DNA of 64,000 nt, taken from the NCBI GenBank assembly GCA_000471925.1, contig CP006667.1, positions 2,108,001 through 2,172,000 on the forward strand, in the 5' to 3' direction. The position numbers were made by a program, and so were the translations under genes. The notes under the pieces were generated by a model, which was given only the letters and a program-made list of their open reading frames with translations, searched no databases and was not told the origin of the DNA. This stretch comes from Ralstonia pickettii DTP0602. Its GTDB lineage: Bacteria; Pseudomonadota; Gammaproteobacteria; Burkholderiales; Burkholderiaceae. Shown here piece by piece: positions 1 through 64,000 of the stretch (position 1 is the first letter of the stretch; every line of letters starts with the position of its first letter).

Positions 1-746
1 ATGATCAGAGTTCAAGAAGCGCAGTTCAACGATGCAAAAGCGACGGTGCGATGGCCGGCGGTCGCTGAATAGGTGCCGACGTCGCCGGCTAGACCGCCCT
101 ATCCGTCAAGCCCACTTTGCTAGTGAAGCTTCAGAGCAACGGACAGCAGCTCCGCTCTGGGGTGTCTTATTCGTCGCGCGGGTATTCCCTCTGTTGAGTT
201 TTATGCGTCCACACTATTTAATTCAACATGAATTAATTAATAAGACGCACATCGGCGAAGCGAGAGCTTGCCGCCACGTATCTGACGAGATGATGACGTC
301 ACTCTATAGAGGCACCCGGGGCTGTTTCCCGGTCTTCGCCCAGCACAGTCGCTCTCGCATCGCTTCGCCGCCAGGAAGAACAACCGTAGGAGACTAGATG
401 TGGATGCCTTTGTTCAACGCATGGGCTTGCCGAGGCAGGCGAACGAGCACGCTATCGGGCGCCTCGCCGAGCTCCCGCCAGAGTTCGACAATGGGGTAAA
501 TCCATCAGGCTGAGACCGACCGAAATGACGTGACCGGTGCCATCGCGAGGTCGCCTCGATAGACAGGCCTGTGAGGCGCTGTCGGAGTCGCCAGTCATAA
601 AAGGGCAAATCAGGGTGTGAGGTCTGTTCGAATTTCACGAACGGGCAGGGATGCTATTGCCTCCGACCTGACGAGATTCTGCGACGCGCAGCATGGGACT
701 ATTTTCGTAGCTAAGTCAGCAATTGAAGCTGGTGGTGGAGGGACAG
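1..746. other. Stretch before the porin gene, no supportable gene
   Basis: No reading frame here has convincing protein character. The first bases encode a 23-codon frame (1-72) that could be the start of a gene from outside the window or a decayed antitoxin-like start, but it is too short to assign. The most notable element is an AT-rich block near 211-242 containing an inverted repeat (listed separately). The last 30 bases hold the porin ribosome binding site. Confidence 0.5.
218..236. promoter_or_regulatory. AT-rich inverted repeat, possible operator
   Basis: Seven-base arms TTAATTC and GAATTAA flank a five-base spacer. It sits in an AT-rich island within GC-rich DNA, as dimeric repressor sites often do. 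No adjacent gene start clearly uses it, so its role is a guess. Confidence 0.3.
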
Positions 747-1838
747 ATGTTTCTGAGGTATGGCAAGAAGCGGCAGTGTGCCAGGGCCGCTGTGGCGGCG
801 ATCATGCTGCTTGTGGCGGCGGTCGCGAATGCGCAGGGCAGTATCACCCTTTATGGGCGAGTTGCCGGCGGCGTCGACTATATGAACAAGATCGCCACCG
901 GAAACGGGCAAACCGGCGGCTTGCTGCGTTACGGCAGCAATCAATGGGGGGTAAGCCTGTGGGGGCTCCGGGCCAGGGAGGACTTGGGTGGAGGCCTGAG
1001 CGCGGTGATGAATCTGGAGAGCGCATTTTCATCGGGTGACGGGCTGGGAGCGGGTACAGGCCTCTTCAGCCGCTACGCTGTTGTCGGGCTTTCCAGCAAC
1101 ACATATGGAACCCTGTGGCTCGGTCGCGCCATGGGGCTGCCTGACTCGGAGGGCTGGACCCTCGATCCGATGGGCATGCAGGCCACCAGCATTGGCACAC
1201 TTCAAAATGGCAGAAGCTGGGGGTCCCGTGGTAATGCCATTACCTACACTTCACCAGACTGGGGAGGACTCTCGTTCCGGGCGCAGGCAGGCCTCAATGG
1301 TATGGCAGGCAATTTCAACGCCGGCAGGCAATTGGCTGGCAGTGTGAGTTTCGAGAACGGCCCCATTTTGATTAAGGGAATCTACGAAGAAATTCGAGAT
1401 GCCGATGGGGAATTTACCAATCTATACACTGCTTCACGCCTGTATGAGGCCGGCGCCGCGTATGTGGTGGGCAGCCTGAAGCTGTTCGGGGGCTATAGTC
1501 TCACACGCTCCGGCGGCGCAACAGTGGCAGATGCCGACAATCCGATGGCCGCCAATAAGCAGCAACAGTTCTGGTTTGGCGCGAATTACCAGGCATCGCC
1601 AGCGCTGACGCTGATTGGTGGTGCATACAGGGCAATCCGGAACCATGCTGCCGGCAATGGAACCTTGCTGGCACTGGGCGCAAATTACTATTTCTCGAAG
1701 CGCACCCTGCTTTACGGGACGGTTGGTACCGTCTTGAACGGCGGGAATGCGGTGTTCTCAGTCGAGGCCGGCAGCAACAAGCCTCTGGCGGGTGCAAGTC
1801 AGCAGGGCATCTATACCGGCATCGTGCACCGATTCTGA
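747..1838 (+). CDS. Outer membrane general porin
   Basis: 363 residues forming a trimeric-type Gram-negative porin, expected to sit in the outer membrane and pass small hydrophilic solutes. A basic N-terminus and hydrophobic core end at a signal peptidase site after the ANA near residue 29. The mature start (QGSITLYG) is typical of beta-proteobacterial porins, and the chain ends in a phenylalanine (IVHRF) as expected for recognition by the Bam machinery. I chose the ATG at 747 because GGAGGG lies at 737-742 with good spacing. An in-frame TTG at 723 would add eight residues and lacks a site. Length fits the family (about 350-390). It stands alone, with no neighbour in operon distance. Confidence 0.9.
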   Translation: MFLRYGKKRQCARAAVAAIMLLVAAVANAQGSITLYGRVAGGVDYMNKIATGNGQTGGLLRYGSNQWGVSLWGLRAREDLGGGLSAVMNLESAFSSGDGLGAGTGLFSRYAVVGLSSNTYGTLWLGRAMGLPDSEGWTLDPMGMQATSIGTLQNGRSWGSRGNAITYTSPDWGGLSFRAQAGLNGMAGNFNAGRQLAGSVSFENGPILIKGIYEEIRDADGEFTNLYTASRLYEAGAAYVVGSLKLFGGYSLTRSGGATVADADNPMAANKQQQFWFGANYQASPALTLIGGAYRAIRNHAAGNGTLLALGANYYFSKRTLLYGTVGTVLNGGNAVFSVEAGSNKPLAGASQQGIYTGIVHRF

Positions 1839-2646
1839 CTTGCAGGCATCCGACGCGATGCACGGGCAATATCGCGCTTAGGTGAGGCGACAGACCCAAT
1901 GCATCAAGCGAAAAGCTTTTGTGGTCGAAGGGGGTAGGGCAATCGACCGACGCGCAACTCATAAGGCCGCTGACTTGCTGACCCCGACCACTCTGGATCG
2001 GCCGAGGAAGGGACATCCGACCGCTCCACACCGAATGTCCAGCGCCGCTATTGGCCCTCCCGTGGGAGAGGGCGGCTGGCCGCTCCAACTGCCGAAGCGG
2101 TCAATCAACCAGTGGAGCGAGTGGCGGCTGCGCCATCGCCCATTGACGCCGCATTGCCGAAGCCATCGGTTGTATCTCCTGCGATACAAGGTACAGCCGA
2201 AAATCTAGACATAATTGCCGGATATGTCGCGCAACCGGACCGCCGGCCCCGCCCACCTCTGCTGCCAGCGACGCGCTTCACCGGCCAGGATGAGGCCGAG
2301 CAGCGTGGTGCCGCAGCCGGTAAGGGTGGCGCTGCCCGGTCGTCTCTTGCCGACCCTTCTGAGTCGTTCGCGCACGGCTCAGCGTGCGACCGCAACCTGG
2401 GCCAAAGCAGTCGCTCGCAGCGCCCCACTTGCCCCGCAGTTCAGGCAAGGGGTGCCTTCTTGCTGCGCCTGCGCTAGCGACTGGCGAGTAGGCATGCATC
2501 GGAGATATGTGTGACCTCGACGGGGTGATCGAATTGAGGGCCGCCAGGCATCCGGGTTTAGTGATGACGGCGCGAAGCCCGAGATCGTGATGCACCATCC
2601 CCTTGGCCGAGGGCACATGTGCGCACCACCTGCTCCACGAGCTCAA
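1839..2646. other. Gene-poor stretch between porin and LRAT gene
   Basis: About 800 bases with only short overlapping frames whose translations are Arg/Pro/Ser-rich and resemble nothing. A GC-rich stem (GCCCTC at 2054-2059 paired with GAGGGC at 2068-2073) has no T-run and is not a convincing terminator. The stretch may be decayed DNA downstream of both flanking genes, which converge here. Confidence 0.5.
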
Positions 2647-3183
2647 CTACATCGGAGCGCAGCGCAACCGTCCCGCCTCCGGACTTTCGCCGCCAAACGC
2701 TGCAGCGGTATTCCACCAATCTGGAAGCATGCAGGCGATCAGGCGTAGTCCGCTTAGCGGATGAACCATGCAATGCTGCACTTGTTCGCTGCGGCTCTCG
2801 CCGTACAGGCACCACATGCAGAAGTGTTCGCAGTTGTTGGTGAACAGGCAATATCGGTCCTCGCCCAGGCGGGAGCGGGCGCGCCGGACAGCGTCGGTCG
2901 CGCTGTACCGCGCCATTGGCGAAGGCAGCACGATGATGCCCTGATCGTCGGCGAATGCTTCCAATGTCAGCGCTTCGACCGGTCCTCGTTGCTGCCGATG
3001 CCAGTAGCCCGCGTAGTGAACCACCATGCCGTCACCGACATAGATGCCGTGATGAGCGTAGCATTTGCGCGGAGAGATGAGATGCGCACCGAGCGGTGGC
3101 TCTGGATCTGGCGCTCGGAATGCGCAGGTTGCCACGTCGGCCGCTGGCTGGACCAGCTTTGCAATTTCACCCGTGGAAGTCAT
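2647..3183 (-). CDS. LRAT-domain (NlpC/P60-like) protein
   Basis: 178 residues with the circularly permuted papain-like fold of the lecithin:retinol acyltransferase family. Visible signatures are HHGIYVGDGMVVHYAG at about residues 44-59, supplying the conserved histidines, and NNCEHFC at 116-122, where Cys118 would be the thiol nucleophile. In bacteria this family includes acyltransferases, deamidases and peptidase-like toxins, and the substrate cannot be told from sequence. There is no signal peptide or membrane segment, so it is probably cytoplasmic. The ribosome binding site is weak (AGAGAG about 7 bases upstream of the ATG). It is followed 189 bases upstream by the AhpD-like gene on the same strand, too distant to call an operon. 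Confidence 0.8.
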   Translation of the reverse strand: MTSTGEIAKLVQPAADVATCAFRAPDPEPPLGAHLISPRKCYAHHGIYVGDGMVVHYAGYWHRQQRGPVEALTLEAFADDQGIIVLPSPMARYSATDAVRRARSRLGEDRYCLFTNNCEHFCMWCLYGESRSEQVQHCMVHPLSGLRLIACMLPDWWNTAAAFGGESPEAGRLRCAPM

Positions 3184-3372
3184 TTCAATCTCTCTGATTC
3201 TGGCTGGAGTCTGCGACGTCCGCTAACGGCATAGGGCATGCCAAGGACACTGATTGCGAACCTCGAGGCTCCCGAGTTGCACGGAAGAGATGGAATGCGA
3301 CTGCTTCCTTCTCCAACCAGGCGGCAGCGAAATGCAGGGGCCAGGAAGCTGGCCTCTGTTCACAATGGCTGG

Positions 3373-3828
3373 TTAGGCCTTGCCCAAGTCTTCGACCAGC
3401 GGGGAGCGGCGGAAGCTGATTGCGAGGCGATTGAGTGCATTCATCAGGCTGATCGCCATCGTCAGGTCAGCGAGTTCCTTTTCGCTGAAGACTGCTGCGG
3501 CCGCGCGGAAGGCGTCATCAGGGACATAAGTTTTAGAGACGCGCGTCACAGATTCAGCCCATGCAAGCGCTGCCTTTTCGCGGTCACTGAAGAGAGCGCC
3601 TGCTTCCTGCCAGACTCGCACGAGCGCGAGCTTTCCGATCGACACGCCTTTCTTCACCAGGTCGCGCGTGTGCATGTCCAGGCAGTACTTGCAGCCATTG
3701 ATCTGGCTTACGCGCAGATAGACCAGCTCCACGAGAACATCATCAAGTCCGGACTGCAGGATGTATCCGTAGACACTGCCGAACGCCTTTACGCCGCCCG
3801 GAGACACTTTTGTATAGTCCAGCCTCAT
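3373..3828 (-). CDS. Carboxymuconolactone decarboxylase / AhpD-like protein
   Basis: 151-residue member of the CMD/AhpD fold. The redox motif is complete: Cys46-Lys-Tyr-Cys49 followed by His53, as in alkylhydroperoxidase AhpD, where the cysteine pair reduces peroxides or shuttles electrons. The rest is the helical fold seen in single-domain members of about 150 residues. The start at 3828 is preceded by AAAGGAG at good spacing. An in-frame ATG at 3846 would place the site inside the gene. The small exported-protein gene at 3910 lies 81 bases upstream on the same strand, and the pair may be transcribed together from the promoter and operator at 4234-4286. Confidence 0.88.
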   Translation of the reverse strand: MRLDYTKVSPGGVKAFGSVYGYILQSGLDDVLVELVYLRVSQINGCKYCLDMHTRDLVKKGVSIGKLALVRVWQEAGALFSDREKAALAWAESVTRVSKTYVPDDAFRAAAAVFSEKELADLTMAISLMNALNRLAISFRRSPLVEDLGKA

Positions 3829-3909
3829 TTCGAACTCCTTTCGCAAGTCGTCAGTTCCTTGTCGTCGCTATCCACGACAAACACGGCCAGCAGTTTGGCG
3901 GGCACCTGC

Positions 3910-4212
3910 TTACGCGAGCCAAGGCAGCGATTTGCTCGGCGCCCCCGAAGCCTTGCTTGCCTCATTCGCAGTGCCCGTGTCACTGGTGTAACCCGGCAGA
4001 GCAGACACTCCCCTCATGTCTTGACCTGCGAGCAGTTTGTCCTTCGTGCTGTTGATGTGGCTCAGTGGCGCCGATCTACCTTTCAGGTCGTGGCCGGCCG
4101 TCAGCGGACGACTTGTTACCCACGCCGATTCGGTCGCTGACGCCCACGCGGTAACGCCAGCGGACAGGATCGCAGTGGCGCAAAGTGCGCTAATCAATCG
4201 GATCTGATTCAT
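3910..4212 (-). CDS. Small exported protein of unknown function
   Basis: 100 residues. The N-terminus is a clean Sec signal peptide (MNQIRLISALCATAILSAG, cleavage after WASA near residue 26). The mature part is about 74 residues, polar and without cysteines, so it is likely periplasmic and soluble. I do not recognise the family. The start at 4212 is chosen because AAGGAAG lies six bases upstream and because it puts the signal peptide at the N-terminus. The earlier ATG at 4245 overlaps the operator-like palindrome. It probably heads a two-gene unit with the AhpD-like gene, which would fit a repressor-controlled stress response. That last point is inference. Confidence 0.7.
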   Translation of the reverse strand: MNQIRLISALCATAILSAGVTAWASATESAWVTSRPLTAGHDLKGRSAPLSHINSTKDKLLAGQDMRGVSALPGYTSDTGTANEASKASGAPSKSLPWLA

Positions 4213-4233
4213 GATGAACTTCCTTCGTTTATA

Positions 4234-4256
4234 ACTACGATCCACACAGTCGTAGT
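4234..4256. promoter_or_regulatory. Palindromic operator candidate
   Basis: Perfect 7-base arms ACTACGA (4234-4240) and TCGTAGT (4250-4256) with a 9-base spacer. It lies just downstream of the predicted -10 and upstream of the start at 4212, the classic place for a TetR-type repressor. No regulator gene is evident next to it. Confidence 0.6.
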
Positions 4257-4257
4257 A

Positions 4258-4286
4258 ACGATAGTAGATCTTGCATCGAAGTGCAA
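4258..4286 (-). promoter_or_regulatory. Sigma-70-like promoter for the 4212/3828 genes
   Basis: On the minus strand TTGCAC (4286-4281) and TATCGT (4263-4258) are separated by 17 bases. Transcription would start within or beside the palindrome at 4234-4256, so a bound repressor would block it. Confidence 0.55.
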
Positions 4287-4656
4287 GTCATGAGCGCAGG
4301 TCGGCGGGTGGCAGGCGACAGGAGAAACCTTGCGTGTGAAATCTACGACTCATAAAATCGCAGTTTTTCACGCGTATGAAAAGGTCGCGCGCCCGGTCTG
4401 CTACCGCAACGCCGAGGGGCTCAAGATCCGTCCTTATGCTCTGCAGCACATGATTGCGAATCCCGGCCGACTCTCGAGTGGAGCCGGAGGGGTGCGCGAG
4501 CAGGTGGCTATCGCGCTGCAGTGAACGGAGGCCGTCCTAGCCTCACTCAAGAAGGCACAACGCGAGACATCCACAGGCAGGCGGAGTGCGCGCGGTAGTC
4601 CGCACTGGTCGTGTCTCCTGCATGCGAGCGGCCTGAAAGTCCGTGACAGCAGCAGG
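4287..4656. other. Stretch without a supportable gene
   Basis: Contains a 64-codon frame at 4330-4524 (+) with no ribosome binding site and no family resemblance. The string CTACGACTCA at about 4342-4351 echoes one arm of the nearby palindrome. Nothing else was recognised. Confidence 0.45.
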
Positions 4657-5451
4657 CTACTTGAGCGTGAGCTCGTACATGCCAGTGACGTCGTCCATCA
4701 CCTGAAGAATTCGCTCGCTGGTCGTGGCAATGTTTCTCAACTGCTCCGCTCGACTGACGCCAGTTTGACTGAGCGCCTCTTTAAAGAACAGCCACTGAGA
4801 ACCGGCAAGCTGCAGTTCGCCTCGGATTGCTGCAGTGTTTTGTGGTGCCGAGGTCAGCAGTTCCTGCGCGGCGCCGAATTCGGTGGTAGCCGTGTCCAGC
4901 TCCTGTGTCATCTGGGGGGAGGTGATACCCCAGGCGCGTAACATGCTGATCTTGGCGATTCTCTGCGAGAGCATTCGCTGGCGGCCGGCAACGTTGATCA
5001 GCTTTGCCGTAGTGGTGCCGGAGAATCTCTCCAGCTGTACGGTACCCTGTTGTGCAAGCTTCAGTACCTCCTCGCTCATCCTGGCGATTGTCTTCCCGTT
5101 CTCGAGATTCGGTTCGCTGCTGGACAGCAACTGCTTATAGGAAATCCACGCCTGCTCGAGTCTCGCGTAGGTGTCCTTGATCTCCGACGTAGGCGCGTAC
5201 GCCTGCAGATCCTTGAGTTGCTTGTCGAAGAGCGCGACTGACTGCTCCAGGATCCGCCTGGCTCGTTCGACTTCAACACCGAGGCCAGCCTGGCAATAGG
5301 CCTTGGCCATGCGCTGGGACAGCATGCGCTGGCGGCCCGCTTTGTTGATGGCCGAGTTAATGGTCAGTGTTTCGGCCGATGCGGTTCCGGCCAAGGCAAG
5401 CGCCAGGACGCTGCAGACGAGCAGGCAAGCGACACTGAGGTAACGTTTCAA
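4657..5451 (-). CDS. Exported protein with two PilJ-N (type IV pili MCP N-terminal) domains
   Basis: 264 residues. After a signal peptide (cleavage after TASA near residue 26) come two copies of the helical PilJ N-terminal sensory domain, each opening with GRQRMLSQR at about residues 38 and 148. The same motif occurs in PilJ and resembles the ligand-binding P-box region of NarX-type nitrate sensors. There is no second membrane segment or signalling domain, so it is a free periplasmic sensory module. I chose the TTG at 5451 because GGAG precedes it and it gives a proper signal peptide. An ATG at 5505 would add 18 residues and overlap the upstream gene. It follows the gene at 5465-6145 by 13 bases, so the two form one operon. 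Confidence 0.75.
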   Translation of the reverse strand: MKRYLSVACLLVCSVLALALAGTASAETLTINSAINKAGRQRMLSQRMAKAYCQAGLGVEVERARRILEQSVALFDKQLKDLQAYAPTSEIKDTYARLEQAWISYKQLLSSSEPNLENGKTIARMSEEVLKLAQQGTVQLERFSGTTTAKLINVAGRQRMLSQRIAKISMLRAWGITSPQMTQELDTATTEFGAAQELLTSAPQNTAAIRGELQLAGSQWLFFKEALSQTGVSRAEQLRNIATTSERILQVMDDVTGMYELTLK

Positions 5452-5464
5452 GGCAGTCTCCGCA

Positions 5465-6145
5465 TCAGTGTCCGACGGAATTCTTCTGCGCGCCGTTCGA
5501 GCCAACGACGTGGCGGATCAACTGATCCATTTCCTTGATGATGCCCGCCAGCACTTCCGTGATCACCGAGAACTCCTTGCCGTACTGCCCGGCCCGCGCC
5601 GCCGAGACGCGCCCATTCATTGCGACGATGTTCGCCTGCATCGAAATACTGCTGAGGCGCTCGACGAGGTCGGTCTGGCGCTTGCGAACCGTGACTTCGC
5701 AACGGTGCATTTCCTCCTGATAGGCCTGCGTAACGGTCTGCAGCAGTTCAAGCATTGGTGTGGCCTGCGTGACCAGCGCATCGAGCGCTGAGGCACGCAG
5801 GCTGGTGTCGGCTGTCGGTGCGTCTATTGCTGTCCTGACCTGGCCAATGAATTCGCGGATACGTGCATCGGCCCGTGCATTGCCAAAGTACAACTGCTGC
5901 AGGGGACCGGAGAATACGCCGGGCAACCGCTCATTGCCCTTCACGAGATCCGAATGCGCCGACTCGAACATCGCCAGGCACCTCCGGACGATATCGAGCG
6001 CCGCAGGATCGCCGCGCGAAGCGAGCAGCATATGAAGGACGATCCGTTGCGACAGCATGCGCTGCCTTCCGGACAAGTTGATCAACGTACCGATGGTCTC
6101 GGCCGACACTTCGGCCTGGGGTAGCGGGGTAGAGGAAGCGTTCAT
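5465..6145 (-). CDS. Cytoplasmic PilJ-N protein with short MCP-like tail
   Basis: 226 residues with no signal peptide. Residues about 18-150 match a PilJ N-terminal sensory domain (GRQRMLSQRIV near residue 26). Residues about 165-210 resemble the chemoreceptor hairpin tip (ISMQANIVAMNGRVSAARAG), but the long coiled coil of a true methyl-accepting protein is missing. It may bind the same class of ligand as its periplasmic neighbour and act as a reduced signalling partner. Regulation or chemotaxis output is not shown by the sequence. It is first in a two-gene operon with the gene at 5451. Confidence 0.72.
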   Translation of the reverse strand: MNASSTPLPQAEVSAETIGTLINLSGRQRMLSQRIVLHMLLASRGDPAALDIVRRCLAMFESAHSDLVKGNERLPGVFSGPLQQLYFGNARADARIREFIGQVRTAIDAPTADTSLRASALDALVTQATPMLELLQTVTQAYQEEMHRCEVTVRKRQTDLVERLSSISMQANIVAMNGRVSAARAGQYGKEFSVITEVLAGIIKEMDQLIRHVVGSNGAQKNSVGH

Positions 6146-6602
6146 GCCATGCCTTGCAGGGGAGTGTTGACGCAGACGCGCGCCGCGCTGACTGGAAAAT
6201 CAAGCGCCCGATGCCAGAGCAGACCGGTTCCCGGCAGGCGGTCATTTCCCTTCGCGGCGCCGTTGCACCGTACGCCTTCTTCGGAACGTGTCATCGCGAC
6301 GTGTCAATTTGTTTCAAGGCCGTTGGCCTGTGTGCCCCAAACGCAATATGTGTGCCATACCTCACGCAAGTCGCGGAGGGGCTGAGACGCAGGGAGCAAA
6401 GGGCCCAGCGCACTAGTCTGGTGCCTGATGGTGCATAACGATGCGTGCGCTGGGAGAAGTTCTGCAAGGGCGGCGAGGCGACTTCGCTAGAATAGGCACT
6501 TCGATCGTGTTTCCACACGAGTGTCTGGATTGCGGCGGGTCAGAGGATCGCAGCGATGCCCTGGCGATCGGCTGTTGTCCCGTGCCCTCATATGAAGTTG
6601 AA
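6146..6602. other. Divergent intergenic region, no gene seen
   Basis: About 450 bases between divergent genes, expected to hold the promoters of both. Several short frames exist but lack coding character. No convincing -35/-10 pair or palindrome stood out. Confidence 0.4.
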
Positions 6603-6854
6603 ATGACAAAGACGAAAATCTCGATCATGGCATTCGTGCTTGCCGCCGTCAGTTCGTTGGCGCATGCGAGCCTGGCCACGGATGCTCGGGCGTTCAAGAA
6701 TGGCGTCAAGACAGCAGGAAAGCAGACCGGGCATGCTGTGCGCGATGCCGCGCACGCGGTGGGCCGTGGTGCGAAGGGTGCCGGCCACACCGTGGCTGGC
6801 GCAACAAGGAACGGCTATCACGCGACGAAAAGGGCGGTGACAGGGCACGAATAG
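6603..6854 (+). CDS. Small exported Ala/Gly/His-rich protein
   Basis: 83 residues. A signal peptide (MTKTKISIMAFVLAAVSSLA, cleavage after AHA near residue 22) is followed by a 61-residue basic segment rich in Ala, Gly, Lys and His, with a loose 11-residue pattern of GxKxAG and GRGAKGAG. This is probably an amphipathic helix in the periplasm. I do not recognise a family. The start at 6603 is set by the signal peptide. An upstream in-frame ATG at 6441 would bury it. The ribosome binding site is poor. No co-transcribed neighbour. Confidence 0.6.
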   Translation: MTKTKISIMAFVLAAVSSLAHASLATDARAFKNGVKTAGKQTGHAVRDAAHAVGRGAKGAGHTVAGATRNGYHATKRAVTGHE

Positions 6855-6992
6855 AGGTCGCGACCCGCTAACGAGCCTTGGGCCGGATACGCAACGGCAT
6901 CACACCGCCGCGCTGTCAGCTCGGGCGCGCCATTTCCTGGGTCACCTCGGATTTTTTCCGCACGCCACGCAGCATCTCGCCTACGATGCCTG

Positions 6993-7290
6993 TTACGCCC
7001 GAACCCGCGAGAGCCTGAACGCGTGGTGCCCGACCGTGGGCGCGATGCCCTGCACCAGCTGGGCCAGCAACTCGCCGGCGGCGGGGCCAGTGCCAAATCC
7101 GTGGCCGCTGAACCCCATGCCAATGAAGAAGCCGGGAAGGGAGTCCACTGCCGAGATGACTGGCAGGGCGTCGGGGGTGACATCCATCATGCCGCCCCAG
7201 GCCTGGACCACCTGGGCGCCTCCGAAGACGGGGAACGCCCGCTGCAGTTGACGGAGCGCGGCGAATACGGAGTTGGTGTTGGGTCCGGGG
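6993..7290 (-). pseudogene. 3' fragment of a FAD-dependent amine/amino-acid oxidoreductase gene
   Basis: About 100 residues matching the C-terminal end of DAO/DadA-type flavoenzymes: GxNTxxxF, then DALPVISAV, then the FAD-contacting GFSGHGFGTGPAAGELLA block. Full-length relatives have 370-450 residues with an N-terminal GxGxxG dinucleotide site, which is absent. The break lies near 7290, where sequence on the other strand becomes a sigma-factor fragment. It is therefore a truncated, presumably dead gene. Confidence 0.7.
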
Positions 7291-7617
7291 TCGCCTGAAG
7301 CCACGGCCGAACGCGGTCAGGTGCGCGAGCTCTTGCAGGCTGCGGTCGAAATGTTGCCGGCAATCGACCGCTGCGTTTTCATGCTTCGGGCCGTCGAAGA
7401 CATGAGCGTGGAGGAAACGGCTTATTGCCTTGGCGTAAGCGGTGACGTGGTCAAGACGCGCTTCCTCCGGGCCCGCACAATGCTGCGCGAATCCCTGGCT
7501 GAAGAGGTAAATCCCTATCTGCAAAGCACGTTCAGTGTTGCGGGCCCACGCTGCGACGCGGTGGTCAATCACGTGCTCGCCGCCCTTCGCGTGCGCGGGC
7601 TCTTCCGTCCGCATTGA
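7291..7617 (+). pseudogene. 3' fragment of an ECF-type sigma factor gene
   Basis: About 108 residues matching sigma region 4 (LPAIDRCVFMLRAVEDMS, then the helix-turn-helix around EETAYCLGVSGDVVKTR) and the C-terminal tail typical of Burkholderiales ECF factors. Region 2, needed to bind the -10 and core polymerase, is missing, and there is no ribosome binding site at the break. The coding match begins exactly where the flavoenzyme fragment on the opposite strand ends, so the two genes were joined by a deletion or rearrangement. Confidence 0.72.
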
Positions 7618-8026
7618 CGACCATTCGCCGCGAGAAGTTTCACGGGACCGGCACCGGGCGGAACAGTTTCGACCATCGGAAAAAGCGCGCAGTCGGCCGA
7701 TGCCGCCGAAAGTGTAGAAGGTGCGGAAAAGCTGACGTGAGCAACTTCTAATTGCTTGCCGGTCCGCACCATCTAGCATTCTGAGAACGCCCGTGCTCGG
7801 TGCACCGGATCCTGATCCTGACGCGGACAATTGCGGATTCTTTTTCTCCTTTTCGGCGCACTGTTTCATCGATGTAACGAAGTAACACCGCCGCAGATCT
7901 GATCTTGAAAGCCGTACGTTGCGCTTTGTTTTTGGCGCCATATAGTGACTCTGCCTGGCGAGATCAGCGTCTTCTTGACGCCCTGATTGCCGGACCAGTC
8001 AACCCAGGGTACCGTGGGAGCGCGAC
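7618..8026. other. Upstream region of the RHS/terpenoid-like operon
   Basis: No gene seen. It is less GC-rich towards its right end and carries a candidate promoter at 7919-7946 and a ribosome binding site (GGGAG) before the ATG at 8027. Confidence 0.5.
7919..7946 (+). promoter_or_regulatory. Candidate sigma-70 promoter for the 8027-22273 operon
   Basis: TTGCGC (7919-7924) and TATAGT (7941-7946) with a 16-base spacer, placed about 80 bases before the first start codon. It is the best match in the upstream region, but the -35 is weak. Confidence 0.45.
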
Positions 8027-8839
8027 ATGAGACGTGTATTCAAATCGGCAGAGCATAACGAAACGTTCCTCGACGAGGGGGCCGTTCTCGCGCAACTCCT
8101 GACTGAAGAGGAAGTGCGTGCATTGCAGCGCTTTTATTGGAATGAGGCGCCATCCTCGGAACTTGGGTTTCATGCGACGATGTTCAGTGACGATGCGGAA
8201 TATCGCGCGCGCGTCGACGCAAAGATAAAAGAATATCTCGCTCCGCGTCTCGCAATGTTTCTCGATGACTATCGCTGTGTTGTCGGAAATTTTGTCGTTA
8301 AGGAGCATAGCCGTTCGGGAACCGAGGTTTCCCTGCATCAGGACTGGACCTTTGTCGATGAGCGCTTGATGCGCTCGGTCAATGTCTGGTGTCCTCTCAT
8401 CGACACCGACGCCTCGAACGGCGGGCAATCGATCTTCAAAGGCAGCCACCGCATCGTCGACGTTCTGCGTGGGCCCTATTTTCCGAACCCCTTCGTGACG
8501 CTTGCCGAGACGATCGTGGAAAAGTATCTGATGGACGTTCCACTGCGCGCGGGACAGGCGATTATCTACGATCACGCGCTGGTCCATGCTACGCCACCGA
8601 ACCGGAGCCGGCAGACGCGCGTCGCGGCGAACATGGTGCTGGTTCCCAGCGAGGCGCAACTGCTTCACTGCTATCTCGAGCAAGGCGCCCCACGCGCCAG
8701 GCCAGAGCTGTTCGCCGTCGACGACGAGTTTTTCCTTCACAACAAGATCGGCGATCGGCCAGGCGGACGCTTCCTCGGTTATGTCGATAACGCCATTCCG
8801 GCCATCGCCCTCGAACAGTTGCCGCTCGTCCCGGCGTGA
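8027..8839 (+). CDS. Phytanoyl-CoA dioxygenase (PhyH) family protein
   Basis: 270 residues of the Fe(II)/2-oxoglutarate oxygenase fold. The iron triad is visible as His104-x-Asp106 (SLHQDWTF) and a distal His187 in HATPPNRS. A conserved arginine shortly after (about 198) would hold 2-oxoglutarate. Family members hydroxylate or desaturate lipids, terpenoids and small peptides, and the substrate here is unknown. The start is supported by GGGAG upstream. It is the first gene of a tight + strand operon that also encodes prenyltransferase-like, cyclase-like, acyltransferase-like and P450 enzymes, which suggests a tailoring oxidation in a natural-product pathway (inference). Confidence 0.85.
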   Translation: MRRVFKSAEHNETFLDEGAVLAQLLTEEEVRALQRFYWNEAPSSELGFHATMFSDDAEYRARVDAKIKEYLAPRLAMFLDDYRCVVGNFVVKEHSRSGTEVSLHQDWTFVDERLMRSVNVWCPLIDTDASNGGQSIFKGSHRIVDVLRGPYFPNPFVTLAETIVEKYLMDVPLRAGQAIIYDHALVHATPPNRSRQTRVAANMVLVPSEAQLLHCYLEQGAPRARPELFAVDDEFFLHNKIGDRPGGRFLGYVDNAIPAIALEQLPLVPA

Positions 8840-8911
8840 CGCAGTCCAGCCGGCTGTCGCACCCGGCTCACGGGCAAATATCCCAACGTTGCGACAAAGG
8901 AGTCGTACGCA

Positions 8912-9403
8912 ATGACTAACGAGCAAATGGAAAATTTCCTCGCCATCGGCGAGCAGTTGGGGCATAGCCGATCCCACCTCCTGGCGCGCGGTTCACAGAC
9001 TTCAACGGTAACGGTGACAAATATCGAGCAGCTCCGCGCCCTGGTGCGTCCGCGCAACCCGCAACATTTGCAGGACCGCGAAGCCGATATCAGCCAGCGT
9101 TCTGCGGGGAGGCCAAGGACGCTTGCGGAACACATCGAATCGTACCTGTACGGCCAGGGCGAGCTTTCCACCTCGCATGTGAACGCGGCGAACGCCGGAC
9201 TGCCGGTGAACGTGCGCCTTGTGTCCGATGGACTCTTTACGATGCCGCACGGCGAAACCGTGATCGGACCCAGCGCCGATCCCACCGTCTGGAATTACGG
9301 AACGTTGAATTTCTACAGCGATTCCGTTCTGACGGTGAAGAACACGTACTTCACCCTTAACGTGCAGAACCTGGTGATGCAATACGTGGACCCCAAACAG
9401 TAG
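8912..9403 (+). CDS. Unrecognised 163-residue protein
   Basis: The first half is helical and charged. The second half is beta-rich and ends in alternating hydrophobic strands (VWNYGTLNFYSDSVLTVKN). There is no signal peptide, no cysteine and no obvious catalytic motif. The start is well supported by AAAGGAG ten bases upstream of the ATG. It lies 72 bases after the dioxygenase gene and 27 before the glycine-rich protein, so it is surely co-transcribed. A structural or binding partner of the glycine-rich protein or of the RHS protein is possible, but nothing in the sequence proves it. Confidence 0.75.
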   Translation: MTNEQMENFLAIGEQLGHSRSHLLARGSQTSTVTVTNIEQLRALVRPRNPQHLQDREADISQRSAGRPRTLAEHIESYLYGQGELSTSHVNAANAGLPVNVRLVSDGLFTMPHGETVIGPSADPTVWNYGTLNFYSDSVLTVKNTYFTLNVQNLVMQYVDPKQ

Positions 9404-9430
9404 CCAGCACGGATTGAACGGGAGACTCAT

Positions 9431-10141
9431 ATGCCTACCTATGGAATCGGAATCATGGGCGCGGTTCAGAATCCGCCGCCCAAGCCCGCGAAACAACCCC
9501 AGGGAAATACGCCGCCGCAGGCAAAGGAAGGAAAGTGTGTCTGGGGTGATTCGCATTGCATGCAAGACGGGCAGAACGGCGGCGATGGTGCAATGGGCAA
9601 CGCTGGAACGAACGGTACCAACGGCGTCCAGGGCCTTGGCGCGCTTACCGCGCAACTCAATATCACTACCCTGACAGGTTTCCTCGTCGTGGCGTCGCAA
9701 GGCGGTCCCGGGCAGGATGGCGGTCCGGGAGGGGATGGCGCCGATGGCGGAAATGGTGGTCAGGGCGGTAACGGACCCTCGTGCCAGGCCATCGGCTGTA
9801 GCGCGGGCAACGGTGGAAACGGGGCCAACGGCGCCGCCGGCGGGAATGGTGGCAACGGTGGCAATGGCGGCAACGCGCAGAAAGTCACAATCAACATCCC
9901 GTTGGCCGGGGGCGGCACGATTTCCACCAATCCGGTGGCCGGTATTGTCGGGCAAGGTGGTATCGGCGGCCTTGGAGGCAACGTCGGTGCGGGCGGCGAG
10001 CCAGGAACGCACGGGTACGGCGGGCACGACGGGAAGCGGGGTTCGCCGGGCACAACAGCGGGCGCGCGCGGAAATCCGGGCAATCCGGGCACCACGATGG
10101 GCAACATTGGCATCATTGCCATTGTGCCGCCTCGCAGCTGA
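9431..10141 (+). CDS. Glycine-rich collagen-like protein
   Basis: 236 residues. A Pro-rich N-terminus (about 1-35) leads to a short cysteine-bearing patch (KCVWGDSHC). Most of the remainder is Gly-rich, with NGG triplets (about 126-150) and collagen-like GxP/GxN triplets near the end (GSPGTTAGARGNPGNPGTT). Two short hydrophobic beta segments interrupt the repeats. No Sec signal is visible. The start is supported by GGGAG. Such sequences form extended rods or coats, and here the gene sits in the operon of the giant RHS protein. The function is unknown. Confidence 0.75.
   Translation: MPTYGIGIMGAVQNPPPKPAKQPQGNTPPQAKEGKCVWGDSHCMQDGQNGGDGAMGNAGTNGTNGVQGLGALTAQLNITTLTGFLVVASQGGPGQDGGPGGDGADGGNGGQGGNGPSCQAIGCSAGNGGNGANGAAGGNGGNGGNGGNAQKVTINIPLAGGGTISTNPVAGIVGQGGIGGLGGNVGAGGEPGTHGYGGHDGKRGSPGTTAGARGNPGNPGTTMGNIGIIAIVPPRS
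9806..9874 (+). repeat. Short tandem NGG-encoding repeat
   Basis: Degenerate 6-9 base units built on GGCAAC/GGTGGC within the glycine-rich gene. Copy number is likely variable by slippage. Confidence 0.6.
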
Positions 10142-10149
10142 CTGCCGTC

Positions 10150-11205
10150 ATGCCGGTGCTGGGTGCGATCCCGATGGCGCCTTACACGGACCGCATGTTT
10201 CGTGGGCTGTTCGGCGCCGTGGCATCACTTCTACCGGAGGGGGCAGTACATGCGCGCCAGGTCGCGGAGATCCTGCTCCATCATCCTCGGGTCGATGCCG
10301 AAGCGGCGCACCCGCGCTCCGATCTTAACGTCAACGGCTCGCCGCTTCAGTTGCTGTTGTCGGCCAGGCCGGCACGTTGGGAAGCCCGTCTTATCGCAGA
10401 TCCGGCGTTCTATGAAGCGGATCCGCTGGTCCGTTGGCAAAAGAGCCTGGCGGCGCTGGAGGCAACGCTCCGCGCGACCGGCGCTGAAGGACTACGAGAA
10501 CTGGTTCGACTGACGGTGGCGGCTGTCATACCGCAGGATGAGCCGGCGCTCCGCCAGTACCCGACCGGCATGATCCGCCTGGCTGCGGGACTCACTTCGC
10601 GCGGCGCCGCAGTCTATATGGGGGCGCCGCATCGGGTGGACCGCTGGGACGTGGCACGGAGATGGGCCGCTTGCGTGCTCGGCTCGGCGGATCCGGCACA
10701 TGCGCTGATCGGTCGGCTTGAGCCGAATGCGGCAGTCTTCGGCATGGGTGTGGAAGGGGTGAGCCTGCCGCACGCGCGGGCGAAGCTGTACTGGCGCTTG
10801 CGGAAGTCCGTCCCGATCGACGCGTTCGACATGCCTTGGCTTGCCAGCCCGGCGATGACCCGCTTTCTCGCCGCGGTACTTGGCGACGGGAGCATACCCC
10901 TGAACGCGCTCACGTTCTCCGCTGCGTTTGACGTCGCGGATGGCACGCTGACGGATGTAAAGGCCGATGTGTGCGTCGCGAACGCAGGTCTCGGCCTGCG
11001 CGATGCGCTGCATTGTGTCAACGAGCAAGCCGCACTGCTCGGCCTGTCGCCTCGGCCGCTCGACCGATGCAGTGAAGTTCTCGAGCAACATCACGTCGAT
11101 ATCGGCTGTCTGGGGCTGGGTAGCGACAGTCGCGGCACGCACCGCCTCAATATTTACCTGCACCAGCGATACCCGGCCCCCAGGATTCCTCGAACTGACA
11201 GGTAG
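10150..11205 (+). CDS. Probable ABBA-type aromatic prenyltransferase-like protein
   Basis: 351 residues, soluble, no signal. I do not see a single decisive motif, but the pattern fits the ABBA barrel of DMATS/cyanobactin-type prenyltransferases. Paired beta strands end in basic-aromatic patches that in that family grip the diphosphate, for example ARAKLYWRL (about residues 216-224) and THRLNIYLHQ (about 332-341), with a DIGCLGLGSD strand just before the latter. Length fits (300-420). If correct it would attach a prenyl group to an aromatic or peptide acceptor. The neighbouring DxDD cyclase-like, P450 and dioxygenase genes make this plausible. It starts 8 bases after the glycine-rich gene and ends 7 bases before the RHS gene. 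The ATG at 10174 is an alternative start. Confidence 0.4.
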   Translation: MPVLGAIPMAPYTDRMFRGLFGAVASLLPEGAVHARQVAEILLHHPRVDAEAAHPRSDLNVNGSPLQLLLSARPARWEARLIADPAFYEADPLVRWQKSLAALEATLRATGAEGLRELVRLTVAAVIPQDEPALRQYPTGMIRLAAGLTSRGAAVYMGAPHRVDRWDVARRWAACVLGSADPAHALIGRLEPNAAVFGMGVEGVSLPHARAKLYWRLRKSVPIDAFDMPWLASPAMTRFLAAVLGDGSIPLNALTFSAAFDVADGTLTDVKADVCVANAGLGLRDALHCVNEQAALLGLSPRPLDRCSEVLEQHHVDIGCLGLGSDSRGTHRLNIYLHQRYPAPRIPRTDR

Positions 11206-11212
11206 TGACGCC

Positions 11213-14200
11213 ATGAGCATCGAAACATCAGCCAATCCCATCGGCGTCGAGGAAGAATCGACCGTCCCGGAGCTACGGACGTTCCAGACGCTCGATAGTT
11301 CGATCGGACGCATTTCCGAGAACGTCAATCTGTTTCGCGGCGACGTGACCCTTTCGCTGGCATTGCTTACGCTCGCGAATCGAGGCGGACTGGAGGTGGA
11401 TGTCAGCCTGAACTACCAGAGCGACATTCTTTGGGAGGTCAGTACATGGAATCTCGAAAGTCCGACGTCCATCGTTGGCCTGGGCTGGCAGCTGCCCTAC
11501 GAGATGATTCAGCTCGACATCCATAACTCGGTCTCGCCATTCGACGACGCGTACTACCTCAGCAGCACTGACGGATCGCAAAGCCAGCTCCGTCTGACGT
11601 CGCAGACGGTCGATGTGTGGACCTTCGAAGCGGAAGATTTCGACTTCTCGACCATTGTTTACTATCCGAAGAAGGAGATCTGGAAGATCACGGATGCGTC
11701 CGGCCTCACTCGCATCTATGGTGCTGACGTTTCCGCGGGCGATAGTCCGGCAGCGTTGCGCAATGCGATCAAGTGGGGCGGGGTGGACGGCAACTGGACA
11801 GACAGCAGCGTCCAGCTGGGGCAAAGCAATTTCCCGATCAGCTGGAATCTTGCCCGTGTGCGCAATCAATGGGGTGACGAGATCCAGTTCACCTACTCGC
11901 AGTTTCCCGACGATGCGATCCAGATCGGCGGCCCCGGCGGGAACTACTTCACTCGCGCCTCCTATCTGACCAGGATCACCGATCCCGCGGGACGCATCGT
12001 CACGTTCAACTACGCGGCCAAGACCTACAACGACACGATCCGCGAATACGAGGCGCCTCACGTCAGTCCCAACCCGGCGGGACCTTTCGCGTTCCAGGAC
12101 CGCTATGAAACACGGTTCCTCGACAGCATCGACGTCAGCCAGAAGACCGCGGGTGTCGTGCGTGACCTGTTTGCGATTCGCCTTGCCTACCTTGTTGAGA
12201 ATCTCGCCGATCCGGCGACACCGGGGGACAAGCGCTACCTGTACAAGCGGTATCTCGCTGGCATTACCACGGTGAATGCCGATGGCAAGATCCTGCCCGG
12301 TTTGCAGTTCACGTATTACGACGGCTCCCACGCGGCGGGGGACAATGCGGCGGTCCATCGTGGCGCGATCGAGAGCATCACTTTTCCAGATGGCGGCGTT
12401 GCGACCTACAAGTACACCTGGCAGCCGGTGAGCAGCACCTCGCTCGACTGCACCATGCAGAGTTCGGACCCGAACTGGATAGCGGGCGTCCCGCGCTTCT
12501 GGTTCGCGCCGGACTATCTGGTCATCACTTACTACGACGAAGTCAATTCAAACAAGCTGACCGTTGCCGTCTACGACTGGAACGGTCAGTGGCTGGTCTC
12601 CAAGCCCGTCGTCACGAATCTTCCCTACAGCCTCGACCTGGATTCGCTTCAGGTCGTTCTGCAGCAGGAGAATTTCACGGTGTCGTACCGCCTGACTGGC
12701 GCCGGCACGAACGGCGTACTTCAGACCTACGCCGTACGCCGCGCCTTCGGCCAGTACGGGCGATGGGAAGCCGTGCAGTTGACGATGCCGGATCTGCTCG
12801 CGCCCGATGCGTCGTATCAGGTGGTCACCGGCAATGGATTCGTTGTCGCCGCCGCCATGGGTGTCTCGGAGCTCTATCGGTACACCTGGAATCCGCGCTC
12901 GAAGCAGTGGGTGTCCAATCCGCTATATATCTCCACGGTACTCGCCGGCGAATGGACGCTCGGCGCGGCGAACAACTTCTTCACGGTCTGCCAGTATCAG
13001 CCCGGCGCACCGCTATCGTTGTCGTTCTACTACTACGACGTGGCGACGCTCGCATGGAACGACAATCTTCCTCCGCTCGACAGTCTTCCAACCTATGTCT
13101 GGCAGAAGGACCTGCCGAAGCTCTCGTGGAGCCTTTCCGATACCTTTGCGACTGCCACGTTCATCACGAGTGCGAACTCCGTTCAGGAGACCTTCAACTA
13201 CGAAGTCCGCATCTATCCGTGGGACATCCGTTTTCAGGCTTTGCCGTCACCGAATCCGATCGTCGGCACGAATATTCCAGCGAGCACGCTGGAGCCGGTT
13301 GCGGTTTCGCTGGCCGACGGCAGCATGATTGGCAATGTGGGCAATCTGCGCCGGTTTGACGGCATCAGCTGGAATTCGGGCACGCTCGGGCAATTCGGTT
13401 CTGGCACGGACGTTGCGCAGTTTGCGTTTGGGGACGATCTGGCGGTCGGCATCAGCTCGGTCCGGGGCGTAATCGGCGTTTACAACTCCTACCAGGGCAC
13501 GTTCACTCAAGTCTCGGTCGCCGCGGGATCAGGCGGGCCGGCTGCGCCGACCATCAACGCACCCTATGTGACGGTGCGCAACCTGATCTATCAGCAGATG
13601 CCAACCGGCGACCTCAGGCTGCTGAATGAGCAACTGCCGCTGGATGCCGTGTCGATCTCGAATCTGGCGCCGCTGTTTCTCGCCTATGGGCGGGCCGACG
13701 GCAGTTCGTTCGTGTGGACGATGAAGAACGGCGTGCTGGCTGCGAATCCTGTACAGGTGCAAGGCAGCATCTTCCCGAGCAACGATGGGGCGGGTACGGA
13801 CCTGACCGGAGCCTTTGCCTTCGCCACGTTCACCGGCGTGTCATTCAACTCGCCCAGCAGCATTACGCTGCACCGGGTGTTGTTCCAGTCGTATCGCGGG
13901 CCGATGTACAGCTTCGTGGTGTCGTCGGTCGAAGTGACCGATGGCATGGGTGTCACATCGGGGTCCGTATTCGATTACAACACCCCGGGGGCAACCGGAA
14001 CAGTCAGTCCCTATGGCCTGTCGACACAGTTTTCCTGCGTGAAGGCGGCGATGGGCACGACGCAGGCAGGCACCGCTCCGTTTGGCTATTCGATATACCG
14101 CTACTTCGACGGCATGAGTCCGCATCCGGATTCGGATGCCACCCTGTATTCGATGCTGAACGGCCTGCTGCGGGAAGTCGACGGCTACGACAGTCGGGGC

Positions 14201-17200
14201 AATCAGGTGGCGCGTACCTGCAGAAGCTGGGACGTCGTCCGGACCGCCGTCAACGCTGCGACAGGAGCGACCGTCAATCTCATCGGCGGTTACGTACGGA
14301 TGCGTCAGTCGATGGAAACCATTTTCGACGTCAATCCGATGTCATTGCCGGCGCAGCCGCCGCTGGATGTACCCACGACGCTCATCTATAACGACGCAAA
14401 CGGCCAGCCGCGCACGAAGCAGACCCAATACTACGACGGGACGCTGGGCCAGCTTGTCCAGGTTCAGGAGAGCTACACGTTTGCCTATGAGAAGTATCCG
14501 GCGCTGGCCGCGCCGGAAGTCAATCAGATTGCACCGTCGGTCCTCAAGACCGTCACCGTCGGCAACACGGTGACGCAGATCGAAGCGACGACGTGGAGTA
14601 CTGCGAATCCGGGTTCGACCTGGGCGCCCTACCGGCGGTACCGCGCATTATCGGCCAGCGCGACCTTCACGCCGGACAACTGGAACAACACCACCGACCC
14701 CGATCCCCTCGCATGGCGCAGGATGTGGCAGATCACCGCCCGAGACAGGCGGGGAGTGATTGCAGAATACATCGCGGCAGACGGGCGCTCCAACTCGGTG
14801 ATCACCGATACCTCGCAGGAGCTGGTGCTCGCGGTGGCGGGCAACGCGAGCGTCACGAAACAGCAGGTTCTCTCTCTGGGATTCGAGGTCTATGAGGACT
14901 TGACCGGGTGGACGCTGGCAGGTAGCGCATCCAATCTGCCAGGCGCGATCCAGGCCGACGATTCGTTCACAGGATCCCGCGCCCTGGTCATGGGCGGGTC
15001 GGGTGTCGCCAACTCTTCGCCGCTGGCACGGACCCTGACCGTCACGGAAGCCGTGGGCCGTCAATATGTCCTCACCTGCTGGTTCAAGACGCCAGCCGGA
15101 TTTGGAGAGCTTCCGGGTGTCGCCAACTGGACCATTACCGGCACGGCAGCGGGAACCGTGACGGCAGATGTCCCCGACACGGAAGGCGCATGGCAAGCGT
15201 TCTGCGTGCTGTTCGATCTGGCGGCCAATGTTTCGCCACAGAGCATCGCGCTGACGCTGACCAATACCAAAGCGGCAGCAGTCAAAGTCGACGATCTGCG
15301 CTTCTCGCCATCCCGCGCCGGATTTACAGCGAATGTCTATAGCCCGTCGTGGCTCGTGACGACAGCGTCCATGGAGAGCTCCAGCCGGACGACCCGAACC
15401 GTGCGTGGCGACTTTGAGGAGCTGCTTGCCTATGTTGACGCCGAGGAATCGATCGGCACGATCACGGATTCCTATCTCTCGCGCAGGGGAAACCTCGGCA
15501 GGTTCTCGGCCGTGGATCCGAACGCCAGGCTGACGATTACGCCGCGTGAGTTTGCCTTCTATCAGAGCTTCAACATCGGAGATATTTTCGAAGGGGACTG
15601 GAGCAGCACCGCGCAAGCCAAATGGGCAACGGGAAGCGGGAAGCTGATCCACAGCGCCGGCGCACGCGACAGCATCTCCTATACCGGCTATCCGGAAGCG
15701 GCGGCAGGCATCAATGCCTTCGGCGCTTCGATACGGGGAACGCCGTCAGGCGCGGTGACGGCTGCCACCGGAATCGAAATTAGCGCAGGGTTCCAGATTG
15801 CGTGGAGTCCGCAAGCGGCTGGGTGGACGTTGACGGATAGCGCGTCGAACACCACGGTGACGGCGAGCGTTCGCACCTTGCTCGATGTGTCGTTTGCCAC
15901 GTACGCCGCCAATCTGAACGCCAGCGTGCTGCCAACTGATTTCCCGTCGCTTTTCTCGGCTGCCGGATTGCCGCTTGCACCGCTGTCCACCGTCACGGCG
16001 GTCGCGGCCAATGCCCAATGGCGCGTCAGTGACTCCGCGAGCGCGCTGATCTATTACCTGGTGCGTTCGCCATCGGACAACACGAAGATTCAGGTCGTGG
16101 CGTTTCCGCGGCAGTGGACCGTGGTGGTGGTGGACAAGAATATTGCGTTCTTCGCCGATGGCGGTCGCGTGTTGAGTTATCGCGCCCCGACCGCGCCGGA
16201 GCGCAGCTTCACGCTGTTCGCGACAGACGCGATTGGCTTCGATAACGCGCTCTTTTTCGCGGGTCACGAGGTGCAGCTCAGCTACCTGGATGGTGATGCC
16301 CGGGTCCGGCAGGAACTGGTCGTCTCGGGCACGCAGACGGCGCCAAACCAGTGGACCGCGAAGGCCACGATCTACGATGCGCTGGGACGCGACGCCATCC
16401 ATACCCAGGGCGCGACGCTGACGCCGACTGCAGCGACCTGGGGCGGCTACGAAGCGGACCTTGCCAGCTTCGACTGGCCGTCGATGAGGATCACCGGGCT
16501 GGTGAAGACGGACAACCCGCAGTCCGGCGACTATCCATACTGGCGCACGCGCTACGAAGACTCTCCGCTCGGACGCAAGGCGGAACTGGGCCTGCCCGGA
16601 AATGACTATGCGATCAATCCGGGCAACGTGCCCGCGCATACGGCGCGCTTCTATTACGGGCTAAACAACGGCACGCTGGGATACGCAGCGGGAAAATACA
16701 CGCACGCCACGACGGTCGACCCGAATGGCACGACAGGCGTCGAGTTGACGGACGAGCGAAAGTCGACCGTCGCGAAGGCGGTGCTGACGAATCCGGGGGC
16801 CGCCAATCCGCAGTGGAGCGCCACCAAGCAACAATTTGATGCATTCGCCAATCTCGTCACCGCCACCAGTCCGATGGGGTGGAGCGATACCTTCACCTAC
16901 GACTATCTCGGCAATGCAATCACAGCCAACCGGGCCAATGAAGGCCAGACGCGGTCGATGTATGACTCGGCGGGGCGCCTGCGATTCCAGATGGATGCAC
17001 GGGGAGCGGCAGCATCTTCTCCCTATATCAAGTACTGGAAATACGATGCGCTCTCGCGCGTCTTCGAGGAAGGATGCAGCATACAGACGTGGCCCGGTAC
17101 GCTGCCACAGCACGTAAACGACCAGGGCTTTCCGGCGGCGACACCGTCCAACCAGTATGGGTACGACTTCGAAGTCAACGAGGGGAATTCACCTGCGTCG

Positions 17201-19294
17201 ATGATCGCCGCTGGCAAACTGACGCAGATCGTCAGCGCCAATGAAGTGGCCGTGCCGGGGACGACAGATCCATTCTCGGCGACGGAATGCCTCTATTACG
17301 ATATCTGGGCGGAGGTCATCCAGCATTCGATTTCGTTTGCCGGCAACGCGACCCCCTACATAACGAACTACTCGTTCAATTATCAAGGCGAAGTCATCGA
17401 GATTGCGTATCCGGGTCCAACCGCGATGGCGGTGCAGTATGAGCTGGATTCGATCGGGCGTGTCGCGTCGATCGGCGTCGATGGCAACCGGTGCGTCGCG
17501 TACACCTATGACCAGAACGGAAAGGCCGCCACGGAAACGATGTATTCTTCCGCTGGTCAGCAAGTGGGGGCAACGCGAGCGCTGGAGTATGCGCCACCGG
17601 GATGGCTGTCAGACACCGCCGGCACGGCGTTCACGGAGACAACGGTTTATGCACCGGCGAACGAAGGGGCGCCCGGATACTTCGATGGCTCGCCGACCCA
17701 GATCATCACCGCACCGCGCGGTTCCCGCGGTCAAATCACGGCCAGCTACACCTACGATCCACAGGGACGTGTTCAATCGGCGCAGTTCAATGCAGGTACG
17801 GCAAACTCCTTCAACTACGACGCGAATGGCAATATCAAGCAGGTCGGGGCGGCCACCAACTCCTATCTGAGCGCGACGAAAGACCTGGTGCAGTCGACGC
17901 AGGCGCCTGGAAGCCAGCGGACGTACCGGTACGATCCCGCCGGCGAACTGAACGCCCGCATCTCCAGCGATACCCCGGCCGTCGGTCTTGCGCTCTCGTG
18001 GGATGGCTTCCGCGGCCTCCCGCTGCAAGCGGTGGTTGGCCCGGCTGGCACGCAATCGACCGTGAATGTCCGATATGGCCATCGCGGACGCCGTGTGCTG
18101 AAGACGGTCGCAGTGAACGGGAATGCGGCGAGCACGCTCTACTACCTGCGCGGTGCAGGCGACGATGCGCTGGTCGAAGTCAGTTCGTCGGGGGCAGTTA
18201 ATCAGTATGTCGTGGGACCCGCCGGGCTGGTTCACTTCCGGCAGGACGGCACGGAGTTTTTTGTATCGAGGGACCGGCTCGGCTCGGTTCGAGCGGTGCT
18301 GGATCCGTCGGCTAATCTTGTCACCGGACGCGACTACCTGCCGTATGGATTGGACAATGGCGCCGCCCTCGGCACCAATCCGGACATCCTGCGCTATCGG
18401 TATCTGGCCCGCGAACTGGAGGAGACTGGACTCTATGACTTCCGCGCCCGACTGTATGACGCGCTGCAGGCGCGGTTCATGTCGCCCGATCCGCAGCGGC
18501 AGTACCTCAGCCCCTACCTCTATGCGGGCAACAATCCCTTGCTGCTGTCGGACCCGAACGGTAGCTTCGCGTTTATACCGCTGATACTGGCTTTCCTCGC
18601 GGAGGCTGCGGAAATCATCGAGGCGATGACGGTGATCGGTGCCGGCGTCGGGCTCGTGACCGGTGTCGTGCAGGGCGCGGAAGCCATCGCGCAGAACGAT
18701 CTCAGTGGCGCGGAAGCAGCGGGGGTATTCTTTGGCTCCGTGGTGCTCAGTACCATCGGTGGCGGCCTGAGCGGTGGCGCGGGGGCGGTGACGGGTGCAC
18801 TGGTTGAGGGCGTCACGCTGGCCTCGGCCGCGGCGATCGCCGCGGGCGTCGTGACACAGGCCGCGCTTGCCTCCGCCCAGTCGGCCGCGCAAGCGGCACT
18901 GGTGGGTGACGATCCTGGCGACGCAGCCTGGAAAAACGCTATCGCCGGCGGAACATCGTTCCTTGCCGGCAGCCTGGTGACCGCGGGTGTCAGCACCGCG
19001 CTTGAACGAGCCGCTTTCGCGGCAACCTGGAAGGGGACCACCAAGAGCGTGATCACCGGGGCGACGTCCGGGGCGGCGGGGGGCGTGGTCGGCAGCAGCG
19101 TGACATCGGCGCTCAACGATGCGGATGCCAACGTCGCACTCTCCGACGTGTTGCAGGGCATTGCCTTTGGCGTACTGGGAGGCGTCTTTCCGGAAGTGGT
19201 CGCCTACAAGCTTGAAAAGCGGAACTTCCTTATCCAGCAACGGACACAGGCCGCACAACGGCTGGAGTCCAACATCGACCTCTACCCATTATGA
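11213..19294 (+). CDS. Giant RHS/YD-repeat protein with hydrophobic C-terminal domain
   Basis: 2693 residues. An N-terminal YD-type entry region (about 40-400) is followed by a beta-propeller-like segment of aromatic-rich strands (about 415-900), further strand-rich sequence, a carbohydrate-binding-like jelly-roll segment (about 1222-1362), a concanavalin-like segment (about 1450-1675) and classical YD repeats (about 1880-2440). The RHS core ends with the signature YDFRARLYDALQARFMSPDP and a DPNG at 2447-2450. RHS/TcC proteins fold into a hollow cocoon around their C-terminal part. Here that part (2451-2693) is unusually Gly/Ala/Val-rich with glycine-zipper-like stretches and no recognisable nuclease or deaminase. 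No immunity gene follows. There is no signal peptide. The start is the ATG 7 bases after the previous gene; a longer upstream frame overlaps that gene. The next gene overlaps by 4 bases. Confidence 0.85.
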   Translation: MSIETSANPIGVEEESTVPELRTFQTLDSSIGRISENVNLFRGDVTLSLALLTLANRGGLEVDVSLNYQSDILWEVSTWNLESPTSIVGLGWQLPYEMIQLDIHNSVSPFDDAYYLSSTDGSQSQLRLTSQTVDVWTFEAEDFDFSTIVYYPKKEIWKITDASGLTRIYGADVSAGDSPAALRNAIKWGGVDGNWTDSSVQLGQSNFPISWNLARVRNQWGDEIQFTYSQFPDDAIQIGGPGGNYFTRASYLTRITDPAGRIVTFNYAAKTYNDTIREYEAPHVSPNPAGPFAFQDRYETRFLDSIDVSQKTAGVVRDLFAIRLAYLVENLADPATPGDKRYLYKRYLAGITTVNADGKILPGLQFTYYDGSHAAGDNAAVHRGAIESITFPDGGVATYKYTWQPVSSTSLDCTMQSSDPNWIAGVPRFWFAPDYLVITYYDEVNSNKLTVAVYDWNGQWLVSKPVVTNLPYSLDLDSLQVVLQQENFTVSYRLTGAGTNGVLQTYAVRRAFGQYGRWEAVQLTMPDLLAPDASYQVVTGNGFVVAAAMGVSELYRYTWNPRSKQWVSNPLYISTVLAGEWTLGAANNFFTVCQYQPGAPLSLSFYYYDVATLAWNDNLPPLDSLPTYVWQKDLPKLSWSLSDTFATATFITSANSVQETFNYEVRIYPWDIRFQALPSPNPIVGTNIPASTLEPVAVSLADGSMIGNVGNLRRFDGISWNSGTLGQFGSGTDVAQFAFGDDLAVGISSVRGVIGVYNSYQGTFTQVSVAAGSGGPAAPTINAPYVTVRNLIYQQMPTGDLRLLNEQLPLDAVSISNLAPLFLAYGRADGSSFVWTMKNGVLAANPVQVQGSIFPSNDGAGTDLTGAFAFATFTGVSFNSPSSITLHRVLFQSYRGPMYSFVVSSVEVTDGMGVTSGSVFDYNTPGATGTVSPYGLSTQFSCVKAAMGTTQAGTAPFGYSIYRYFDGMSPHPDSDATLYSMLNGLLREVDGYDSRGNQVARTCRSWDVVRTAVNAATGATVNLIGGYVRMRQSMETIFDVNPMSLPAQPPLDVPTTLIYNDANGQPRTKQTQYYDGTLGQLVQVQESYTFAYEKYPALAAPEVNQIAPSVLKTVTVGNTVTQIEATTWSTANPGSTWAPYRRYRALSASATFTPDNWNNTTDPDPLAWRRMWQITARDRRGVIAEYIAADGRSNSVITDTSQELVLAVAGNASVTKQQVLSLGFEVYEDLTGWTLAGSASNLPGAIQADDSFTGSRALVMGGSGVANSSPLARTLTVTEAVGRQYVLTCWFKTPAGFGELPGVANWTITGTAAGTVTADVPDTEGAWQAFCVLFDLAANVSPQSIALTLTNTKAAAVKVDDLRFSPSRAGFTANVYSPSWLVTTASMESSSRTTRTVRGDFEELLAYVDAEESIGTITDSYLSRRGNLGRFSAVDPNARLTITPREFAFYQSFNIGDIFEGDWSSTAQAKWATGSGKLIHSAGARDSISYTGYPEAAAGINAFGASIRGTPSGAVTAATGIEISAGFQIAWSPQAAGWTLTDSASNTTVTASVRTLLDVSFATYAANLNASVLPTDFPSLFSAAGLPLAPLSTVTAVAANAQWRVSDSASALIYYLVRSPSDNTKIQVVAFPRQWTVVVVDKNIAFFADGGRVLSYRAPTAPERSFTLFATDAIGFDNALFFAGHEVQLSYLDGDARVRQELVVSGTQTAPNQWTAKATIYDALGRDAIHTQGATLTPTAATWGGYEADLASFDWPSMRITGLVKTDNPQSGDYPYWRTRYEDSPLGRKAELGLPGNDYAINPGNVPAHTARFYYGLNNGTLGYAAGKYTHATTVDPNGTTGVELTDERKSTVAKAVLTNPGAANPQWSATKQQFDAFANLVTATSPMGWSDTFTYDYLGNAITANRANEGQTRSMYDSAGRLRFQMDARGAAASSPYIKYWKYDALSRVFEEGCSIQTWPGTLPQHVNDQGFPAATPSNQYGYDFEVNEGNSPASMIAAGKLTQIVSANEVAVPGTTDPFSATECLYYDIWAEVIQHSISFAGNATPYITNYSFNYQGEVIEIAYPGPTAMAVQYELDSIGRVASIGVDGNRCVAYTYDQNGKAATETMYSSAGQQVGATRALEYAPPGWLSDTAGTAFTETTVYAPANEGAPGYFDGSPTQIITAPRGSRGQITASYTYDPQGRVQSAQFNAGTANSFNYDANGNIKQVGAATNSYLSATKDLVQSTQAPGSQRTYRYDPAGELNARISSDTPAVGLALSWDGFRGLPLQAVVGPAGTQSTVNVRYGHRGRRVLKTVAVNGNAASTLYYLRGAGDDALVEVSSSGAVNQYVVGPAGLVHFRQDGTEFFVSRDRLGSVRAVLDPSANLVTGRDYLPYGLDNGAALGTNPDILRYRYLARELEETGLYDFRARLYDALQARFMSPDPQRQYLSPYLYAGNNPLLLSDPNGSFAFIPLILAFLAEAAEIIEAMTVIGAGVGLVTGVVQGAEAIAQNDLSGAEAAGVFFGSVVLSTIGGGLSGGAGAVTGALVEGVTLASAAAIAAGVVTQAALASAQSAAQAALVGDDPGDAAWKNAIAGGTSFLAGSLVTAGVSTALERAAFAATWKGTTKSVITGATSGAAGGVVGSSVTSALNDADANVALSDVLQGIAFGVLGGVFPEVVAYKLEKRNFLIQQRTQAAQRLESNIDLYPL

Positions 19295-20226
19295 TCAGCG
19301 CCTGCGAGGCTGCCATCGACAGTGGCGTCGCCTTCCTGCGCGGACGGCAGCGCGAGTGGGGCGAGTTTGCCTGCCACAAGTTCACCAATGCGCAATTGCG
19401 CGGGGAGGGTCGCCTCGATTCCTCGCCGTTCGCCACGACGCTGGTGCTGCACGCGTTGAGCTTCGTCAGGCACGCCTCGATTGATGAGATGCGATCGAAG
19501 GCGATCGGCTTCCTGCTCGATGAACGGGAAGAGCCGGGCGTCTGGCGCTACTGGTCCTCCCGTAACGGCGCACCCATCGACCCCGATCTCGATGACACCT
19601 GCTGCGCTTCCTTTGCACTGAGGCAGGCGGGCGTCGACGCGCAAGGGCTGACGTCCAATGTCCGCTGCATTCTTGACAACCGCCATGGCAGCGGCCTGTT
19701 CAAGACGTGGCTGCGCAACGCCGACGCCGACAACGATGTCGACGGCGCGGTGAATGCGAATGTCCTGCTGTATCTCGGCGAACGTCAGGAGACGATGGCG
19801 GCGCGCGATATCGTCATCGAAGCCATCCTTGCGGATCGCGAAGATGAGGCATCGTGGTACTACACCAGCCCCTTGGCCCTCTACTACATGGTGTCCAGGG
19901 CATGCTTCCACGGCGTGACGGGCTTCCGCACATGCCGTGATGCGGTGATTGAAAAGACAAGGGTCTACGCGCGCGGTGCCTCCCAACAGCCGATGTCCGT
20001 AGCGCTTGCACTCTGCATCCTGGCGAACTACGGCGTGCCGGACGGGGGTATCGCGGCAGGTATCGGATTGCTCCTCCAGCAGCAAGACAAAAAGGGCGCA
20101 TGGGCGAGATCGGCATTCTACAGAGGGCCTGAACCACCGGTAGCGCATTCGGTCTGGTGGGGCTCGGAAGAACTCAGCACGGCGCTGTGCGTCGAGGCGC
20201 TTGCACGCTCGGCGGTGGCACGATGA
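19291..20226 (+). CDS. Small terpene-cyclase / prenyltransferase-repeat protein
   Basis: 311 residues of alpha-barrel repeats as in squalene-hopene cyclases, class II diterpene cyclases and prenyltransferase beta subunits. Asp99-Leu-Asp101-Asp102-Thr matches the DxDD protonation motif of class II cyclases, located where the barrel mouth is expected. Normal class II enzymes carry two barrels (500-700 residues), while this is a single barrel. It could be a stand-alone protonation-initiated cyclase or a non-catalytic relative. Its ATG overlaps the RHS stop by 4 bases (ATGA), which implies coupled translation. It overlaps the acyltransferase gene the same way. Confidence 0.65.
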   Translation: MISACEAAIDSGVAFLRGRQREWGEFACHKFTNAQLRGEGRLDSSPFATTLVLHALSFVRHASIDEMRSKAIGFLLDEREEPGVWRYWSSRNGAPIDPDLDDTCCASFALRQAGVDAQGLTSNVRCILDNRHGSGLFKTWLRNADADNDVDGAVNANVLLYLGERQETMAARDIVIEAILADREDEASWYYTSPLALYYMVSRACFHGVTGFRTCRDAVIEKTRVYARGASQQPMSVALALCILANYGVPDGGIAAGIGLLLQQQDKKGAWARSAFYRGPEPPVAHSVWWGSEELSTALCVEALARSAVAR

Positions 20227-21104
20227 CACGCACGGTGATTGCGTTCTCGGGATGCACGCCAATTCGGCGGGAGCCGATGCGATCCCTGATGCAACGCGAA
20301 GCGCGCTTCGCCGAAACGCTCGCGCGGTGCGATTCGATTCTCGTGGAAGAAGCCGGTTGGAGCATGCGGAAACTGTGGGAGCGGGATGGCGAAGTGACTG
20401 ACCTGCCGAGAAATTTTCCGCTGATGGTCGCTTTCCAGATCGGCCTGTTTGAATTGCTGGTGCATCACGGTATCCGGCCCGATGCGGTGATCGGCATGAG
20501 TTGCGGCGAGGTATCCGCTGCCTATGCCACGGGCGCGATCGGACTTCGCGACGCGCTGCGAATCGCCGTGCATGGCGGGAAGTCGATGGAGCCCGTGGCC
20601 ACGCAATGCCGCATGGCCCTGGTCTGGCTGCCTGCCGCAGCGTGTCGCGCAATGACGGATCGAATCAGCATCGCGGCGATCATGGCGCCGGAACTCACGG
20701 TTATCTCCGGTTTGAAAGAGGACGTGATGTCTGTCAGTCATCGATTGGCGGAAAGACGTGTACCTGTCCATCCTCTTCCCCTGCCATGGGGCGTTCACAC
20801 GCCGCTGCTACCGCAGCGGCATCCGCCGTTCGAGGCATCTGTAGGGAAACTCGCCCCCGGTCCCGCACGATGCCAGGCGTTTTCGACTTCGGGGGGAGAT
20901 TGGACGTCATTTGATTTCGATGCCGCACGATGGTGGCGCATGTTTCGGGCGCCGGTGCTGTTCGCACCCGGAATTCGCGCGTTCGCCGAGCGAGGAATCA
21001 CGACATTCATAGAAGCGGGGCCGTCTTCGACGCTCGATTCGCTGTTGCCGCGATTGGGGGCATCGGCGGTTTCATTCACGGATGCGTTGGCGGTGGGCTC
21101 ATGA
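20223..21104 (+). CDS. Acyltransferase-domain (malonyl-CoA transacylase-like) protein
   Basis: 293 residues matching the AT/FabD fold. The nucleophile elbow reads GMSCGE with Ser93, in place of the usual GHSxGE. The partner His192 lies in VHTPLL, and the C-terminal FIEAGPSSTL matches the usual EIGP motif. The N-terminal GQGxQ motif of typical ATs is altered to SGCTP. The Ser-His dyad is therefore intact, but substrate-pocket residues are unusual. No ketosynthase or carrier protein is encoded nearby, so it may acylate a small molecule or a distant carrier. The start is fixed by the 4-base ATGA overlap with the cyclase-like gene. The longer ATG at 20157 would overlap by 70 bases. Confidence 0.75.
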   Translation: MTRTVIAFSGCTPIRREPMRSLMQREARFAETLARCDSILVEEAGWSMRKLWERDGEVTDLPRNFPLMVAFQIGLFELLVHHGIRPDAVIGMSCGEVSAAYATGAIGLRDALRIAVHGGKSMEPVATQCRMALVWLPAAACRAMTDRISIAAIMAPELTVISGLKEDVMSVSHRLAERRVPVHPLPLPWGVHTPLLPQRHPPFEASVGKLAPGPARCQAFSTSGGDWTSFDFDAARWWRMFRAPVLFAPGIRAFAERGITTFIEAGPSSTLDSLLPRLGASAVSFTDALAVGS

Positions 21105-22273
21105 TGACGGCGCAATCGCTTCGCACATTGCCCGCTCCTTACCGGGAGTACGCCAGGCTGCGGCGAGAGATGCCGGTCTTCCATGATGCTGAAGCCGACG
21201 TCTGGATCGTCAGCCGGTTTGATGATGTGCGGACCGTGCTGCGGGATCATCGGCATTTCAGCTCCTGTGTTCTCGGTCAGGACAGTTTTGAGATCCGGTC
21301 GCCAGCAGACGGCTCTATCCTGCCGAATGAGGAGACGCTCCTGGCATCCGATCCCCCTCGGCATGATGCATTGCGAATGCACGTCGGACGGCTGTTTGCA
21401 CCGAACCGGATTGCGGCGTGCGAGGCGGCTGCTTGTCGTGAACTGGATTGCGTTGTCGGGAAGCTTGTGCAGGGCGATCGATTCGAGATAGTGCAGGATG
21501 TCTGCAAACCGGTTGTCGCTGCCGTGATGGCCTCGGTCTTCGGCCTCGACACGCGCTGGCGTGCATGCGTCGCACAATGGCTGCAAGTCAGCGGCCAGTG
21601 CAATGCGCGTTCCCGGCCCGCATCGCTCAAGGCAAGGTTTGACGCCATGCTCGACGAGATATGGCGCGCCGCGGTGCATTGTCCCGATGCCGGCCTGGGT
21701 ACTTTCATGGCGGCCTGTCACCGTGGCGAAGTCGATGCTCGGCACGTACTGGACCTGACGGTTACGCTGTTGAAAGGCGGGGCGGATACGACGACTTACC
21801 TGGTCGGAAATGTTCTGGCGCTGCTGGCGGAGCAACCCTGCCTGGTGTCCGACATACGCCGCGATGCGGCGTTGATTCCCGCGCTGATCGAGGCATCGCT
21901 GCGGCGTGATTCGCCGGTGCAGCTGACGGTCCGGGTGACGACTGCCGAGGTTGAGCTGGCCGGACACCGCATTCCCGCAAACTCGCGCGTGATGCTGTTG
22001 CTCGGTTCCGCCAATCGCGACGAGGCAGTGTTCGGAAGCGAGGACGAAATTCATCTTGACCGGAGGGCGAAGTCCCATCTCGCCTTCGGGGCGGGTCCGC
22101 ATCGATGCCCGGGCGTGGCGCTGGCAAGGATGCAGGGCAGGGTGATTGTTCAGGCGCTGATGACACGGCTACCCGCTTTCAGGTTGGTGCCGGAGAATGC
22201 CCGGGAGGTTGAGCTCAGAGCCCTGCGTGGCTTCGATCGCATGGACGCGGAATTCCTGGCTTTGCCGCAGTAA
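21101..22273 (+). CDS. Cytochrome P450 with altered ExxR motif
   Basis: 390 residues, soluble bacterial class. The heme loop FGAGPHRCPG gives Cys336 as thiolate ligand. The I-helix reads GGADTT, with the oxygen-activating acid-alcohol pair present. The K-helix reads EASLRRDSPV: aligned on the conserved RxDSPV, the glutamate of ExxR is replaced by alanine, and a glutamate sits one position earlier. Length and order are otherwise normal. It would oxidise the product of the operon using ferredoxin and reductase from elsewhere, as neither is encoded here. The start overlaps the acyltransferase stop (ATGATGA); a second ATG follows immediately at 21104. It is the last gene of the operon. Confidence 0.88.
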   Translation: MMTAQSLRTLPAPYREYARLRREMPVFHDAEADVWIVSRFDDVRTVLRDHRHFSSCVLGQDSFEIRSPADGSILPNEETLLASDPPRHDALRMHVGRLFAPNRIAACEAAACRELDCVVGKLVQGDRFEIVQDVCKPVVAAVMASVFGLDTRWRACVAQWLQVSGQCNARSRPASLKARFDAMLDEIWRAAVHCPDAGLGTFMAACHRGEVDARHVLDLTVTLLKGGADTTTYLVGNVLALLAEQPCLVSDIRRDAALIPALIEASLRRDSPVQLTVRVTTAEVELAGHRIPANSRVMLLLGSANRDEAVFGSEDEIHLDRRAKSHLAFGAGPHRCPGVALARMQGRVIVQALMTRLPAFRLVPENAREVELRALRGFDRMDAEFLALPQ

Positions 22274-22285
22274 GCCCTTACTGCG
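22266..22285. terminator. Perfect hairpin at convergent gene ends
   Basis: CGCAGTAAG (22266-22274) pairs perfectly with CTTACTGCG (22277-22285), overlapping the P450 stop codon and lying just before the FecR-like gene end on the other strand. There is no T-run on either side, so it is a terminator-like or RNA-stabilising stem rather than a textbook intrinsic terminator. Confidence 0.5.
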
Positions 22286-22300
22286 ACACAACCCCTCTCA

Positions 22301-23077
22301 CTATCGTCCCACGGCTGCCGGCGGTCTCGTCGACGTGCCGCCGGCCGGTTCATACTGCGGCTTTCCCACAGAGCCTGAATCTGTCCGCGATCCCGGGCCA
22401 GGCCACAAATTGATGCTGAAGCCGACCGGCGCTGGACGCGGCTTCCACAGCCGCTGCTCGGCTTCGTCGGCCCAGCGCGACAGGACACGTGCGTCCACGC
22501 GCTGCGGCGCAGGCGGAGCGCGATTTCCTGTGGCTGAAAGCGCAAGGTTCTCTGTGAGCGCAACGGGCAACCATGCTCCACTGACACCCGGTGCACAGAG
22601 CACCCGACCTTGACGAACATAGACGGTGACGGCCCCGGGTGCCGCCGTCTGATAGCCGCCAATCCGGCGCACGCCGTATTCCGTGCCCTCTACTGATGCC
22701 GACACCTCGTTGGTCACCACTTGGCCGCCACCCTCCTTGAGTATGCTCTTGATCCTGGCAAAGAGTTCGCCAACAAACAGCGTGATGGAACCCAGCTGCA
22801 CTCGCGTTGCGCGATTGAGCATGACAGCGCTGCCATCGTCATAGTCGATGACCGCCTGGCCGCCAGCCGTGTCGATGCTGTCACCAGCGTAGACCTCCAT
22901 GCCTGGCGTATTGGCGATCTTCCCTTGGCCCGGGCGTTCTACGGTGACTTCCGGATCGGCATAGAGCAGTATCCCGGTCCGCGGCAGTCCCAGGGCACAA
23001 CCGGCAAGCAGGCTGACGGACAGCACGGTTGTGACGATAACAACAAGCGTGTTGGGACGCTGATCAGTTCCGGTCAT
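22301..23077 (-). CDS. FecR-domain lipoprotein
   Basis: 258 residues. The N-terminal hydrophobic segment ends in the lipobox LAGC with Cys27, so the mature protein is probably lipidated. Residues about 35-170 show the FecR beta-helical pattern (DSIDTAGGQAVIDYDDGS, then SASVEGTEYGVR). The C-terminus is Pro-rich and low complexity. FecR domains sense or relay envelope signals, and this type is often paired with CHASE2 proteins. It overlaps the upstream TIR-CHASE2 gene by 14 bases and has a strong GGAGGT site, so the two products should be made together, with this one at the membrane or in the periplasm. Confidence 0.78.
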   Translation of the reverse strand: MTGTDQRPNTLVVIVTTVLSVSLLAGCALGLPRTGILLYADPEVTVERPGQGKIANTPGMEVYAGDSIDTAGGQAVIDYDDGSAVMLNRATRVQLGSITLFVGELFARIKSILKEGGGQVVTNEVSASVEGTEYGVRRIGGYQTAAPGAVTVYVRQGRVLCAPGVSGAWLPVALTENLALSATGNRAPPAPQRVDARVLSRWADEAEQRLWKPRPAPVGFSINLWPGPGSRTDSGSVGKPQYEPAGGTSTRPPAAVGR

Positions 23078-24761
23078 GAGACCACCTCCGTTCCAGTGCC
23101 GCCAACGCCCACCAGGTCGCGACGAAGGCGGCGAGGTGATACAGGCTGTCCATCAGCAAGCGGAGCTTGCCATACAGCAACATCATGATGGCCAGGTAGG
23201 CGAGGCACGCCGCGGGCAGGACAAGCCAGTCAAGCCGCCGCGATTTGCCCACGCGCCACAGGCGATATGCAATGGCAGCGACGATCATCACGACCGACAA
23301 CATCCATTGCACAAGGAATCCCACAGGCGTCACGATCGCGCCGGTCATGATGGCATTCACCGCATCGGCCTGGATCTCGAAGCCATAGCGCTCGGGCCCT
23401 TCCGGATCCAGGCGTGTTTGAAGCAGATCGAGCGAGTGCTCCGCGCCGACGACAATCACCTTGCCTCGCCACGTTCCGGCCGGGATCGGGGGATTTGCGA
23501 GCAAAGCCTCTGCGCGCACTCGCCTGCGCGGATCGCGCAGGCGTTCGCGATGTGACATGGGGAAATAGAAGCGCGCCATGACGGCATCAACCGGCTCGGC
23601 AGGGCACTCCTTGTCCGGGCGGTCGGATACCTCGCGCACTGAGAAGGGGACGGCTTTCTCGGCGTCGCCCACGCTCCACTGCAGCCACCTCTCCGAGGCA
23701 GGAATAGGTTCGATGCTCACTGCGCCATGGACGGCGTACAGTGCAAACGACCCGTAAACGCGCTTTCCCACCTGCATGGCGAGTGTGCCGAGGACGACCT
23801 TGTCGAGTTTCTGCCCGATACAGGTAAGCCCGAGCGCGGCGCCGGCATCGCCGAGTCCCGGAAGTGTGACCGGACTCCCGTCGGGGGCGAGCGCGTTGAA
23901 GCCAAACACCACCCGCGTGCCACGCTCACGCGCGGCACGCACGGCTCCGATCAGTGCGGCATCGGCAGGGCTTGCATCTTCCAACGTGATATCGAAGGCG
24001 ATTGCTTTGACCTTCTGCTCCGTTGCCATGGCGATCAGGCGCGCGTACGCGGCGCGGCGTTCGGTGGCGAGGCGCCTCGTTTCGCCGGGGAGCGGCGCGA
24101 TGCCAACGAGTAACAGGTCGTCCGAAAGCGCCGGCTCAAACAACACGTCGCCCACGAGCATGGTCCAGCTTGCGGTCCGCGTATCCAGGCCAAGCAGATC
24201 AAACAGGCTGACCCAGCCGAGACCGAGCACCGCCGCGCCGATTGCCACGGTCAGACCCACGCTTGCCTTGAGAAGGCGGAGCTTTTGCTTGACACGACTG
24301 AGGAAGTTGACCAGGCCGTCACCTTCCACCGCAACGGCAATTGCGGCAATGTCCCGATCGCGGGTGTCGCGCATCAGCGGCATCGTCTGCAAACGCGCGA
24401 ACTGCGTGAGGTCGGCGGGCAATTCGCTGGCCGGGGGGAGTTGCACCCCGTCGATCAGGATGGGGATGACGCGCTTGTTCTGGCGGAGCGCCTCGGTCAC
24501 TTCCCACCGGACGAAGTCGCTATTGGCATTCTCCGCCCGCTGCCTGAGTATGGTGAGCCATGCAGGGCCGACAACGGCCAGCACCACATCGTATTCCCTG
24601 AGTCTCTCCGACAGGATCCTCTGCCAGTCGGCGCCTGCGGGTATGTCCTGGACGTCGAGGAACACATGGTCCCGAGGAAACAAGTCAGCGAGGCGAATGC
24701 GCAGGAGCTCGCTCGTTGCGGAGCTATCCTCGCGCCGGTAGCTGATGAAAATATCAGGCAT
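23064..24761 (-). CDS. TIR-CHASE2 membrane protein
   Basis: 565 residues. An N-terminal TIR domain (about 3-140; FISYRRED, then VFLDVQDI, then FVRWEVTEAL, where the glutamate could be the NADase residue) is followed by one membrane span (about 166-188). Residues about 200-450 form a CHASE2 extracytoplasmic sensor. Three more spans fill the C-terminus (about 470-560). The TIR thus faces the cytoplasm and the CHASE2 the periplasm. It could turn an envelope signal into NAD+ cleavage or TIR assembly. No strong ribosome binding site is seen. It lies about 100 bases after the last large eCIS gene on the same strand and overlaps the FecR lipoprotein gene. Confidence 0.83.
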   Translation of the reverse strand: MPDIFISYRREDSSATSELLRIRLADLFPRDHVFLDVQDIPAGADWQRILSERLREYDVVLAVVGPAWLTILRQRAENANSDFVRWEVTEALRQNKRVIPILIDGVQLPPASELPADLTQFARLQTMPLMRDTRDRDIAAIAVAVEGDGLVNFLSRVKQKLRLLKASVGLTVAIGAAVLGLGWVSLFDLLGLDTRTASWTMLVGDVLFEPALSDDLLLVGIAPLPGETRRLATERRAAYARLIAMATEQKVKAIAFDITLEDASPADAALIGAVRAARERGTRVVFGFNALAPDGSPVTLPGLGDAGAALGLTCIGQKLDKVVLGTLAMQVGKRVYGSFALYAVHGAVSIEPIPASERWLQWSVGDAEKAVPFSVREVSDRPDKECPAEPVDAVMARFYFPMSHRERLRDPRRRVRAEALLANPPIPAGTWRGKVIVVGAEHSLDLLQTRLDPEGPERYGFEIQADAVNAIMTGAIVTPVGFLVQWMLSVVMIVAAIAYRLWRVGKSRRLDWLVLPAACLAYLAIMMLLYGKLRLLMDSLYHLAAFVATWWALAALERRWSHDRN

Positions 24762-24801
24762 GGGGCGCGAGCCGGCTCACGCCGCAGCCCTTCGGCAGAG
24801 A

Positions 24802-24818
24802 GAGTGACGGCGTCACTC
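24802..24818. terminator. Palindromic stem after the eCIS DUF4157 gene
   Basis: GAGTGACG (24802-24809) pairs with CGTCACTC (24811-24818) around a single base. On the - strand it is followed by a pyrimidine-rich TCTCTC rather than a U-run. It could weaken transcription between the eCIS genes and the TIR-CHASE2/FecR pair. Confidence 0.4.
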
Positions 24819-24862
24819 CCAGGAGCGCTGCGACGCCGTTCGTCCAGGACCACGCATTACGA

Positions 24863-27800
24863 TCAGCAAGGCTTGTCATCGAAGCTGCCCTTGGTACCCC
24901 CGATCAGTTTCGGTTCCTGGAAGGTTTTCCACTCGGCAGGCAGCGAGCTCTTGTACGGGGGCAGGTGTCCACGAGCCTCGCGAGCGTGCAGGGCATCGCC
25001 TCGCGCAAGGAATTCCGCCTGAAAGAAGCGCATGAACGCCGCGTTTTCCTGCAAGGCGATCTCGAATATCGCCTGCCGCGACAGCAGGGAATCGCGTAGC
25101 TCGGGATGAGCGGCCGCCAGCCGCCGGAGTTCCATCAGCCTGGCGCGTATGCGCCGTGCCAGCCGGTCCTTGAGGGCCTGCACCTGGTTGAAGCAGTCGA
25201 CCATGTGGTGCATCTCGTGGTTGAACGTATCGCCGCCGGGGGCTTCGCTGGGCGTGAACATCACGAATGCCACAGGGAAGGTAGTGACCGACAGCGCCAC
25301 CGGCGATTGGAACCTCACGCCGCCCAACTGCTGGCTGGTGAACTGCGGCGTGGCGCGGAACGTGAACTCGTTGCGTGAGAACAGCCGCACACAGCCTTCA
25401 GTGCGCATCGTCGGGTCGACGCAGACCTGGTCGATGTTGACACCCGACACGGTGAAGTTGTAGCAGTACCGCTCCCGCTCCATGCTTACCTGCACATCGG
25501 GCCAGAACCCCGGGTCATAGTCGCCAGGATTGGTGCGCAACTGTTCCGCGCTGCGCTCCAGTTCCTGCTCTTCCCGTATCCGTGCCAGCAAGCCGATGCC
25601 ATGTGACGGGGCAAAGGGGTTGGCGTCCCCCTGACTGGCGCGGCGGCGGCTGAAGGACGGCAGGGGGCGCAGCGCGGTCGGGATGCCCGCGCTGATGTCC
25701 GGCACGCCTGGTGCGGCCACCAGGTCGGGCCGCAGCCGAATGGTGAATTCCCGCCCCAGCTGCTCTCGTCCACCTTCGCCTACGCCTACGCGCTCATCGG
25801 CCGGCCCGGTCTCCTCGACCGTGGTGGCATGGCGGGCTGGCGTGTCCAGGATCAGGCGGCCGGAATTCCGATCGAAGCGCACCCGTACCATCAGCGGCCC
25901 GTCCAGGTGCAAGGCGATGCGCAAAGGCTCCAGTTCATCGGCTGCCTCACGCACGCGGCGGCGGATCTCTTCCAGGTCGGCCGCATTGGCGACGCTGCCG
26001 CGTGGGACCGGCGGCGACACACGCACCAGTCGCCAGGACGGGGGCATCTCGGCCGGTGTGGGGCCGGCGAGTTGCATCGGCGAGGCGTCGGTCAGCGGCG
26101 TGGTATCGATGTCGGACGCATAGCTGGCCTTGGCGCGGGTGCCGATCATGCCCAGGTCCATCGAGAATGTCACCTTGTGGCCCCGGATGAAATGCGTGGA
26201 GAAGCGATCCAGCGGCGCATCATCGCGGCGTGCGGCCACCCAGGTGTTGAAGGTGGTGCGCACCGTAGCCTGGGCCAGGTCGTTGCCCTGCTGGCGCAAA
26301 TCCGTTCCCGGCGGCACCCGGCCACGCCGGCTGAAGTCGAGCAGCGTGAACGCCATCGAGGCGGCAGGAGAGTCCGACAGCCCGATCGTGGCCTGGCCGC
26401 TGCTGTCCAGCGTCGCCACCGTGGGCGGCATGAACCACGGTGGGAGTGCCAGGCCCCGCGGGGGACCGTCGCGTATCGGCGTGGGCACGGCAAGGTGGAC
26501 AGCATCGCCGCTGACGTAGGTCACGACGGTCTCGTCTGCCACGATGGTTTGCAGGTAGCCAACCTGGTAGCGTGGGAACTGCGAGGCATCGCCGCTTGCC
26601 TGCACCGTTGCGTCAAGACGGAAGGCCCCCCGTGGCGAAGCGATCCGCACGACGTTCTGATCCGGGTCGACCTGCGCCTGGATCGGCGCGGCGCCACCTT
26701 CGGTGCGGCTGTCAGTGATGGCGAAGGTCAGCGGCACGGCGGGATGCGCCGGCTGGCGTTGCGGATCGATCGGGCCGGGCAAGGGCTGGTCAGGGCACCC
26801 GGTCGGGATATTGGCCAGCGGATCGCCCGTAGGCCGGCTCCACCAGGGCCGTGCCGGATCGACCATCTGGCTTGGGTCGAGCGGGTTGGGCGTACCAGGC
26901 GTATCGCAGGGCGGAATGCCCGCCTGCTCGACGAAGAACAGCGCGGCCTGATGCAGGATTCCTGTGTTGCCCACCGGAACATTCAGGCTGTCATGGACGA
27001 AGTGATGGAAGCCGAGGTCGAGGATGCGTGCCATGGCGCATAGCACGGGGTCGCTCGATTCGGTGAACACGCCCGAGCCCAGCCAGATTTCGCGCAAGCC
27101 CTTGGGCACCGCCTGGCCCATGCGGTTCGGCTTGACGTCGTTGGGTGCCTCCCCTTGGAGCTTGATGGTCAGCCGGCTCACCATCTCGGCGGCATTGGGC
27201 ATGCGGCCACAGGTCCAGCGCGACAGGTAGGCATCCGCGCCCAGCCGGTAATCACGCGCGGTGATCCGGGCCACGGCGCGGTCCACGATCGCGCGCGGCG
27301 TGGCCGGTGCGGGACCGCTTGGCGTGACCTGTCCGGCCGGCGCATAGGCCCCCACCAGCACAGTCTGGTTGTCGGCCGGATTGGGTCCGAAATCCGAGGT
27401 TTCACCCTGCGCCGCCAGTTCGATCTGCTGCGAAGGCACGCCCGCGTTCTGCAGTTCGCGCGCCGCCCGCTTCGCGCGATGACAGGACAGGTTGAGGTTG
27501 TAGCCGGCCTTGCCCACGGTGCTGGCATATCCATGCACCTTGAAGATGGAGTCGGCGCGCTGGCTGCGGGCGAAGCTGCGCAGGTTGTCGCTCTGCGCCT
27601 GGTCCTTGAAGACATCGGAGTCCAGGCAGAACTGGAAGTGCATACCGGCGATGCTTTCGGCGCTGGACGGGCAGGGCGGGTCCGGCTGCAGGTTGCCCAG
27701 GCCCGTCGGCACGGGCGGGCAGGCCGGTTCGCCGGTGCGCTCGCCGAACTCCGGTGGCGGCGTGGTCAGCGTGGTGGAGGGCTCGACCTGGCCGACATCG

Positions 27801-28546
27801 ATATCGTCGTCGCTTTCACCCTCCATCTCGCCCTGCTGGCGTTGCACGATGTTCCTGCGCGCCACGCCGGCGCCCGCCGCGGACTGCTGCACCACATGGG
27901 TCAGTTCGTGGGCAAGCAGGTGCTGCCCCGCTGTGGTGCGCGGCGCGTACTGGCCACTGCCGAACACGATATCGCGGCCAACCGTGTAGGCCCTGGCGTT
28001 CACCTCGCGCGCCGAGCGATTGGCGGCGGCGTCGGCATGCACCCGTACCGTGGCAAAGTCCTGCCCGAAGCGCGGCTCGAAGAAGGCGCGCGCGCGGGCA
28101 TCGAGCGCATGGCCGTGGGATCGCAGGACTTCGGCGACGCTTGCCGGCGCGTCCGCAGGCATGTTTAAGGCCCGACCGGCAGGCTTCCTTTGCACCTTCG
28201 CGTCGTCCTCGTCGATCTCCACGCCGCACCGTTCGCACTTGCGCTGCACGCTTGCGGCAGCTGGCCGGATGTTGCCCCGGGCAGGCTCCATGCGCATGAC
28301 CCGATGCGCCATCTGGTCCGCCTCGCGCTCAAACACATCATCGGTGGGTCCGATCGTCAGGCCAGCAGCCTTTGCCTTGCAGCGCGGGCAGGAGCCGCCG
28401 CAGGCGCAGGCGGCCTTGCGCTGCAGCAGCGAGGCTGGCGCCTGGTGCGGCACCGGCACAGGTGCCGGCGCCGGCGCGGGTTTCCGCGTCGGTTGCCGGG
28501 ACATTGCCGGCTTTGGTGCTGGATTTTGGCGGGCTGGCGCGAACAT
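24863..28546 (-). CDS. eCIS-linked DUF4157 protein with OmpA-like and metalloprotease-like domains
   Basis: 1227 residues. A Pro-rich start (1-40) is followed by two Cys clusters (CACGGSCPRC near 47 and CERCGVE near 103) and a DUF4157 domain (about 140-215) ending in HELTHVVQQ. DUF4157 is the hallmark eCIS core domain that marks cargo or particle-associated proteins. Residues about 285-385 resemble an OmpA C-terminal peptidoglycan-binding domain. A long middle region is of unknown fold. Near residue 1110 a second zinc motif HEMHH appears, with an acidic, Gln-rich C-terminal helix region. The likely role is an eCIS-loaded effector or particle-processing protease. I chose the ATG at 28546; a GTG three codons earlier directly abuts the preceding stop. 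It is the last gene of the contiguous eCIS block. Confidence 0.8.
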   Translation of the reverse strand: MFAPARQNPAPKPAMSRQPTRKPAPAPAPVPVPHQAPASLLQRKAACACGGSCPRCKAKAAGLTIGPTDDVFEREADQMAHRVMRMEPARGNIRPAAASVQRKCERCGVEIDEDDAKVQRKPAGRALNMPADAPASVAEVLRSHGHALDARARAFFEPRFGQDFATVRVHADAAANRSAREVNARAYTVGRDIVFGSGQYAPRTTAGQHLLAHELTHVVQQSAAGAGVARRNIVQRQQGEMEGESDDDIDVGQVEPSTTLTTPPPEFGERTGEPACPPVPTGLGNLQPDPPCPSSAESIAGMHFQFCLDSDVFKDQAQSDNLRSFARSQRADSIFKVHGYASTVGKAGYNLNLSCHRAKRAARELQNAGVPSQQIELAAQGETSDFGPNPADNQTVLVGAYAPAGQVTPSGPAPATPRAIVDRAVARITARDYRLGADAYLSRWTCGRMPNAAEMVSRLTIKLQGEAPNDVKPNRMGQAVPKGLREIWLGSGVFTESSDPVLCAMARILDLGFHHFVHDSLNVPVGNTGILHQAALFFVEQAGIPPCDTPGTPNPLDPSQMVDPARPWWSRPTGDPLANIPTGCPDQPLPGPIDPQRQPAHPAVPLTFAITDSRTEGGAAPIQAQVDPDQNVVRIASPRGAFRLDATVQASGDASQFPRYQVGYLQTIVADETVVTYVSGDAVHLAVPTPIRDGPPRGLALPPWFMPPTVATLDSSGQATIGLSDSPAASMAFTLLDFSRRGRVPPGTDLRQQGNDLAQATVRTTFNTWVAARRDDAPLDRFSTHFIRGHKVTFSMDLGMIGTRAKASYASDIDTTPLTDASPMQLAGPTPAEMPPSWRLVRVSPPVPRGSVANAADLEEIRRRVREAADELEPLRIALHLDGPLMVRVRFDRNSGRLILDTPARHATTVEETGPADERVGVGEGGREQLGREFTIRLRPDLVAAPGVPDISAGIPTALRPLPSFSRRRASQGDANPFAPSHGIGLLARIREEQELERSAEQLRTNPGDYDPGFWPDVQVSMERERYCYNFTVSGVNIDQVCVDPTMRTEGCVRLFSRNEFTFRATPQFTSQQLGGVRFQSPVALSVTTFPVAFVMFTPSEAPGGDTFNHEMHHMVDCFNQVQALKDRLARRIRARLMELRRLAAAHPELRDSLLSRQAIFEIALQENAAFMRFFQAEFLARGDALHAREARGHLPPYKSSLPAEWKTFQEPKLIGGTKGSFDDKPC

Positions 28547-28555
28547 GAGCAGCAC

Positions 28556-29605
28556 CTATGGCTTGTCGCTCCTTGTCTTCTTCCGCCGAGCTGCGGAAGG
28601 GGCAGGAGCGGTTTCAGGCCCGGTGCGCGCCACGGAGAAATCCGCCGGCACGATGCTTCTCGCCTGATCCAGCAGTTTCGCCGCCACGGCGCGGTCGCCG
28701 ACAATCTCGGCCAGCCTGGCCGGGTCGGCTTCGAGGATGCCTTCGACGTCGACAATGCCACCTTTGTCGAGTCGCTTGCGCGTGGTGGCATCGATCTCGA
28801 GCTTGTCCAGTGGTGTCCTGGGTGCTGAGGAGGCGGGGGGCGTTGGCGCCGGTCCTGCTCCTGCTCCTGGTGCTGGTGCTGGTGTTGGCGCCGGCGCAGC
28901 GACCGGGGGCGGCATGGTGCACACGCCACCATCGCGCGCGCCCAGTACGATGATGCGGAAGTCGACCTGGCCAAGCACAGGATGCAACGGTACTGCCTCG
29001 ACCTGCAGGGTCTTCTGCGCGGCATCCAGCACATGGATGCGTGCATTCAATTGCGCAGCAGTAGCGGCCCGGGTCGTCGGCTTCGCGTCCGTTTCCCCGG
29101 CGGCCGCCATGTTGACGGTAGTCCCGGTGCCATTCCGCTGCCCGCCCTGGTAGCGCAGCAGGAAATAGCCTTGCGCGTCGGTGCAGCCAAAGCCGATTTC
29201 GCGGATCCAGTTGCCCTTGTCGTCGTAGAGGGCAACAGTCAGGTCAGGCAAGCCCTTGCCCTGCCGGTCCCGCACGAAGCCGTGGAATACATAGCCGTCC
29301 TGGTCCACGGCCGGCACACCGGTGCCGGCGCGGGTCTGTTCGAAGCCGATGTCGCGCAGCAGTCCTGCGTTGCTCCTGATTCGGTCGGCCAGCGCGCCCA
29401 CCCGCGGATTGTCGCTGCCGTACTTGAGTGCCAGCCGCCGCTGCTCGCGCGCGTAGCCGCTGGCGCGGGTGGTGCGCACGGTCTGCAGGCCGGCGAAGGC
29501 GGCAGCGCGCTGCGGGTCGAGGCTGGCGATCTGGCCTTCCAGCGATTTCTCCACCGTCTCGTCCGGGATGCCGCTGGCATCGCAGCTACGTGTGTTGTCA
29601 GCCAT
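28556..29605 (-). CDS. eCIS-associated protein with transthyretin-like and HhH domains
   Basis: 349 residues. Helical N-terminus (1-90). A carboxypeptidase-regulatory/transthyretin-like beta sandwich follows at about 105-160 (FVRDRQGKGLPDLTVALYDD). A Pro/Ala linker spans about 240-275, and a helix-hairpin-helix-like segment about 280-335 (DKGGIVDVEGILEADPARL). The tail is Lys/Arg-rich. It has no signal peptide. Such linkers and small folds suggest a particle-decorating or adaptor protein, but the function is unknown. Its start overlaps the upstream beta-helix gene by 8 bases, with GGAG at good spacing, and the DUF4157 gene follows 9 bases later. Confidence 0.7.
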   Translation of the reverse strand: MADNTRSCDASGIPDETVEKSLEGQIASLDPQRAAAFAGLQTVRTTRASGYAREQRRLALKYGSDNPRVGALADRIRSNAGLLRDIGFEQTRAGTGVPAVDQDGYVFHGFVRDRQGKGLPDLTVALYDDKGNWIREIGFGCTDAQGYFLLRYQGGQRNGTGTTVNMAAAGETDAKPTTRAATAAQLNARIHVLDAAQKTLQVEAVPLHPVLGQVDFRIIVLGARDGGVCTMPPPVAAPAPTPAPAPGAGAGPAPTPPASSAPRTPLDKLEIDATTRKRLDKGGIVDVEGILEADPARLAEIVGDRAVAAKLLDQARSIVPADFSVARTGPETAPAPSAARRKKTRSDKP

Positions 29606-32600
29606 TGCTGATGACTCCAGTGGTCTTGCCGAAATTGGTCAGGATCCGCCCGTTGCCTTCGCACAGGCCGGTACCCAGCGGATCGACCAGCACGGTATTC
29701 GGACCGCCCTGCAGGTAGGCGGGGAAGAAGGCGCGCGCCAGTATGCAGTGCGTGGTCTGGTTGAAGGTGGTGGCGTTGAGCATGCCCAGCGTCACCGCGG
29801 AGAATTTCGCGCGCAGCAGCGACTCCTTGAGCCGGTTGTTGCAGGCCCGCAGCGAAAAGCCGAACAGGAGCGCATGCACCAGCACCACGTCGTCGAGCAG
29901 GTTGCAGTCGCACTGGTTGTCGGCAAAGGCAACGTCGTCGAGGCTGAAAACGGCGATCGAAGACAGCGACAACGTGGCACCGGTCTCGACCAGGTCCAGC
30001 AGGCACTGGTTGTCCGCGAACAGCACATTGCCGCCGGCCAGGTAGGCGCCCAGCCGCTCGTCGTCCAGTCCCGGCCGCGCGGAGAAGCCGGTGGTGGCCA
30101 GTGCCCCCTTTGCAATCGAGGAGAAGGCGAGGAACTGCAGGTACAGCTCGGCCGACATGCCGAGGTTCAGGATCGCCACCGTGGCCGCTGCGAAGGTCGC
30201 CCCCGCGCCGCGCACTATCGCATGGCTGGTCAGCTGGTTGCCGTGCACCGACACGGGTCCCAGCGCCGTCACACTGAGCGCCTGGCCCAACGGCGCGCTG
30301 ACGATATTGCCGTGCATGGTGAGCGCTGGTTCGCCGCTCTGGACCGGCAGCACCTGCGCGCCCACGCGCACCGGCATCACCGGCGCGACCGCATAGACGA
30401 TATTGACGCCACCGCGCCGGCCGATCCTGGCGGCAGCGCTGCTGGCGACGCTGGTGGTCGTGTTGGTGGTTACATTGCCCGGAGCGGCTCTGGCGCCGTT
30501 GCCTGCAATGTGGTTGCGCGATATCTCCAGCCCCTGCGCATGCAGCACGAAAATGCCGCAGACCGGCTCCAGGTGGCTGGGGCCATTGTCGTCGATCACG
30601 TTGTCGCGAATGACAAGCCGCTCGACGTCGGCCAGCGCGATGCCGCCATAGCCCATGCTGTCGATCATCGCCTCCGGGATCTCGGACAGCGGACGCCGCA
30701 GGCAGCCGCGGATGTCGTTGCCGGCGATGGCCAGTCCCTCCACCGTGACGAACTCGTCGGCCTCGGCCAGGTTGAAGAAGCCGGCCACGCCGATGCCGTT
30801 CATGCCCATCTGGTGGATGCGGTTGTCAGCGATCTCGATCTCGCTCAGCGTACCGGCCGAGGCCACCCGCACCCGGCCTTCGCCGATGTCCACCGGGATG
30901 GCCACCAGCACGCTGCTGGCCGGCATCCTGGGATCGCAGGGGTCGACGGGGCGCGGGCGCGGCCAGCGTATCGGCGGCACCGGCTCGTTGCGGTCGTCGA
31001 TAAAGATCAGGCTGCCGAGCGTGATGCCATTGCCCGCGCCGCCGCGGATCAGGTTGCCGGCAATGCGCACCCGGTCCGAGGTGCCGCCGATCTGCAGGCC
31101 GCCCCGGCTCAGCGATCCGGGCGCGAAAGCCATGGCCGCCATGGCCGCCGTGGCAGCCGTGACGGCCGTCGCCGCCGGCAACTCCGCTGTCAGCACCGGC
31201 TCATCGGTTCTGGGCTGGCCAGCCGCAACCTCGATCCGGTTGCGTTCGATCAGCATGTCATCGCCCAATGCGAACACGGCCGGGTCCAGGCAGGCACTGT
31301 CGCGCATGCGGATCCGGCACCCGCTCAGCATGAGCTGGCGCGCATTGAGCACGCGGATGGCGCTGGCGGCAGCGGCGCTGACGTCGAGTTCCTGCAGGAT
31401 CACGCCGACCAGCGCATCTGGCACCGGCTGGTCGCGCCCGAAATTCGGATCACCGCCTTCCAGCACCAGTCCCGGCCCGCGTTCATGCGCCAGCACGGCA
31501 AGCGAATCGATGCGGATGTTCTGTCCGCCGCGCACGTGGAACACGGGCGGCGCGCTGTCCGCCTCGCCGCGCGGCGGGGCACCATGGACACGGCTGCGCG
31601 CGCCGCAGCCGGTCACGGTGACATTGCGGCGGCGAACGATCTCGATGCTCTCGGTGAAATCGCCGGGCAGCACGCAGACCTGGCCGCCTTCGGCCGGCAG
31701 CGCGTTGATTGCCTGCTGGATCGACTCAAAGTCGCCGAAGCTGCGCCGCCCGTCGCCGACGCGATAGGTGCAGCAGGTCTGCAGCCGGGTAAGGGGGCGA
31801 AAGCGCTGGCGGCAGTCCTCGATACTGCCCGAGATCGTGGTATTGCGGCGCCCGGTCCAGTTGATCTCGGCCAGCGCGGCGCGGTGGCGGACCACGCCGG
31901 TCGGGGGTGCATCATCGATCAACACCGCCGGATTGGGAATTTCGCCGGCACGTACGCTGAAGGTCCAGTAGTCGCCGGGCTGGAAGTTCCCGGCGGCTGG
32001 CGTGTCGAAGGCCAGCCGGATGCCATCGCGCAACTCGACCGGATTGGCGGCGTTGGTGAAATCGGCAATATCGCGTAGCCCGTTCCACAGCCGGAAGAAA
32101 ACCGGTTCGGTGGTTGCGGGCAGGGCGCCATACACCGGGGGCACCGCCAGTTCGAGATCGTGGTCGGTATTGAGGATCGCGGTGCTCGCGTAGACGACGC
32201 TCCATGCGCCATCCAGCTCGTCATATTGCAGCGCTTCCAGGTACCAGTCGGCCAGGCCGGCGTTGACAATGGCGGCGCGGCCGGCGTCGATCACCACGCG
32301 CGGCGGGTTCAGCGTGGCGTCGAAGCGGCCGCGTCCGGCCAGTCCGCCGTTCCACTGGCTCCATTTGAAGCGCGCCGGGGCACCCGTCTCGCCTTGCGCG
32401 ATCTCGATGCGATAGAGGTTGTGCTCGAAGCCAAGGTAGCCACCTCCGCCCACCACCGGGCAATCACCCGGAATCGCCGTGACGGGGGCCAGCGTCACGC
32501 TGAGCCGGCCCTTGCGGGCAGGGTCGTCGCGCAGTCGCCCGGCGATCGATGCGCAGTCCTCGCCTTCGGCCAGCCGCAGCAGGCGGAAGCGCACATTGAC

Positions 32601-33149
32601 AAAGGCGCGCTCTGCCGTATCGGGGCCGCCCAACGCCGGCTCGATCAGCCGTTCCGGATACTGGAAGCCGTGCAATGCTTCCTCGGAAACCTCGACGATG
32701 ACCGCGTCGCGAACGCCATCGTCGATCTGGTCGGGCGTTGGCAGCGGGTCGGCCAGCGGTGGTCCGTAGTAGCGGACCCGCCGCTCGAGAGGCGCATCAG
32801 GGGCGGCCGCCGCGCCGGGCAACCGTGTCAGGATGCCATCGACCCACGCGCGTCCCGGCCTGACGGTGACATGCACTTCGCCATCCTCGACGAAGGACGA
32901 GGTGACGGCGAAACTCTGAGGTTCTGCCGCAGGCACCGCGCACACGCCTTCGCCGATGATGTCGCGGCCGGCCTGGCCGTGCCATGACAGCGCAAGCAGC
33001 TGGCCCTCGGTCAGGTCGGCGTCATCCATCACGCGGCCTTGCTGGTGCAGCACGCCCTCGATATTGCGCAGCGGGCCCTGCGCGGGCGCGCTCACGCCGC
33101 GCTCATGCTCGTGAGGGTCGAAATAGAGAGCAGAGAAGTCGCCTTGCAT
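29598..33149 (-). CDS. DUF6519 / right-handed beta-helix eCIS protein
   Basis: 1183 residues. The start (MQGDFSALYFDP, then QGRVMDDADLTEGQ) matches the DUF6519 module found in tail and eCIS baseplate-peripheral proteins. From about residue 480 to 1000 there are regular Asn/Gly/Ile-rich coils typical of a right-handed parallel beta-helix (for example IEIADNRIHQMGMNGIGVAG), which in tails usually contact surface polysaccharide. This makes it a candidate for host binding in a locus with no ordinary fibre. It is followed by the transthyretin-like gene with an 8-base overlap. Length is large but normal for this class. Confidence 0.78.
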   Translation of the reverse strand: MQGDFSALYFDPHEHERGVSAPAQGPLRNIEGVLHQQGRVMDDADLTEGQLLALSWHGQAGRDIIGEGVCAVPAAEPQSFAVTSSFVEDGEVHVTVRPGRAWVDGILTRLPGAAAAPDAPLERRVRYYGPPLADPLPTPDQIDDGVRDAVIVEVSEEALHGFQYPERLIEPALGGPDTAERAFVNVRFRLLRLAEGEDCASIAGRLRDDPARKGRLSVTLAPVTAIPGDCPVVGGGGYLGFEHNLYRIEIAQGETGAPARFKWSQWNGGLAGRGRFDATLNPPRVVIDAGRAAIVNAGLADWYLEALQYDELDGAWSVVYASTAILNTDHDLELAVPPVYGALPATTEPVFFRLWNGLRDIADFTNAANPVELRDGIRLAFDTPAAGNFQPGDYWTFSVRAGEIPNPAVLIDDAPPTGVVRHRAALAEINWTGRRNTTISGSIEDCRQRFRPLTRLQTCCTYRVGDGRRSFGDFESIQQAINALPAEGGQVCVLPGDFTESIEIVRRRNVTVTGCGARSRVHGAPPRGEADSAPPVFHVRGGQNIRIDSLAVLAHERGPGLVLEGGDPNFGRDQPVPDALVGVILQELDVSAAAASAIRVLNARQLMLSGCRIRMRDSACLDPAVFALGDDMLIERNRIEVAAGQPRTDEPVLTAELPAATAVTAATAAMAAMAFAPGSLSRGGLQIGGTSDRVRIAGNLIRGGAGNGITLGSLIFIDDRNEPVPPIRWPRPRPVDPCDPRMPASSVLVAIPVDIGEGRVRVASAGTLSEIEIADNRIHQMGMNGIGVAGFFNLAEADEFVTVEGLAIAGNDIRGCLRRPLSEIPEAMIDSMGYGGIALADVERLVIRDNVIDDNGPSHLEPVCGIFVLHAQGLEISRNHIAGNGARAAPGNVTTNTTTSVASSAAARIGRRGGVNIVYAVAPVMPVRVGAQVLPVQSGEPALTMHGNIVSAPLGQALSVTALGPVSVHGNQLTSHAIVRGAGATFAAATVAILNLGMSAELYLQFLAFSSIAKGALATTGFSARPGLDDERLGAYLAGGNVLFADNQCLLDLVETGATLSLSSIAVFSLDDVAFADNQCDCNLLDDVVLVHALLFGFSLRACNNRLKESLLRAKFSAVTLGMLNATTFNQTTHCILARAFFPAYLQGGPNTVLVDPLGTGLCEGNGRILTNFGKTTGVISNG

Positions 33150-33179
33150 GGCAGCCCCGTTCAGTTTGCAGTCATTTTT

Positions 33180-35504
33180 CTAGGTCACCGGCAGCAGCAG
33201 CGGCCGCACGCCGATGGGCATGAATTCCCGCAACCTCACCTGCAGATTGGTCCATTTGTGCGCCTCGAAGAGAAAGCCGAACGCACCCATCGCATCGTCG
33301 CCGGGCCCGAGGGTGCGGATGCGCGCATCGGATTCGCGCGCAATCTGCGCATAGCCGGGATCGTTGAACCTGCGCGACGTGAAGACCAGCCGCGCGTCGC
33401 GCCCATCCAGGCAGAAGTGGTTGGGCGGCAACCGGTCGCCGTCGCCGCTGAACCAGCTCCATTTGATGCAGCCATGCTGGTTGTCCAGCACGGCGAAACG
33501 CTGCGAGAAGATCCCGCCGAGCCCGCCGACCGCGCTGGTGCGCACCGCGCCGAAGCAGGTCAGTCCGTCAAACTGCAATGGCGCGCCCCAGTTGTTGGCG
33601 GCATCGGTGGCGGCGGCGATCGCGAAGACGGTGTCGGGCGCATCATCGTCACGCGGCGAGGCATCGACAATGCAGTGCTGCAGGTCGAGCCGGTAGCGGT
33701 CGTCGATGGCGAGGCTGCCGCAAATGCTGTCGGCGATCACGATGTCAGGCGTCGGCGCGAACGCGAGCACATCGTCGGGGTCGGCAAAGCCATAACCGTT
33801 GGCCAGCCGCATGGCGGCCCTGCGTGGCGCCTGGCTGCCATCGCGCAGCGCATGACCACCCGGTGCCAGGGTGCAGCCGACAATTTCGAGCCGCGCGAGC
33901 GCCGCGCGGCCGATCAACGGGCCATCGGCCGGGAACGGCGCCGCTTCGTCGGCGGCCAGGTACAGCCCTTCGAGCCGGACTGCAGGAGCGACCGTGGTCG
34001 CCGCAGCGGCGGCCACCGGCCGGAATCCCAGGGGCTGCGCCAGCAGCACGACCGGGCGCTGGCCGCCGGCAGCACGGATCGTCAGGGATCTCGCCAGCCG
34101 CAACGAGAGCCCGCCGTCGATGCTGGTGCCGCCAAGTGCCGCCAGGTCGATGCGATGCACATGGCTGTCGCTGATCTCGATCACCACGGGGCGCGTCACG
34201 GTGTCGAGCCCGTCAAGCGCGTCCTGCAGCGAGATGCCTCCGCTGACCGCGCCCACCGTCCGCAATTCGACACTGTCATCGGCCGGGAACACCCGGGACA
34301 CGGGATGCGCGCCCACCGGCCCGACCGCGCCGTAGGTAAAGCTTGCGTAGATACCGGGAACCCCCTGGGGCGTGATCAGCAGGTCGGCCTGGGCCGTGCT
34401 ACCCATGCCGATCATCACGCGCCCCAGGTCGGGATCGATCACGATCTCGCCATGACGCAACGGCCGACGCAGCCCGCTTTCCCAGGCGCACAGGTTGTCA
34501 CCGCGGAACAGCCATTGCCACGCAGTCTGCGGCGGCGGCGGAATCAGCAGAGGCGCAAGCGATTGCGGCAGGAACAGATGCAGGCCCGCATCGCCGAGAT
34601 CGAAGCCGGTGGGGGGACTCGCAGCCTCGTTGAAAAAGTCCACCGCCACGTAGGCCTGTGGCCTGGCGCCGGGGGAGCCCGTCGTCAGGCGTGCGTCGGC
34701 CATCGGGCCGGGCACTGCGTCCGCCTCGGTCAGCGGGGCGATGATGCCGCCCGATGTGTTTTGCCGCAGGAACCCCGGGCGGCTGGTGTTGAACAGCCGC
34801 ACCGGCAGGTCCAGTGGATGCAGGTCGAAGCGCAGCGCGAAGCGGGCCAGCCCGGCTGGCTGGGGCCCAAGGTCGCCGACGCCCTTGGCCAGGGGCTGCG
34901 CGGGCTGCAGCCGGTAGGCGGCCAGGCGCCACAGGAACACCGCCAGGTTTGGCAGGTTGACATGGCGTGTGTCGCTGAAGGCGGGCTTGACGTCGGCACT
35001 GTATGCGAAGGGATCGAAAGGCGTGCCCAGCAGCGCCAGCGTGGCCGGGTCACGCAGCGCGGCGGTGCCGCCGCGATCCGGCCGCTGGTGGTTCAGGTGC
35101 TGCGCCCAGCCGAGGTTCTCGCGCAGCTCGACGGCGCGACAGGCCCAGGCGGTAAGGTTGACCGCAAGCCGTTCCACGGCGCCCAGCGTGCCCTTGCGCC
35201 GGCGCAACGCGATGGTGTCGGCGACGTCCGCGCGCAGCGTCCGCGGCTCGCCCTTTAGGTGGCTGGTGCCCAGCAGGTCGGCCAGGTAAGGAATGACCCA
35301 GTCGTCACAGGTGTCGATGAACAGGTCCTCGTACAACTGGGCAATGTTCCCGTGCAAGGCCCCGAACGCGCCTTCGACCGCGCCCAGGTAGGCACGCAGC
35401 GGGTCCGGCGGCGACTGCTCGGTGTCGCGGCTGCGGTAGATTTCCGGCAGCCGGTCGAACAGCGGCACGCGCGGCATGGTGGACCGATCGCCTGGATCAC
35501 TCAT
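33180..35504 (-). CDS. gpI-like tail protein with beta-helical C-terminus
   Basis: 774 residues. The N-terminus (about 10-145) matches phage tail protein I family members (LFDRLPEIYRSRD, then DWVIPYLADLLGT), which connect the baseplate wedge to fibres. The long C-terminal region (about 450-720) is strand-rich and beta-helix-like, with repeated LTIRAAGG, LEGLYLAAD and LEIVGCTL patterns. A receptor-contacting role is plausible. The start at 35504 is set by the ATGA overlap with the upstream J-like gene. The upstream frame to 35705 is Arg-rich and is only a shadow. Confidence 0.8.
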   Translation of the reverse strand: MSDPGDRSTMPRVPLFDRLPEIYRSRDTEQSPPDPLRAYLGAVEGAFGALHGNIAQLYEDLFIDTCDDWVIPYLADLLGTSHLKGEPRTLRADVADTIALRRRKGTLGAVERLAVNLTAWACRAVELRENLGWAQHLNHQRPDRGGTAALRDPATLALLGTPFDPFAYSADVKPAFSDTRHVNLPNLAVFLWRLAAYRLQPAQPLAKGVGDLGPQPAGLARFALRFDLHPLDLPVRLFNTSRPGFLRQNTSGGIIAPLTEADAVPGPMADARLTTGSPGARPQAYVAVDFFNEAASPPTGFDLGDAGLHLFLPQSLAPLLIPPPPQTAWQWLFRGDNLCAWESGLRRPLRHGEIVIDPDLGRVMIGMGSTAQADLLITPQGVPGIYASFTYGAVGPVGAHPVSRVFPADDSVELRTVGAVSGGISLQDALDGLDTVTRPVVIEISDSHVHRIDLAALGGTSIDGGLSLRLARSLTIRAAGGQRPVVLLAQPLGFRPVAAAAATTVAPAVRLEGLYLAADEAAPFPADGPLIGRAALARLEIVGCTLAPGGHALRDGSQAPRRAAMRLANGYGFADPDDVLAFAPTPDIVIADSICGSLAIDDRYRLDLQHCIVDASPRDDDAPDTVFAIAAATDAANNWGAPLQFDGLTCFGAVRTSAVGGLGGIFSQRFAVLDNQHGCIKWSWFSGDGDRLPPNHFCLDGRDARLVFTSRRFNDPGYAQIARESDARIRTLGPGDDAMGAFGFLFEAHKWTNLQVRLREFMPIGVRPLLLPVT

Positions 35505-38182
35505 TCGCACTCTCCGCTGACGGGTTCGGCCGCGACGCCCAGCGTCAGGTGTGTGCCGGCCAGTTGCAGCAGTTCGGCTGGCGCACAACCGAGCCTGGCG
35601 GCCAGCGGGCGCGGAGCTGGGGGCAAGGGCTGCGTGACCGGAGCCGTCGCGGCGGCGGCGCCGGCCGGCGTCGGAAAGCGGCCGAACGCGGCCACCTTGC
35701 ACCACAGTACGCCGTGCACATTCTGCACGCGGCCCTCGACACGGCTGGCATATTCGCCATCGCCCAGACGGCGCGCATGCAGGCCGAACAGCCCGGTACG
35801 CTCGTTTGCGGTATCGCCCGCCAGCCCCAGCGCGGCTCGCAGCGAGTCTTCCACCACTTCGCGCCGCAAGCGCGGATCGCAGGCATAGACCAGGTCAAGG
35901 AACACGTGGCGCAGCCTGGCCTGCTCGATCACCAGCGCGAAGCGATCCGGGCCGCGGCAGCGCTGGGCCTTGACGATGGCGGCGCGCACGGTGCTGAACT
36001 CCGCCTCGCGCCCGGCTGCCAGCAGGACGCGCAGGATCACGGCCGGCACCCCGGCATGCAGGTCCCATGAGGCCGTGGCGGTGACCACGCCCGGAATCGA
36101 CAGTGTCTCCGTTTCATAGTCGCGCAGGCTGACCAGCCGGCCCAGGCTTTGCACCTTTCCCGGTGCCGCCTCCCGGGCCTTTTCCAGGTCCTCCGGGTCG
36201 GCGCCGCCTGAGACGATGCCGGCCAGCGCAAGCTTGTCGAAGCCTGGCGGCCGCTCGCTCGCGGTCGGGGTGGCGCCGGCCTTGAGGGCGCCGCGCGCAC
36301 CGGTGCCGCTGCGATAGATGGCGCGCACATTCTTGACGCCCGAAGGCAGCCGCGCCCCGGTCTCGCCGTCCCCGAACTGCACGAAGCTGCGCTGCTGCGC
36401 GTCTTCGCGAACGATGTAGACCGTATCGGCGGGCCCACGCCCGAACAGGGAATCGACCCGCGTCCACAGCCGGTCATTGACCCAGACCTGCAGTTCGGGC
36501 AGTTGCGGCGGCGTGACGCCCGCTTCCAGCAGATACGTCAGGGGCGCCTTCGGCAAGGGGAAAGTCTGGAAGCGTTGGCGGCTGTCGCCATTGCCAAGGA
36601 AGGCCTCGCGTTCGGTCTTGCCCTGCGAGGCGTCGGCGAGATTGCCGAACACCGTCACGGTGGGTTTGGTCTCGTCGAAGTCGGCCCGCGTGAATGGCGC
36701 TGGCGCGCGGTCAAAGCTCAGCGGCCACAGGCGCGGCGGGTCCGGGTCGAGCGCGGGGAAATCGTCCGGTGCGTCGAGGCAGACCAGGTCGAGGCCGCGG
36801 CCATCCGCATGGGACAGTGACAGGCGTCGCCCGGCCAGCGCCCGCGCTTGCGCCGCGGTGCCATAGAAGCGCAGCGCCCGGGTGCCGCTGCCGAACGCCG
36901 TGGCAAGCGGATCGGACACGGGGCGCAGGCCCAGCACCGGACTGGTGACTTCGTGGATGCGCCAGTCGCGCACGTCAGACAGCGGCCATGGCGACATCAC
37001 CTGCCTGACCAGCGGTGCGTCCAGCGTCAGCACGGTGGTGGGTCCGTTGAGATTGCCGAAGCCCAGCGCCCCCGCGCGCAGCGTGCGCAGCATGCGCGCG
37101 ACGCACAGCGCGAAGCGCGTGCCGGAGGCGGTCGCCGCCACGCGGGTCTGCACAATCAGGCGGGTGCCAGGCACCAGGTCGCTGACTTCCACGTCGAGCG
37201 GCACATCGGCTGGCGCCAGCGGGAAGGAGGCACTGCTGTTGGTGCAGTCGTGGCTGGCATCGACATGGCGGTCGAACGAAGTTGCCGAGATGCGCGTGCC
37301 CGTGACGGCCCCGCCGGGACCGGTGGTGGGCGTCGCGATCTGTGGCGGGGCGCTATGCCCGAAATGGCGGAACGAACGGCCGATGCGGTATGCCGTAACC
37401 GGGGCATCCCAGGCTTCGTCCAGCCCGCCGTCGAGATCGACCAGCACGCGGTCAAGCAGGCGCGTGACCTTGGAGATCTTGACCAGCTGCGCTGCCTTCT
37501 GTGCCGACAGCGTCGAGCCGGCGCTGGTCCAGCCAGGCTCGGGGGGCAACAGCAGCAGCCTGTCGCCCGGCTTGAGCTCGAACGCGCCCAGGCTGATGCT
37601 GTCGCCCGCACCCGCTACGCTGGCCAGTTCGAGGCGGCGCGTGCCAGCCGGCAGCGTGGCGGCATAGCGCCGCGGCCGGTACAGATGGAAGCGGCCCAGA
37701 TGTGGCCAGGCGGTGAGTTCGGCATCCGTTTCAAAATCCGCCGGGGTGGGGTTACCGGCCAGGTCGGCCTTGACCGCGAAGCCGGCGCGGATCGTCACCG
37801 GCGCTTCGCCGCGTACCTCGAAGGCCAGTGTGGCGCGCCCGCCGATGCCTGGAGCCAGCCTGTAGCCGGTCAGGCGCACCAGCTCCGCCACGCTTTCGCG
37901 CCAGGCAGCCGTGCGCAGGAAGGCCTCGTTGGCGTAGTGCTCCTGGTAGAAGGTCAGGATATCGCCCAGGATGGCTGCGCCCTGCAGCAGCGCGATAGCC
38001 GGATCATCGGCATCGCGGTGTGTCCATCCCGCGAGCGCGGGGGCGGCGTCGATGGCCCGGATCATGGCCTCGGCGAAGTCATCGTAGCGGCCGATGCGAT
38101 AGGCAATGCGCGGCAGCCCCGGGCGGTTCTGCACGCGGCGCGGGAAGATGAAGGGATCGGTGATCAGGGGATCGCAGGGCAT
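35501..38182 (-). CDS. Baseplate J-like protein (first copy in gene order from the 3' end)
   Basis: 893 residues of the family annotated as putative baseplate assembly protein (gpJ/Afp11-12-like), the wedge that controls sheath contraction. Typical N-terminal signals are RDADDPAIALLQGAAILGD and QEHYANEAFLRTAAWRES. The middle is beta-rich, and the C-terminal part (about 640-800) carries the gpJ-like region (VSLRDYETETLSIPGV). It lies 20 bases after the other J-like gene and overlaps the gpI-like gene by 4 bases. Two unequal J-type wedge genes side by side are common in eCIS. Confidence 0.85.
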   Translation of the reverse strand: MPCDPLITDPFIFPRRVQNRPGLPRIAYRIGRYDDFAEAMIRAIDAAPALAGWTHRDADDPAIALLQGAAILGDILTFYQEHYANEAFLRTAAWRESVAELVRLTGYRLAPGIGGRATLAFEVRGEAPVTIRAGFAVKADLAGNPTPADFETDAELTAWPHLGRFHLYRPRRYAATLPAGTRRLELASVAGAGDSISLGAFELKPGDRLLLLPPEPGWTSAGSTLSAQKAAQLVKISKVTRLLDRVLVDLDGGLDEAWDAPVTAYRIGRSFRHFGHSAPPQIATPTTGPGGAVTGTRISATSFDRHVDASHDCTNSSASFPLAPADVPLDVEVSDLVPGTRLIVQTRVAATASGTRFALCVARMLRTLRAGALGFGNLNGPTTVLTLDAPLVRQVMSPWPLSDVRDWRIHEVTSPVLGLRPVSDPLATAFGSGTRALRFYGTAAQARALAGRRLSLSHADGRGLDLVCLDAPDDFPALDPDPPRLWPLSFDRAPAPFTRADFDETKPTVTVFGNLADASQGKTEREAFLGNGDSRQRFQTFPLPKAPLTYLLEAGVTPPQLPELQVWVNDRLWTRVDSLFGRGPADTVYIVREDAQQRSFVQFGDGETGARLPSGVKNVRAIYRSGTGARGALKAGATPTASERPPGFDKLALAGIVSGGADPEDLEKAREAAPGKVQSLGRLVSLRDYETETLSIPGVVTATASWDLHAGVPAVILRVLLAAGREAEFSTVRAAIVKAQRCRGPDRFALVIEQARLRHVFLDLVYACDPRLRREVVEDSLRAALGLAGDTANERTGLFGLHARRLGDGEYASRVEGRVQNVHGVLWCKVAAFGRFPTPAGAAAATAPVTQPLPPAPRPLAARLGCAPAELLQLAGTHLTLGVAAEPVSGECE

Positions 38183-38202
38183 CTCGCGCTCCGGTGGCCC
38201 GC

Positions 38203-40755
38203 CTATTGCCGCCCGCCCTGCACCTCGAAGCGGATCAGGCCGCGTTCGAGGTGGTCGGGGTCGTTGCTCAGCAGCACGACTTCATCGAAGCCCATTTCCA
38301 GCACCGCGGTGCCTGGTGCGCCCGGGGTGGGTGCGTTGAAGCGCTTCATGGCGATGCTGACCACATGGCGGATGCCGGCCACCCGCTGGATCCGGCCTTC
38401 GATGGCGCTGCGGTGCAGGGCCTGGCCAAAGGTCCACTGGTCCGGGTGGAAGAAGCCCGGGCGGCCGTCAGCGGTCCAGCCGTCCGAGAATTCCTGCTCC
38501 AGCACAAAGCGCAGGTCCTCGCGCCAGTAGCCGGGTTCGGCGCAGACGGTGACGCGCACGTCGAGCGGGACATAGCGGGGAGGGCGCAGTTCGAGGTCCT
38601 CGCCAATCAGCCGTACCGCTTCCAGGTGTGCCGCCACATCCGCGCGCAGCCGATCGTCAAGGGTTCCGCCGGAGGCCACCGTGCCGGCGGGGTCGATCAC
38701 CACCCGCACGGTGCGCCAGCTGCCGGTCCACGCATAACGTGCCACCGCGCGCGAAACGCCCGGGACCTCCTCTGCGCGGCCTACATAGTCCGCCAACGTG
38801 ACGGCACGCAGCTGGCGCGCGCGGTAAGCCTCGGGGGCATTGCGGCGGACCTTCTCCACCGGCTCCGGGTCACGTCCGTCGGTCACGTCGAAGGGGTTCC
38901 AGGCCGCGGTCACGGCGCCGCCGAGCGTGCCCGCCAGTTCCTGCACGAAGGTGAGCTGGCCGGCGCCGACATTGCCCGAGACACCTCCGCCGACCTGGTA
39001 GCCGGCTTCGACGACGGCGCCCGCCGGCAGCAGCCGCCCGTTGCGGCCATTGCCGAAACGCAGCGTGCTGCGGCGTCTTTCATCGGTCTCGACCATGAAG
39101 TGATCGCCCTGTTCGGGGGAGTCGTCGCTATGCACCAGGCTTTCGACTTCATCCCACGCATCGGTCGTGCCATCCGTGGTCGTGACCTCGACACGCAGGG
39201 TGGACCGTGCTGGAATTTCGCCCTCGGCCCGCCCTGGCACGCCGTAGGCGGCGGCCGGCAGGTAGGCCAGCGCCCCCTCGTCGGGCAAGGCGGCCAGGAT
39301 CCAGTCGTGGTCATCGCCATGCCGGTTCATCCTGTGGTAGTGGCTCCTGTGGTAGTGGCGATGCTTGAGCGTGGCCGAATCGCCGGGCAGGGTTGTGCCC
39401 GCGTCGTGGAAACGCACCGTGATCGGACGACCCTCGTAGACCGGCAGCAGGTTGCCGAAGAACAGCGAGATGTCGGGCACCGCGACCCCATCGCAGAAGG
39501 TGGTGAAGCTGTAGTCGAAGCGCAGTGCGTCCTCGTCGCGCCAGCGCAGCCGCACCAGCCAGGTCTGCATCACCGGGTCGAACAGCGTGTCGGCGGCATC
39601 GTTGCCGGCGCGCAGCCGCAGCCACTGACGCTTGCGCGGATTGCGGCCCGGCGGCGCACCTGTCAGCGGATTGCGCATCTCCGCGATGGCGAGGTCGCGC
39701 CAGGCGCCGGTGCGGACCAGATCACGCAGCGCCTCGGCCTGCGCCTGCGTGGCCAGGCCGCCCACGGGCACCAGGTCGGCCTCGGTGCTGCCCGCGCGCA
39801 GCGCCGGCTGCGCGTCGCGCCAGGTGTGCAGGCGCAGGCGGTTCAGCAGCGGATCCAGGCGCTGGCGCGCCGCCTCCGGCAGGTAACGCTGGCGGCTGGC
39901 GAACGAGATGGTGCCGGCCACGACCGGGCTGGGGCCGGTGCTGATGATTAGTTCCTGGTCATCCAGCGTGAAGGGTGCCTGGCCTGCGGCAATGTCGAGC
40001 GCCAGCCAGGTACTGGCCTGGTTGCCTTCGTGCAGGTGGTAATCCATCAGGCGCGCATGGCGCGCCAGCGACACGCGCTTGCGCACCGTGGCAAGGTACG
40101 CCTCGGCCATCACGCGGTCCTGGTAGTCGGACAGTTCGTCGGCGGCAGCGGCGAAGAGGTCGATCAGCACCTGATCGAGGTCCGCTTCGCTGGTGCTGTT
40201 CCAGCCGGGCACGCGCTGCGCCATCGCCGTCAGCAGCGTGTGGCGGAACGAGTCATAGTCCTTGGCAAGGTAGTCGATCGCCGGGCCGGGCGACAGCGGA
40301 CGGCCCTCCTGCGGCGGCGCGCAGTCATTGGTGAAGCAGCCGGGCCGGAACTTGAAGCCGAGGCTGCTGAAGAAAGGATCGATGCGGCTGGCGTCCCACA
40401 CCAGTTCGAGCGTATAGGTGGAATAGTCGCCTACCGGCTCCACCCGCAGCCCCAGCCGCGTGTTGTCGATGCCCGTCACCGCCGTGACCCTGACCTGCCC
40501 CTCGGCGGGGCCGCCCCGCACGCGTGTGCCGCCGCGCACACGGAAGATCTGGCCGGCGCGCGCGGGCTCTGCAGCGATCTCGGCGAGAATGTCGGCGAGG
40601 TGCAGGTCATTGAAGAACCGCAGGTCGAGATCGGCCTGGGCCGGCTGCGGGCCTGCCGCCAGGGCGACCAGCGCCAGGCGCATGCCGTTCAGGCCGTGCG
40701 CCTGGAGCACATCGGCGCGGTCGTCGGCGTTGTCCTGGTGGATCACCGTGGTCAT
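38203..40755 (-). CDS. Baseplate J-like protein (second)
   Basis: 850 residues. The N-terminus binds the baseplate core. At about 165-230 the hallmark IDYLAKDYDSFRHTLLTAM and ADLDQVLIDLFAAAADELSDYQD appear, and the C-terminal gpJ-type region (about 640-740) includes VTLADYVGRAEEVPGVSR. It works as a wedge component with its neighbour. The ATG at 40755 overlaps the gp25-like stop by 4 bases, so the two are translationally coupled. Confidence 0.85.
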   Translation of the reverse strand: MTTVIHQDNADDRADVLQAHGLNGMRLALVALAAGPQPAQADLDLRFFNDLHLADILAEIAAEPARAGQIFRVRGGTRVRGGPAEGQVRVTAVTGIDNTRLGLRVEPVGDYSTYTLELVWDASRIDPFFSSLGFKFRPGCFTNDCAPPQEGRPLSPGPAIDYLAKDYDSFRHTLLTAMAQRVPGWNSTSEADLDQVLIDLFAAAADELSDYQDRVMAEAYLATVRKRVSLARHARLMDYHLHEGNQASTWLALDIAAGQAPFTLDDQELIISTGPSPVVAGTISFASRQRYLPEAARQRLDPLLNRLRLHTWRDAQPALRAGSTEADLVPVGGLATQAQAEALRDLVRTGAWRDLAIAEMRNPLTGAPPGRNPRKRQWLRLRAGNDAADTLFDPVMQTWLVRLRWRDEDALRFDYSFTTFCDGVAVPDISLFFGNLLPVYEGRPITVRFHDAGTTLPGDSATLKHRHYHRSHYHRMNRHGDDHDWILAALPDEGALAYLPAAAYGVPGRAEGEIPARSTLRVEVTTTDGTTDAWDEVESLVHSDDSPEQGDHFMVETDERRRSTLRFGNGRNGRLLPAGAVVEAGYQVGGGVSGNVGAGQLTFVQELAGTLGGAVTAAWNPFDVTDGRDPEPVEKVRRNAPEAYRARQLRAVTLADYVGRAEEVPGVSRAVARYAWTGSWRTVRVVIDPAGTVASGGTLDDRLRADVAAHLEAVRLIGEDLELRPPRYVPLDVRVTVCAEPGYWREDLRFVLEQEFSDGWTADGRPGFFHPDQWTFGQALHRSAIEGRIQRVAGIRHVVSIAMKRFNAPTPGAPGTAVLEMGFDEVVLLSNDPDHLERGLIRFEVQGGRQ

Positions 40756-41183
40756 AGCCCGGTCCTCTGGAACCTGATCACGCGCGAATCCGGACTGCCG
40801 GCGGGCCGGTACTTGACCGTCACCTCCAGCCCGCCGGTCAGCGCATCGAGCAGCAGCTCGGGCTGCGTGCCGGGCACCGCTGCCTCGTCGCCGAAGCGCA
40901 CGTCGATCAGTTCGACCACCACCCGGTGGCCAAGCCAGCGCGACAGCGCCTGCGTGATGCGCGACTTCACCACGCCGCGCAGCACATCGGAAGCGGGCTC
41001 GAACACCAGCGTGCGCACGCCTCCCCCGAACTCCGGCAGGAACAGCCGTTCTCCCGGCCCGGTCAGCAGCAGTTGCAGCACCTCGTCGCGAACGTGCTCG
41101 GCATCGCTGCCCGGCGCGGCGGTGCGGCCGTCGTCGCCGATGCGGAAAGGGAAGGCCAGATGGCGGCCATTGGAAAGTGCCAT
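40752..41183 (-). CDS. gp25/GPW-like baseplate wedge protein
   Basis: 143 residues, the normal size of the gp25-like family (Afp9). Residues about 25-95 show the signature region RDEVLQLLLTGPGERLFLPEFG, then DVLRGVVKSRITQAL. This lysozyme-unrelated wedge subunit nucleates sheath assembly. The ATG at 41183 is preferred because it restores the family's usual N-terminus (SNGRHLAFPFRIGDDG). The longer frame to 41480 is Arg-rich shadow. The PAAR-like gene ends 2 bases upstream. Confidence 0.87.
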   Translation of the reverse strand: MALSNGRHLAFPFRIGDDGRTAAPGSDAEHVRDEVLQLLLTGPGERLFLPEFGGGVRTLVFEPASDVLRGVVKSRITQALSRWLGHRVVVELIDVRFGDEAAVPGTQPELLLDALTGGLEVTVKYRPAGSPDSRVIRFQRTGL

Positions 41184-41185
41184 GA

Positions 41186-41515
41186 TCAGACTCCGAACGC
41201 CCGTGCCTGCACCTGCACCACGATGGCCGGCCCTTGCGGCACCTGCGCCGCGTTCAGGCACAGGCCAACGCTGTTCTGCAGCAGCACGGGCACGTTGCGC
41301 ACCTTGGTCTGCACGGCGGCGGTGACCCACCGGATCGTCAGGCAGGGCGTGTACACGCCGCCGGGCGCGAAGGTACAGCCGACGATGGGGTGCACGTCGG
41401 TCTGCAACAGCGCGGGGCAACCATCGATCAGCGCCTCGGTGTTGCTGGTGATCAGCACTGCCTGGCCTGCGTGCGGGCACATCACAGTGCTGGTGCTGGT
41501 CAGGATGGGAATCAT
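41186..41515 (-). CDS. PAAR-like spike-tip candidate
   Basis: 109 residues. Conserved cysteine positions (MCPHAGQ near 12-18, GCTF near 46, PCLTIRW near 56, LCLN near 85) follow the pattern of small DUF4280/PAAR-like proteins found beside the spike in eCIS loci, where they probably sharpen the tip and may hold metal. It starts with an ATGA overlap on the gpV spike gene and precedes gp25, which is the usual order. It is too short and variable to be certain. Confidence 0.6.
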   Translation of the reverse strand: MIPILTSTSTVMCPHAGQAVLITSNTEALIDGCPALLQTDVHPIVGCTFAPGGVYTPCLTIRWVTAAVQTKVRNVPVLLQNSVGLCLNAAQVPQGPAIVVQVQARAFGV

Positions 41516-42093
41516 GGCGGCACTCCGAACGCCATCGCGCCGTTGACCAGGCTGACCCCTGCCAGCCCGATCTTGATCTGCCCGTTGTTCAGCGAGATAT
41601 TGGTTGCGCTGATGGTGATCTCGCATGCGCCGCAGCTCAGCACGATCTCGCTGCCGGTCAGCCTGATCTCAGGGCCACCGGTGCTGCCGTGGACCAGTTT
41701 CAGCTCGTCGCCCTCGTCATCGAGGATCACCTTGTGACCATGGGAGGACACAATCACGCGCACCTTCGCGCCCTGGGGGGCGGGGCGCTGGCCGCTGGCC
41801 CACCAGGCGCCGGACCAGATCGGACTGTCCAGGCGTCCAGCCTCGAACTCGATCCATACGCCCGAACCCACTTCGGGCAGCATCACCATGCCGTGACCGT
41901 CACCACCGAACGGCGACACCGGCAGCGCCCACCCGGTGTCCTGGCCGTGCAGCACGCTGTCCACCCGGGCCTTGATCCGGCACAGGTTCTCGGGGTCGTC
42001 GACGCTGGTGACGATGCCGCGGTACTTGCCGAAATAGCTGGTCCCCGTGCGCTCGACCAGGCCCTCGATAATGGATTCCGTGACATCGATCAT
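41512..42093 (-). CDS. gpV/VgrG-like central spike protein
   Basis: 193 residues. An OB-fold (about 22-110; YRGIVTSVDDPENLCRIKARV, then VWIEFEAGRLDSPIWSGAWW) is followed by a beta-prism tail (about 120-190) of alternating hydrophobic residues (ITISATNISLNNGQIKIGLAG). It is the spike that pierces the target and corresponds to the C-terminal half of a VgrG/Afp8. Here it is encoded separately from the hub gene. The start shares one base with the hub stop (TGATG). Confidence 0.88.
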   Translation of the reverse strand: MIDVTESIIEGLVERTGTSYFGKYRGIVTSVDDPENLCRIKARVDSVLHGQDTGWALPVSPFGGDGHGMVMLPEVGSGVWIEFEAGRLDSPIWSGAWWASGQRPAPQGAKVRVIVSSHGHKVILDDEGDELKLVHGSTGGPEIRLTGSEIVLSCGACEITISATNISLNNGQIKIGLAGVSLVNGAMAFGVPP

Positions 42094-43238
42094 CAGAAGA
42101 TCTCCACACTGGCTGACACCGACAGCGTCAGGCCGCCGCCGAGCGCCTCGGCGACCTGAGCGCCCGATACCTCGGTGAGCGAATCGGACTTGGCTTCGAG
42201 CCGCTGGGTATGCACTGACGGCGTGATGCGGTGGACCACCTTGGTGATCAGGTAATCGCCGCTGTAGGGCGTTGCGCCGGCATCGACGCGCACCTTCAGA
42301 TATGGCGCCAGCAGTGCGCCATAACAGCCGGGCACGGCCTCTCCGCTCAGGTGATAGACATAGCCATTGCGCCGGGCTTGCGCGATCGCCACCGCGGCAG
42401 GGTCGTCACGCGCGCTGTCCGGCCCCGGCAGCAGGCGGCGCGGGGCCAGGTCGACCGGTGTCGCCGGCAGCTGGCGCATCAGGCCCAGATCGGCGGCGCT
42501 GGTCTCGAACGTGGTGACGCCCTGGTCGTCCACCCGCAATACCCTGGCCTGCGTGATCTCGCCACCGTCGGGATCCTGGCTGATGCTGGCGTTGGCCAGC
42601 GTGCGGCGATCACCCAGCATCAGCAGTGGCGGCAGGTCGGCGGCGTCAGCCGGGTCCGGCAGGAAGCAGCCGATGCTGGCGCCGCGCTCACTGCCCGGCA
42701 GCACATAAGCATGGCGGTCATTGAGCCGGGCCAGCTCGCGCAGGAACTGCAGCACCGTACCCCGTCGCAGGGTGGTTTCCGGCGTAGCGCTGGTGCCTTC
42801 AATCCGTGTGTCGCGGATCGCGTCGAAGCGGCGGAACAGTTCGTCGGCCAGGTCGCTGTGCCGGCGATGCTCGAAGGGCGGCTCGACTTCCTCGTCACGG
42901 TGGAGCAGGGCGCTGTCGTCGCGCACCACCATGGTCGCCGCGCTGCGGCCCGGCTGCCCGTCCAGGCTGGCGTCGAGGTTGACGAGGGGGCCATCGATCA
43001 ATGGCGCGAAGCGGCCGTTGCCGATATCGAGCTCGATGCGCACGCGCGAGAATGGCGCGACCTTCTCGCCCGGCCAGTGCAGCCACCGGCCCCTTTCATC
43101 CAGGCACAGGGCCATGCGCAGATGGGCTTCCCAGAACGCGTCCATTTCCTGCGTGACCTCGATCTCTTCGATGCGCGCCAGCTCCTCCTCGCTCGCAGCG
43201 CGGTCACCGAACCAGATGCGCAGGCGCGGATCGCCCAT
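42093..43238 (-). CDS. Phage late-control gpD-like hub protein
   Basis: 381 residues corresponding to the N-terminal half of VgrG/Afp8, the hub on which the tube is built. Recognisable blocks are LRIELDIGNGRFAPLIDGPL, then LRRGTVLQFLRELARLNDRH (about 160), then the C-terminal YSGDYLITKVVHRITPSVHT. A good site (GGGAGG) precedes the ATG at 43238. The LysM gene ends 13 bases upstream and the spike gene starts at the last base. Confidence 0.86.
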   Translation of the reverse strand: MGDPRLRIWFGDRAASEEELARIEEIEVTQEMDAFWEAHLRMALCLDERGRWLHWPGEKVAPFSRVRIELDIGNGRFAPLIDGPLVNLDASLDGQPGRSAATMVVRDDSALLHRDEEVEPPFEHRRHSDLADELFRRFDAIRDTRIEGTSATPETTLRRGTVLQFLRELARLNDRHAYVLPGSERGASIGCFLPDPADAADLPPLLMLGDRRTLANASISQDPDGGEITQARVLRVDDQGVTTFETSAADLGLMRQLPATPVDLAPRRLLPGPDSARDDPAAVAIAQARRNGYVYHLSGEAVPGCYGALLAPYLKVRVDAGATPYSGDYLITKVVHRITPSVHTQRLEAKSDSLTEVSGAQVAEALGGGLTLSVSASVEIF

Positions 43239-43251
43239 GGCTGCCTCCCGC

Positions 43252-43524
43252 TCAGGTCGCCGGCACGTCGAGCTGGTCGCCGGGATTGGCTACCAGCGTG
43301 CGGCTGTCCAACGCGGTATTGGCATCGGCCACATGCCAGTGCTGCGTGGCATCGCCGGACTGCGACTGGGCGATCAGGTCGAGCCGGTCGCTGGCCTGCA
43401 CCGTGCGGGGCTCGCCGGTGACAGGCGTCAGCCGCCGCAGCCGCAGCGCAACCACGGTTTCTCCGGTCGAGGTGGTGGTCGTGACGGTGGCGACCTTGGC
43501 GTAACGGGAATTGGCCAGGAACAT
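43252..43524 (-). CDS. Small LysM-domain baseplate protein
   Basis: 90 residues. After a beta-rich start, residues about 38-90 match the LysM pattern seen in tail proteins (VQASDRLDLIAQSQSGDATQ, then WHVADANTALD, ending NPGDQLDVP). In related systems this LysM is fused to the CIS tube-initiator protein; here it is a separate gene 25 bases after it. It probably sits between tube and hub and may bind peptidoglycan. The start is supported by GAGGGC. Confidence 0.72.
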   Translation of the reverse strand: MFLANSRYAKVATVTTTTSTGETVVALRLRRLTPVTGEPRTVQASDRLDLIAQSQSGDATQHWHVADANTALDSRTLVANPGDQLDVPAT

Positions 43525-43549
43525 GGTCTTGCCCTCAGTGGCGCTTGCC

Positions 43550-44215
43550 TTACAGCGGTATCAGATCGACGACCTGGTCGGCGGTATTGACGAGGTTGGC
43601 GATCGCCTGCGCCTCGCGCGCGATCGTGGTGTATTCCAGCGCGCCCTTTCCCAGCGCGTCATCCGAGCAGTCGTCGATCTCGATCACGCTGAGTTGCAGG
43701 TCGACTTCGGCGCGCAGGGGGTTCAGCACGGCGTCGTACTCCAGTTCCGCGATCGTCATCGCGTCGATGGTGACTGGCACGACCCGCGTCAGGCCCCAGA
43801 TGAACAGGATGCGCGGATACTTCTCGCGCGGGATCGGTTGCGCAGGCGCGTCGGCCGCCCCGCCCAGGCCCAGTGCATCGCCGATGGCGTCGAGCGCCTT
43901 GCCGAGCAGGCCGGCAACCTTGGCACCAGGCAGCACCATCTTCTCCAGTGCGCACAGTTGCGGGCCGATGCCGAACATCCTGGCCACCGCCTTGTCCTCG
44001 TCGAGCAGGTTGGCGGCGCTGAAGTGCGCCTTGAAGGAGATCTTCTCGAAGGTCCGCTCGCCGGCCTGGCTGGTCTCGCGCCGCGACACGCCGCTGGGGC
44101 GTGGGGGAATCTGCAGGCTGCGCGACAGCGATTCCGGATTGAACTGGAAGATCACAACGTTCGGTATCGGGCCGAGCAACTGGGTGCCATATTCGATCAG
44201 GGCGCCGCGCAGCAT
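43550..44215 (-). CDS. CIS tube-initiator (Afp7-like) protein
   Basis: 221 residues. The N-terminal block VVIFQFNPESLSRSL (about 19-33) is the hallmark of the contractile-injection tube-associated family, and the DAMTIAELEYDAVLNPLRAEV region (about 165-185) follows as expected. It forms the first ring joining tube and hub. The ATG at 44215 has GGAG seven bases upstream. An ATG at 44221 overlaps the previous stop but leaves the site too close. The LysM part usually fused at the end is encoded next door. Confidence 0.82.
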   Translation of the reverse strand: MLRGALIEYGTQLLGPIPNVVIFQFNPESLSRSLQIPPRPSGVSRRETSQAGERTFEKISFKAHFSAANLLDEDKAVARMFGIGPQLCALEKMVLPGAKVAGLLGKALDAIGDALGLGGAADAPAQPIPREKYPRILFIWGLTRVVPVTIDAMTIAELEYDAVLNPLRAEVDLQLSVIEIDDCSDDALGKGALEYTTIAREAQAIANLVNTADQVVDLIPL

Positions 44216-44217
44216 GG

Positions 44218-44511
44218 TCATTCTCCGTGGCCGGTGCTGGCGGCGATCCGTTGCGCCATGCGCGCCGCGAGCGTGGCGGCGTCGGGCGCGGCCTCCAGGC
44301 CGATGCGGCCGGCTTCGATACGGGTCGTCCCGGGGCGAGCGCCGACCGGCACCGGGTGCAGCGCCAGCGCCTGTGCCAGCGCCTGCTCCAACGCGTGGGG
44401 CAGCAGGCGGGCCGCCTCCCCGGCGGTAAGCGCGGAAACGCCGCGCAGGTCGAGTTCGAGGCGGTCGATATGCAGGCGCCGCGGCGGGCGCGCCTTCCTG
44501 TCCGTGGTCAT
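44218..44511 (-). CDS. Small eCIS-locus protein, unknown
   Basis: 97 residues, basic start (MTTDRKARPPRRLHIDRLEL), then an Ala-rich helical stretch with GVSALTAGEAARLLPHALEQ. No known domain was recognised. Its conserved position between the ATPase and the tube initiator, with ATGA overlaps on both sides, argues for an assembly role. Expression coupling is visible; function is not. Confidence 0.68.
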   Translation of the reverse strand: MTTDRKARPPRRLHIDRLELDLRGVSALTAGEAARLLPHALEQALAQALALHPVPVGARPGTTRIEAGRIGLEAAPDAATLAARMAQRIAASTGHGE

Positions 44512-46700
44512 CGCAGGCTCCTTTCCGCTGCCACCAGCGGCGCATAGGGTCCGTACTGATCGAGGCTGCTGGCGCGCTCCAGCTTGTCGTACTCGCGCTG
44601 CACGGCGCGGATCACGGCCGGCATGGTCAGGGTCCTGGGCGCGCCCTCGGCGGCGCTCTGCAGGCAGGCATGAAACACAATGGCGCGGATATGCCCGCCG
44701 GCAAGGGCGAAGCGGCGCATCAGGAAATCGAAGTCAAGCGCGCTCGCATCCACGCCGGGCGGAATCACGCTGCGCCAGATGCGCAACCGTTCCTCGGGCC
44801 CCGGCAGTGGAAATTCGACGGCGAAGCGCAGCCGCCGCAGGAAAGCCTCGTCGAGGTCCTTGCGGCGATTGGTGGCGAGAATGGCCAGGCCCTTGAAACG
44901 TTCCATGCGCTCCAGCAGGTAGCTGATCTCCAGGTTGGCAAAGCGGTCATGCGCATCCCTGACCTCGGTGCGCCGGCCGAACAGCGCGTCGGCTTCGTCG
45001 AAGAAGAGCATGACGTCCGAGGTGTCGGCGGCATCAAACAGCCTGCGCAGGTTCTTCTCGGTCTCGCCAATGTATTTGTTGACCACCTGGGACAGGTCGA
45101 TCCGGTACAACGGAAGTTCCAGCGTCTTTGCCAGCGCCTCGGCGCACATCGTCTTGCCGGTGCCGGGCGGGCCTGAGAACAGCACGGCCAGCCCGCCGTC
45201 GTTCCAGGCTCTTGCCGTTCCCCACTCGTAGTGGACGCGGGTCAGGTTGCGCATCGCCACAACGATCTCGTCGATCTGGCGTGCCTGCGCCGGCGGCAGC
45301 ATCAGTTCGCCGAGGTCGAAGCGAGGCACCACGGGCTGGGCCAGCGTGCCCATGTCGAGATCGGCGCGCGCTGCGGCAAACAGCGCTTCGCTGGTCGGCG
45401 CATGGCCCAGCGACGCCAACTCGGCGCCGACCCGGGCAATGCCACCGTGCTCGTAGCGGAAGCGCCGTGCCACTTCCGCCAGCGCAGGATGCCGGGCCAT
45501 CGATGGCACCGCGGCGCGCCAGTATGCAAGCCGTTCGGCATAGGAGGAGGGCGGCAACGTGACGGTGGGCAGCACTTCAGCGCCGCGGTCCAGCATCGCA
45601 GCCAGTGTTGCCACCAGCCCCGTCCCCGCGGTCGTAGCGGCTTCAGCCTGATCCTGCAGGCCAATAAACACGGTCAGCGGCAGGCTGGAGAGCGGCGTGG
45701 AATCGGCCACCGCTTCATGGCCCGGCACGGCGTCGCCGGCCACGCCCAGCCATTTGCCTGGCAGATACAGGGCATGGCCGCGCAGCCATGCCACGGTCAG
45801 CAACTGTGGCAGATGCTCGCGCGCGCATCCGGGTGCCGGCCGCACGGTGGCGATATCCAACGTGGCGGTGCAGGCGGCCAGCCATTGCGCGAGCGGTGCC
45901 CCGGCGGCACCGGCCAGCGGCACGATGCGCAGGCGGTGCGACGAGGACGGTGTCCGCAATGTCGCCGACACGCGGGCGGCCAGCATCCCCGCCGCTGCAG
46001 GCGGCGCCAGCGCGTCGACGCATTCGAGCGCATCGGGCAGGGCGCCGGCTGGAAACAGAAGCTCTCGCGCCACCAGCGGCGCGACGGTCATCGGCGCCTG
46101 CCAGAGCGCGTGCCCGGGCCCGGCCACCAGTGCCAGCAGGCCGTGGCGGGCCAGCACATGCCCGGGGCCAAGTTCGCGAACCACCGCGTCCGGCTCGTCC
46201 CACAGCCTCTGCGCCAGCGCCAGTGTCGGGTCGCCACGCTGCGCATCGCCATTGCAGGTCGCGATCACGTGCGAGCTGGCGCTGTCGAGGCAGGGCAGCA
46301 GCGCCAGGGCCAGCAGGAAGCACTCCACGGGATGCAGCCGCAGGGTCTCGGTTACCCAGCCAAATGAGCCACGGGCACAGGCGGATGGAAGCGGTGGCGG
46401 CAGCGCAATGCGTTCGCTCAGGTAGCGCGCCGTGACGTCGTTGTCGAAGAACTCGCGCTTCTTGCGCGCATAACGTGCCAGGTCAAGGGCAACGAGCGTA
46501 CGGTCGGCGAAGTCAGGCCGTGCCGCCGCCTCTTCGCCAACTGCCTGCTGCAGCCCCTGCTCGCCCCACAGCCAGCAGATTTCACGGCGCAGGCGCAGCG
46601 TCACCTGGCGCAGCCAATAGCGGGCGAGCGCATCGCCGCCTTGCGCGCCGGGAATGAAGGCGACGGGTTCGAGCCATTCCTCGACGGGAAGCCGGTCCAT
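44508..46700 (-). CDS. AAA+ ATPase of the contractile injection system (Afp15-like)
   Basis: 730 residues. The C-terminal AAA+ module carries Walker A GPPGTGKT at about 508-515, Walker B MLFFDEADALFG near 563-574, sensor-1 ATNRR and an arginine-finger region. The N-terminal 450 residues are a helical, poorly conserved domain typical of Afp15/Pvc15. It is thought to act late in assembly or in cargo loading. The start at 46700 follows the DUF4255 stop by 2 bases. The ATG at 46754 would overlap by about 50 bases. Confidence 0.9.
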   Translation of the reverse strand: MDRLPVEEWLEPVAFIPGAQGGDALARYWLRQVTLRLRREICWLWGEQGLQQAVGEEAAARPDFADRTLVALDLARYARKKREFFDNDVTARYLSERIALPPPLPSACARGSFGWVTETLRLHPVECFLLALALLPCLDSASSHVIATCNGDAQRGDPTLALAQRLWDEPDAVVRELGPGHVLARHGLLALVAGPGHALWQAPMTVAPLVARELLFPAGALPDALECVDALAPPAAAGMLAARVSATLRTPSSSHRLRIVPLAGAAGAPLAQWLAACTATLDIATVRPAPGCAREHLPQLLTVAWLRGHALYLPGKWLGVAGDAVPGHEAVADSTPLSSLPLTVFIGLQDQAEAATTAGTGLVATLAAMLDRGAEVLPTVTLPPSSYAERLAYWRAAVPSMARHPALAEVARRFRYEHGGIARVGAELASLGHAPTSEALFAAARADLDMGTLAQPVVPRFDLGELMLPPAQARQIDEIVVAMRNLTRVHYEWGTARAWNDGGLAVLFSGPPGTGKTMCAEALAKTLELPLYRIDLSQVVNKYIGETEKNLRRLFDAADTSDVMLFFDEADALFGRRTEVRDAHDRFANLEISYLLERMERFKGLAILATNRRKDLDEAFLRRLRFAVEFPLPGPEERLRIWRSVIPPGVDASALDFDFLMRRFALAGGHIRAIVFHACLQSAAEGAPRTLTMPAVIRAVQREYDKLERASSLDQYGPYAPLVAAERSLR

Positions 46701-46702
46701 GG

Positions 46703-47884
46703 TCAGGGCACCGTCACCAGGGGGCTGGCTTTCGCCTGCTGGCTGTTTACGCACAGGATCACGCGGTAGTCGCCAGCGGATATGCCGGTGATCGCACCGG
46801 AGATGGTCAGGGTCTGCTGGTCGGGCGCACTGGCAAACGTGTCGAAGCTGCGTACCGTGACACCGTCGGCCGGACGGTAAAGCGAAACGACGATGTCGTC
46901 GGTCTGGTTGCCCAGCAGCAGGCCAGTCAGCGTCAGGTCTCCTCCGGCGATCGCGGCGTCTTCCAGTGTCGGCAGCAGGCGCACGGGCAGCAGGTTGCCG
47001 GAACGGGTGCGCGTGGCCGACAGCCGGCGCCGTGCGACCAGCGGCAGCTCGCCCGCCGATAGCGACGTGCCGGCGGCGATGGGTCCCTGCGGATTGCCAC
47101 CCGGATCGCCCTCGGCGGTGACGCGCAGCCGGTCAGGCAACCGTTGCACCGGCGTGAGCACGATATTGCCCAGCACGATTTCCAGGTCGTCGCCGGTAAG
47201 CTCGTCGCCGAACAGCTCGATCGTCTCTCCGGCTTCGAAAGCGCCGGGCTCGATGCGCGCCAGGCGGGGCCCGAGCGTGGGCAGCACGGTGATGGCGATG
47301 CCGTCCTCGCCGATTACCGTCTGCGGCGCGGTCCGGTAGTCGATGCCCACCAGCAGCGAGTTGCGTGGCGGATGGCTCGGTACGATCATGACCGGCCGCA
47401 TCTGGAAGGCAGCGGACAGGCGGTAGCGCTCGTCAGTGCCTTGCATGACCTTGGACAGCAGTTCCACGCCGGATTCATCGAATGTCAGCTTGAGCGGCTC
47501 CGGGTTGGCTTGAAGGGCGAGCCGCACGTCGGGCGCCACCAGCGGGTCGAGGCGCAGGTAGTTCAGCTCCTGCAAGGCCGCCATGCCCTGGCCAAGCATT
47601 TCGTGCGCGGCTGCGCTGTCGCTCTCCTCGCGGTCGTCGAAGGCGGTCAGCAGGTACTTCAGCACCAGCCACAGCGGCGGCGGCTCGCCTTCGTGCAGGG
47701 ACTGGTTGCGCAGCGTCGCATCGAAGGCGGCTTCATAGAGGAAGAGGTTCAGCTTGGCGGTGGCATTGGTCTCGGCGGCCAGCTCTGGCTTGCCGACGCT
47801 GACTTCGAAGCTGCGGCGGATCAGGTGGTCCCGCAGCAGGCGGGTCACCGCGCCGATCGCCCTGCCGGTGTCAGCCAGCGCCAT
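46703..47884 (-). CDS. DUF4255 (Pvc16-like) tail-terminator protein with C-terminal Ig-like region
   Basis: 393 residues. The DUF4255/Pvc16 N-terminal domain (about 8-190; TAKLNLFLYEAAFDATLRNQ, then PLWLVLKYLLTAFDD) caps the tail end opposite the baseplate in Afp/PVC-type particles. Residues about 195-390 form strand-rich Ig/TIG-like sequence. A site (AGGATC) precedes the ATG. It lies 3 bases after the low-complexity gene and directly before the ATPase gene. Confidence 0.86.
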   Translation of the reverse strand: MALADTGRAIGAVTRLLRDHLIRRSFEVSVGKPELAAETNATAKLNLFLYEAAFDATLRNQSLHEGEPPPLWLVLKYLLTAFDDREESDSAAAHEMLGQGMAALQELNYLRLDPLVAPDVRLALQANPEPLKLTFDESGVELLSKVMQGTDERYRLSAAFQMRPVMIVPSHPPRNSLLVGIDYRTAPQTVIGEDGIAITVLPTLGPRLARIEPGAFEAGETIELFGDELTGDDLEIVLGNIVLTPVQRLPDRLRVTAEGDPGGNPQGPIAAGTSLSAGELPLVARRRLSATRTRSGNLLPVRLLPTLEDAAIAGGDLTLTGLLLGNQTDDIVVSLYRPADGVTVRSFDTFASAPDQQTLTISGAITGISAGDYRVILCVNSQQAKASPLVTVP

Positions 47885-47887
47885 GGC

Positions 47888-48682
47888 TCAGATCCTGCGC
47901 AGGGCGCGCCGCGACAGGCCGGAACGAAGGGCCGGCGCGGGGGTTTGCTGCGGCGCAGCCGGGCTGGCCGGCGCGACGGGCGGCGGGGCGTCCACACGCA
48001 GGTGAATCGCGCCGATCGAGACGGCCACCGTGTCGGGCGCGGCCGCCGCTACCGGCGGCTCGGCCCATTCCGGTTCGGGCCGCAACCACGCTGCATTGCT
48101 GTCACCTGGTACGGAAAGGGGCATTGCGGGCGCGGCTTCCGGCAGGTTGGCGCTGGCCTCTTCCATGTACGCGCTTGTCTGTGTGGCACCGCGTAGCGCT
48201 TGCGCCCCGGATGCCCGGGCGGGCGCGGACTCCTCCGGCTCCGCGCTGGAGATCCAGCGCAGCGCGGCCGCGATCATTGCCTGCGCCGTCGGAGGCGTGC
48301 CGGCGCGCGCAGCTTCAGGCGCAGCGGCCAATGCCGTGGGCGACGCCTCGCGTTCTGGGGCGGTGGGGACCAGGCCTGCCGCGGATGCTGGCACCGGCGG
48401 TGTTGGCAAGTCGACGCGCTGCCGTGGTATCTCACCGGGCATGCCCGCCGCAATTGACCTGGCCTCCGTCAGGGGCTGGCTGGCGGCCGCCGCGGCGGGC
48501 CGGGCCGTGGACTTCGGCTCGTCCACCAGTTGTACCGGCCCGTCGGCGCCCGGCGCGGCATCGGGGCCAGCATCGTCCGGGCCTGCCTCGGCGAGCGTCG
48601 CAGTGACGGGCCGTGCCGGTGATCCGCCCGACCCGACGTGAATCCCGCCGGCTTGCATCAGCGCGCCAAAGTAGTCGCTCAT
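47888..48682 (-). CDS. Ala/Pro-rich eCIS-locus protein
   Basis: 264 residues, largely low-complexity Ala/Pro/Glu, with a short ordered N-terminus (SDYFGALMQAGGIHVG), a beta-like segment DTVAVSIGAIHLRVD (about 220-234) and a basic end (SLSRRALRRI). Not recognised beyond its position. Possibly a flexible linker or chaperone of the particle. It is too short to be a tape-measure protein. ATGA overlap with the upstream zinc-ribbon gene. Confidence 0.65.
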   Translation of the reverse strand: MSDYFGALMQAGGIHVGSGGSPARPVTATLAEAGPDDAGPDAAPGADGPVQLVDEPKSTARPAAAAASQPLTEARSIAAGMPGEIPRQRVDLPTPPVPASAAGLVPTAPEREASPTALAAAPEAARAGTPPTAQAMIAAALRWISSAEPEESAPARASGAQALRGATQTSAYMEEASANLPEAAPAMPLSVPGDSNAAWLRPEPEWAEPPVAAAAPDTVAVSIGAIHLRVDAPPPVAPASPAAPQQTPAPALRSGLSRRALRRI

Positions 48683-49452
48683 GGCGTATCCCCAATCCAG
48701 TCCAGGTAGCGCTTGCGGCGTGCTGGCGGTACCGCCAGCACCTCGCGCTCGCTCCAGCCAAAGTGCGTGGCCAGCAGGTGGATTTCGCGCAGCAGCGCAG
48801 TCTGACAGCGGCGCAGCCGCGCCAGCACGATCTGCTCCAGGTCGACACGCACCTCATTGCTCTCGCCGCACACCGGGCAGTGGCAGGCGACTGTGAACGC
48901 CACCAGCGGATCCAGCGCCGCCAGCGTCTCCGCGAGTTCCGCTTCATCGTCGATGGTTATCTCGCCTTCGACGATCAGGCTGTCGAGCATTGCCCTGACG
49001 GCGGCCTGGCGCGTGCCTGCGGGGCAGGCCTGCCGCCACGCCCGCAGGTCGGCGCCACGGGGGCGTCGCACGGAAACCGCTCGGTGGTGGGCGTCATCGC
49101 CCAGCGTCAGCCGCACGACATCTTCTGCCGGGACCTGGGCCATCAACATGGCCAGCGGCAGCTCGAATTCGAACCGTTCGGCGCATGCGCTGCTGCCGCA
49201 GGCGGCCTGCAGTTCGAGCCGGTCGGTCGCCTCCGTCGTCGCCAGCACGCGCAGCAGCGCGCCGATGCGCGCGCTCACCGGTTGTGCCCACCAGTAACGG
49301 GCATCGCGCGGGGCGGCGCACGACGCCAGCAGGGTCGTCACCAGCGCCTGGCGGTCGTCGGTGCCAAAATCCACATCCAGATCATCGGCGCCGCCGAACG
49401 CACGCCAGCCGGCGCGCCGCCTGTGCTGCGCGAGCCGCTGCGGCGTGGCCAT
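48679..49452 (-). CDS. Zinc-ribbon-like eCIS/tail assembly protein
   Basis: 257 residues. Two cysteine pairs (ACGSSACAE near 84-92 and CHCPVCGES near 190-198) could form one zinc site. Helical regions flank them, and the C-terminus (LLREIHLLATHFGWSEREVLAV) is typical of T4-like tail assembly factors encoded next to tube genes. It is placed directly after the tube gene in transcription order. The start is supported by GGAG nine bases upstream. Confidence 0.62.
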   Translation of the reverse strand: MATPQRLAQHRRRAGWRAFGGADDLDVDFGTDDRQALVTTLLASCAAPRDARYWWAQPVSARIGALLRVLATTEATDRLELQAACGSSACAERFEFELPLAMLMAQVPAEDVVRLTLGDDAHHRAVSVRRPRGADLRAWRQACPAGTRQAAVRAMLDSLIVEGEITIDDEAELAETLAALDPLVAFTVACHCPVCGESNEVRVDLEQIVLARLRRCQTALLREIHLLATHFGWSEREVLAVPPARRKRYLDWIGDTP

Positions 49453-49456
49453 GAGT

Positions 49457-49975
49457 TCAAGCTCCCGTGACCGGCTCGGCCGGTTCGGTCACATCCAGGT
49501 CGCGCTCCCAGCCTTCGTTTTCGAGCTTCAGGGTCTGGATCAGTACCGCGTTGGCATTGGCGTCGAGGTCGGCCACCGCCTGGAACTCCGAGACCCAGCA
49601 GCGGTATACCTTGTAGGCGAGGACCACCTGCCCGGTCTCGTTCATGATCTCGATCAGCACGTCCTTGCGGAAGTCCTTCAGGCTGACCTCGGCGCCGAGC
49701 CCTCCGCCGACATGCCAGATCTTGTTGGCCCAGTTCTCGAACTCCGGGTCGTGGGTGACACCGCGTTCCAGCGTCAGCGCCTCGTACTTGGTGCGTCCGG
49801 GCGACTTGCGCGAGGTGGACGGGTCCCCGCCTTCGCGGTGCTCGACCACTTCCGTGCTGCGCTTGAGCGCGCCGATCTTGCTGACGCCGGCGACATAGCG
49901 CCCGTCCCACTTGATGCGGAATTTGAAGTTCTTGTACGGATCGAAGCGGTGGGTATTGACGGAAAACTGTGCCAT
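49457..49975 (-). CDS. Inner tube protein (Afp1/5-like, gp19-type)
   Basis: 172 residues, the usual length of a tube protomer. The signatures FKFRIKWDGRYVAGVSKIGA, TKYEALTLERG and FENWANK match the T4 gp19/Hcp-like tail tube family. It stacks in hexamers inside the sheath. Only one copy is encoded here, whereas many eCIS have two or more. GGGAG precedes the ATG at 49975. Confidence 0.92.
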   Translation of the reverse strand: MAQFSVNTHRFDPYKNFKFRIKWDGRYVAGVSKIGALKRSTEVVEHREGGDPSTSRKSPGRTKYEALTLERGVTHDPEFENWANKIWHVGGGLGAEVSLKDFRKDVLIEIMNETGQVVLAYKVYRCWVSEFQAVADLDANANAVLIQTLKLENEGWERDLDVTEPAEPVTGA

Positions 49976-49987
49976 GATCCGACTCCC

Positions 49988-52021
49988 TTACGGTTCCAGC
50001 GCGCCGGCGATCTGCTGGATCGTGATGACGACGAACTCCGCGGGCTTCAGCGGGGCGAACCCGACTTCGATATTGACGATGCCGCGGTTGCGATCGTCCT
50101 GCGTCGTGGTTTCCTTGTCACACCTGACGTAATACGCCTCCTGCCGCGTCATTCCCTGGAACGCCCCCTGGCGGAACAGCCCGTTCATGAACACGCCTAC
50201 ATTGAGGCGGATCTGCGCCCACAGCGGCTCGTCATTGGGTTCGAACACGACCCACTTCGTGCCGCGGAACAGCGACTCCTCAATGAACAGCGCCAGGCGC
50301 ACGATAGGGATGTACTTCCATTCGCTGGCGAGCTGGTCGGCGCCGTCCAGCGTACGAGCGCCCCAGCAGAGGTTGCCGTACACCGGGAAGGTCCGCAGGC
50401 AGTTCGCCGCCAGTGGATTGAGCACGCCGTTCTGCAGGTCGGTCAGCTGATAGGCCAGCGCCTGCACGTTCTGCAGGCGGGCATCGGTACCGGCGGGGGC
50501 TTTCCATACGCCGCGGCTGGCGTCCGTGCGCGCATAAAGCCCGGCGATGGTGCCCGACGCGGCGATGCTCCTGAGCCGGTTGTTGTTGGCGGGGTCGGGC
50601 GCGAACGTACGCGGGAAATAGACCGCCGCGTTCTTGTTGCGCAGGCCGTCGTTGTCGGCGAGCCACGTCTGCATGGCTTCCAGGGTGGCGGTGGTCTCGG
50701 GGATGTCGATCAGCAGGAAGCCGCGCCGCGCGGCGATATAGGTGGTCGCTTCGCTGTACAGCGCGGACATCTCGTTCGGCGCCAGGTCAGCGGCGCGAGG
50801 AATGCAGAGGATGTTGACCAGGTCGACATCCTCCAGCGCGTACAGCCCGGTCTTGGTCAACGCCTCGCCAGTCAGCGCGGGCCCCTCGACCGGCGCAATG
50901 CCGTCCTGTCCTCCGGCGAGCTGGTGTTGCTGTATGTTGGGGTTCAGGCCGGCGGGGAAGCCGAGGTCGCCCGAGGCGGGCCCCACCACGTCGAGCGTGG
51001 CCCCCGCCAGGTAGGTGGGGCTGGTGCGTCCGCCCTGTACCAGGAAGCGGAATGGCGCGCTGGCGCTGCCGTTGCCGCGCAAGACCACGGTGGCGCCGGC
51101 CAGCACGGCGCGCTCCGAGTCCGCTGTCACCGCAGGCAACAGCGCGGTGGCGCGGATGGCGGCTTCGACGAAGGGGCGCACGGCCTGGTATGTGGTGGGC
51201 GTGGCGCCGCCGTAGTCCAGCGTGGCGGTGTGCGACACGCGAACCACGGCCGGGGAAACATCGCCATTGACGGTGACCGTGAAGGTATCCCCATCGTCGG
51301 GGATGTCGGGCGCGCCTGCCGCCAGCTCGTTGCCGAGCGTGCCGGTCGCGGCCGGTCGCGTCAGCGGGTCGGGCAGGTCCGCCATATCGGCCGATCCGTC
51401 CAGCACGCGCCGATCCAGCTGCACGATGCGCGAGCCCGCATTGACCACCGCCAGCGCGAAGTTCGGACTGGCGCTGTCCATCGTCAGGTTGCGAAAGGTT
51501 TCGCTGCGCAGCAGTCGGCGCACGCCGTTCTGGAGCACGACCTCGCTGACGTGCAGGTTGAAGGTGTTGGCCGGGTCGCTGGTCTCGTAGTCGATATCGA
51601 GCATCACAGCGTTGCCCCAACTGCCGGGATTGACCGCGACGGCACCGCGGATCTGCCGGCCGGCCAGCACGCGGAACATCGGATCGCCGCTGCCCGCGGG
51701 CCCGTCGGTGACCACTGCCCGTGCTTCCACGGCATTTTCGGTTGCCGTGGCGCTGCCGGTGGTACCGACTCGCACCACCCAGCATTCGCTGCCGCCGTTC
51801 TGGAAGAACTGCTTGATGCCATAGCTGGCGGGGCTGTCGATATGGATGCCGCCGAACTCGCGCTCGAAGTCGGCATACGACAGGCACTGCACCGCCTCGT
51901 CGAGGGGACCTCGCGGGAACCAGTCGATGAACGCGGCAATGGATGTCGCCACGCCGGTGATGGTCCGTACGCCGCTGGACTTTTCCTGGATGTACACACC
52001 GGGGTAGCTGACCGTTACCAT
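49988..52021 (-). CDS. Contractile tail sheath protein
   Basis: 677 residues. The N-terminal YPGVYIQEKSSGVRTITGV and the C-terminal FEPNDEPLWAQIRLNVG and RNRGIVNIEVGFAPLKPAEF are classic for tail sheaths. It polymerises around the tube and contracts. It is the first gene of the eCIS operon, with AGGAGAGAGG at 52033-52024 just upstream of the ATG at 52021. A longer start (52108) would erase that site. A single sheath gene is present. Confidence 0.94.
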   Translation of the reverse strand: MVTVSYPGVYIQEKSSGVRTITGVATSIAAFIDWFPRGPLDEAVQCLSYADFEREFGGIHIDSPASYGIKQFFQNGGSECWVVRVGTTGSATATENAVEARAVVTDGPAGSGDPMFRVLAGRQIRGAVAVNPGSWGNAVMLDIDYETSDPANTFNLHVSEVVLQNGVRRLLRSETFRNLTMDSASPNFALAVVNAGSRIVQLDRRVLDGSADMADLPDPLTRPAATGTLGNELAAGAPDIPDDGDTFTVTVNGDVSPAVVRVSHTATLDYGGATPTTYQAVRPFVEAAIRATALLPAVTADSERAVLAGATVVLRGNGSASAPFRFLVQGGRTSPTYLAGATLDVVGPASGDLGFPAGLNPNIQQHQLAGGQDGIAPVEGPALTGEALTKTGLYALEDVDLVNILCIPRAADLAPNEMSALYSEATTYIAARRGFLLIDIPETTATLEAMQTWLADNDGLRNKNAAVYFPRTFAPDPANNNRLRSIAASGTIAGLYARTDASRGVWKAPAGTDARLQNVQALAYQLTDLQNGVLNPLAANCLRTFPVYGNLCWGARTLDGADQLASEWKYIPIVRLALFIEESLFRGTKWVVFEPNDEPLWAQIRLNVGVFMNGLFRQGAFQGMTRQEAYYVRCDKETTTQDDRNRGIVNIEVGFAPLKPAEFVVITIQQIAGALEP

Positions 52022-52055
52022 AGCCTCTCTCCTGGAGCCCGTCTCGGCCCTGTCT

Positions 52056-52083
52056 AAGATAGTGGTAGCGCTCGCCCGGTGAA
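52056..52083 (-). promoter_or_regulatory. Weak candidate promoter for the eCIS operon
   Basis: On the - strand TTCACC (52083-52078) and TATCTT (52061-52056) with a 16-base spacer lie about 35 bases before the sheath start. Each box matches the consensus at 4 of 6 bases. The AT-rich block at 52081-52100 just upstream could be an UP-like element. Confidence 0.35.
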
Positions 52084-52166
52084 TTGAATTTAATTTTCTT
52101 CTGATCAAGACGCGGGTGAAAACGTATCATCCGCGAAACTCGCTCGATCGGCTCGTCAATTGCCGC

Positions 52167-52193
52167 TTGCGGGGAACCGCATCCTGGTATTAG
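52167..52193 (+). promoter_or_regulatory. Weak candidate promoter for the divergent TIR-repeat gene
   Basis: TTGCGG (52167-52172) and TATTAG (52188-52193) with a short 15-base spacer, some 110 bases before the start at 52308. Confidence 0.3.
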
Positions 52194-52307
52194 TTGGTCC
52201 TGTGACATGCCGAAAGCCCGCGTGAGGCGCTGTTGGGAATCGCCATCCCGGACTGAAAGCCGTTCGACTCTGGCCTCGACTCGCGAATTTCCCCCGAGGA
52301 GATGGGC

Positions 52308-53825
52308 GTGCGTGCAATCTTCATCAGCTATCGCCGGGATGATGCCGAGGGCCAGGCCGGGCGCCTGTTTGACGATCTCACCGAACATTTTGGTGACGAC
52401 GCAGTGTTCATGGACGTCGCTGGCATCGAGCCCGGCCGCGACTTTCGCAGTGTGATTGACCAACACGTCGCCTCTTGCGGTGTTCTGCTTTCGATTATTG
52501 GCAAGAGCTGGCTTACGACTTGCGACGAATCGGGCGCGCGGCGGCTCGATGATCCGGCAGATTTTGTCCGCCTTGAAACGGCATCGGCACTTCGGCGTGA
52601 CATTCCGGTCATACCCGTTCTGGTGCATGGCGCGACGATGCCCCGTGCAGAGGACTTGCCCGAGGACATGAGAGAGTTGGCGTTTCGCAACGGCGTCGAG
52701 CTAACGCACGCACGTTGGGAATCTGACGTTCAGCTACTCGTGAAGGCTCTGCGTCCCTATGTGCAGTCGAAGCAGTTGCCGACAAGGCAGGATCGCGAGA
52801 CCACGCCGCCGGCGCGGTCCGCGCTGGCGCCCGGTACCCGTATGGTCCTGGCAGGCGTCGGAGCAGGACTGGTGTTGGCGGCCGGCAGCTATTTGTGGCA
52901 TCAGCGCTCTGTCAATGAGGCATTAGCGCCCGAACCGCAGCACGGGGAGCGCACCAGTCATCCTGTCCCGGCTCGTGCTCCTGCCAATGCTCCTGGTACC
53001 GCGCCGGTGACCGCCCCGGACTCAGTACGTCCGCCTTCGCCCCAGAGTCCCCGTGAGCCGCGTTTCGCAACCATCTGGCAAATCGCGCAGGGCCAGGCCT
53101 GGGAGGCCCGGCACGGGCTGACGTCAGAAGAGCTTCAGCACGAACTGGACACGCTTGCTGGCCAGGGATATCGGCTTGTGGATCTGAGCGGCTACGCTGT
53201 CGGAGGGCAGGAACGCTACGCCGCGATCTGGCAAAAGGGATCGGGTCCTCCCCGGGAAGCGCGGCATGGCTTGACTGCGAATCGATACCAGCAAGAGTTT
53301 GACCGCCTGGTCGCTCAAGGATATCGCCCTGTCCATGTCAGTGGCTACGCTGTCGGTGACCAGGTTCGCTTTTCAGCCATCTGGGAAAAGGACGCGGGCG
53401 TCGCGTGGGTTGCACGACATGACTTGACGCCAGGTCAGTTTCAGCGCCAGTTCGAGCGGTTCACCACAGATGGCTATCGGCTCGTCGATGTCAGTGGGTA
53501 CGTGCGTGAGGGGCAGGATCGCTACGCCGCTATCTGGGAGAAGAGGCCTGGCCCCGACTGGGAAACGCATCACGGCATGTCGCCGGAACTCTACAAGCAG
53601 GAATATGACCGGCTGGCCCGGCAGGGATATCGTCCCGTACGGATCAGCGCGTGGGGTGCCGGGAATACGACACATTACGCCGCTATCTGGGAGAAAGGGG
53701 AAGGATCCAAATGGGCCGCTGAACATAGCGTGCCGTCAGGGCAGTATCAGGCGGCATTCACTTCAATGAAGCGGGCGGGCTATCAACTCATGAGCGTCAC
53801 CGGCTATCAGCCAGGCATTGAGTAG
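52308..53825 (+). CDS. TIR protein with five tandem BTRD1-like repeats
   Basis: 505 residues. TIR domain at about 3-140 (FISYRRDD, then VFMDVAGIEPGRDF, then FVRLETASAL). One membrane span at about 178-198 is followed by a Pro-rich linker (about 215-250) and five 51-residue repeats, each with (F/Y)AAIWEK, RHGLT and GYRxVxVSGY. The repeats resemble the bacterial tandem repeat domain found in polyglycine hydrolases. The TIR would be cytoplasmic and the repeats periplasmic. I use the GTG at 52308 because GAGGAG (52296-52301) sits six bases before it. The ATG at 52302 abuts that site. It is divergent from the eCIS operon. Confidence 0.82.
   Translation: MRAIFISYRRDDAEGQAGRLFDDLTEHFGDDAVFMDVAGIEPGRDFRSVIDQHVASCGVLLSIIGKSWLTTCDESGARRLDDPADFVRLETASALRRDIPVIPVLVHGATMPRAEDLPEDMRELAFRNGVELTHARWESDVQLLVKALRPYVQSKQLPTRQDRETTPPARSALAPGTRMVLAGVGAGLVLAAGSYLWHQRSVNEALAPEPQHGERTSHPVPARAPANAPGTAPVTAPDSVRPPSPQSPREPRFATIWQIAQGQAWEARHGLTSEELQHELDTLAGQGYRLVDLSGYAVGGQERYAAIWQKGSGPPREARHGLTANRYQQEFDRLVAQGYRPVHVSGYAVGDQVRFSAIWEKDAGVAWVARHDLTPGQFQRQFERFTTDGYRLVDVSGYVREGQDRYAAIWEKRPGPDWETHHGMSPELYKQEYDRLARQGYRPVRISAWGAGNTTHYAAIWEKGEGSKWAAEHSVPSGQYQAAFTSMKRAGYQLMSVTGYQPGIE
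53061..53822 (+). repeat. Five tandem 153-base coding repeats
   Basis: Units begin at 53061, 53214, 53367, 53520 and 53673, exactly 153 bases apart, each encoding one BTRD1-like module. The last is one codon shorter. Divergence between units is considerable at DNA level, so the array is old. Confidence 0.85.
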
Positions 53826-54286
53826 CAGGTGCGGGCACATTCTCGCCAATGTGGCGAAAACAAATTAAATCCTGAGGTCAATAAAAGTGAAAGTGTTACA
53901 TAAATGAAATTTTGTGTGAGCGGACGCATTTGCATCTTGATGGTTGCCTTTTTGCTAATAAAGTAAATAGATCCATCTTTTCGGGGCATCTGGCGAGACC
54001 CTTGATAGGTCAGACAAAGGGAAGCAGGGATGCCGATATTCGGATGGATCGACCCTGAGAGGTCATAGAGTCTCCTGCGAGGAGACCAGACAGCGAGTCT
54101 CTGTTCTTGTCCACCGTCTTGGGGGATCGGTGGGCAAGGCGCCACGAAGCAGGCCGCCATGGCCGGCTTGCGGCCGACCGGCGCACCCTGATGTCATTCC
54201 CCAGTACCGACGGACCTTCTGGACGGCTGCGTTGACGCCATCCTCAGCAAGGGAAGTCAGATGGACTGCCTACAAGGGGATCGCAC
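53826..54286. other. Intergenic stretch with AT-rich core
   Basis: No gene seen. Bases about 53855-53975 are much more AT-rich than the surroundings and include possible promoter elements (TTGCAT near 53929, TGCTAAT about 18 bases on). A small stem TCGCC/GGCGA at 53843-53857 follows the TIR gene but lacks a U-run. A site AAGGGGAT precedes the ATG at 54287. Confidence 0.45.
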
Positions 54287-55045
54287 ATGTCTTCCTTCGA
54301 CGAACTGCTCGCTGAAACGATTAGCACTCCGGGGCTGCTCGGGGCTTCTGACATGTCGCAGGATGAGGAACGCAAGCTCTTCGAGAGCGAGAATCCGCCC
54401 CCGGAGACCTCGATGCTGCTCGGTACGGCCATCGTCTCCACTCGCGCAATGGACATGATCGTCGCGTTCGAGGTGAGCAGCGAAGCCGCCTACACCCGGT
54501 TGTATCGCCATCCGGTATGGCCACACGGCAAGTCAGGCGTCACGATCGGCATCGGCTACGACATCGGCTACGTGACCGCGGACGTGCTGGCGACCGACTG
54601 GACCGGCGCGATCGGCGATCCTGCCGTCGGCACGCTGAAGCTCGCATGCGGAAAAACCGGCGAGGCTGCCCACCAGATCCTGCCGCAGATGAAGTCGGTA
54701 GACGTGCCGTTCACCGCCGCGGACGCGGTATTCAAGAAAACCGTCATGCCGCGCTTCATCGGCCGGACACTCGCGGCGCTGCCGCCTGCCGCGGAGAACC
54801 TGACGCCCGATTGCCTGGGCGCGCTGGTGTCGCTGACCTATAACCGGGGAGCTTCCTTCAACGCCGCCGGGGATCGCTACCAGGAGATGCGCGCCATCCG
54901 TGACGATATTCAGGCGGGACGCCTTGCCGACATCCCGGCGCAGATCCGTGCGATGAAGCGCCTGTGGGCGGGCAAGCCGGAGATGGCGGGCCTGCTGCGA
55001 CGGCGCGACCTGGAAGCCCTGTTGTTCGAGCAGGGACTGGCCTGA
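54287..55045 (+). CDS. Pesticin-like / phage-type lysozyme
   Basis: 252 residues. The core has Glu62 (AFEVSSE), then Thr86 and Asp92 in SGVTIGIGYDIGY. The Glu-Thr-Asp order and spacing match the muramidase triad of pesticin and T4-lysozyme-like enzymes that cut the NAM-NAG bond. There is no signal peptide, so it needs injection, lysis or another route to reach peptidoglycan. Beside an eCIS it could be a delivered effector or the enzyme that releases particles. It is the first of a + strand group with the lipase-CHAT gene 90 bases downstream. Confidence 0.8.
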   Translation: MSSFDELLAETISTPGLLGASDMSQDEERKLFESENPPPETSMLLGTAIVSTRAMDMIVAFEVSSEAAYTRLYRHPVWPHGKSGVTIGIGYDIGYVTADVLATDWTGAIGDPAVGTLKLACGKTGEAAHQILPQMKSVDVPFTAADAVFKKTVMPRFIGRTLAALPPAAENLTPDCLGALVSLTYNRGASFNAAGDRYQEMRAIRDDIQAGRLADIPAQIRAMKRLWAGKPEMAGLLRRRDLEALLFEQGLA

Positions 55046-55135
55046 ACCACCGCCGCAGGCTGGTGCCTGCGCGCCAACGGGGACAGAGCGTGCGCCGGGG
55101 CGCTGGGCAACCCGGCCGGTGAGAGGGAGGCTGCC

Positions 55136-58100
55136 ATGCCGATTCGCCAGATAGCCGGTACTGATATCGAGTATTTCCTGGTGCTGTTCGACGAGGAGGG
55201 ACGCGAACGGCCGGAGCCTGACGGCTCGCTGCTCAGCGCCGCCATTTGCCAGCGGCTCTCCGACCCCGGCGTGCCGGTGACCGACGTATTCGTCTGCAGT
55301 CATGGCTGGCAGGGCGACGTGCCTGCCGCCATTGCCCAGTACGACAACTGGATCCGCGCCATGGCCGCCTCCGAGGCTGATCTGGCTGTGATGCAGGTCA
55401 ACCACGCGGGCTTCAACCCCCTGGTGATCGGCATTCACTGGCCCAGCCTGCCGTGGGGCATGGAGACGGTACCCGCGGAAGGGGCGGCCGTGCTGTCTGC
55501 CGGACACGATGCTGACGTCAACGCCCTGGCCGCGCAACTCGGCGAGAACGCGCGCGAGACCATCGCGAAAATCTTCGCCTATGCGGAGACGGCCAGCAGC
55601 ACCGCGCTGACGGCCGCCATCGAGGATGATTTCGCGGCACTCTTCCAGCTTTCCGGCCTGCGGACCGGCAGTGCAAACGGGCGTCCGGGTGCGGACCAGG
55701 ACGGCTTCGATGCGCAGGCCATCGTCGCGCAGGCTGAAGGGAGCGACGCTGGCGATGCGGCGAGGAATGTGCAAGTACTGGGCTTCGGCAGCCGGGCAAA
55801 GGATGCCATTCTGGCCCCGCTGCGCCAACTCTCCTTCTGGAAGATGAAGGATCGCGCGCGCCGCTTCGGCGAAACCGGCGCACATGGGTTGCTGATCGCC
55901 ATGCAGGAAGCGGCTCCCAAGGCGCGCTTCCACCTGATGGGTCACAGCTTCGGCTGCATCGTCGTGTCCGGAACGGTGGCTGGCGAGTCGGGTGGTGCCG
56001 CGCTGCGGCGCCCGGTGGAATCTCTTTTCCTTGTCCAGGGCGCGCTTTCGTTATGGTCCTATGCCGACGATGTTCCTTATGCGCCAGGTACCCCAGGCTA
56101 CTTCCGGCGTATCGTTGCAAACGGCATGGTGCGTGGGCCGATCCTGACCACGCGTTCAAGGCACGACACGGCGGTCGCCAAGTTCTATCCGCTGGGCGCT
56201 GGCGCCAAAGGACAGTTCCTGCTTGGCGACGACTTGCCGAAGTACGGCGGCATTGGCGCATTTGGCATCCAGGGGAGTACCGGCATCGTCGACATGCCGA
56301 TGGCGGCCAGCGACTTGCCCTACGACTTCAGTGAAGGCAGCGTCTTTAACCTTGAGGCAAGCAACGTCATCTGCAACGGCGGTGGCGCGGCCGGCGCGCA
56401 CAACGATATCGCGCATCCCGCTGTCGCGCATGCTTTCTGGGCCGCGGCGATACAGGGATCAGCCCGGCCCTCAGTGCTGGCGCCTGAGTGGGGAACAGCT
56501 TTCGAGCCCTCCACACCCCCGACAGGATTCGGCGTCGGCACGGGGACGCCTGGAGGCACGGGTACCGGGACAGGCACGGGGACTTCGCGAGGTGTCACGC
56601 CGGCGCCGTCTGTCCCGCCCGCGGACGGTCGAGGCCTTCTGGGCATCGACGAGGAGCTTCCCGCACCGCCAGCACCGGACCAGCAGCAGGCACCCGCCCC
56701 GGCCGAAGAGTCGGGGCCACCGCGCTGGATCCACGCTGAGTTCGAGGGACTCGCACCGGAGGCGCCGGTGGTGCAGGGCCAGTGGTACACACTTGCCTTT
56801 GACCTGGATGTCGTCCGGCGTGAAGCTGCACTTGTGATCGCGGATGTACCACTGCCAGAAAGCGGCCTGTTCGCGCCGGAAGCCAGGGACGTCGTGTTGA
56901 CGGTGCAGTTGGACACCGATGACTTCGAGACGTCAGGCCACACCAGCCAGATGCGCGTGCCCCGCGTGGGCAAGGGCTTCACCAAAGCCCGTTTCGACGT
57001 GTCGCCACGGAAGAGCGGGCCATGCAAGCTCAAGGCAACCATCCTTAAGGATGGCCAGTTCATCCAGCAGATGGACCTGACGATCCTTGTGGGCGTGCCG
57101 GGTGCGCCCACTGAGGTCAAAACGCGCGGACGCGCGCTGAGCGGAGTCGCCGTGCTGCAGCCGCGCGATCTGAGCCTGCAGATCTATCCGGGCAGTGCCG
57201 GCAGCTACGAGTGCGTGGTGTGCGGCCCTGTGGCCACACGGGTGCGGCTGCCGATCAATGCCGGCTTGATTGACAGCTATATCAACAGCGCCCGTGCGGA
57301 ACTGATGAAGGTAGTGATGCACCAGGACCCTGCTGGCCGCTACGTGTTCCAGCGCGACATCGACATCGCCCCCGACGCGCAGGAAAAAGCCCTGCAGATC
57401 ATGGCCCGGGCTGGCGCGCTGCTGATGCTCAAGCTCTTCGAAGGTGCGGGCGCGGGGGACGACGCCAGGGCGGTTGGCAGGGCCTTGCGCCAGTTGAGCA
57501 CCAATCCGGACGTCCGCCTCAGGATCCAGGTTGTCGCCGAGACGCTGCCGATTCCCTGGCCACTGCTCTATATGGGAGACGTGAGCGGCGCAGCGCCGCT
57601 GGACTGGAACAATTTCCTTGGCATGCGTCACATCATCGAGCAGATTCCGCTGCAGAACCCGATGGCCGTGATGGCACCGGAAATCCCCAGCACCCCGGAC
57701 CTGAAGGTCAGCCTGAACTTCAATGCGGGCATCGATGCGGCGATGGGCGTGGACTTCGTCCAGTCCCAGCGTAGCTTCTGGAAGGACCGCGCGGGCATCG
57801 CCGTGACAGACCGCGCCACGCCGACCGATTTTATCGGCGCGCTCAACAACCGGGACACGCCGGACCAGATTCTCTACCTGTACTGCCACGCGGTATCGCG
57901 GGGTCTGACGGAGGCTGGAGGACCCGGCGCATCGAGCCTGGCGCTGACTGACGAACTGATCAGCCTTAACGACCTCGATCTCACCGCGCCTCGCGCCGTG
58001 CGGCTGGGCGGCCAGCCGCTGGTCTTCATCAACGCGTGCGAATCTGCCGAGATGTCGCCAACGTTCTACGACGGCTTCGCACCCTACTTCATGGACAAGG

Positions 58101-58318
58101 GCGCGCGCGGCGTCATCGGCACGGAATGCAAGACGCCAGCCCTGTTCGCCAGGGCGTGGGCAGATCGATTCTTCGAGCGCTTCCTGCACGGCGAACCGCT
58201 GGGCGAAGTCGTGCTCGGCCTGCGGCAGGAGTTCCTCAAGGCGCATGGCAACCCGCTGGGGCTGCTGTACGCGGTGCACTGCGATGCCGACACTGTCATC
58301 CGGCCGGCGCTGAACTGA
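55136..58318 (+). CDS. Lipase-like hydrolase fused to a CHAT protease
   Basis: 1060 residues. Residues about 1-430 are an alpha/beta hydrolase with the nucleophile elbow GHSFG (Ser271) and an early HGWQGD. A glycine/threonine-rich low-complexity linker follows (about 463-485), then a beta-rich region (about 540-660). The C-terminal CHAT (caspase-HetF-associated) domain has His918 (CHAVS) and Cys968 (NACES) in the expected spacing. CHAT enzymes are self-activated proteases in bacterial immunity and cell death. The fusion could process or be triggered by its own lipase part. No signal peptide. Start at 55136 is followed within the operon by a second CHAT gene 8 bases on. Confidence 0.82.
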   Translation: MPIRQIAGTDIEYFLVLFDEEGRERPEPDGSLLSAAICQRLSDPGVPVTDVFVCSHGWQGDVPAAIAQYDNWIRAMAASEADLAVMQVNHAGFNPLVIGIHWPSLPWGMETVPAEGAAVLSAGHDADVNALAAQLGENARETIAKIFAYAETASSTALTAAIEDDFAALFQLSGLRTGSANGRPGADQDGFDAQAIVAQAEGSDAGDAARNVQVLGFGSRAKDAILAPLRQLSFWKMKDRARRFGETGAHGLLIAMQEAAPKARFHLMGHSFGCIVVSGTVAGESGGAALRRPVESLFLVQGALSLWSYADDVPYAPGTPGYFRRIVANGMVRGPILTTRSRHDTAVAKFYPLGAGAKGQFLLGDDLPKYGGIGAFGIQGSTGIVDMPMAASDLPYDFSEGSVFNLEASNVICNGGGAAGAHNDIAHPAVAHAFWAAAIQGSARPSVLAPEWGTAFEPSTPPTGFGVGTGTPGGTGTGTGTGTSRGVTPAPSVPPADGRGLLGIDEELPAPPAPDQQQAPAPAEESGPPRWIHAEFEGLAPEAPVVQGQWYTLAFDLDVVRREAALVIADVPLPESGLFAPEARDVVLTVQLDTDDFETSGHTSQMRVPRVGKGFTKARFDVSPRKSGPCKLKATILKDGQFIQQMDLTILVGVPGAPTEVKTRGRALSGVAVLQPRDLSLQIYPGSAGSYECVVCGPVATRVRLPINAGLIDSYINSARAELMKVVMHQDPAGRYVFQRDIDIAPDAQEKALQIMARAGALLMLKLFEGAGAGDDARAVGRALRQLSTNPDVRLRIQVVAETLPIPWPLLYMGDVSGAAPLDWNNFLGMRHIIEQIPLQNPMAVMAPEIPSTPDLKVSLNFNAGIDAAMGVDFVQSQRSFWKDRAGIAVTDRATPTDFIGALNNRDTPDQILYLYCHAVSRGLTEAGGPGASSLALTDELISLNDLDLTAPRAVRLGGQPLVFINACESAEMSPTFYDGFAPYFMDKGARGVIGTECKTPALFARAWADRFFERFLHGEPLGEVVLGLRQEFLKAHGNPLGLLYAVHCDADTVIRPALN

Positions 58319-58326
58319 GCCCTTCC

Positions 58327-61300
58327 ATGAAGCCACAAGATGGCGGCACGCGGGCCGTCCCGGCCCAGCTCGCCAACTCAGGCGATACCGGGCCAAAGCC
58401 CGACGGCGGGTTGACACGGGGCGCGACGCTCGGACAGAAACGCGCCGCCGGCGCGGCGGCCACCAGCGTGTCCGCCTTGCGTGTCGACGTTGTCAACGGC
58501 AACCTGAAATTCTTCGATGCCCCCGTGCTGGTGGGCCACTATCGCGGTAGCGCGCTGATGGGTACCGAGGCCGTCATGGACTGGCTGATCGGCAATGCCA
58601 TGTCGACCTCGATGCGGCTGGGGCGCTATCCGCAGGAACTGAAGACGCAGCAGGTCTTCGTCAATACCAGCGCGGACAGGATCAACCCCCTGCGCGACGT
58701 GCCGCGTCCCAAGGGCATTGTCGTAGCCGGTCTCGGCGACGAGGGGCATCTGCGCGCCAGCGGGCTGGCCGAGACGGTGCGGCTCGGCGTCATCGCCTGG
58801 GCACAGCATCTGACTGAAGCCGCGCGCCCTCCGGGCGAGTCGGTGCCCTGGCCGGCTTCATTCTCGCTCGCCGCGACGCTGGTTGGCAGCGGCGGCACCG
58901 GGATGTCGCCCGGCCAGGCTGCGCGCTCGGTGGCCGAAGGAGTGCGTGAGGCCAACCGCCTGCTGGCTTCCGCGGGCTGGCCTGTGGTGGAGTGCCTGAG
59001 CCTGGTCGAGCTGTACCTGGACCGGGCCGCGGAGGCGTGGCGGGCACTGCAGCTGCTGGTCCAGGCCTGTCCGGGGCGCTTTGTCATCAAGCCCTTTATC
59101 CGCAGTAGCCCAGGTGCGCTGCTGCGGCCGCTGGATTCCAGCTATCGGGGCGCGGACTTCGACCTGATCACGGCGACCACGCAGGTCGACGTCCGAGGCG
59201 CTTCCTCCATCATCTATACGCTTGATACCCGGCGTGCACGTACCGAAGTGCGTGCCGTGGCGGCGCAGGGCCGCCTCCTGCGCGAACTGGTAAGCGTGGC
59301 GTCGTCGAATACCTGCAACGACGACAGTGTCGGACGTACGCTGTTCAAGTTGCTGGTTCCGGTCGAAGTGCGGCCGTTTCTTGCCGGCGCCAGCGAAATG
59401 CAGATCGAGCTGGACCCCGGAACCGCCGGTATTCCGTGGGAGATGCTCGACAGCGGGCGGGATGCCGACGCCGGCGAGAACGCCGACTACAAGCCGTGGG
59501 CGATCCGCGCCAAGCTGTTGCGCAAGCTGCGCACGCAAGAGTTCCGCCGGCAGGTGGAAGACGCCGGGCGGCGCGCGCCGATCCTCGTGATCGGTGATCC
59601 GTGCACGGACGACAAGCGCTATCCGCTGCTGCCCGGCGCGAGGCGAGAGGCGCGTGCGGTGTCGGCGCTCTTGTCAAGGCGGCTCGGCGCCGACCGTCAG
59701 GTAAAACTCCTTGCGGCGGCCAACGACATCGACCGCGGGCCAGACAGTCGACAGGTCGTGGCGACGCTACTCGACGGCGACTGGGGCATCGTTCACATTG
59801 CAGGCCACGGCCAGGCGGCCAGCGACGAGGCGGCGGCAGCGGACAACGGGGCAGGGCGGGCAGGTGGCGTCGTCCTTTCCAACGGGACTTTCCTCGGGCC
59901 AGAGGAACTCGCGAGGATGCAGCGCGTGCCCGAACTGGTGTTCATCAACTGCTGCCATCTGGCGAAGACGGATACGGCAAACCTGCTGGGCACCTGCCCG
60001 ACGCCATCCTTTCATCGGCCGGATTTCGCCGCCAGCGTGGCCGAAGCCCTCATCAAGCTCGGCGTGCGCTGCGTGGTGGCCGCAGGTTGGGCCGTCGATG
60101 ATGCGGCGGCCGAGATATTTGCCACCGCGTTCTATCGCGCCCTGCTGGACGGCCAGCGCTTCCTCGATGCGGTCGCGATTGCCAGGGAGGCGGCGTACAA
60201 GTTGCCCAGCAATACCTGGGCAGCCTATCAGTGCTACGGCGACCCGGACTGGTGCCTCCCGGGCTGGATGGACGTAGGCCCGGGCGGCGCCCGGGCGGCC
60301 AGCGAGGCACCAGAGGAAGAGAAGCAGCGCTTCGCAGCAGCCTATGCCGGCATTGCGTCGCCGCAGGGACTGCTCCTTGCCCTCGAGATGATCCAGATGG
60401 AATTGCGCGTGAGCGGGGCCAATGTGGAGCAGTCCGCCAGGCGCCTGCGCTATCTGCACGATACCTTTGGCGACCCGGAGCGCAACTGGGCACGCATGGG
60501 CGCAGTGGCCGAAGCGTTTGCAACGGCCTGGCGGGAGGCCGGCTTGCTCGAGGAAGCCGCCGCCTGGTATCAGGCCGCCTTTAAGGCGGCGGACGGTAAG
60601 GCGACCCTGCAGTCCGCCGAGCAGCTGGCGAACGTGCAGGTGCGGCTGGCATGGCAGCGCCTGCGCGCCGTCGCTGCCACTGCCGGCGCAGACGTCGCCG
60701 CGCTGCAATCTGCCGTCGACGCTTCCAGGGAACTGCTGCTTGCAACCATGGGGCAGCTGGCACAGCTGCTCGCGCTGCACCGGTCGATGGAGCGGCTCGC
60801 GCTGTGCGGCTCGGCCAGCAAGCGGCTGGCGATGGTCGAGCGCCTGGCCGGCCGCCGCGATGCCGAAATTGCTGCCATTGGTGAAACCGTGCGGTGGTAC
60901 CGGGAAGCCGAGGCGGCCGCCATGGCGCACGGCGCTCGCAACGCCTACTACCCGGCCATTAATCGCTGCGCGGCGGAGCTTGTCGCGCACTGGACAGCGG
61001 GAACGGAGGGTGATTACGCGGGCGACTGGGAAGGGTTGGCGACGGCATCGCCGGAGCGGAACCATGCCGAGCCGGACTTCTGGAGCCGGTCGGCCTTGAG
61101 CGAGTTGTGGGTTTACCAGTGCGCCGCGCGGCGCACCCTGTCAGATGACTTGTCGTCGATCCTCGCGGACCTGGGCAAGCTGCACAGGAGCCTGCCGGCC
61201 ATCAACAACTGGCGTACCGTGCGCGACCAGGCCGACTTCGTCCTGCCGGTCTACCAGCGGCATGCCGACGCGGCAGAGCGGGCCGCAGCCGAATCGCTGT

Positions 61301-61347
61301 TGCAATGCCTGGAGCGCTGGGCGGACCCCGCCCCGGCGGGCCATTGA
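58327..61347 (+). CDS. CHAT-protease protein with helical C-terminal region
   Basis: 1006 residues. An N-terminal region (about 45-330) of unknown alpha/beta fold comes first. The CHAT domain at about 345-650 has His494 (AGHGQ) and a Cys-Cys pair at 542-543 (INCCH), of which the second aligns with the usual catalytic cysteine. A helical TPR-like region (about 665-1000) ends the chain. Such repeats normally bind activators or substrates. Start 58327 is the first ATG after the lipase-CHAT stop, with a poor site, which suggests coupling. The SLOG-like gene begins at its final base. Confidence 0.8.
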   Translation: MKPQDGGTRAVPAQLANSGDTGPKPDGGLTRGATLGQKRAAGAAATSVSALRVDVVNGNLKFFDAPVLVGHYRGSALMGTEAVMDWLIGNAMSTSMRLGRYPQELKTQQVFVNTSADRINPLRDVPRPKGIVVAGLGDEGHLRASGLAETVRLGVIAWAQHLTEAARPPGESVPWPASFSLAATLVGSGGTGMSPGQAARSVAEGVREANRLLASAGWPVVECLSLVELYLDRAAEAWRALQLLVQACPGRFVIKPFIRSSPGALLRPLDSSYRGADFDLITATTQVDVRGASSIIYTLDTRRARTEVRAVAAQGRLLRELVSVASSNTCNDDSVGRTLFKLLVPVEVRPFLAGASEMQIELDPGTAGIPWEMLDSGRDADAGENADYKPWAIRAKLLRKLRTQEFRRQVEDAGRRAPILVIGDPCTDDKRYPLLPGARREARAVSALLSRRLGADRQVKLLAAANDIDRGPDSRQVVATLLDGDWGIVHIAGHGQAASDEAAAADNGAGRAGGVVLSNGTFLGPEELARMQRVPELVFINCCHLAKTDTANLLGTCPTPSFHRPDFAASVAEALIKLGVRCVVAAGWAVDDAAAEIFATAFYRALLDGQRFLDAVAIAREAAYKLPSNTWAAYQCYGDPDWCLPGWMDVGPGGARAASEAPEEEKQRFAAAYAGIASPQGLLLALEMIQMELRVSGANVEQSARRLRYLHDTFGDPERNWARMGAVAEAFATAWREAGLLEEAAAWYQAAFKAADGKATLQSAEQLANVQVRLAWQRLRAVAATAGADVAALQSAVDASRELLLATMGQLAQLLALHRSMERLALCGSASKRLAMVERLAGRRDAEIAAIGETVRWYREAEAAAMAHGARNAYYPAINRCAAELVAHWTAGTEGDYAGDWEGLATASPERNHAEPDFWSRSALSELWVYQCAARRTLSDDLSSILADLGKLHRSLPAINNWRTVRDQADFVLPVYQRHADAAERAAAESLLQCLERWADPAPAGH

Positions 61348-61922
61348 TGAGCGCCGTGCCTCCCGCCTTGCCTGCCGTGGTGGCCCTGGCGGGCCGACGC
61401 ATCGATGCCGCGGGTGCGCAGCCGGCGCGTTTTCCACCAGCAAACGTGGAGCGCGTCGCGGAGCGCATCGCCGCCGGCTTCCGGCTGGTGGGGGCGGCCG
61501 CGCTGGTGTGCTCGGCGGCCTGCGGCGCGGACCTCATTGCGCTCGACGTGGCGGCAAAGCAGGGGCTGCGCCGCCGCATCGTGCTGCCGTTCGAGGCAAG
61601 CCGCTTTGTCGAGACCTCGGTGCGCGACCGTCAGGGCGATTGGAGCGCGGCTTTCTGGCGGCATGTCGGTGCCGCGGAGCGGGAGGGCGATCTGGTCGTG
61701 CTGCAGCCTTCCGGCGAAGACGACCAGGATTACCGGATGGCCAACACCAGGATCCTGGTCGAGGCTCAGGCGCTCGCACGAGCGTTCGCCCCGGCAAAGC
61801 CATCGCTGCACGCGTTCGCTGTCTGGGATGGACAGCCACGCCCCGGCGCGGACGCGACCATGGCATTCGTGGAGCTGGCCACGCTGTCGCACTTCCACAT
61901 CGTGACCATTCCTTCGCTATAG
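61347..61922 (+). CDS. SLOG-like nucleotide-sensor protein
   Basis: 191 residues. A Rossmann-like start (VVALAGRRID, then ALVCSAACGADLIALDVA) resembles SLOG/LOG-like domains that bind or make nucleotide-derived ligands, often with TIR and other immune partners. The second half has EREGDLVVLQPSG, also typical. There is no catalytic PGGxGTxxE motif of true LOG enzymes, so it is more likely a sensor. It overlaps the CHAT stop by one base (TGATG) and converges with the next gene. Confidence 0.55.
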   Translation: MSAVPPALPAVVALAGRRIDAAGAQPARFPPANVERVAERIAAGFRLVGAAALVCSAACGADLIALDVAAKQGLRRRIVLPFEASRFVETSVRDRQGDWSAAFWRHVGAAEREGDLVVLQPSGEDDQDYRMANTRILVEAQALARAFAPAKPSLHAFAVWDGQPRPGADATMAFVELATLSHFHIVTIPSL

Positions 61923-61946
61923 GAGCAGGGCGGCAACTTGCGCTTG

Positions 61947-62726
61947 CTAGAGATCGGGGAGCTGGCTGATGAACGACTTGCTATGCTGCGCGACGCGGTT
62001 GCCAAGCTCTGGCTCCAGCGCGTCGAGGATGCCGACATTGATCTCGGCCCTGGAGTCGTAATGCGTGAACTCCACATCATTGCTGCTCGCCTTGAAGAAG
62101 AGCACCTGCGTGACCGCCGAGCCTGCCTTCAGCGCGAAGGCCATCATGGATACGACGAAGCGTCCGTCGGCGGCCTCCTCCGCCAGCGCCACCTGGAAGC
62201 TGGACACGCTGGAAGCACTTGTCTCGCGGCTGAAGATGGTGATCCACGGCTTGCTCTTGTCCATGCTGGCCAACCCGTCGAGAGTGGTCTGGACCAGCGC
62301 GAGCGCGCCCGGAGCGCCCGGGCCGAGCAGCAGCGCCGCCACGGACATGACGGCCTTGTGCGTCTCGAACCTGTCGCTGCCCTCGACATAGCGGGTGGCC
62401 GTCGTGCTTTCGATCAGCCAGCCGATATTGGCCAGCACCCGCACGTACTCCTTGTACCAGGCTTCGACGTTGTCCGGATCGCCTGCGGTGCGCCTTGCAA
62501 CCAGTTGCGCCAACAGCAGCGAGTTTGCCACCGCAGTGCGGCGCTCGGCCGGCACTCCCCTGGAAAAGGTCAGGACGCCAGAACCTATCACGACGGCCTG
62601 GTCCTTGTTTTCATCGAACTGCGGCGTGTCGCCGTCCAGCAGCATCGGATCGCGCGAGTGATCCACCGGGGGAAGTTCCGCGTCAAGCAAGAACGTCTTG
62701 GCGCTGTCGATCGTGACGTCTGGCAT
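61947..62726 (-). CDS. Unrecognised protein between SLOG and TIR-nSTAND genes
   Basis: 259 residues, soluble. Coding character is good, but I recognise no domain. It has a mixed alpha/beta pattern, Trp-rich helical part (EAWYKEYVRVLANIGWLIES) and a beta-rich end with VSMMAFALKAGSAVTQVLFF and FTHYDSRAEINVG. The start at 62726 has GGAG at the best spacing. An ATG at 62759 would add 11 residues but lacks a site. It is the only - strand gene in this group and diverges from the TIR-nSTAND gene, so it may be an inhibitor, particle-linked factor or trigger. Confidence 0.65.
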   Translation of the reverse strand: MPDVTIDSAKTFLLDAELPPVDHSRDPMLLDGDTPQFDENKDQAVVIGSGVLTFSRGVPAERRTAVANSLLLAQLVARRTAGDPDNVEAWYKEYVRVLANIGWLIESTTATRYVEGSDRFETHKAVMSVAALLLGPGAPGALALVQTTLDGLASMDKSKPWITIFSRETSASSVSSFQVALAEEAADGRFVVSMMAFALKAGSAVTQVLFFKASSNDVEFTHYDSRAEINVGILDALEPELGNRVAQHSKSFISQLPDL

Positions 62727-62830
62727 GGGGATCTCCGGCAAGTTGAGAGGTTCGTTCATTCTAGGTCGGCAGCAGGGATTCGCCACCATTGGCGACCTCG
62801 TGGCAAGAAGCCTGGTATTGGGAGCAGGAA

Positions 62831-64000
62831 ATGACCTCAATATTCATTAGCCACAGCAGCGCCGACAACATGGCGGCGGCTGATATGAAAGCGTGGCTGG
62901 AAGCGCAGGGCCACGCTTCGCTGTTCCTGGATTTCGACCCGGAGGCCGGAATCAAGGGCGGCGCCGGATGGGAGCAGACGCTTTATCAGAACCTGCGCCA
63001 GTCGCAGGCGGTGATCGCGTTACTGACTCCGAACTGGCTGGCCTCCAAATGGTGTTTTGCCGAGCTGGTACAGGCACGGGAGCGCGGCAAAGCGATTTTC
63101 CCGGTCAAGGTGCAAGCCTGCGATGCAAGCGGCATCTTCAGCGATATCCAGCACATCGATCTGACGGCCCAGCCGGAGGAAGGCTATAAGCGACTCAGGA
63201 TCGGCCTCCTGGAAAGGGGGCTCGATCCGTTGGATGTTTTCGACTGGGACCCCAGGCGGCCACCTTATCCGGGGCTCCTGGCATTCGAGGAACAGGACGC
63301 GGCCATCTTCTTTGGGCGTGGCGAGGACATTCTCAAGACGCTCGAAACCCTGGATGCGCTACGCCGTCAGGGCAGCGAGGCAGCGCGATTCGTGCTCTTG
63401 CTCGGCGCATCGGGCAGCGGAAAGTCGTCGCTGGCAAGGGCGGGCGTCATCCCCCGGCTCAGGAAGAAGCCTGCCGAATGGCTTGCAACCCCGCCTTTCC
63501 GGCCCCAGGTCGAACCGCTCGACGAGTTGGCCGTAGCGCTGGCCGCGAGCTTCGATGCCCAGGGGACGCCGCGCGACTGGAGAACGATTCGAACCGAGCT
63601 GCACACGGCGGCGGCACAAATTCCCCCGGATGGCCAGGCACTGCTCGGCTTTGCCCGGGATCTGGCGATTGCCGCCAAACGTCAGGAAGCGACGGTATTG
63701 CTGACCATCGACCAGGCCGAAGAGCTGTTTGGCTACACGCCAGCGGAGGCAGCCACGCGTTTTCTCCGGCTCCTACGTGCCGGGCTGGAGATCGGCGACC
63801 GGCGGCTGATGGCAATCGCCACGCTGCGCTCGGACTTTCTCGGCGATTTCCAGAACCACCCGGCGCTGCAGGACAACGACTATCCACATCATTTCCGCTA
63901 TCGGGCCGTTCCCATTGACCCAATGCCGCTGCGAAGCTTCCCGGAGATCATCCGGGGGCCAGCCCGGTTAGCCGGATTGCAACTTGCCGATGGCCTGGTA
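62831..64000 (+). CDS. TIR-nSTAND NTPase, partial at window end
   Basis: At least 390 residues, no stop before the window edge. TIR domain at about 1-130 (FISHSS, then SLFLDFDPEAG, then SKWCFAEL with Glu78, the expected NADase residue). The linker PYPGLLAFEEQDAAIFFGR introduces an nSTAND1-type ATPase with Walker A GASGSGKSS (about 192-200) and Walker B LLTIDQAEELF (about 292-302). STAND proteins recognise a trigger through a C-terminal sensor, which lies outside the window, and then oligomerise to activate the TIR. GGAGCAGGAA precedes the ATG. Confidence 0.87.
   Translation, partial: MTSIFISHSSADNMAAADMKAWLEAQGHASLFLDFDPEAGIKGGAGWEQTLYQNLRQSQAVIALLTPNWLASKWCFAELVQARERGKAIFPVKVQACDASGIFSDIQHIDLTAQPEEGYKRLRIGLLERGLDPLDVFDWDPRRPPYPGLLAFEEQDAAIFFGRGEDILKTLETLDALRRQGSEAARFVLLLGASGSGKSSLARAGVIPRLRKKPAEWLATPPFRPQVEPLDELAVALAASFDAQGTPRDWRTIRTELHTAAAQIPPDGQALLGFARDLAIAAKRQEATVLLTIDQAEELFGYTPAEAATRFLRLLRAGLEIGDRRLMAIATLRSDFLGDFQNHPALQDNDYPHHFRYRAVPIDPMPLRSFPEIIRGPARLAGLQLADGLV

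Follow-up and report, generated by a model that had tools for sequence, protein, structure and literature searches.

A giant RHS protein gene shares a recurrent bacterial gene cassette with terpenoid-type enzymes

Introduction

RHS and Tc shells are carriers of protein toxins, and an operon that places a giant RHS gene among terpenoid-type enzymes raises the question of what such a shell would be doing beside biosynthetic genes. We examined this question in a window of Ralstonia pickettii DTP0602 DNA (the whole stretch analysed, 64,000 nt), for which the original prediction, made from the letters of the sequence, had tied an RHS protein to a set of tailoring enzymes. A search of titles and abstract beginnings in the open-licence literature found no paper that combined RHS proteins with terpenoid or biosynthetic genes.

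Results

Rechecking of open reading frames and coordinates confirmed the predicted run of eight tightly spaced + strand genes at 8027–22273, in the order PhyH, g2, g3, PT, RHS, CYC, AT and P450. The intergenic gaps from PhyH to RHS measure 72, 27, 8 and 7 bp, and three 4-bp ATGA overlaps (RHS/CYC at 19291, CYC/AT at 20223 and AT/P450 at 21101) chain the last three enzymes onto the RHS gene, as had been claimed. For AT and P450 the probable start positions are 20223 and 21101, in preference to the first in-frame starts at 20157 and 20930. With gaps of only 7–72 bp, the block has no room for a further gene such as a short precursor. The translated proteins were assigned to domains with Pfam and NCBIfam profiles (hmmscan), which supported the predicted PhyH Fe(II)/2-oxoglutarate dioxygenase (8027–8839, + strand, 270 aa; PF05721, 1e-17), malonyl/acyl-transferase domain protein AT (20223–21104, + strand, 293 aa, motif GMSCGE; PF00698, 1.4e-37) and cytochrome P450 (21101–22273, + strand, 390 aa; PF00067, 2.1e-16); g2, g3 and PT had no Pfam match at E ≤ 1.

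The gene set was then found as a conserved block elsewhere, whole in three more Cupriavidus genomes (about 91.4% DNA identity over 14.5 kb) and with seven of its eight genes in each of Variovorax gossypii (L042/L043) and a Pseudanabaenales cyanobacterial metagenome-assembled genome (L019/L041). The surroundings of the block differ among the four Cupriavidus genomes, and in all three comparisons conservation ends no more than 16 bp from the P450 stop codon. At the other end, the blastn block begins at window position 7787, 7720 or 7760 (against G003, G017 and G058, respectively), so that it takes in an upstream region (7720–8026, + strand) that is likely a promoter or leader. Within the Cupriavidus block, dN/dS was 0.05–0.28 for seven genes, P450 excluded. 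The Variovorax and cyanobacterial loci share g2, g3, PT::CYC, PhyH, RHS and P450, in an order partly rearranged relative to Cupriavidus; their g2 and g3 were recognised solely by position, composition and weak similarity. RHS and PhyH were both present at six of the seven PT loci with flanks (four Cupriavidus, Variovorax and the cyanobacterium). The seventh, from Limisphaerales, reads g2-g3-PT, with RHS and PhyH absent from a contig that ends 44 bp before g2. The g2 and g3 positions were occupied at every PT locus read.

Because the block is kept whole in Cupriavidus and most of it recurs in two distant lineages, the association of the RHS gene with the enzymes is not one of chance; wherever the context was readable it withstood the refuting condition set with the original prediction, and a coincidental neighbourhood was rejected on the gene content common across phyla. 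That the RHS gene is a passenger carried by accident in a terpenoid gene cluster might be argued from the homologue counts in protein searches with word and length filters, at least 343 for the cyclase vs at least 26 for RHS, whose search also had a candidate cap. We find this reading hardly credible, since seven genes stay together across Burkholderiales and a cyanobacterium at RHS identities of about 30% and with gene order partly changed, and since the ATGA coupling and purifying selection also argue against it.

Three contigs of 5.5–10.4 kb with distant RHS matches (G536 and G846, both weak, and G1045, at 1e-111 with one internal stop) contained no cassette enzyme detectable by tblastn, which, like the homologue counts, speaks against a strict pairing. 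In viral contigs PT gave 194 pattern matches, none confirmed, and in plasmids neither PT nor RHS residues 1–1129 found a match. The L019 PT-cyclase fusion had a single plasmid match, at 30% identity, to its cyclase part, in Deinococcus. A PT search of 377 genomes drawn from G806's phylum found only G806 and a weak match in G1567 (4.9e-5); we dropped the latter, which overlaps an open frame that, read from sequence, resembles PTS enzyme I. Family and order searches scored at most five candidates per genome.

Beyond the conserved block, 2.6 kb past the operon, lies an extracellular contractile injection system (eCIS; 24863–52108, − strand) with eCIS_core, Baseplate_J, Phage_base_V, AAA, Pvc16_N, gp19 tube and sheath domains. 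We considered whether the cassette is cargo of this system, which would inject the RHS protein or the product of the operon. An eCIS lies near the block in two of the four carriers, here and about 0.5 kb upstream in G058, with differing eCIS sequences, and Pvc16_N is enriched in carriers (3/4 vs 7/56 non-carriers; one-sided Fisher 0.013, uncorrected for kinship and shared island hot spots). Against this, carrier G017, a 100% complete genome in about 180 contigs, gave no Pvc16_N match, the match in G003 lies on a different contig from the block, and the window eCIS genes had no tblastn match near the Variovorax or cyanobacterial blocks. The G017 and G003 results led us to reject obligate eCIS cargo, and a payload role in any form appears very unlikely.

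PT and CYC form one open frame in the cyanobacterium (L019) and Variovorax (L042). CYC (19291–20226, + strand) is a 311-aa single-domain protein whose predicted identity as a DxDD cyclase is well supported by motif and profile: it carries DLDDT at residues 99–103, and its family profile matched drimenol synthase (9mhs) at 9.4e-22 over 277 positions and MstE (6sbb) at about 1e-4. Its match to SQHop_cyclase_C (9.8e-5, 22 bits) fell under the cut-off of 26.1. DLDD is the same in all four Cupriavidus copies, and in 22 aligned sequences D99 and D101 were invariant and D102 nearly so; the L042 and L019 cyclases have DADS in place of DLDD. CYC resembles drimenol synthase, MstE and the squalene-hopene cyclases in its class II cyclase domain and DxDD motif, but differs in being a stand-alone domain that lacks a HAD domain and has a prenyltransferase-like protein next to it or fused with it. 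PT (10150–11205, + strand, 351 aa) had been called prenyltransferase-like, a reading, here of the aromatic (indole-type) kind, that is weakly supported at the level of fold. One distant homologue, L018, reaches the cut-off of PF11991 Trp_DMAT, which weakly suggests an ABBA (abba-barrel) prenyltransferase fold. Among A1 members, 0/13 matched Trp_DMAT at E ≤ 1, a PDB profile search returned nothing at E ≤ 10, and the L019 fusion matched cyclase families only.

The remaining enzymes appear suited to tailoring. The PhyH HxD and distal His aligned in all six loci compared, as did the P450 heme motif (FGAGPHRCPG in the window). The P450 ExxR region is atypical, with Ala at the Glu position in all four Cupriavidus copies (EASLRR) and ELLR in Variovorax and the cyanobacterium, and the I-helix Thr pattern is missing from the latter two, which makes P450 activity uncertain. 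A tblastn search for AT found nothing at the Variovorax locus or the cyanobacterial one; in Variovorax a methyltransferase gene follows P450.

Such a set could also be read as making a free small-molecule meroterpenoid, with PT prenylating a small aromatic compound such as free Trp or indole, CYC cyclising the chain, PhyH, P450 and AT tailoring it, and the RHS protein storing, exporting or delivering the compound. DMATS-type enzymes use free Trp as substrate, the enzyme set is typical of tailoring, and the Variovorax methyltransferase, where AT was not found, looks like small-molecule decoration. Even so, we consider a free product somewhat doubtful: the block lacks a scaffold-making synthase, g2 and g3 would have no obvious role despite their presence at every PT locus, and the nearest published PT-cyclase fusion modifies a peptide Trp. 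That fusion is NctPC, described in passages of the review PMC13290415 as an abba-barrel prenyltransferase joined to an MstE-like cyclase that geranylgeranylates and cyclises Trp, with the acceptor given as a ribosomal peptide in the title of that paper's reference 26 (NctPC-type pathways: Hubrich et al., Chem 2024, as cited in PMC13290415).

The two proteins left without a role in a small-molecule pathway were described previously as structural-looking. g2 (8912–9403, + strand, 163 aa), without a Pfam family and assigned by position and a weak pattern, is 14–24% identical to the gene preceding g3 at three distant loci. g3 (9431–10141, + strand) is a 236-aa Gly-rich protein (31% Gly) with exactly one Trp, in a C-x-W motif, in all seven copies (four lineages, with four copies from one genus), and its dN/dS of 0.05–0.08 is the lowest among the seven genes computed. 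The lack of room for a precursor gene and the single conserved Trp make g3 the best candidate terpenoid acceptor, with this Trp as the most likely site. The Trp, with its Cys two residues upstream, could be structural instead, and g3 is far larger than the usual RiPP precursor and has no recognised leader.

Lastly, we turned to the RHS protein (11213–19294, + strand, 2693 aa), a predicted shell with a putative autoprotease core and a hydrophobic tail. It matched TIGR03696 (1.9e-13), RHS_repeat (28.9 bits, cut-off 22) and DUF6443 (7.5e-10). A PF05593 profile search of the window's own genome gave no match, although the protein, once translated, passes the cut-off in hmmscan, and we took the miss as a sensitivity limit. 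The best PDB matches were the mosquito salivary proteins SGS4 (1.8e-38) and SGS1 (1.7e-33). The Variovorax and cyanobacterial RHS proteins are 27–33% identical to it in aligned pieces. The putative core residues, R2421, D2426 and D2447, have counterparts in all 25 full-length RHS proteins (the window protein and 24 others) in an alignment without the truncated P0147 and the 23% match P0161, with the first Asp read by eye; their catalytic identity was taken, by motif, from passages of PMC9935623.

By hydropathy, the C-terminal 243 residues are hydrophobic with three TM-like stretches; 12 other RHS members checked have one to four in their last 300 residues, and such C-terminal stretches occur likewise in the Variovorax and cyanobacterial proteins, whose tails are longer than, and unlike, that of the window. 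Residues 2471–2693 are 35–94% identical among 11 other full-length close-clade members, and the tail had no Pfam match and no recognised toxin domain. The Variovorax tail has weak Gly-zipper Pfam matches, below cut-off. A GHG...GVCYAG pattern in the two distant tails, resembling by eye a His/Cys protease, was dropped as unsupported by Pfam (both) and the PDB (Variovorax). The TcA translocator profile PF18276 found no match in the six genomes searched, and control genomes were silent too.

The premise that this shell carries a toxin fits poorly with these features. The protein shares its RHS core and DUF6443 with polymorphic RHS toxins, but its C-terminus is hydrophobic and conserved in the close clade, and the downstream genes are assigned enzymes, leaving no candidate immunity gene; we therefore rejected a polymorphic toxin. 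The enzymes might instead lipidate the RHS tail or shell, with the freed tail entering a target membrane and g2 and g3 as accessory structural proteins. The ATGA overlap of CYC and RHS would suit this arrangement, as would W2573 in the tail, which is kept in all 12 full-length close-clade members. W2573 was nevertheless rejected as a special acceptor, because 33 of the protein's 54 Trp residues are equally invariant in that clade. The interior of a closed cocoon would hardly be accessible to enzymes, and RHS is absent from the (truncated) Limisphaerales g2-g3-PT contig. We regard lipidation of the RHS protein as quite unlikely.

Discussion

The presence of most of this gene set in unrelated bacteria points to an apparently real, possibly new, system for making and carrying a greasy cargo. 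Our preferred reading, to which we give slightly less than an even chance, is a horizontally moving cassette for a terpenoid-modified ribosomal product and an accompanying RHS shell. Its direct basis is the gene content, the conservation of the block, the PT-CYC fusion in two relatives, most of the catalytic motifs, the conserved single Trp of g3, the RHS core residues and the hydrophobic tail; beyond this, we infer the prenyltransferase fold, acceptor, donor chain length, step order, self-cleavage, product, packaging and target. PT would prenylate an aromatic residue, most likely the C-x-W Trp of g3 with g2 assisting, and the chain added would probably be C15 or C20; CYC would cyclise this still-attached chain through DxDD protonation. 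PhyH and P450 would oxidise the cyclised chain and AT would decorate the terpenoid, a role that a methyltransferase may take in Variovorax. The RHS protein would form a self-cleaving, SGS1/Tc-like cocoon in which a membrane-seeking tail is shielded, and its probable task is to carry the greasy product or to set it free at a membrane. In a more specific form, which we consider unlikely as it stands, the cassette would define a new class of protein-terpenoid hybrids in which a folded g3 bears a polycyclic, oxidised di- or sesquiterpenoid on its conserved Trp and is loaded in or on the self-cleaving RHS cocoon, whose tail would insert into a membrane.

Compared by description, the cassette resembles NctPC-type RiPP-terpenoid hybrids in pairing a prenyltransferase-like protein with an MstE-like cyclase, in the same operon in Cupriavidus and fused in the two relatives, a fusion that fits the published NctPC description; a Trp acceptor is plausible here too. 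It differs in having no space inside the block for a short precursor gene, its candidate acceptor being the 236-aa g3, and in including a giant RHS gene in the conserved block. The RHS protein, in turn, resembles SGS1 and SGS4 (8fjp, 9on3) and the Tc-toxin BC cocoons in its RHS shell, the Arg and two Asp of the autoprotease, and a hydrophobic C-terminal tail with TM-like stretches; SGS1 is described in passages of PMC9935623 as a Tc-like shell enclosing predicted TM helices. Unlike SGS1, it is bacterial, tied to terpenoid enzymes and about 700 residues shorter.

The combination of an RHS protein with a prenyltransferase-cyclase pair suggests a biosynthetic use of cocoons, in which a greasy terpenoid-modified protein or compound is shielded. 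For experiment, the cassette offers a single-Trp acceptor that can be tested, an enzymatic step that takes two genes, and a shell that is soluble and has a hydrophobic tail. It may also take the cyclisation of terpenes on ribosomally made products further than the peptides described so far, and it may inform the origin of SGS-like RHS shells. If a g3-terpenoid carried by RHS is the true reading, the RHS shell would be a carrier of a biosynthetic product and not of a toxin, with the SGS proteins of mosquitoes as its distant relatives.

Gene content and probable transfer of the operon

All eight plus-strand genes of the operon claimed in the original prediction were found as stated, with their coordinates and spacing checked: PhyH (8027–8839), g2 (8912–9403), the Gly-rich protein g3 (9431–10141), the prenyltransferase-like protein PT (10150–11205), RHS (11213–19294), the class II terpene cyclase CYC (19291–20226), the acyltransferase AT (likely start 20223, to 21104) and P450 (likely start 21101, to 22273). 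The open reading frames are separated by 72, 27, 8 and 7 bp, followed by three ATGA overlaps. No Pfam match was obtained for g2, g3 or PT at E ≤ 1, and the RHS gene was not recovered by a whole-genome search with PF05593; the translated RHS protein exceeds the cut-off of that family.

In a sample of 100 related genomes, 4 carried PT; the three carriers other than the window's genome belong to the 59 same-genus genomes. The same four genomes carried it among 398 from the family, and only the window's own genome among 399 from the order (the three samples overlap, and no more than five candidates were scored for each genome in the family and order searches). In the other carriers, all Cupriavidus (G003; G017, taken as C. 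numazuensis; G058, taken as C. laharis), the eight genes stood in unchanged order with 85–96% protein identity, and one blastn alignment per carrier spanned the block (~14.5 kb, ~91.4% identity); its start lies 240–307 bp ahead of PhyH and its end falls 16 bp short of the P450 stop, at it, or 11 bp past it. The flanks were unlike one another among carriers, and when 38 window genes were compared, the only further matches near the block were to eCIS (extracellular contractile injection system) genes in G058 and, in G003, to a distant porin. The block thus lies in different surroundings, and it has probably moved as a cassette. Across seven block genes (P450 left out), dN/dS was 0.05–0.28, with the minimum in g3.

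Linkage of RHS and enzymes in distant genomes

Scanning genomes with the PT alignment gave relatives of 32–39% identity in a Limisphaerales MAG, a Pseudanabaenales cyanobacterium MAG and Variovorax gossypii. The cyanobacterial order is g2, g3, a PT::cyclase fusion, PhyH, RHS (2830 aa) and P450, and Variovorax has the same order followed by a methyltransferase. AT had no match at either locus; both hold the Cupriavidus gene set minus AT in altered order, Cupriavidus having PhyH first and CYC after RHS. At the distant loci g2 and g3 were assigned by position, composition and weak similarity (14–24% identity for g2), and the RHS proteins of Variovorax and the cyanobacterium shared 27–33% identity with the window RHS within aligned pieces. 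The Limisphaerales locus has g2, g3 and PT, then a glycosyltransferase and a methyltransferase; neither RHS nor PhyH had a match on its contig, which stops 44 bp before g2. RHS was thus present at six of the seven PT loci with readable flanks, Limisphaerales being the exception. The claimed link between RHS and the enzymes proved real, and the linkage is an old one.

Two results speak against strict pairing: protein searches restricted by word, length and number of candidates returned at least 343 cyclase homologues versus at least 26 RHS homologues, and three distant RHS matches lay on short contigs with no visible cassette enzyme. Five longest-contig sizes (32015, 27113, 19714, 16345 and 116284) were equal between RHS matches and PT or CYC matches, in a comparison covering 26 RHS matches, 14 PT matches and the 120 listed of 343 CYC matches; this agreement, of size only, suggests further loci with RHS and enzymes beyond those read.

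Cassette enzymes and a candidate acceptor

Over 277 positions, the CYC family profile aligned with drimenol synthase (9.4e-22); squalene-hopene cyclase was matched at 3e-14, and MstE weakly (~1e-4). DLDDT was kept in all four Cupriavidus copies, and we assign CYC by these profiles as a single-domain class II terpene cyclase. PT we read as an indole-type ABBA prenyltransferase: one distant homologue reached the Trp_DMAT cut-off, and the K-x-Y and R-x-N-x-Y motifs, which we take to resemble those of DMATS, were invariant in the PT alignment. Against this reading, Trp_DMAT was matched by none of the 13 alignment members, the cyanobacterial fusion matched cyclase families only, and PT had no match in PDB.

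Because PT and cyclase are fused in two relatives, PT and then CYC would act in sequence, as the fusion argues. The closest known system, likened by description only, is NctPC, with which the cassette shares a fused PT-cyclase (in those two relatives). According to a 2026 review, NctPC joins an abba-barrel prenyltransferase and an MstE-like cyclase in one fusion, which geranylgeranylates a tryptophan and cyclises the chain (PMC13290415).

PhyH kept HxD and the distal His in all six loci, AT kept GMSCGE in all four Cupriavidus copies, and the P450 heme Cys motif was kept in six of six. Outside the heme motif the putative P450 is atypical, and its activity is thus uncertain: in the four Cupriavidus copies Ala stands opposite the ExxR Glu (EASLRR), and the copies of Variovorax and the cyanobacterium keep ExxR but lack the I-helix Thr pattern. 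This oddity and the altered gene order leave the PT-CYC-g3-RHS core untouched.

The gaps inside the block are too small for a separate precursor gene. In all seven copies of g3 compared (four nearly identical ones from Cupriavidus, plus Variovorax, the cyanobacterium and Limisphaerales) there is a single Trp with a Cys two residues earlier, the rest being mostly Gly-rich repeats; g2, examined in four copies, has one to three Trp, of which none is shared by all four. This pattern makes g3 a candidate acceptor of the terpenoid, although the conserved Trp may instead be a structural residue. The model we rate best is a ribosomal product that bears a terpenoid modification and has RHS as its carrier, the main rival being a free meroterpenoid inside the RHS shell. 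Our searches of an open-licence library, which covers only a minority of subscription journals, turned up no description of RHS combined with terpenoid enzymes.

The neighbouring eCIS

A complete-looking eCIS cluster (24863–52108, minus strand; sheath, tube, Pvc16, AAA ATPase, baseplate and eCIS_core with OmpA) lies 2.6 kb beyond P450, and in G058 a different eCIS lies ~0.5 kb from the opposite side of the block. Pvc16_N occurred in 10 of 60 genus genomes, three of the four carriers versus seven of the other 56 (one-sided Fisher 0.013, genomes treated as independent of relatedness). Because Pvc16_N had no match in G017 and lay on a contig other than the block's in G003, an eCIS can be no more than an optional partner. 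Between operon and eCIS are a TIR-CHASE2 protein (23064–24761, minus strand) and an adjoining FecR-domain protein (22301–23077). Past the sheath end, a TIR protein with BTRD1 repeats, polyglycine hydrolase-like (52302–53825), and a CHAT-domain protein (55136–58318), both on the plus strand, are possible eCIS-associated effectors or signalling proteins.

The RHS protein

The best solved relatives of the window RHS were the mosquito RHS proteins SGS4 (1.8e-38) and SGS1 (1.7e-33). Across an alignment of 25 full-length proteins, from which the truncated P0147 and the 23% match P0161 were excluded, every member kept a core Arg and two Asp, the first Asp being scored by eye. By a motif match to the description in PMC9935623, these are putative autoprotease residues. 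Beyond the second Asp lies a 243-residue tail in which hydropathy shows three TM-like stretches; it had no Pfam match and is conserved within the close clade. In SGS1, a Tc-like shell is reported to enclose predicted TM helices (PMC9935623), and by analogy the window RHS may shield a membrane-inserting tail and perhaps also the lipophilic product.

The Variovorax and cyanobacterial RHS tails are longer than the window tail and different from it. They have in common a GHG...GVCYAG pattern (Variovorax L043, 5223–5864, plus strand; cyanobacterial L041, 1287–1892, minus strand) that by eye is His/Cys protease-like; Pfam supported this reading for neither tail, and the Variovorax tail had no PDB match. 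Another relative, P0151 (26% identity, 2726 aa), represents 444 member sequences on contigs of up to 5.1 Mb.

Mosquito SGS proteins are considered to derive from bacterial endosymbionts (PMC9935623), and the family of the window RHS may be relevant to their origin.
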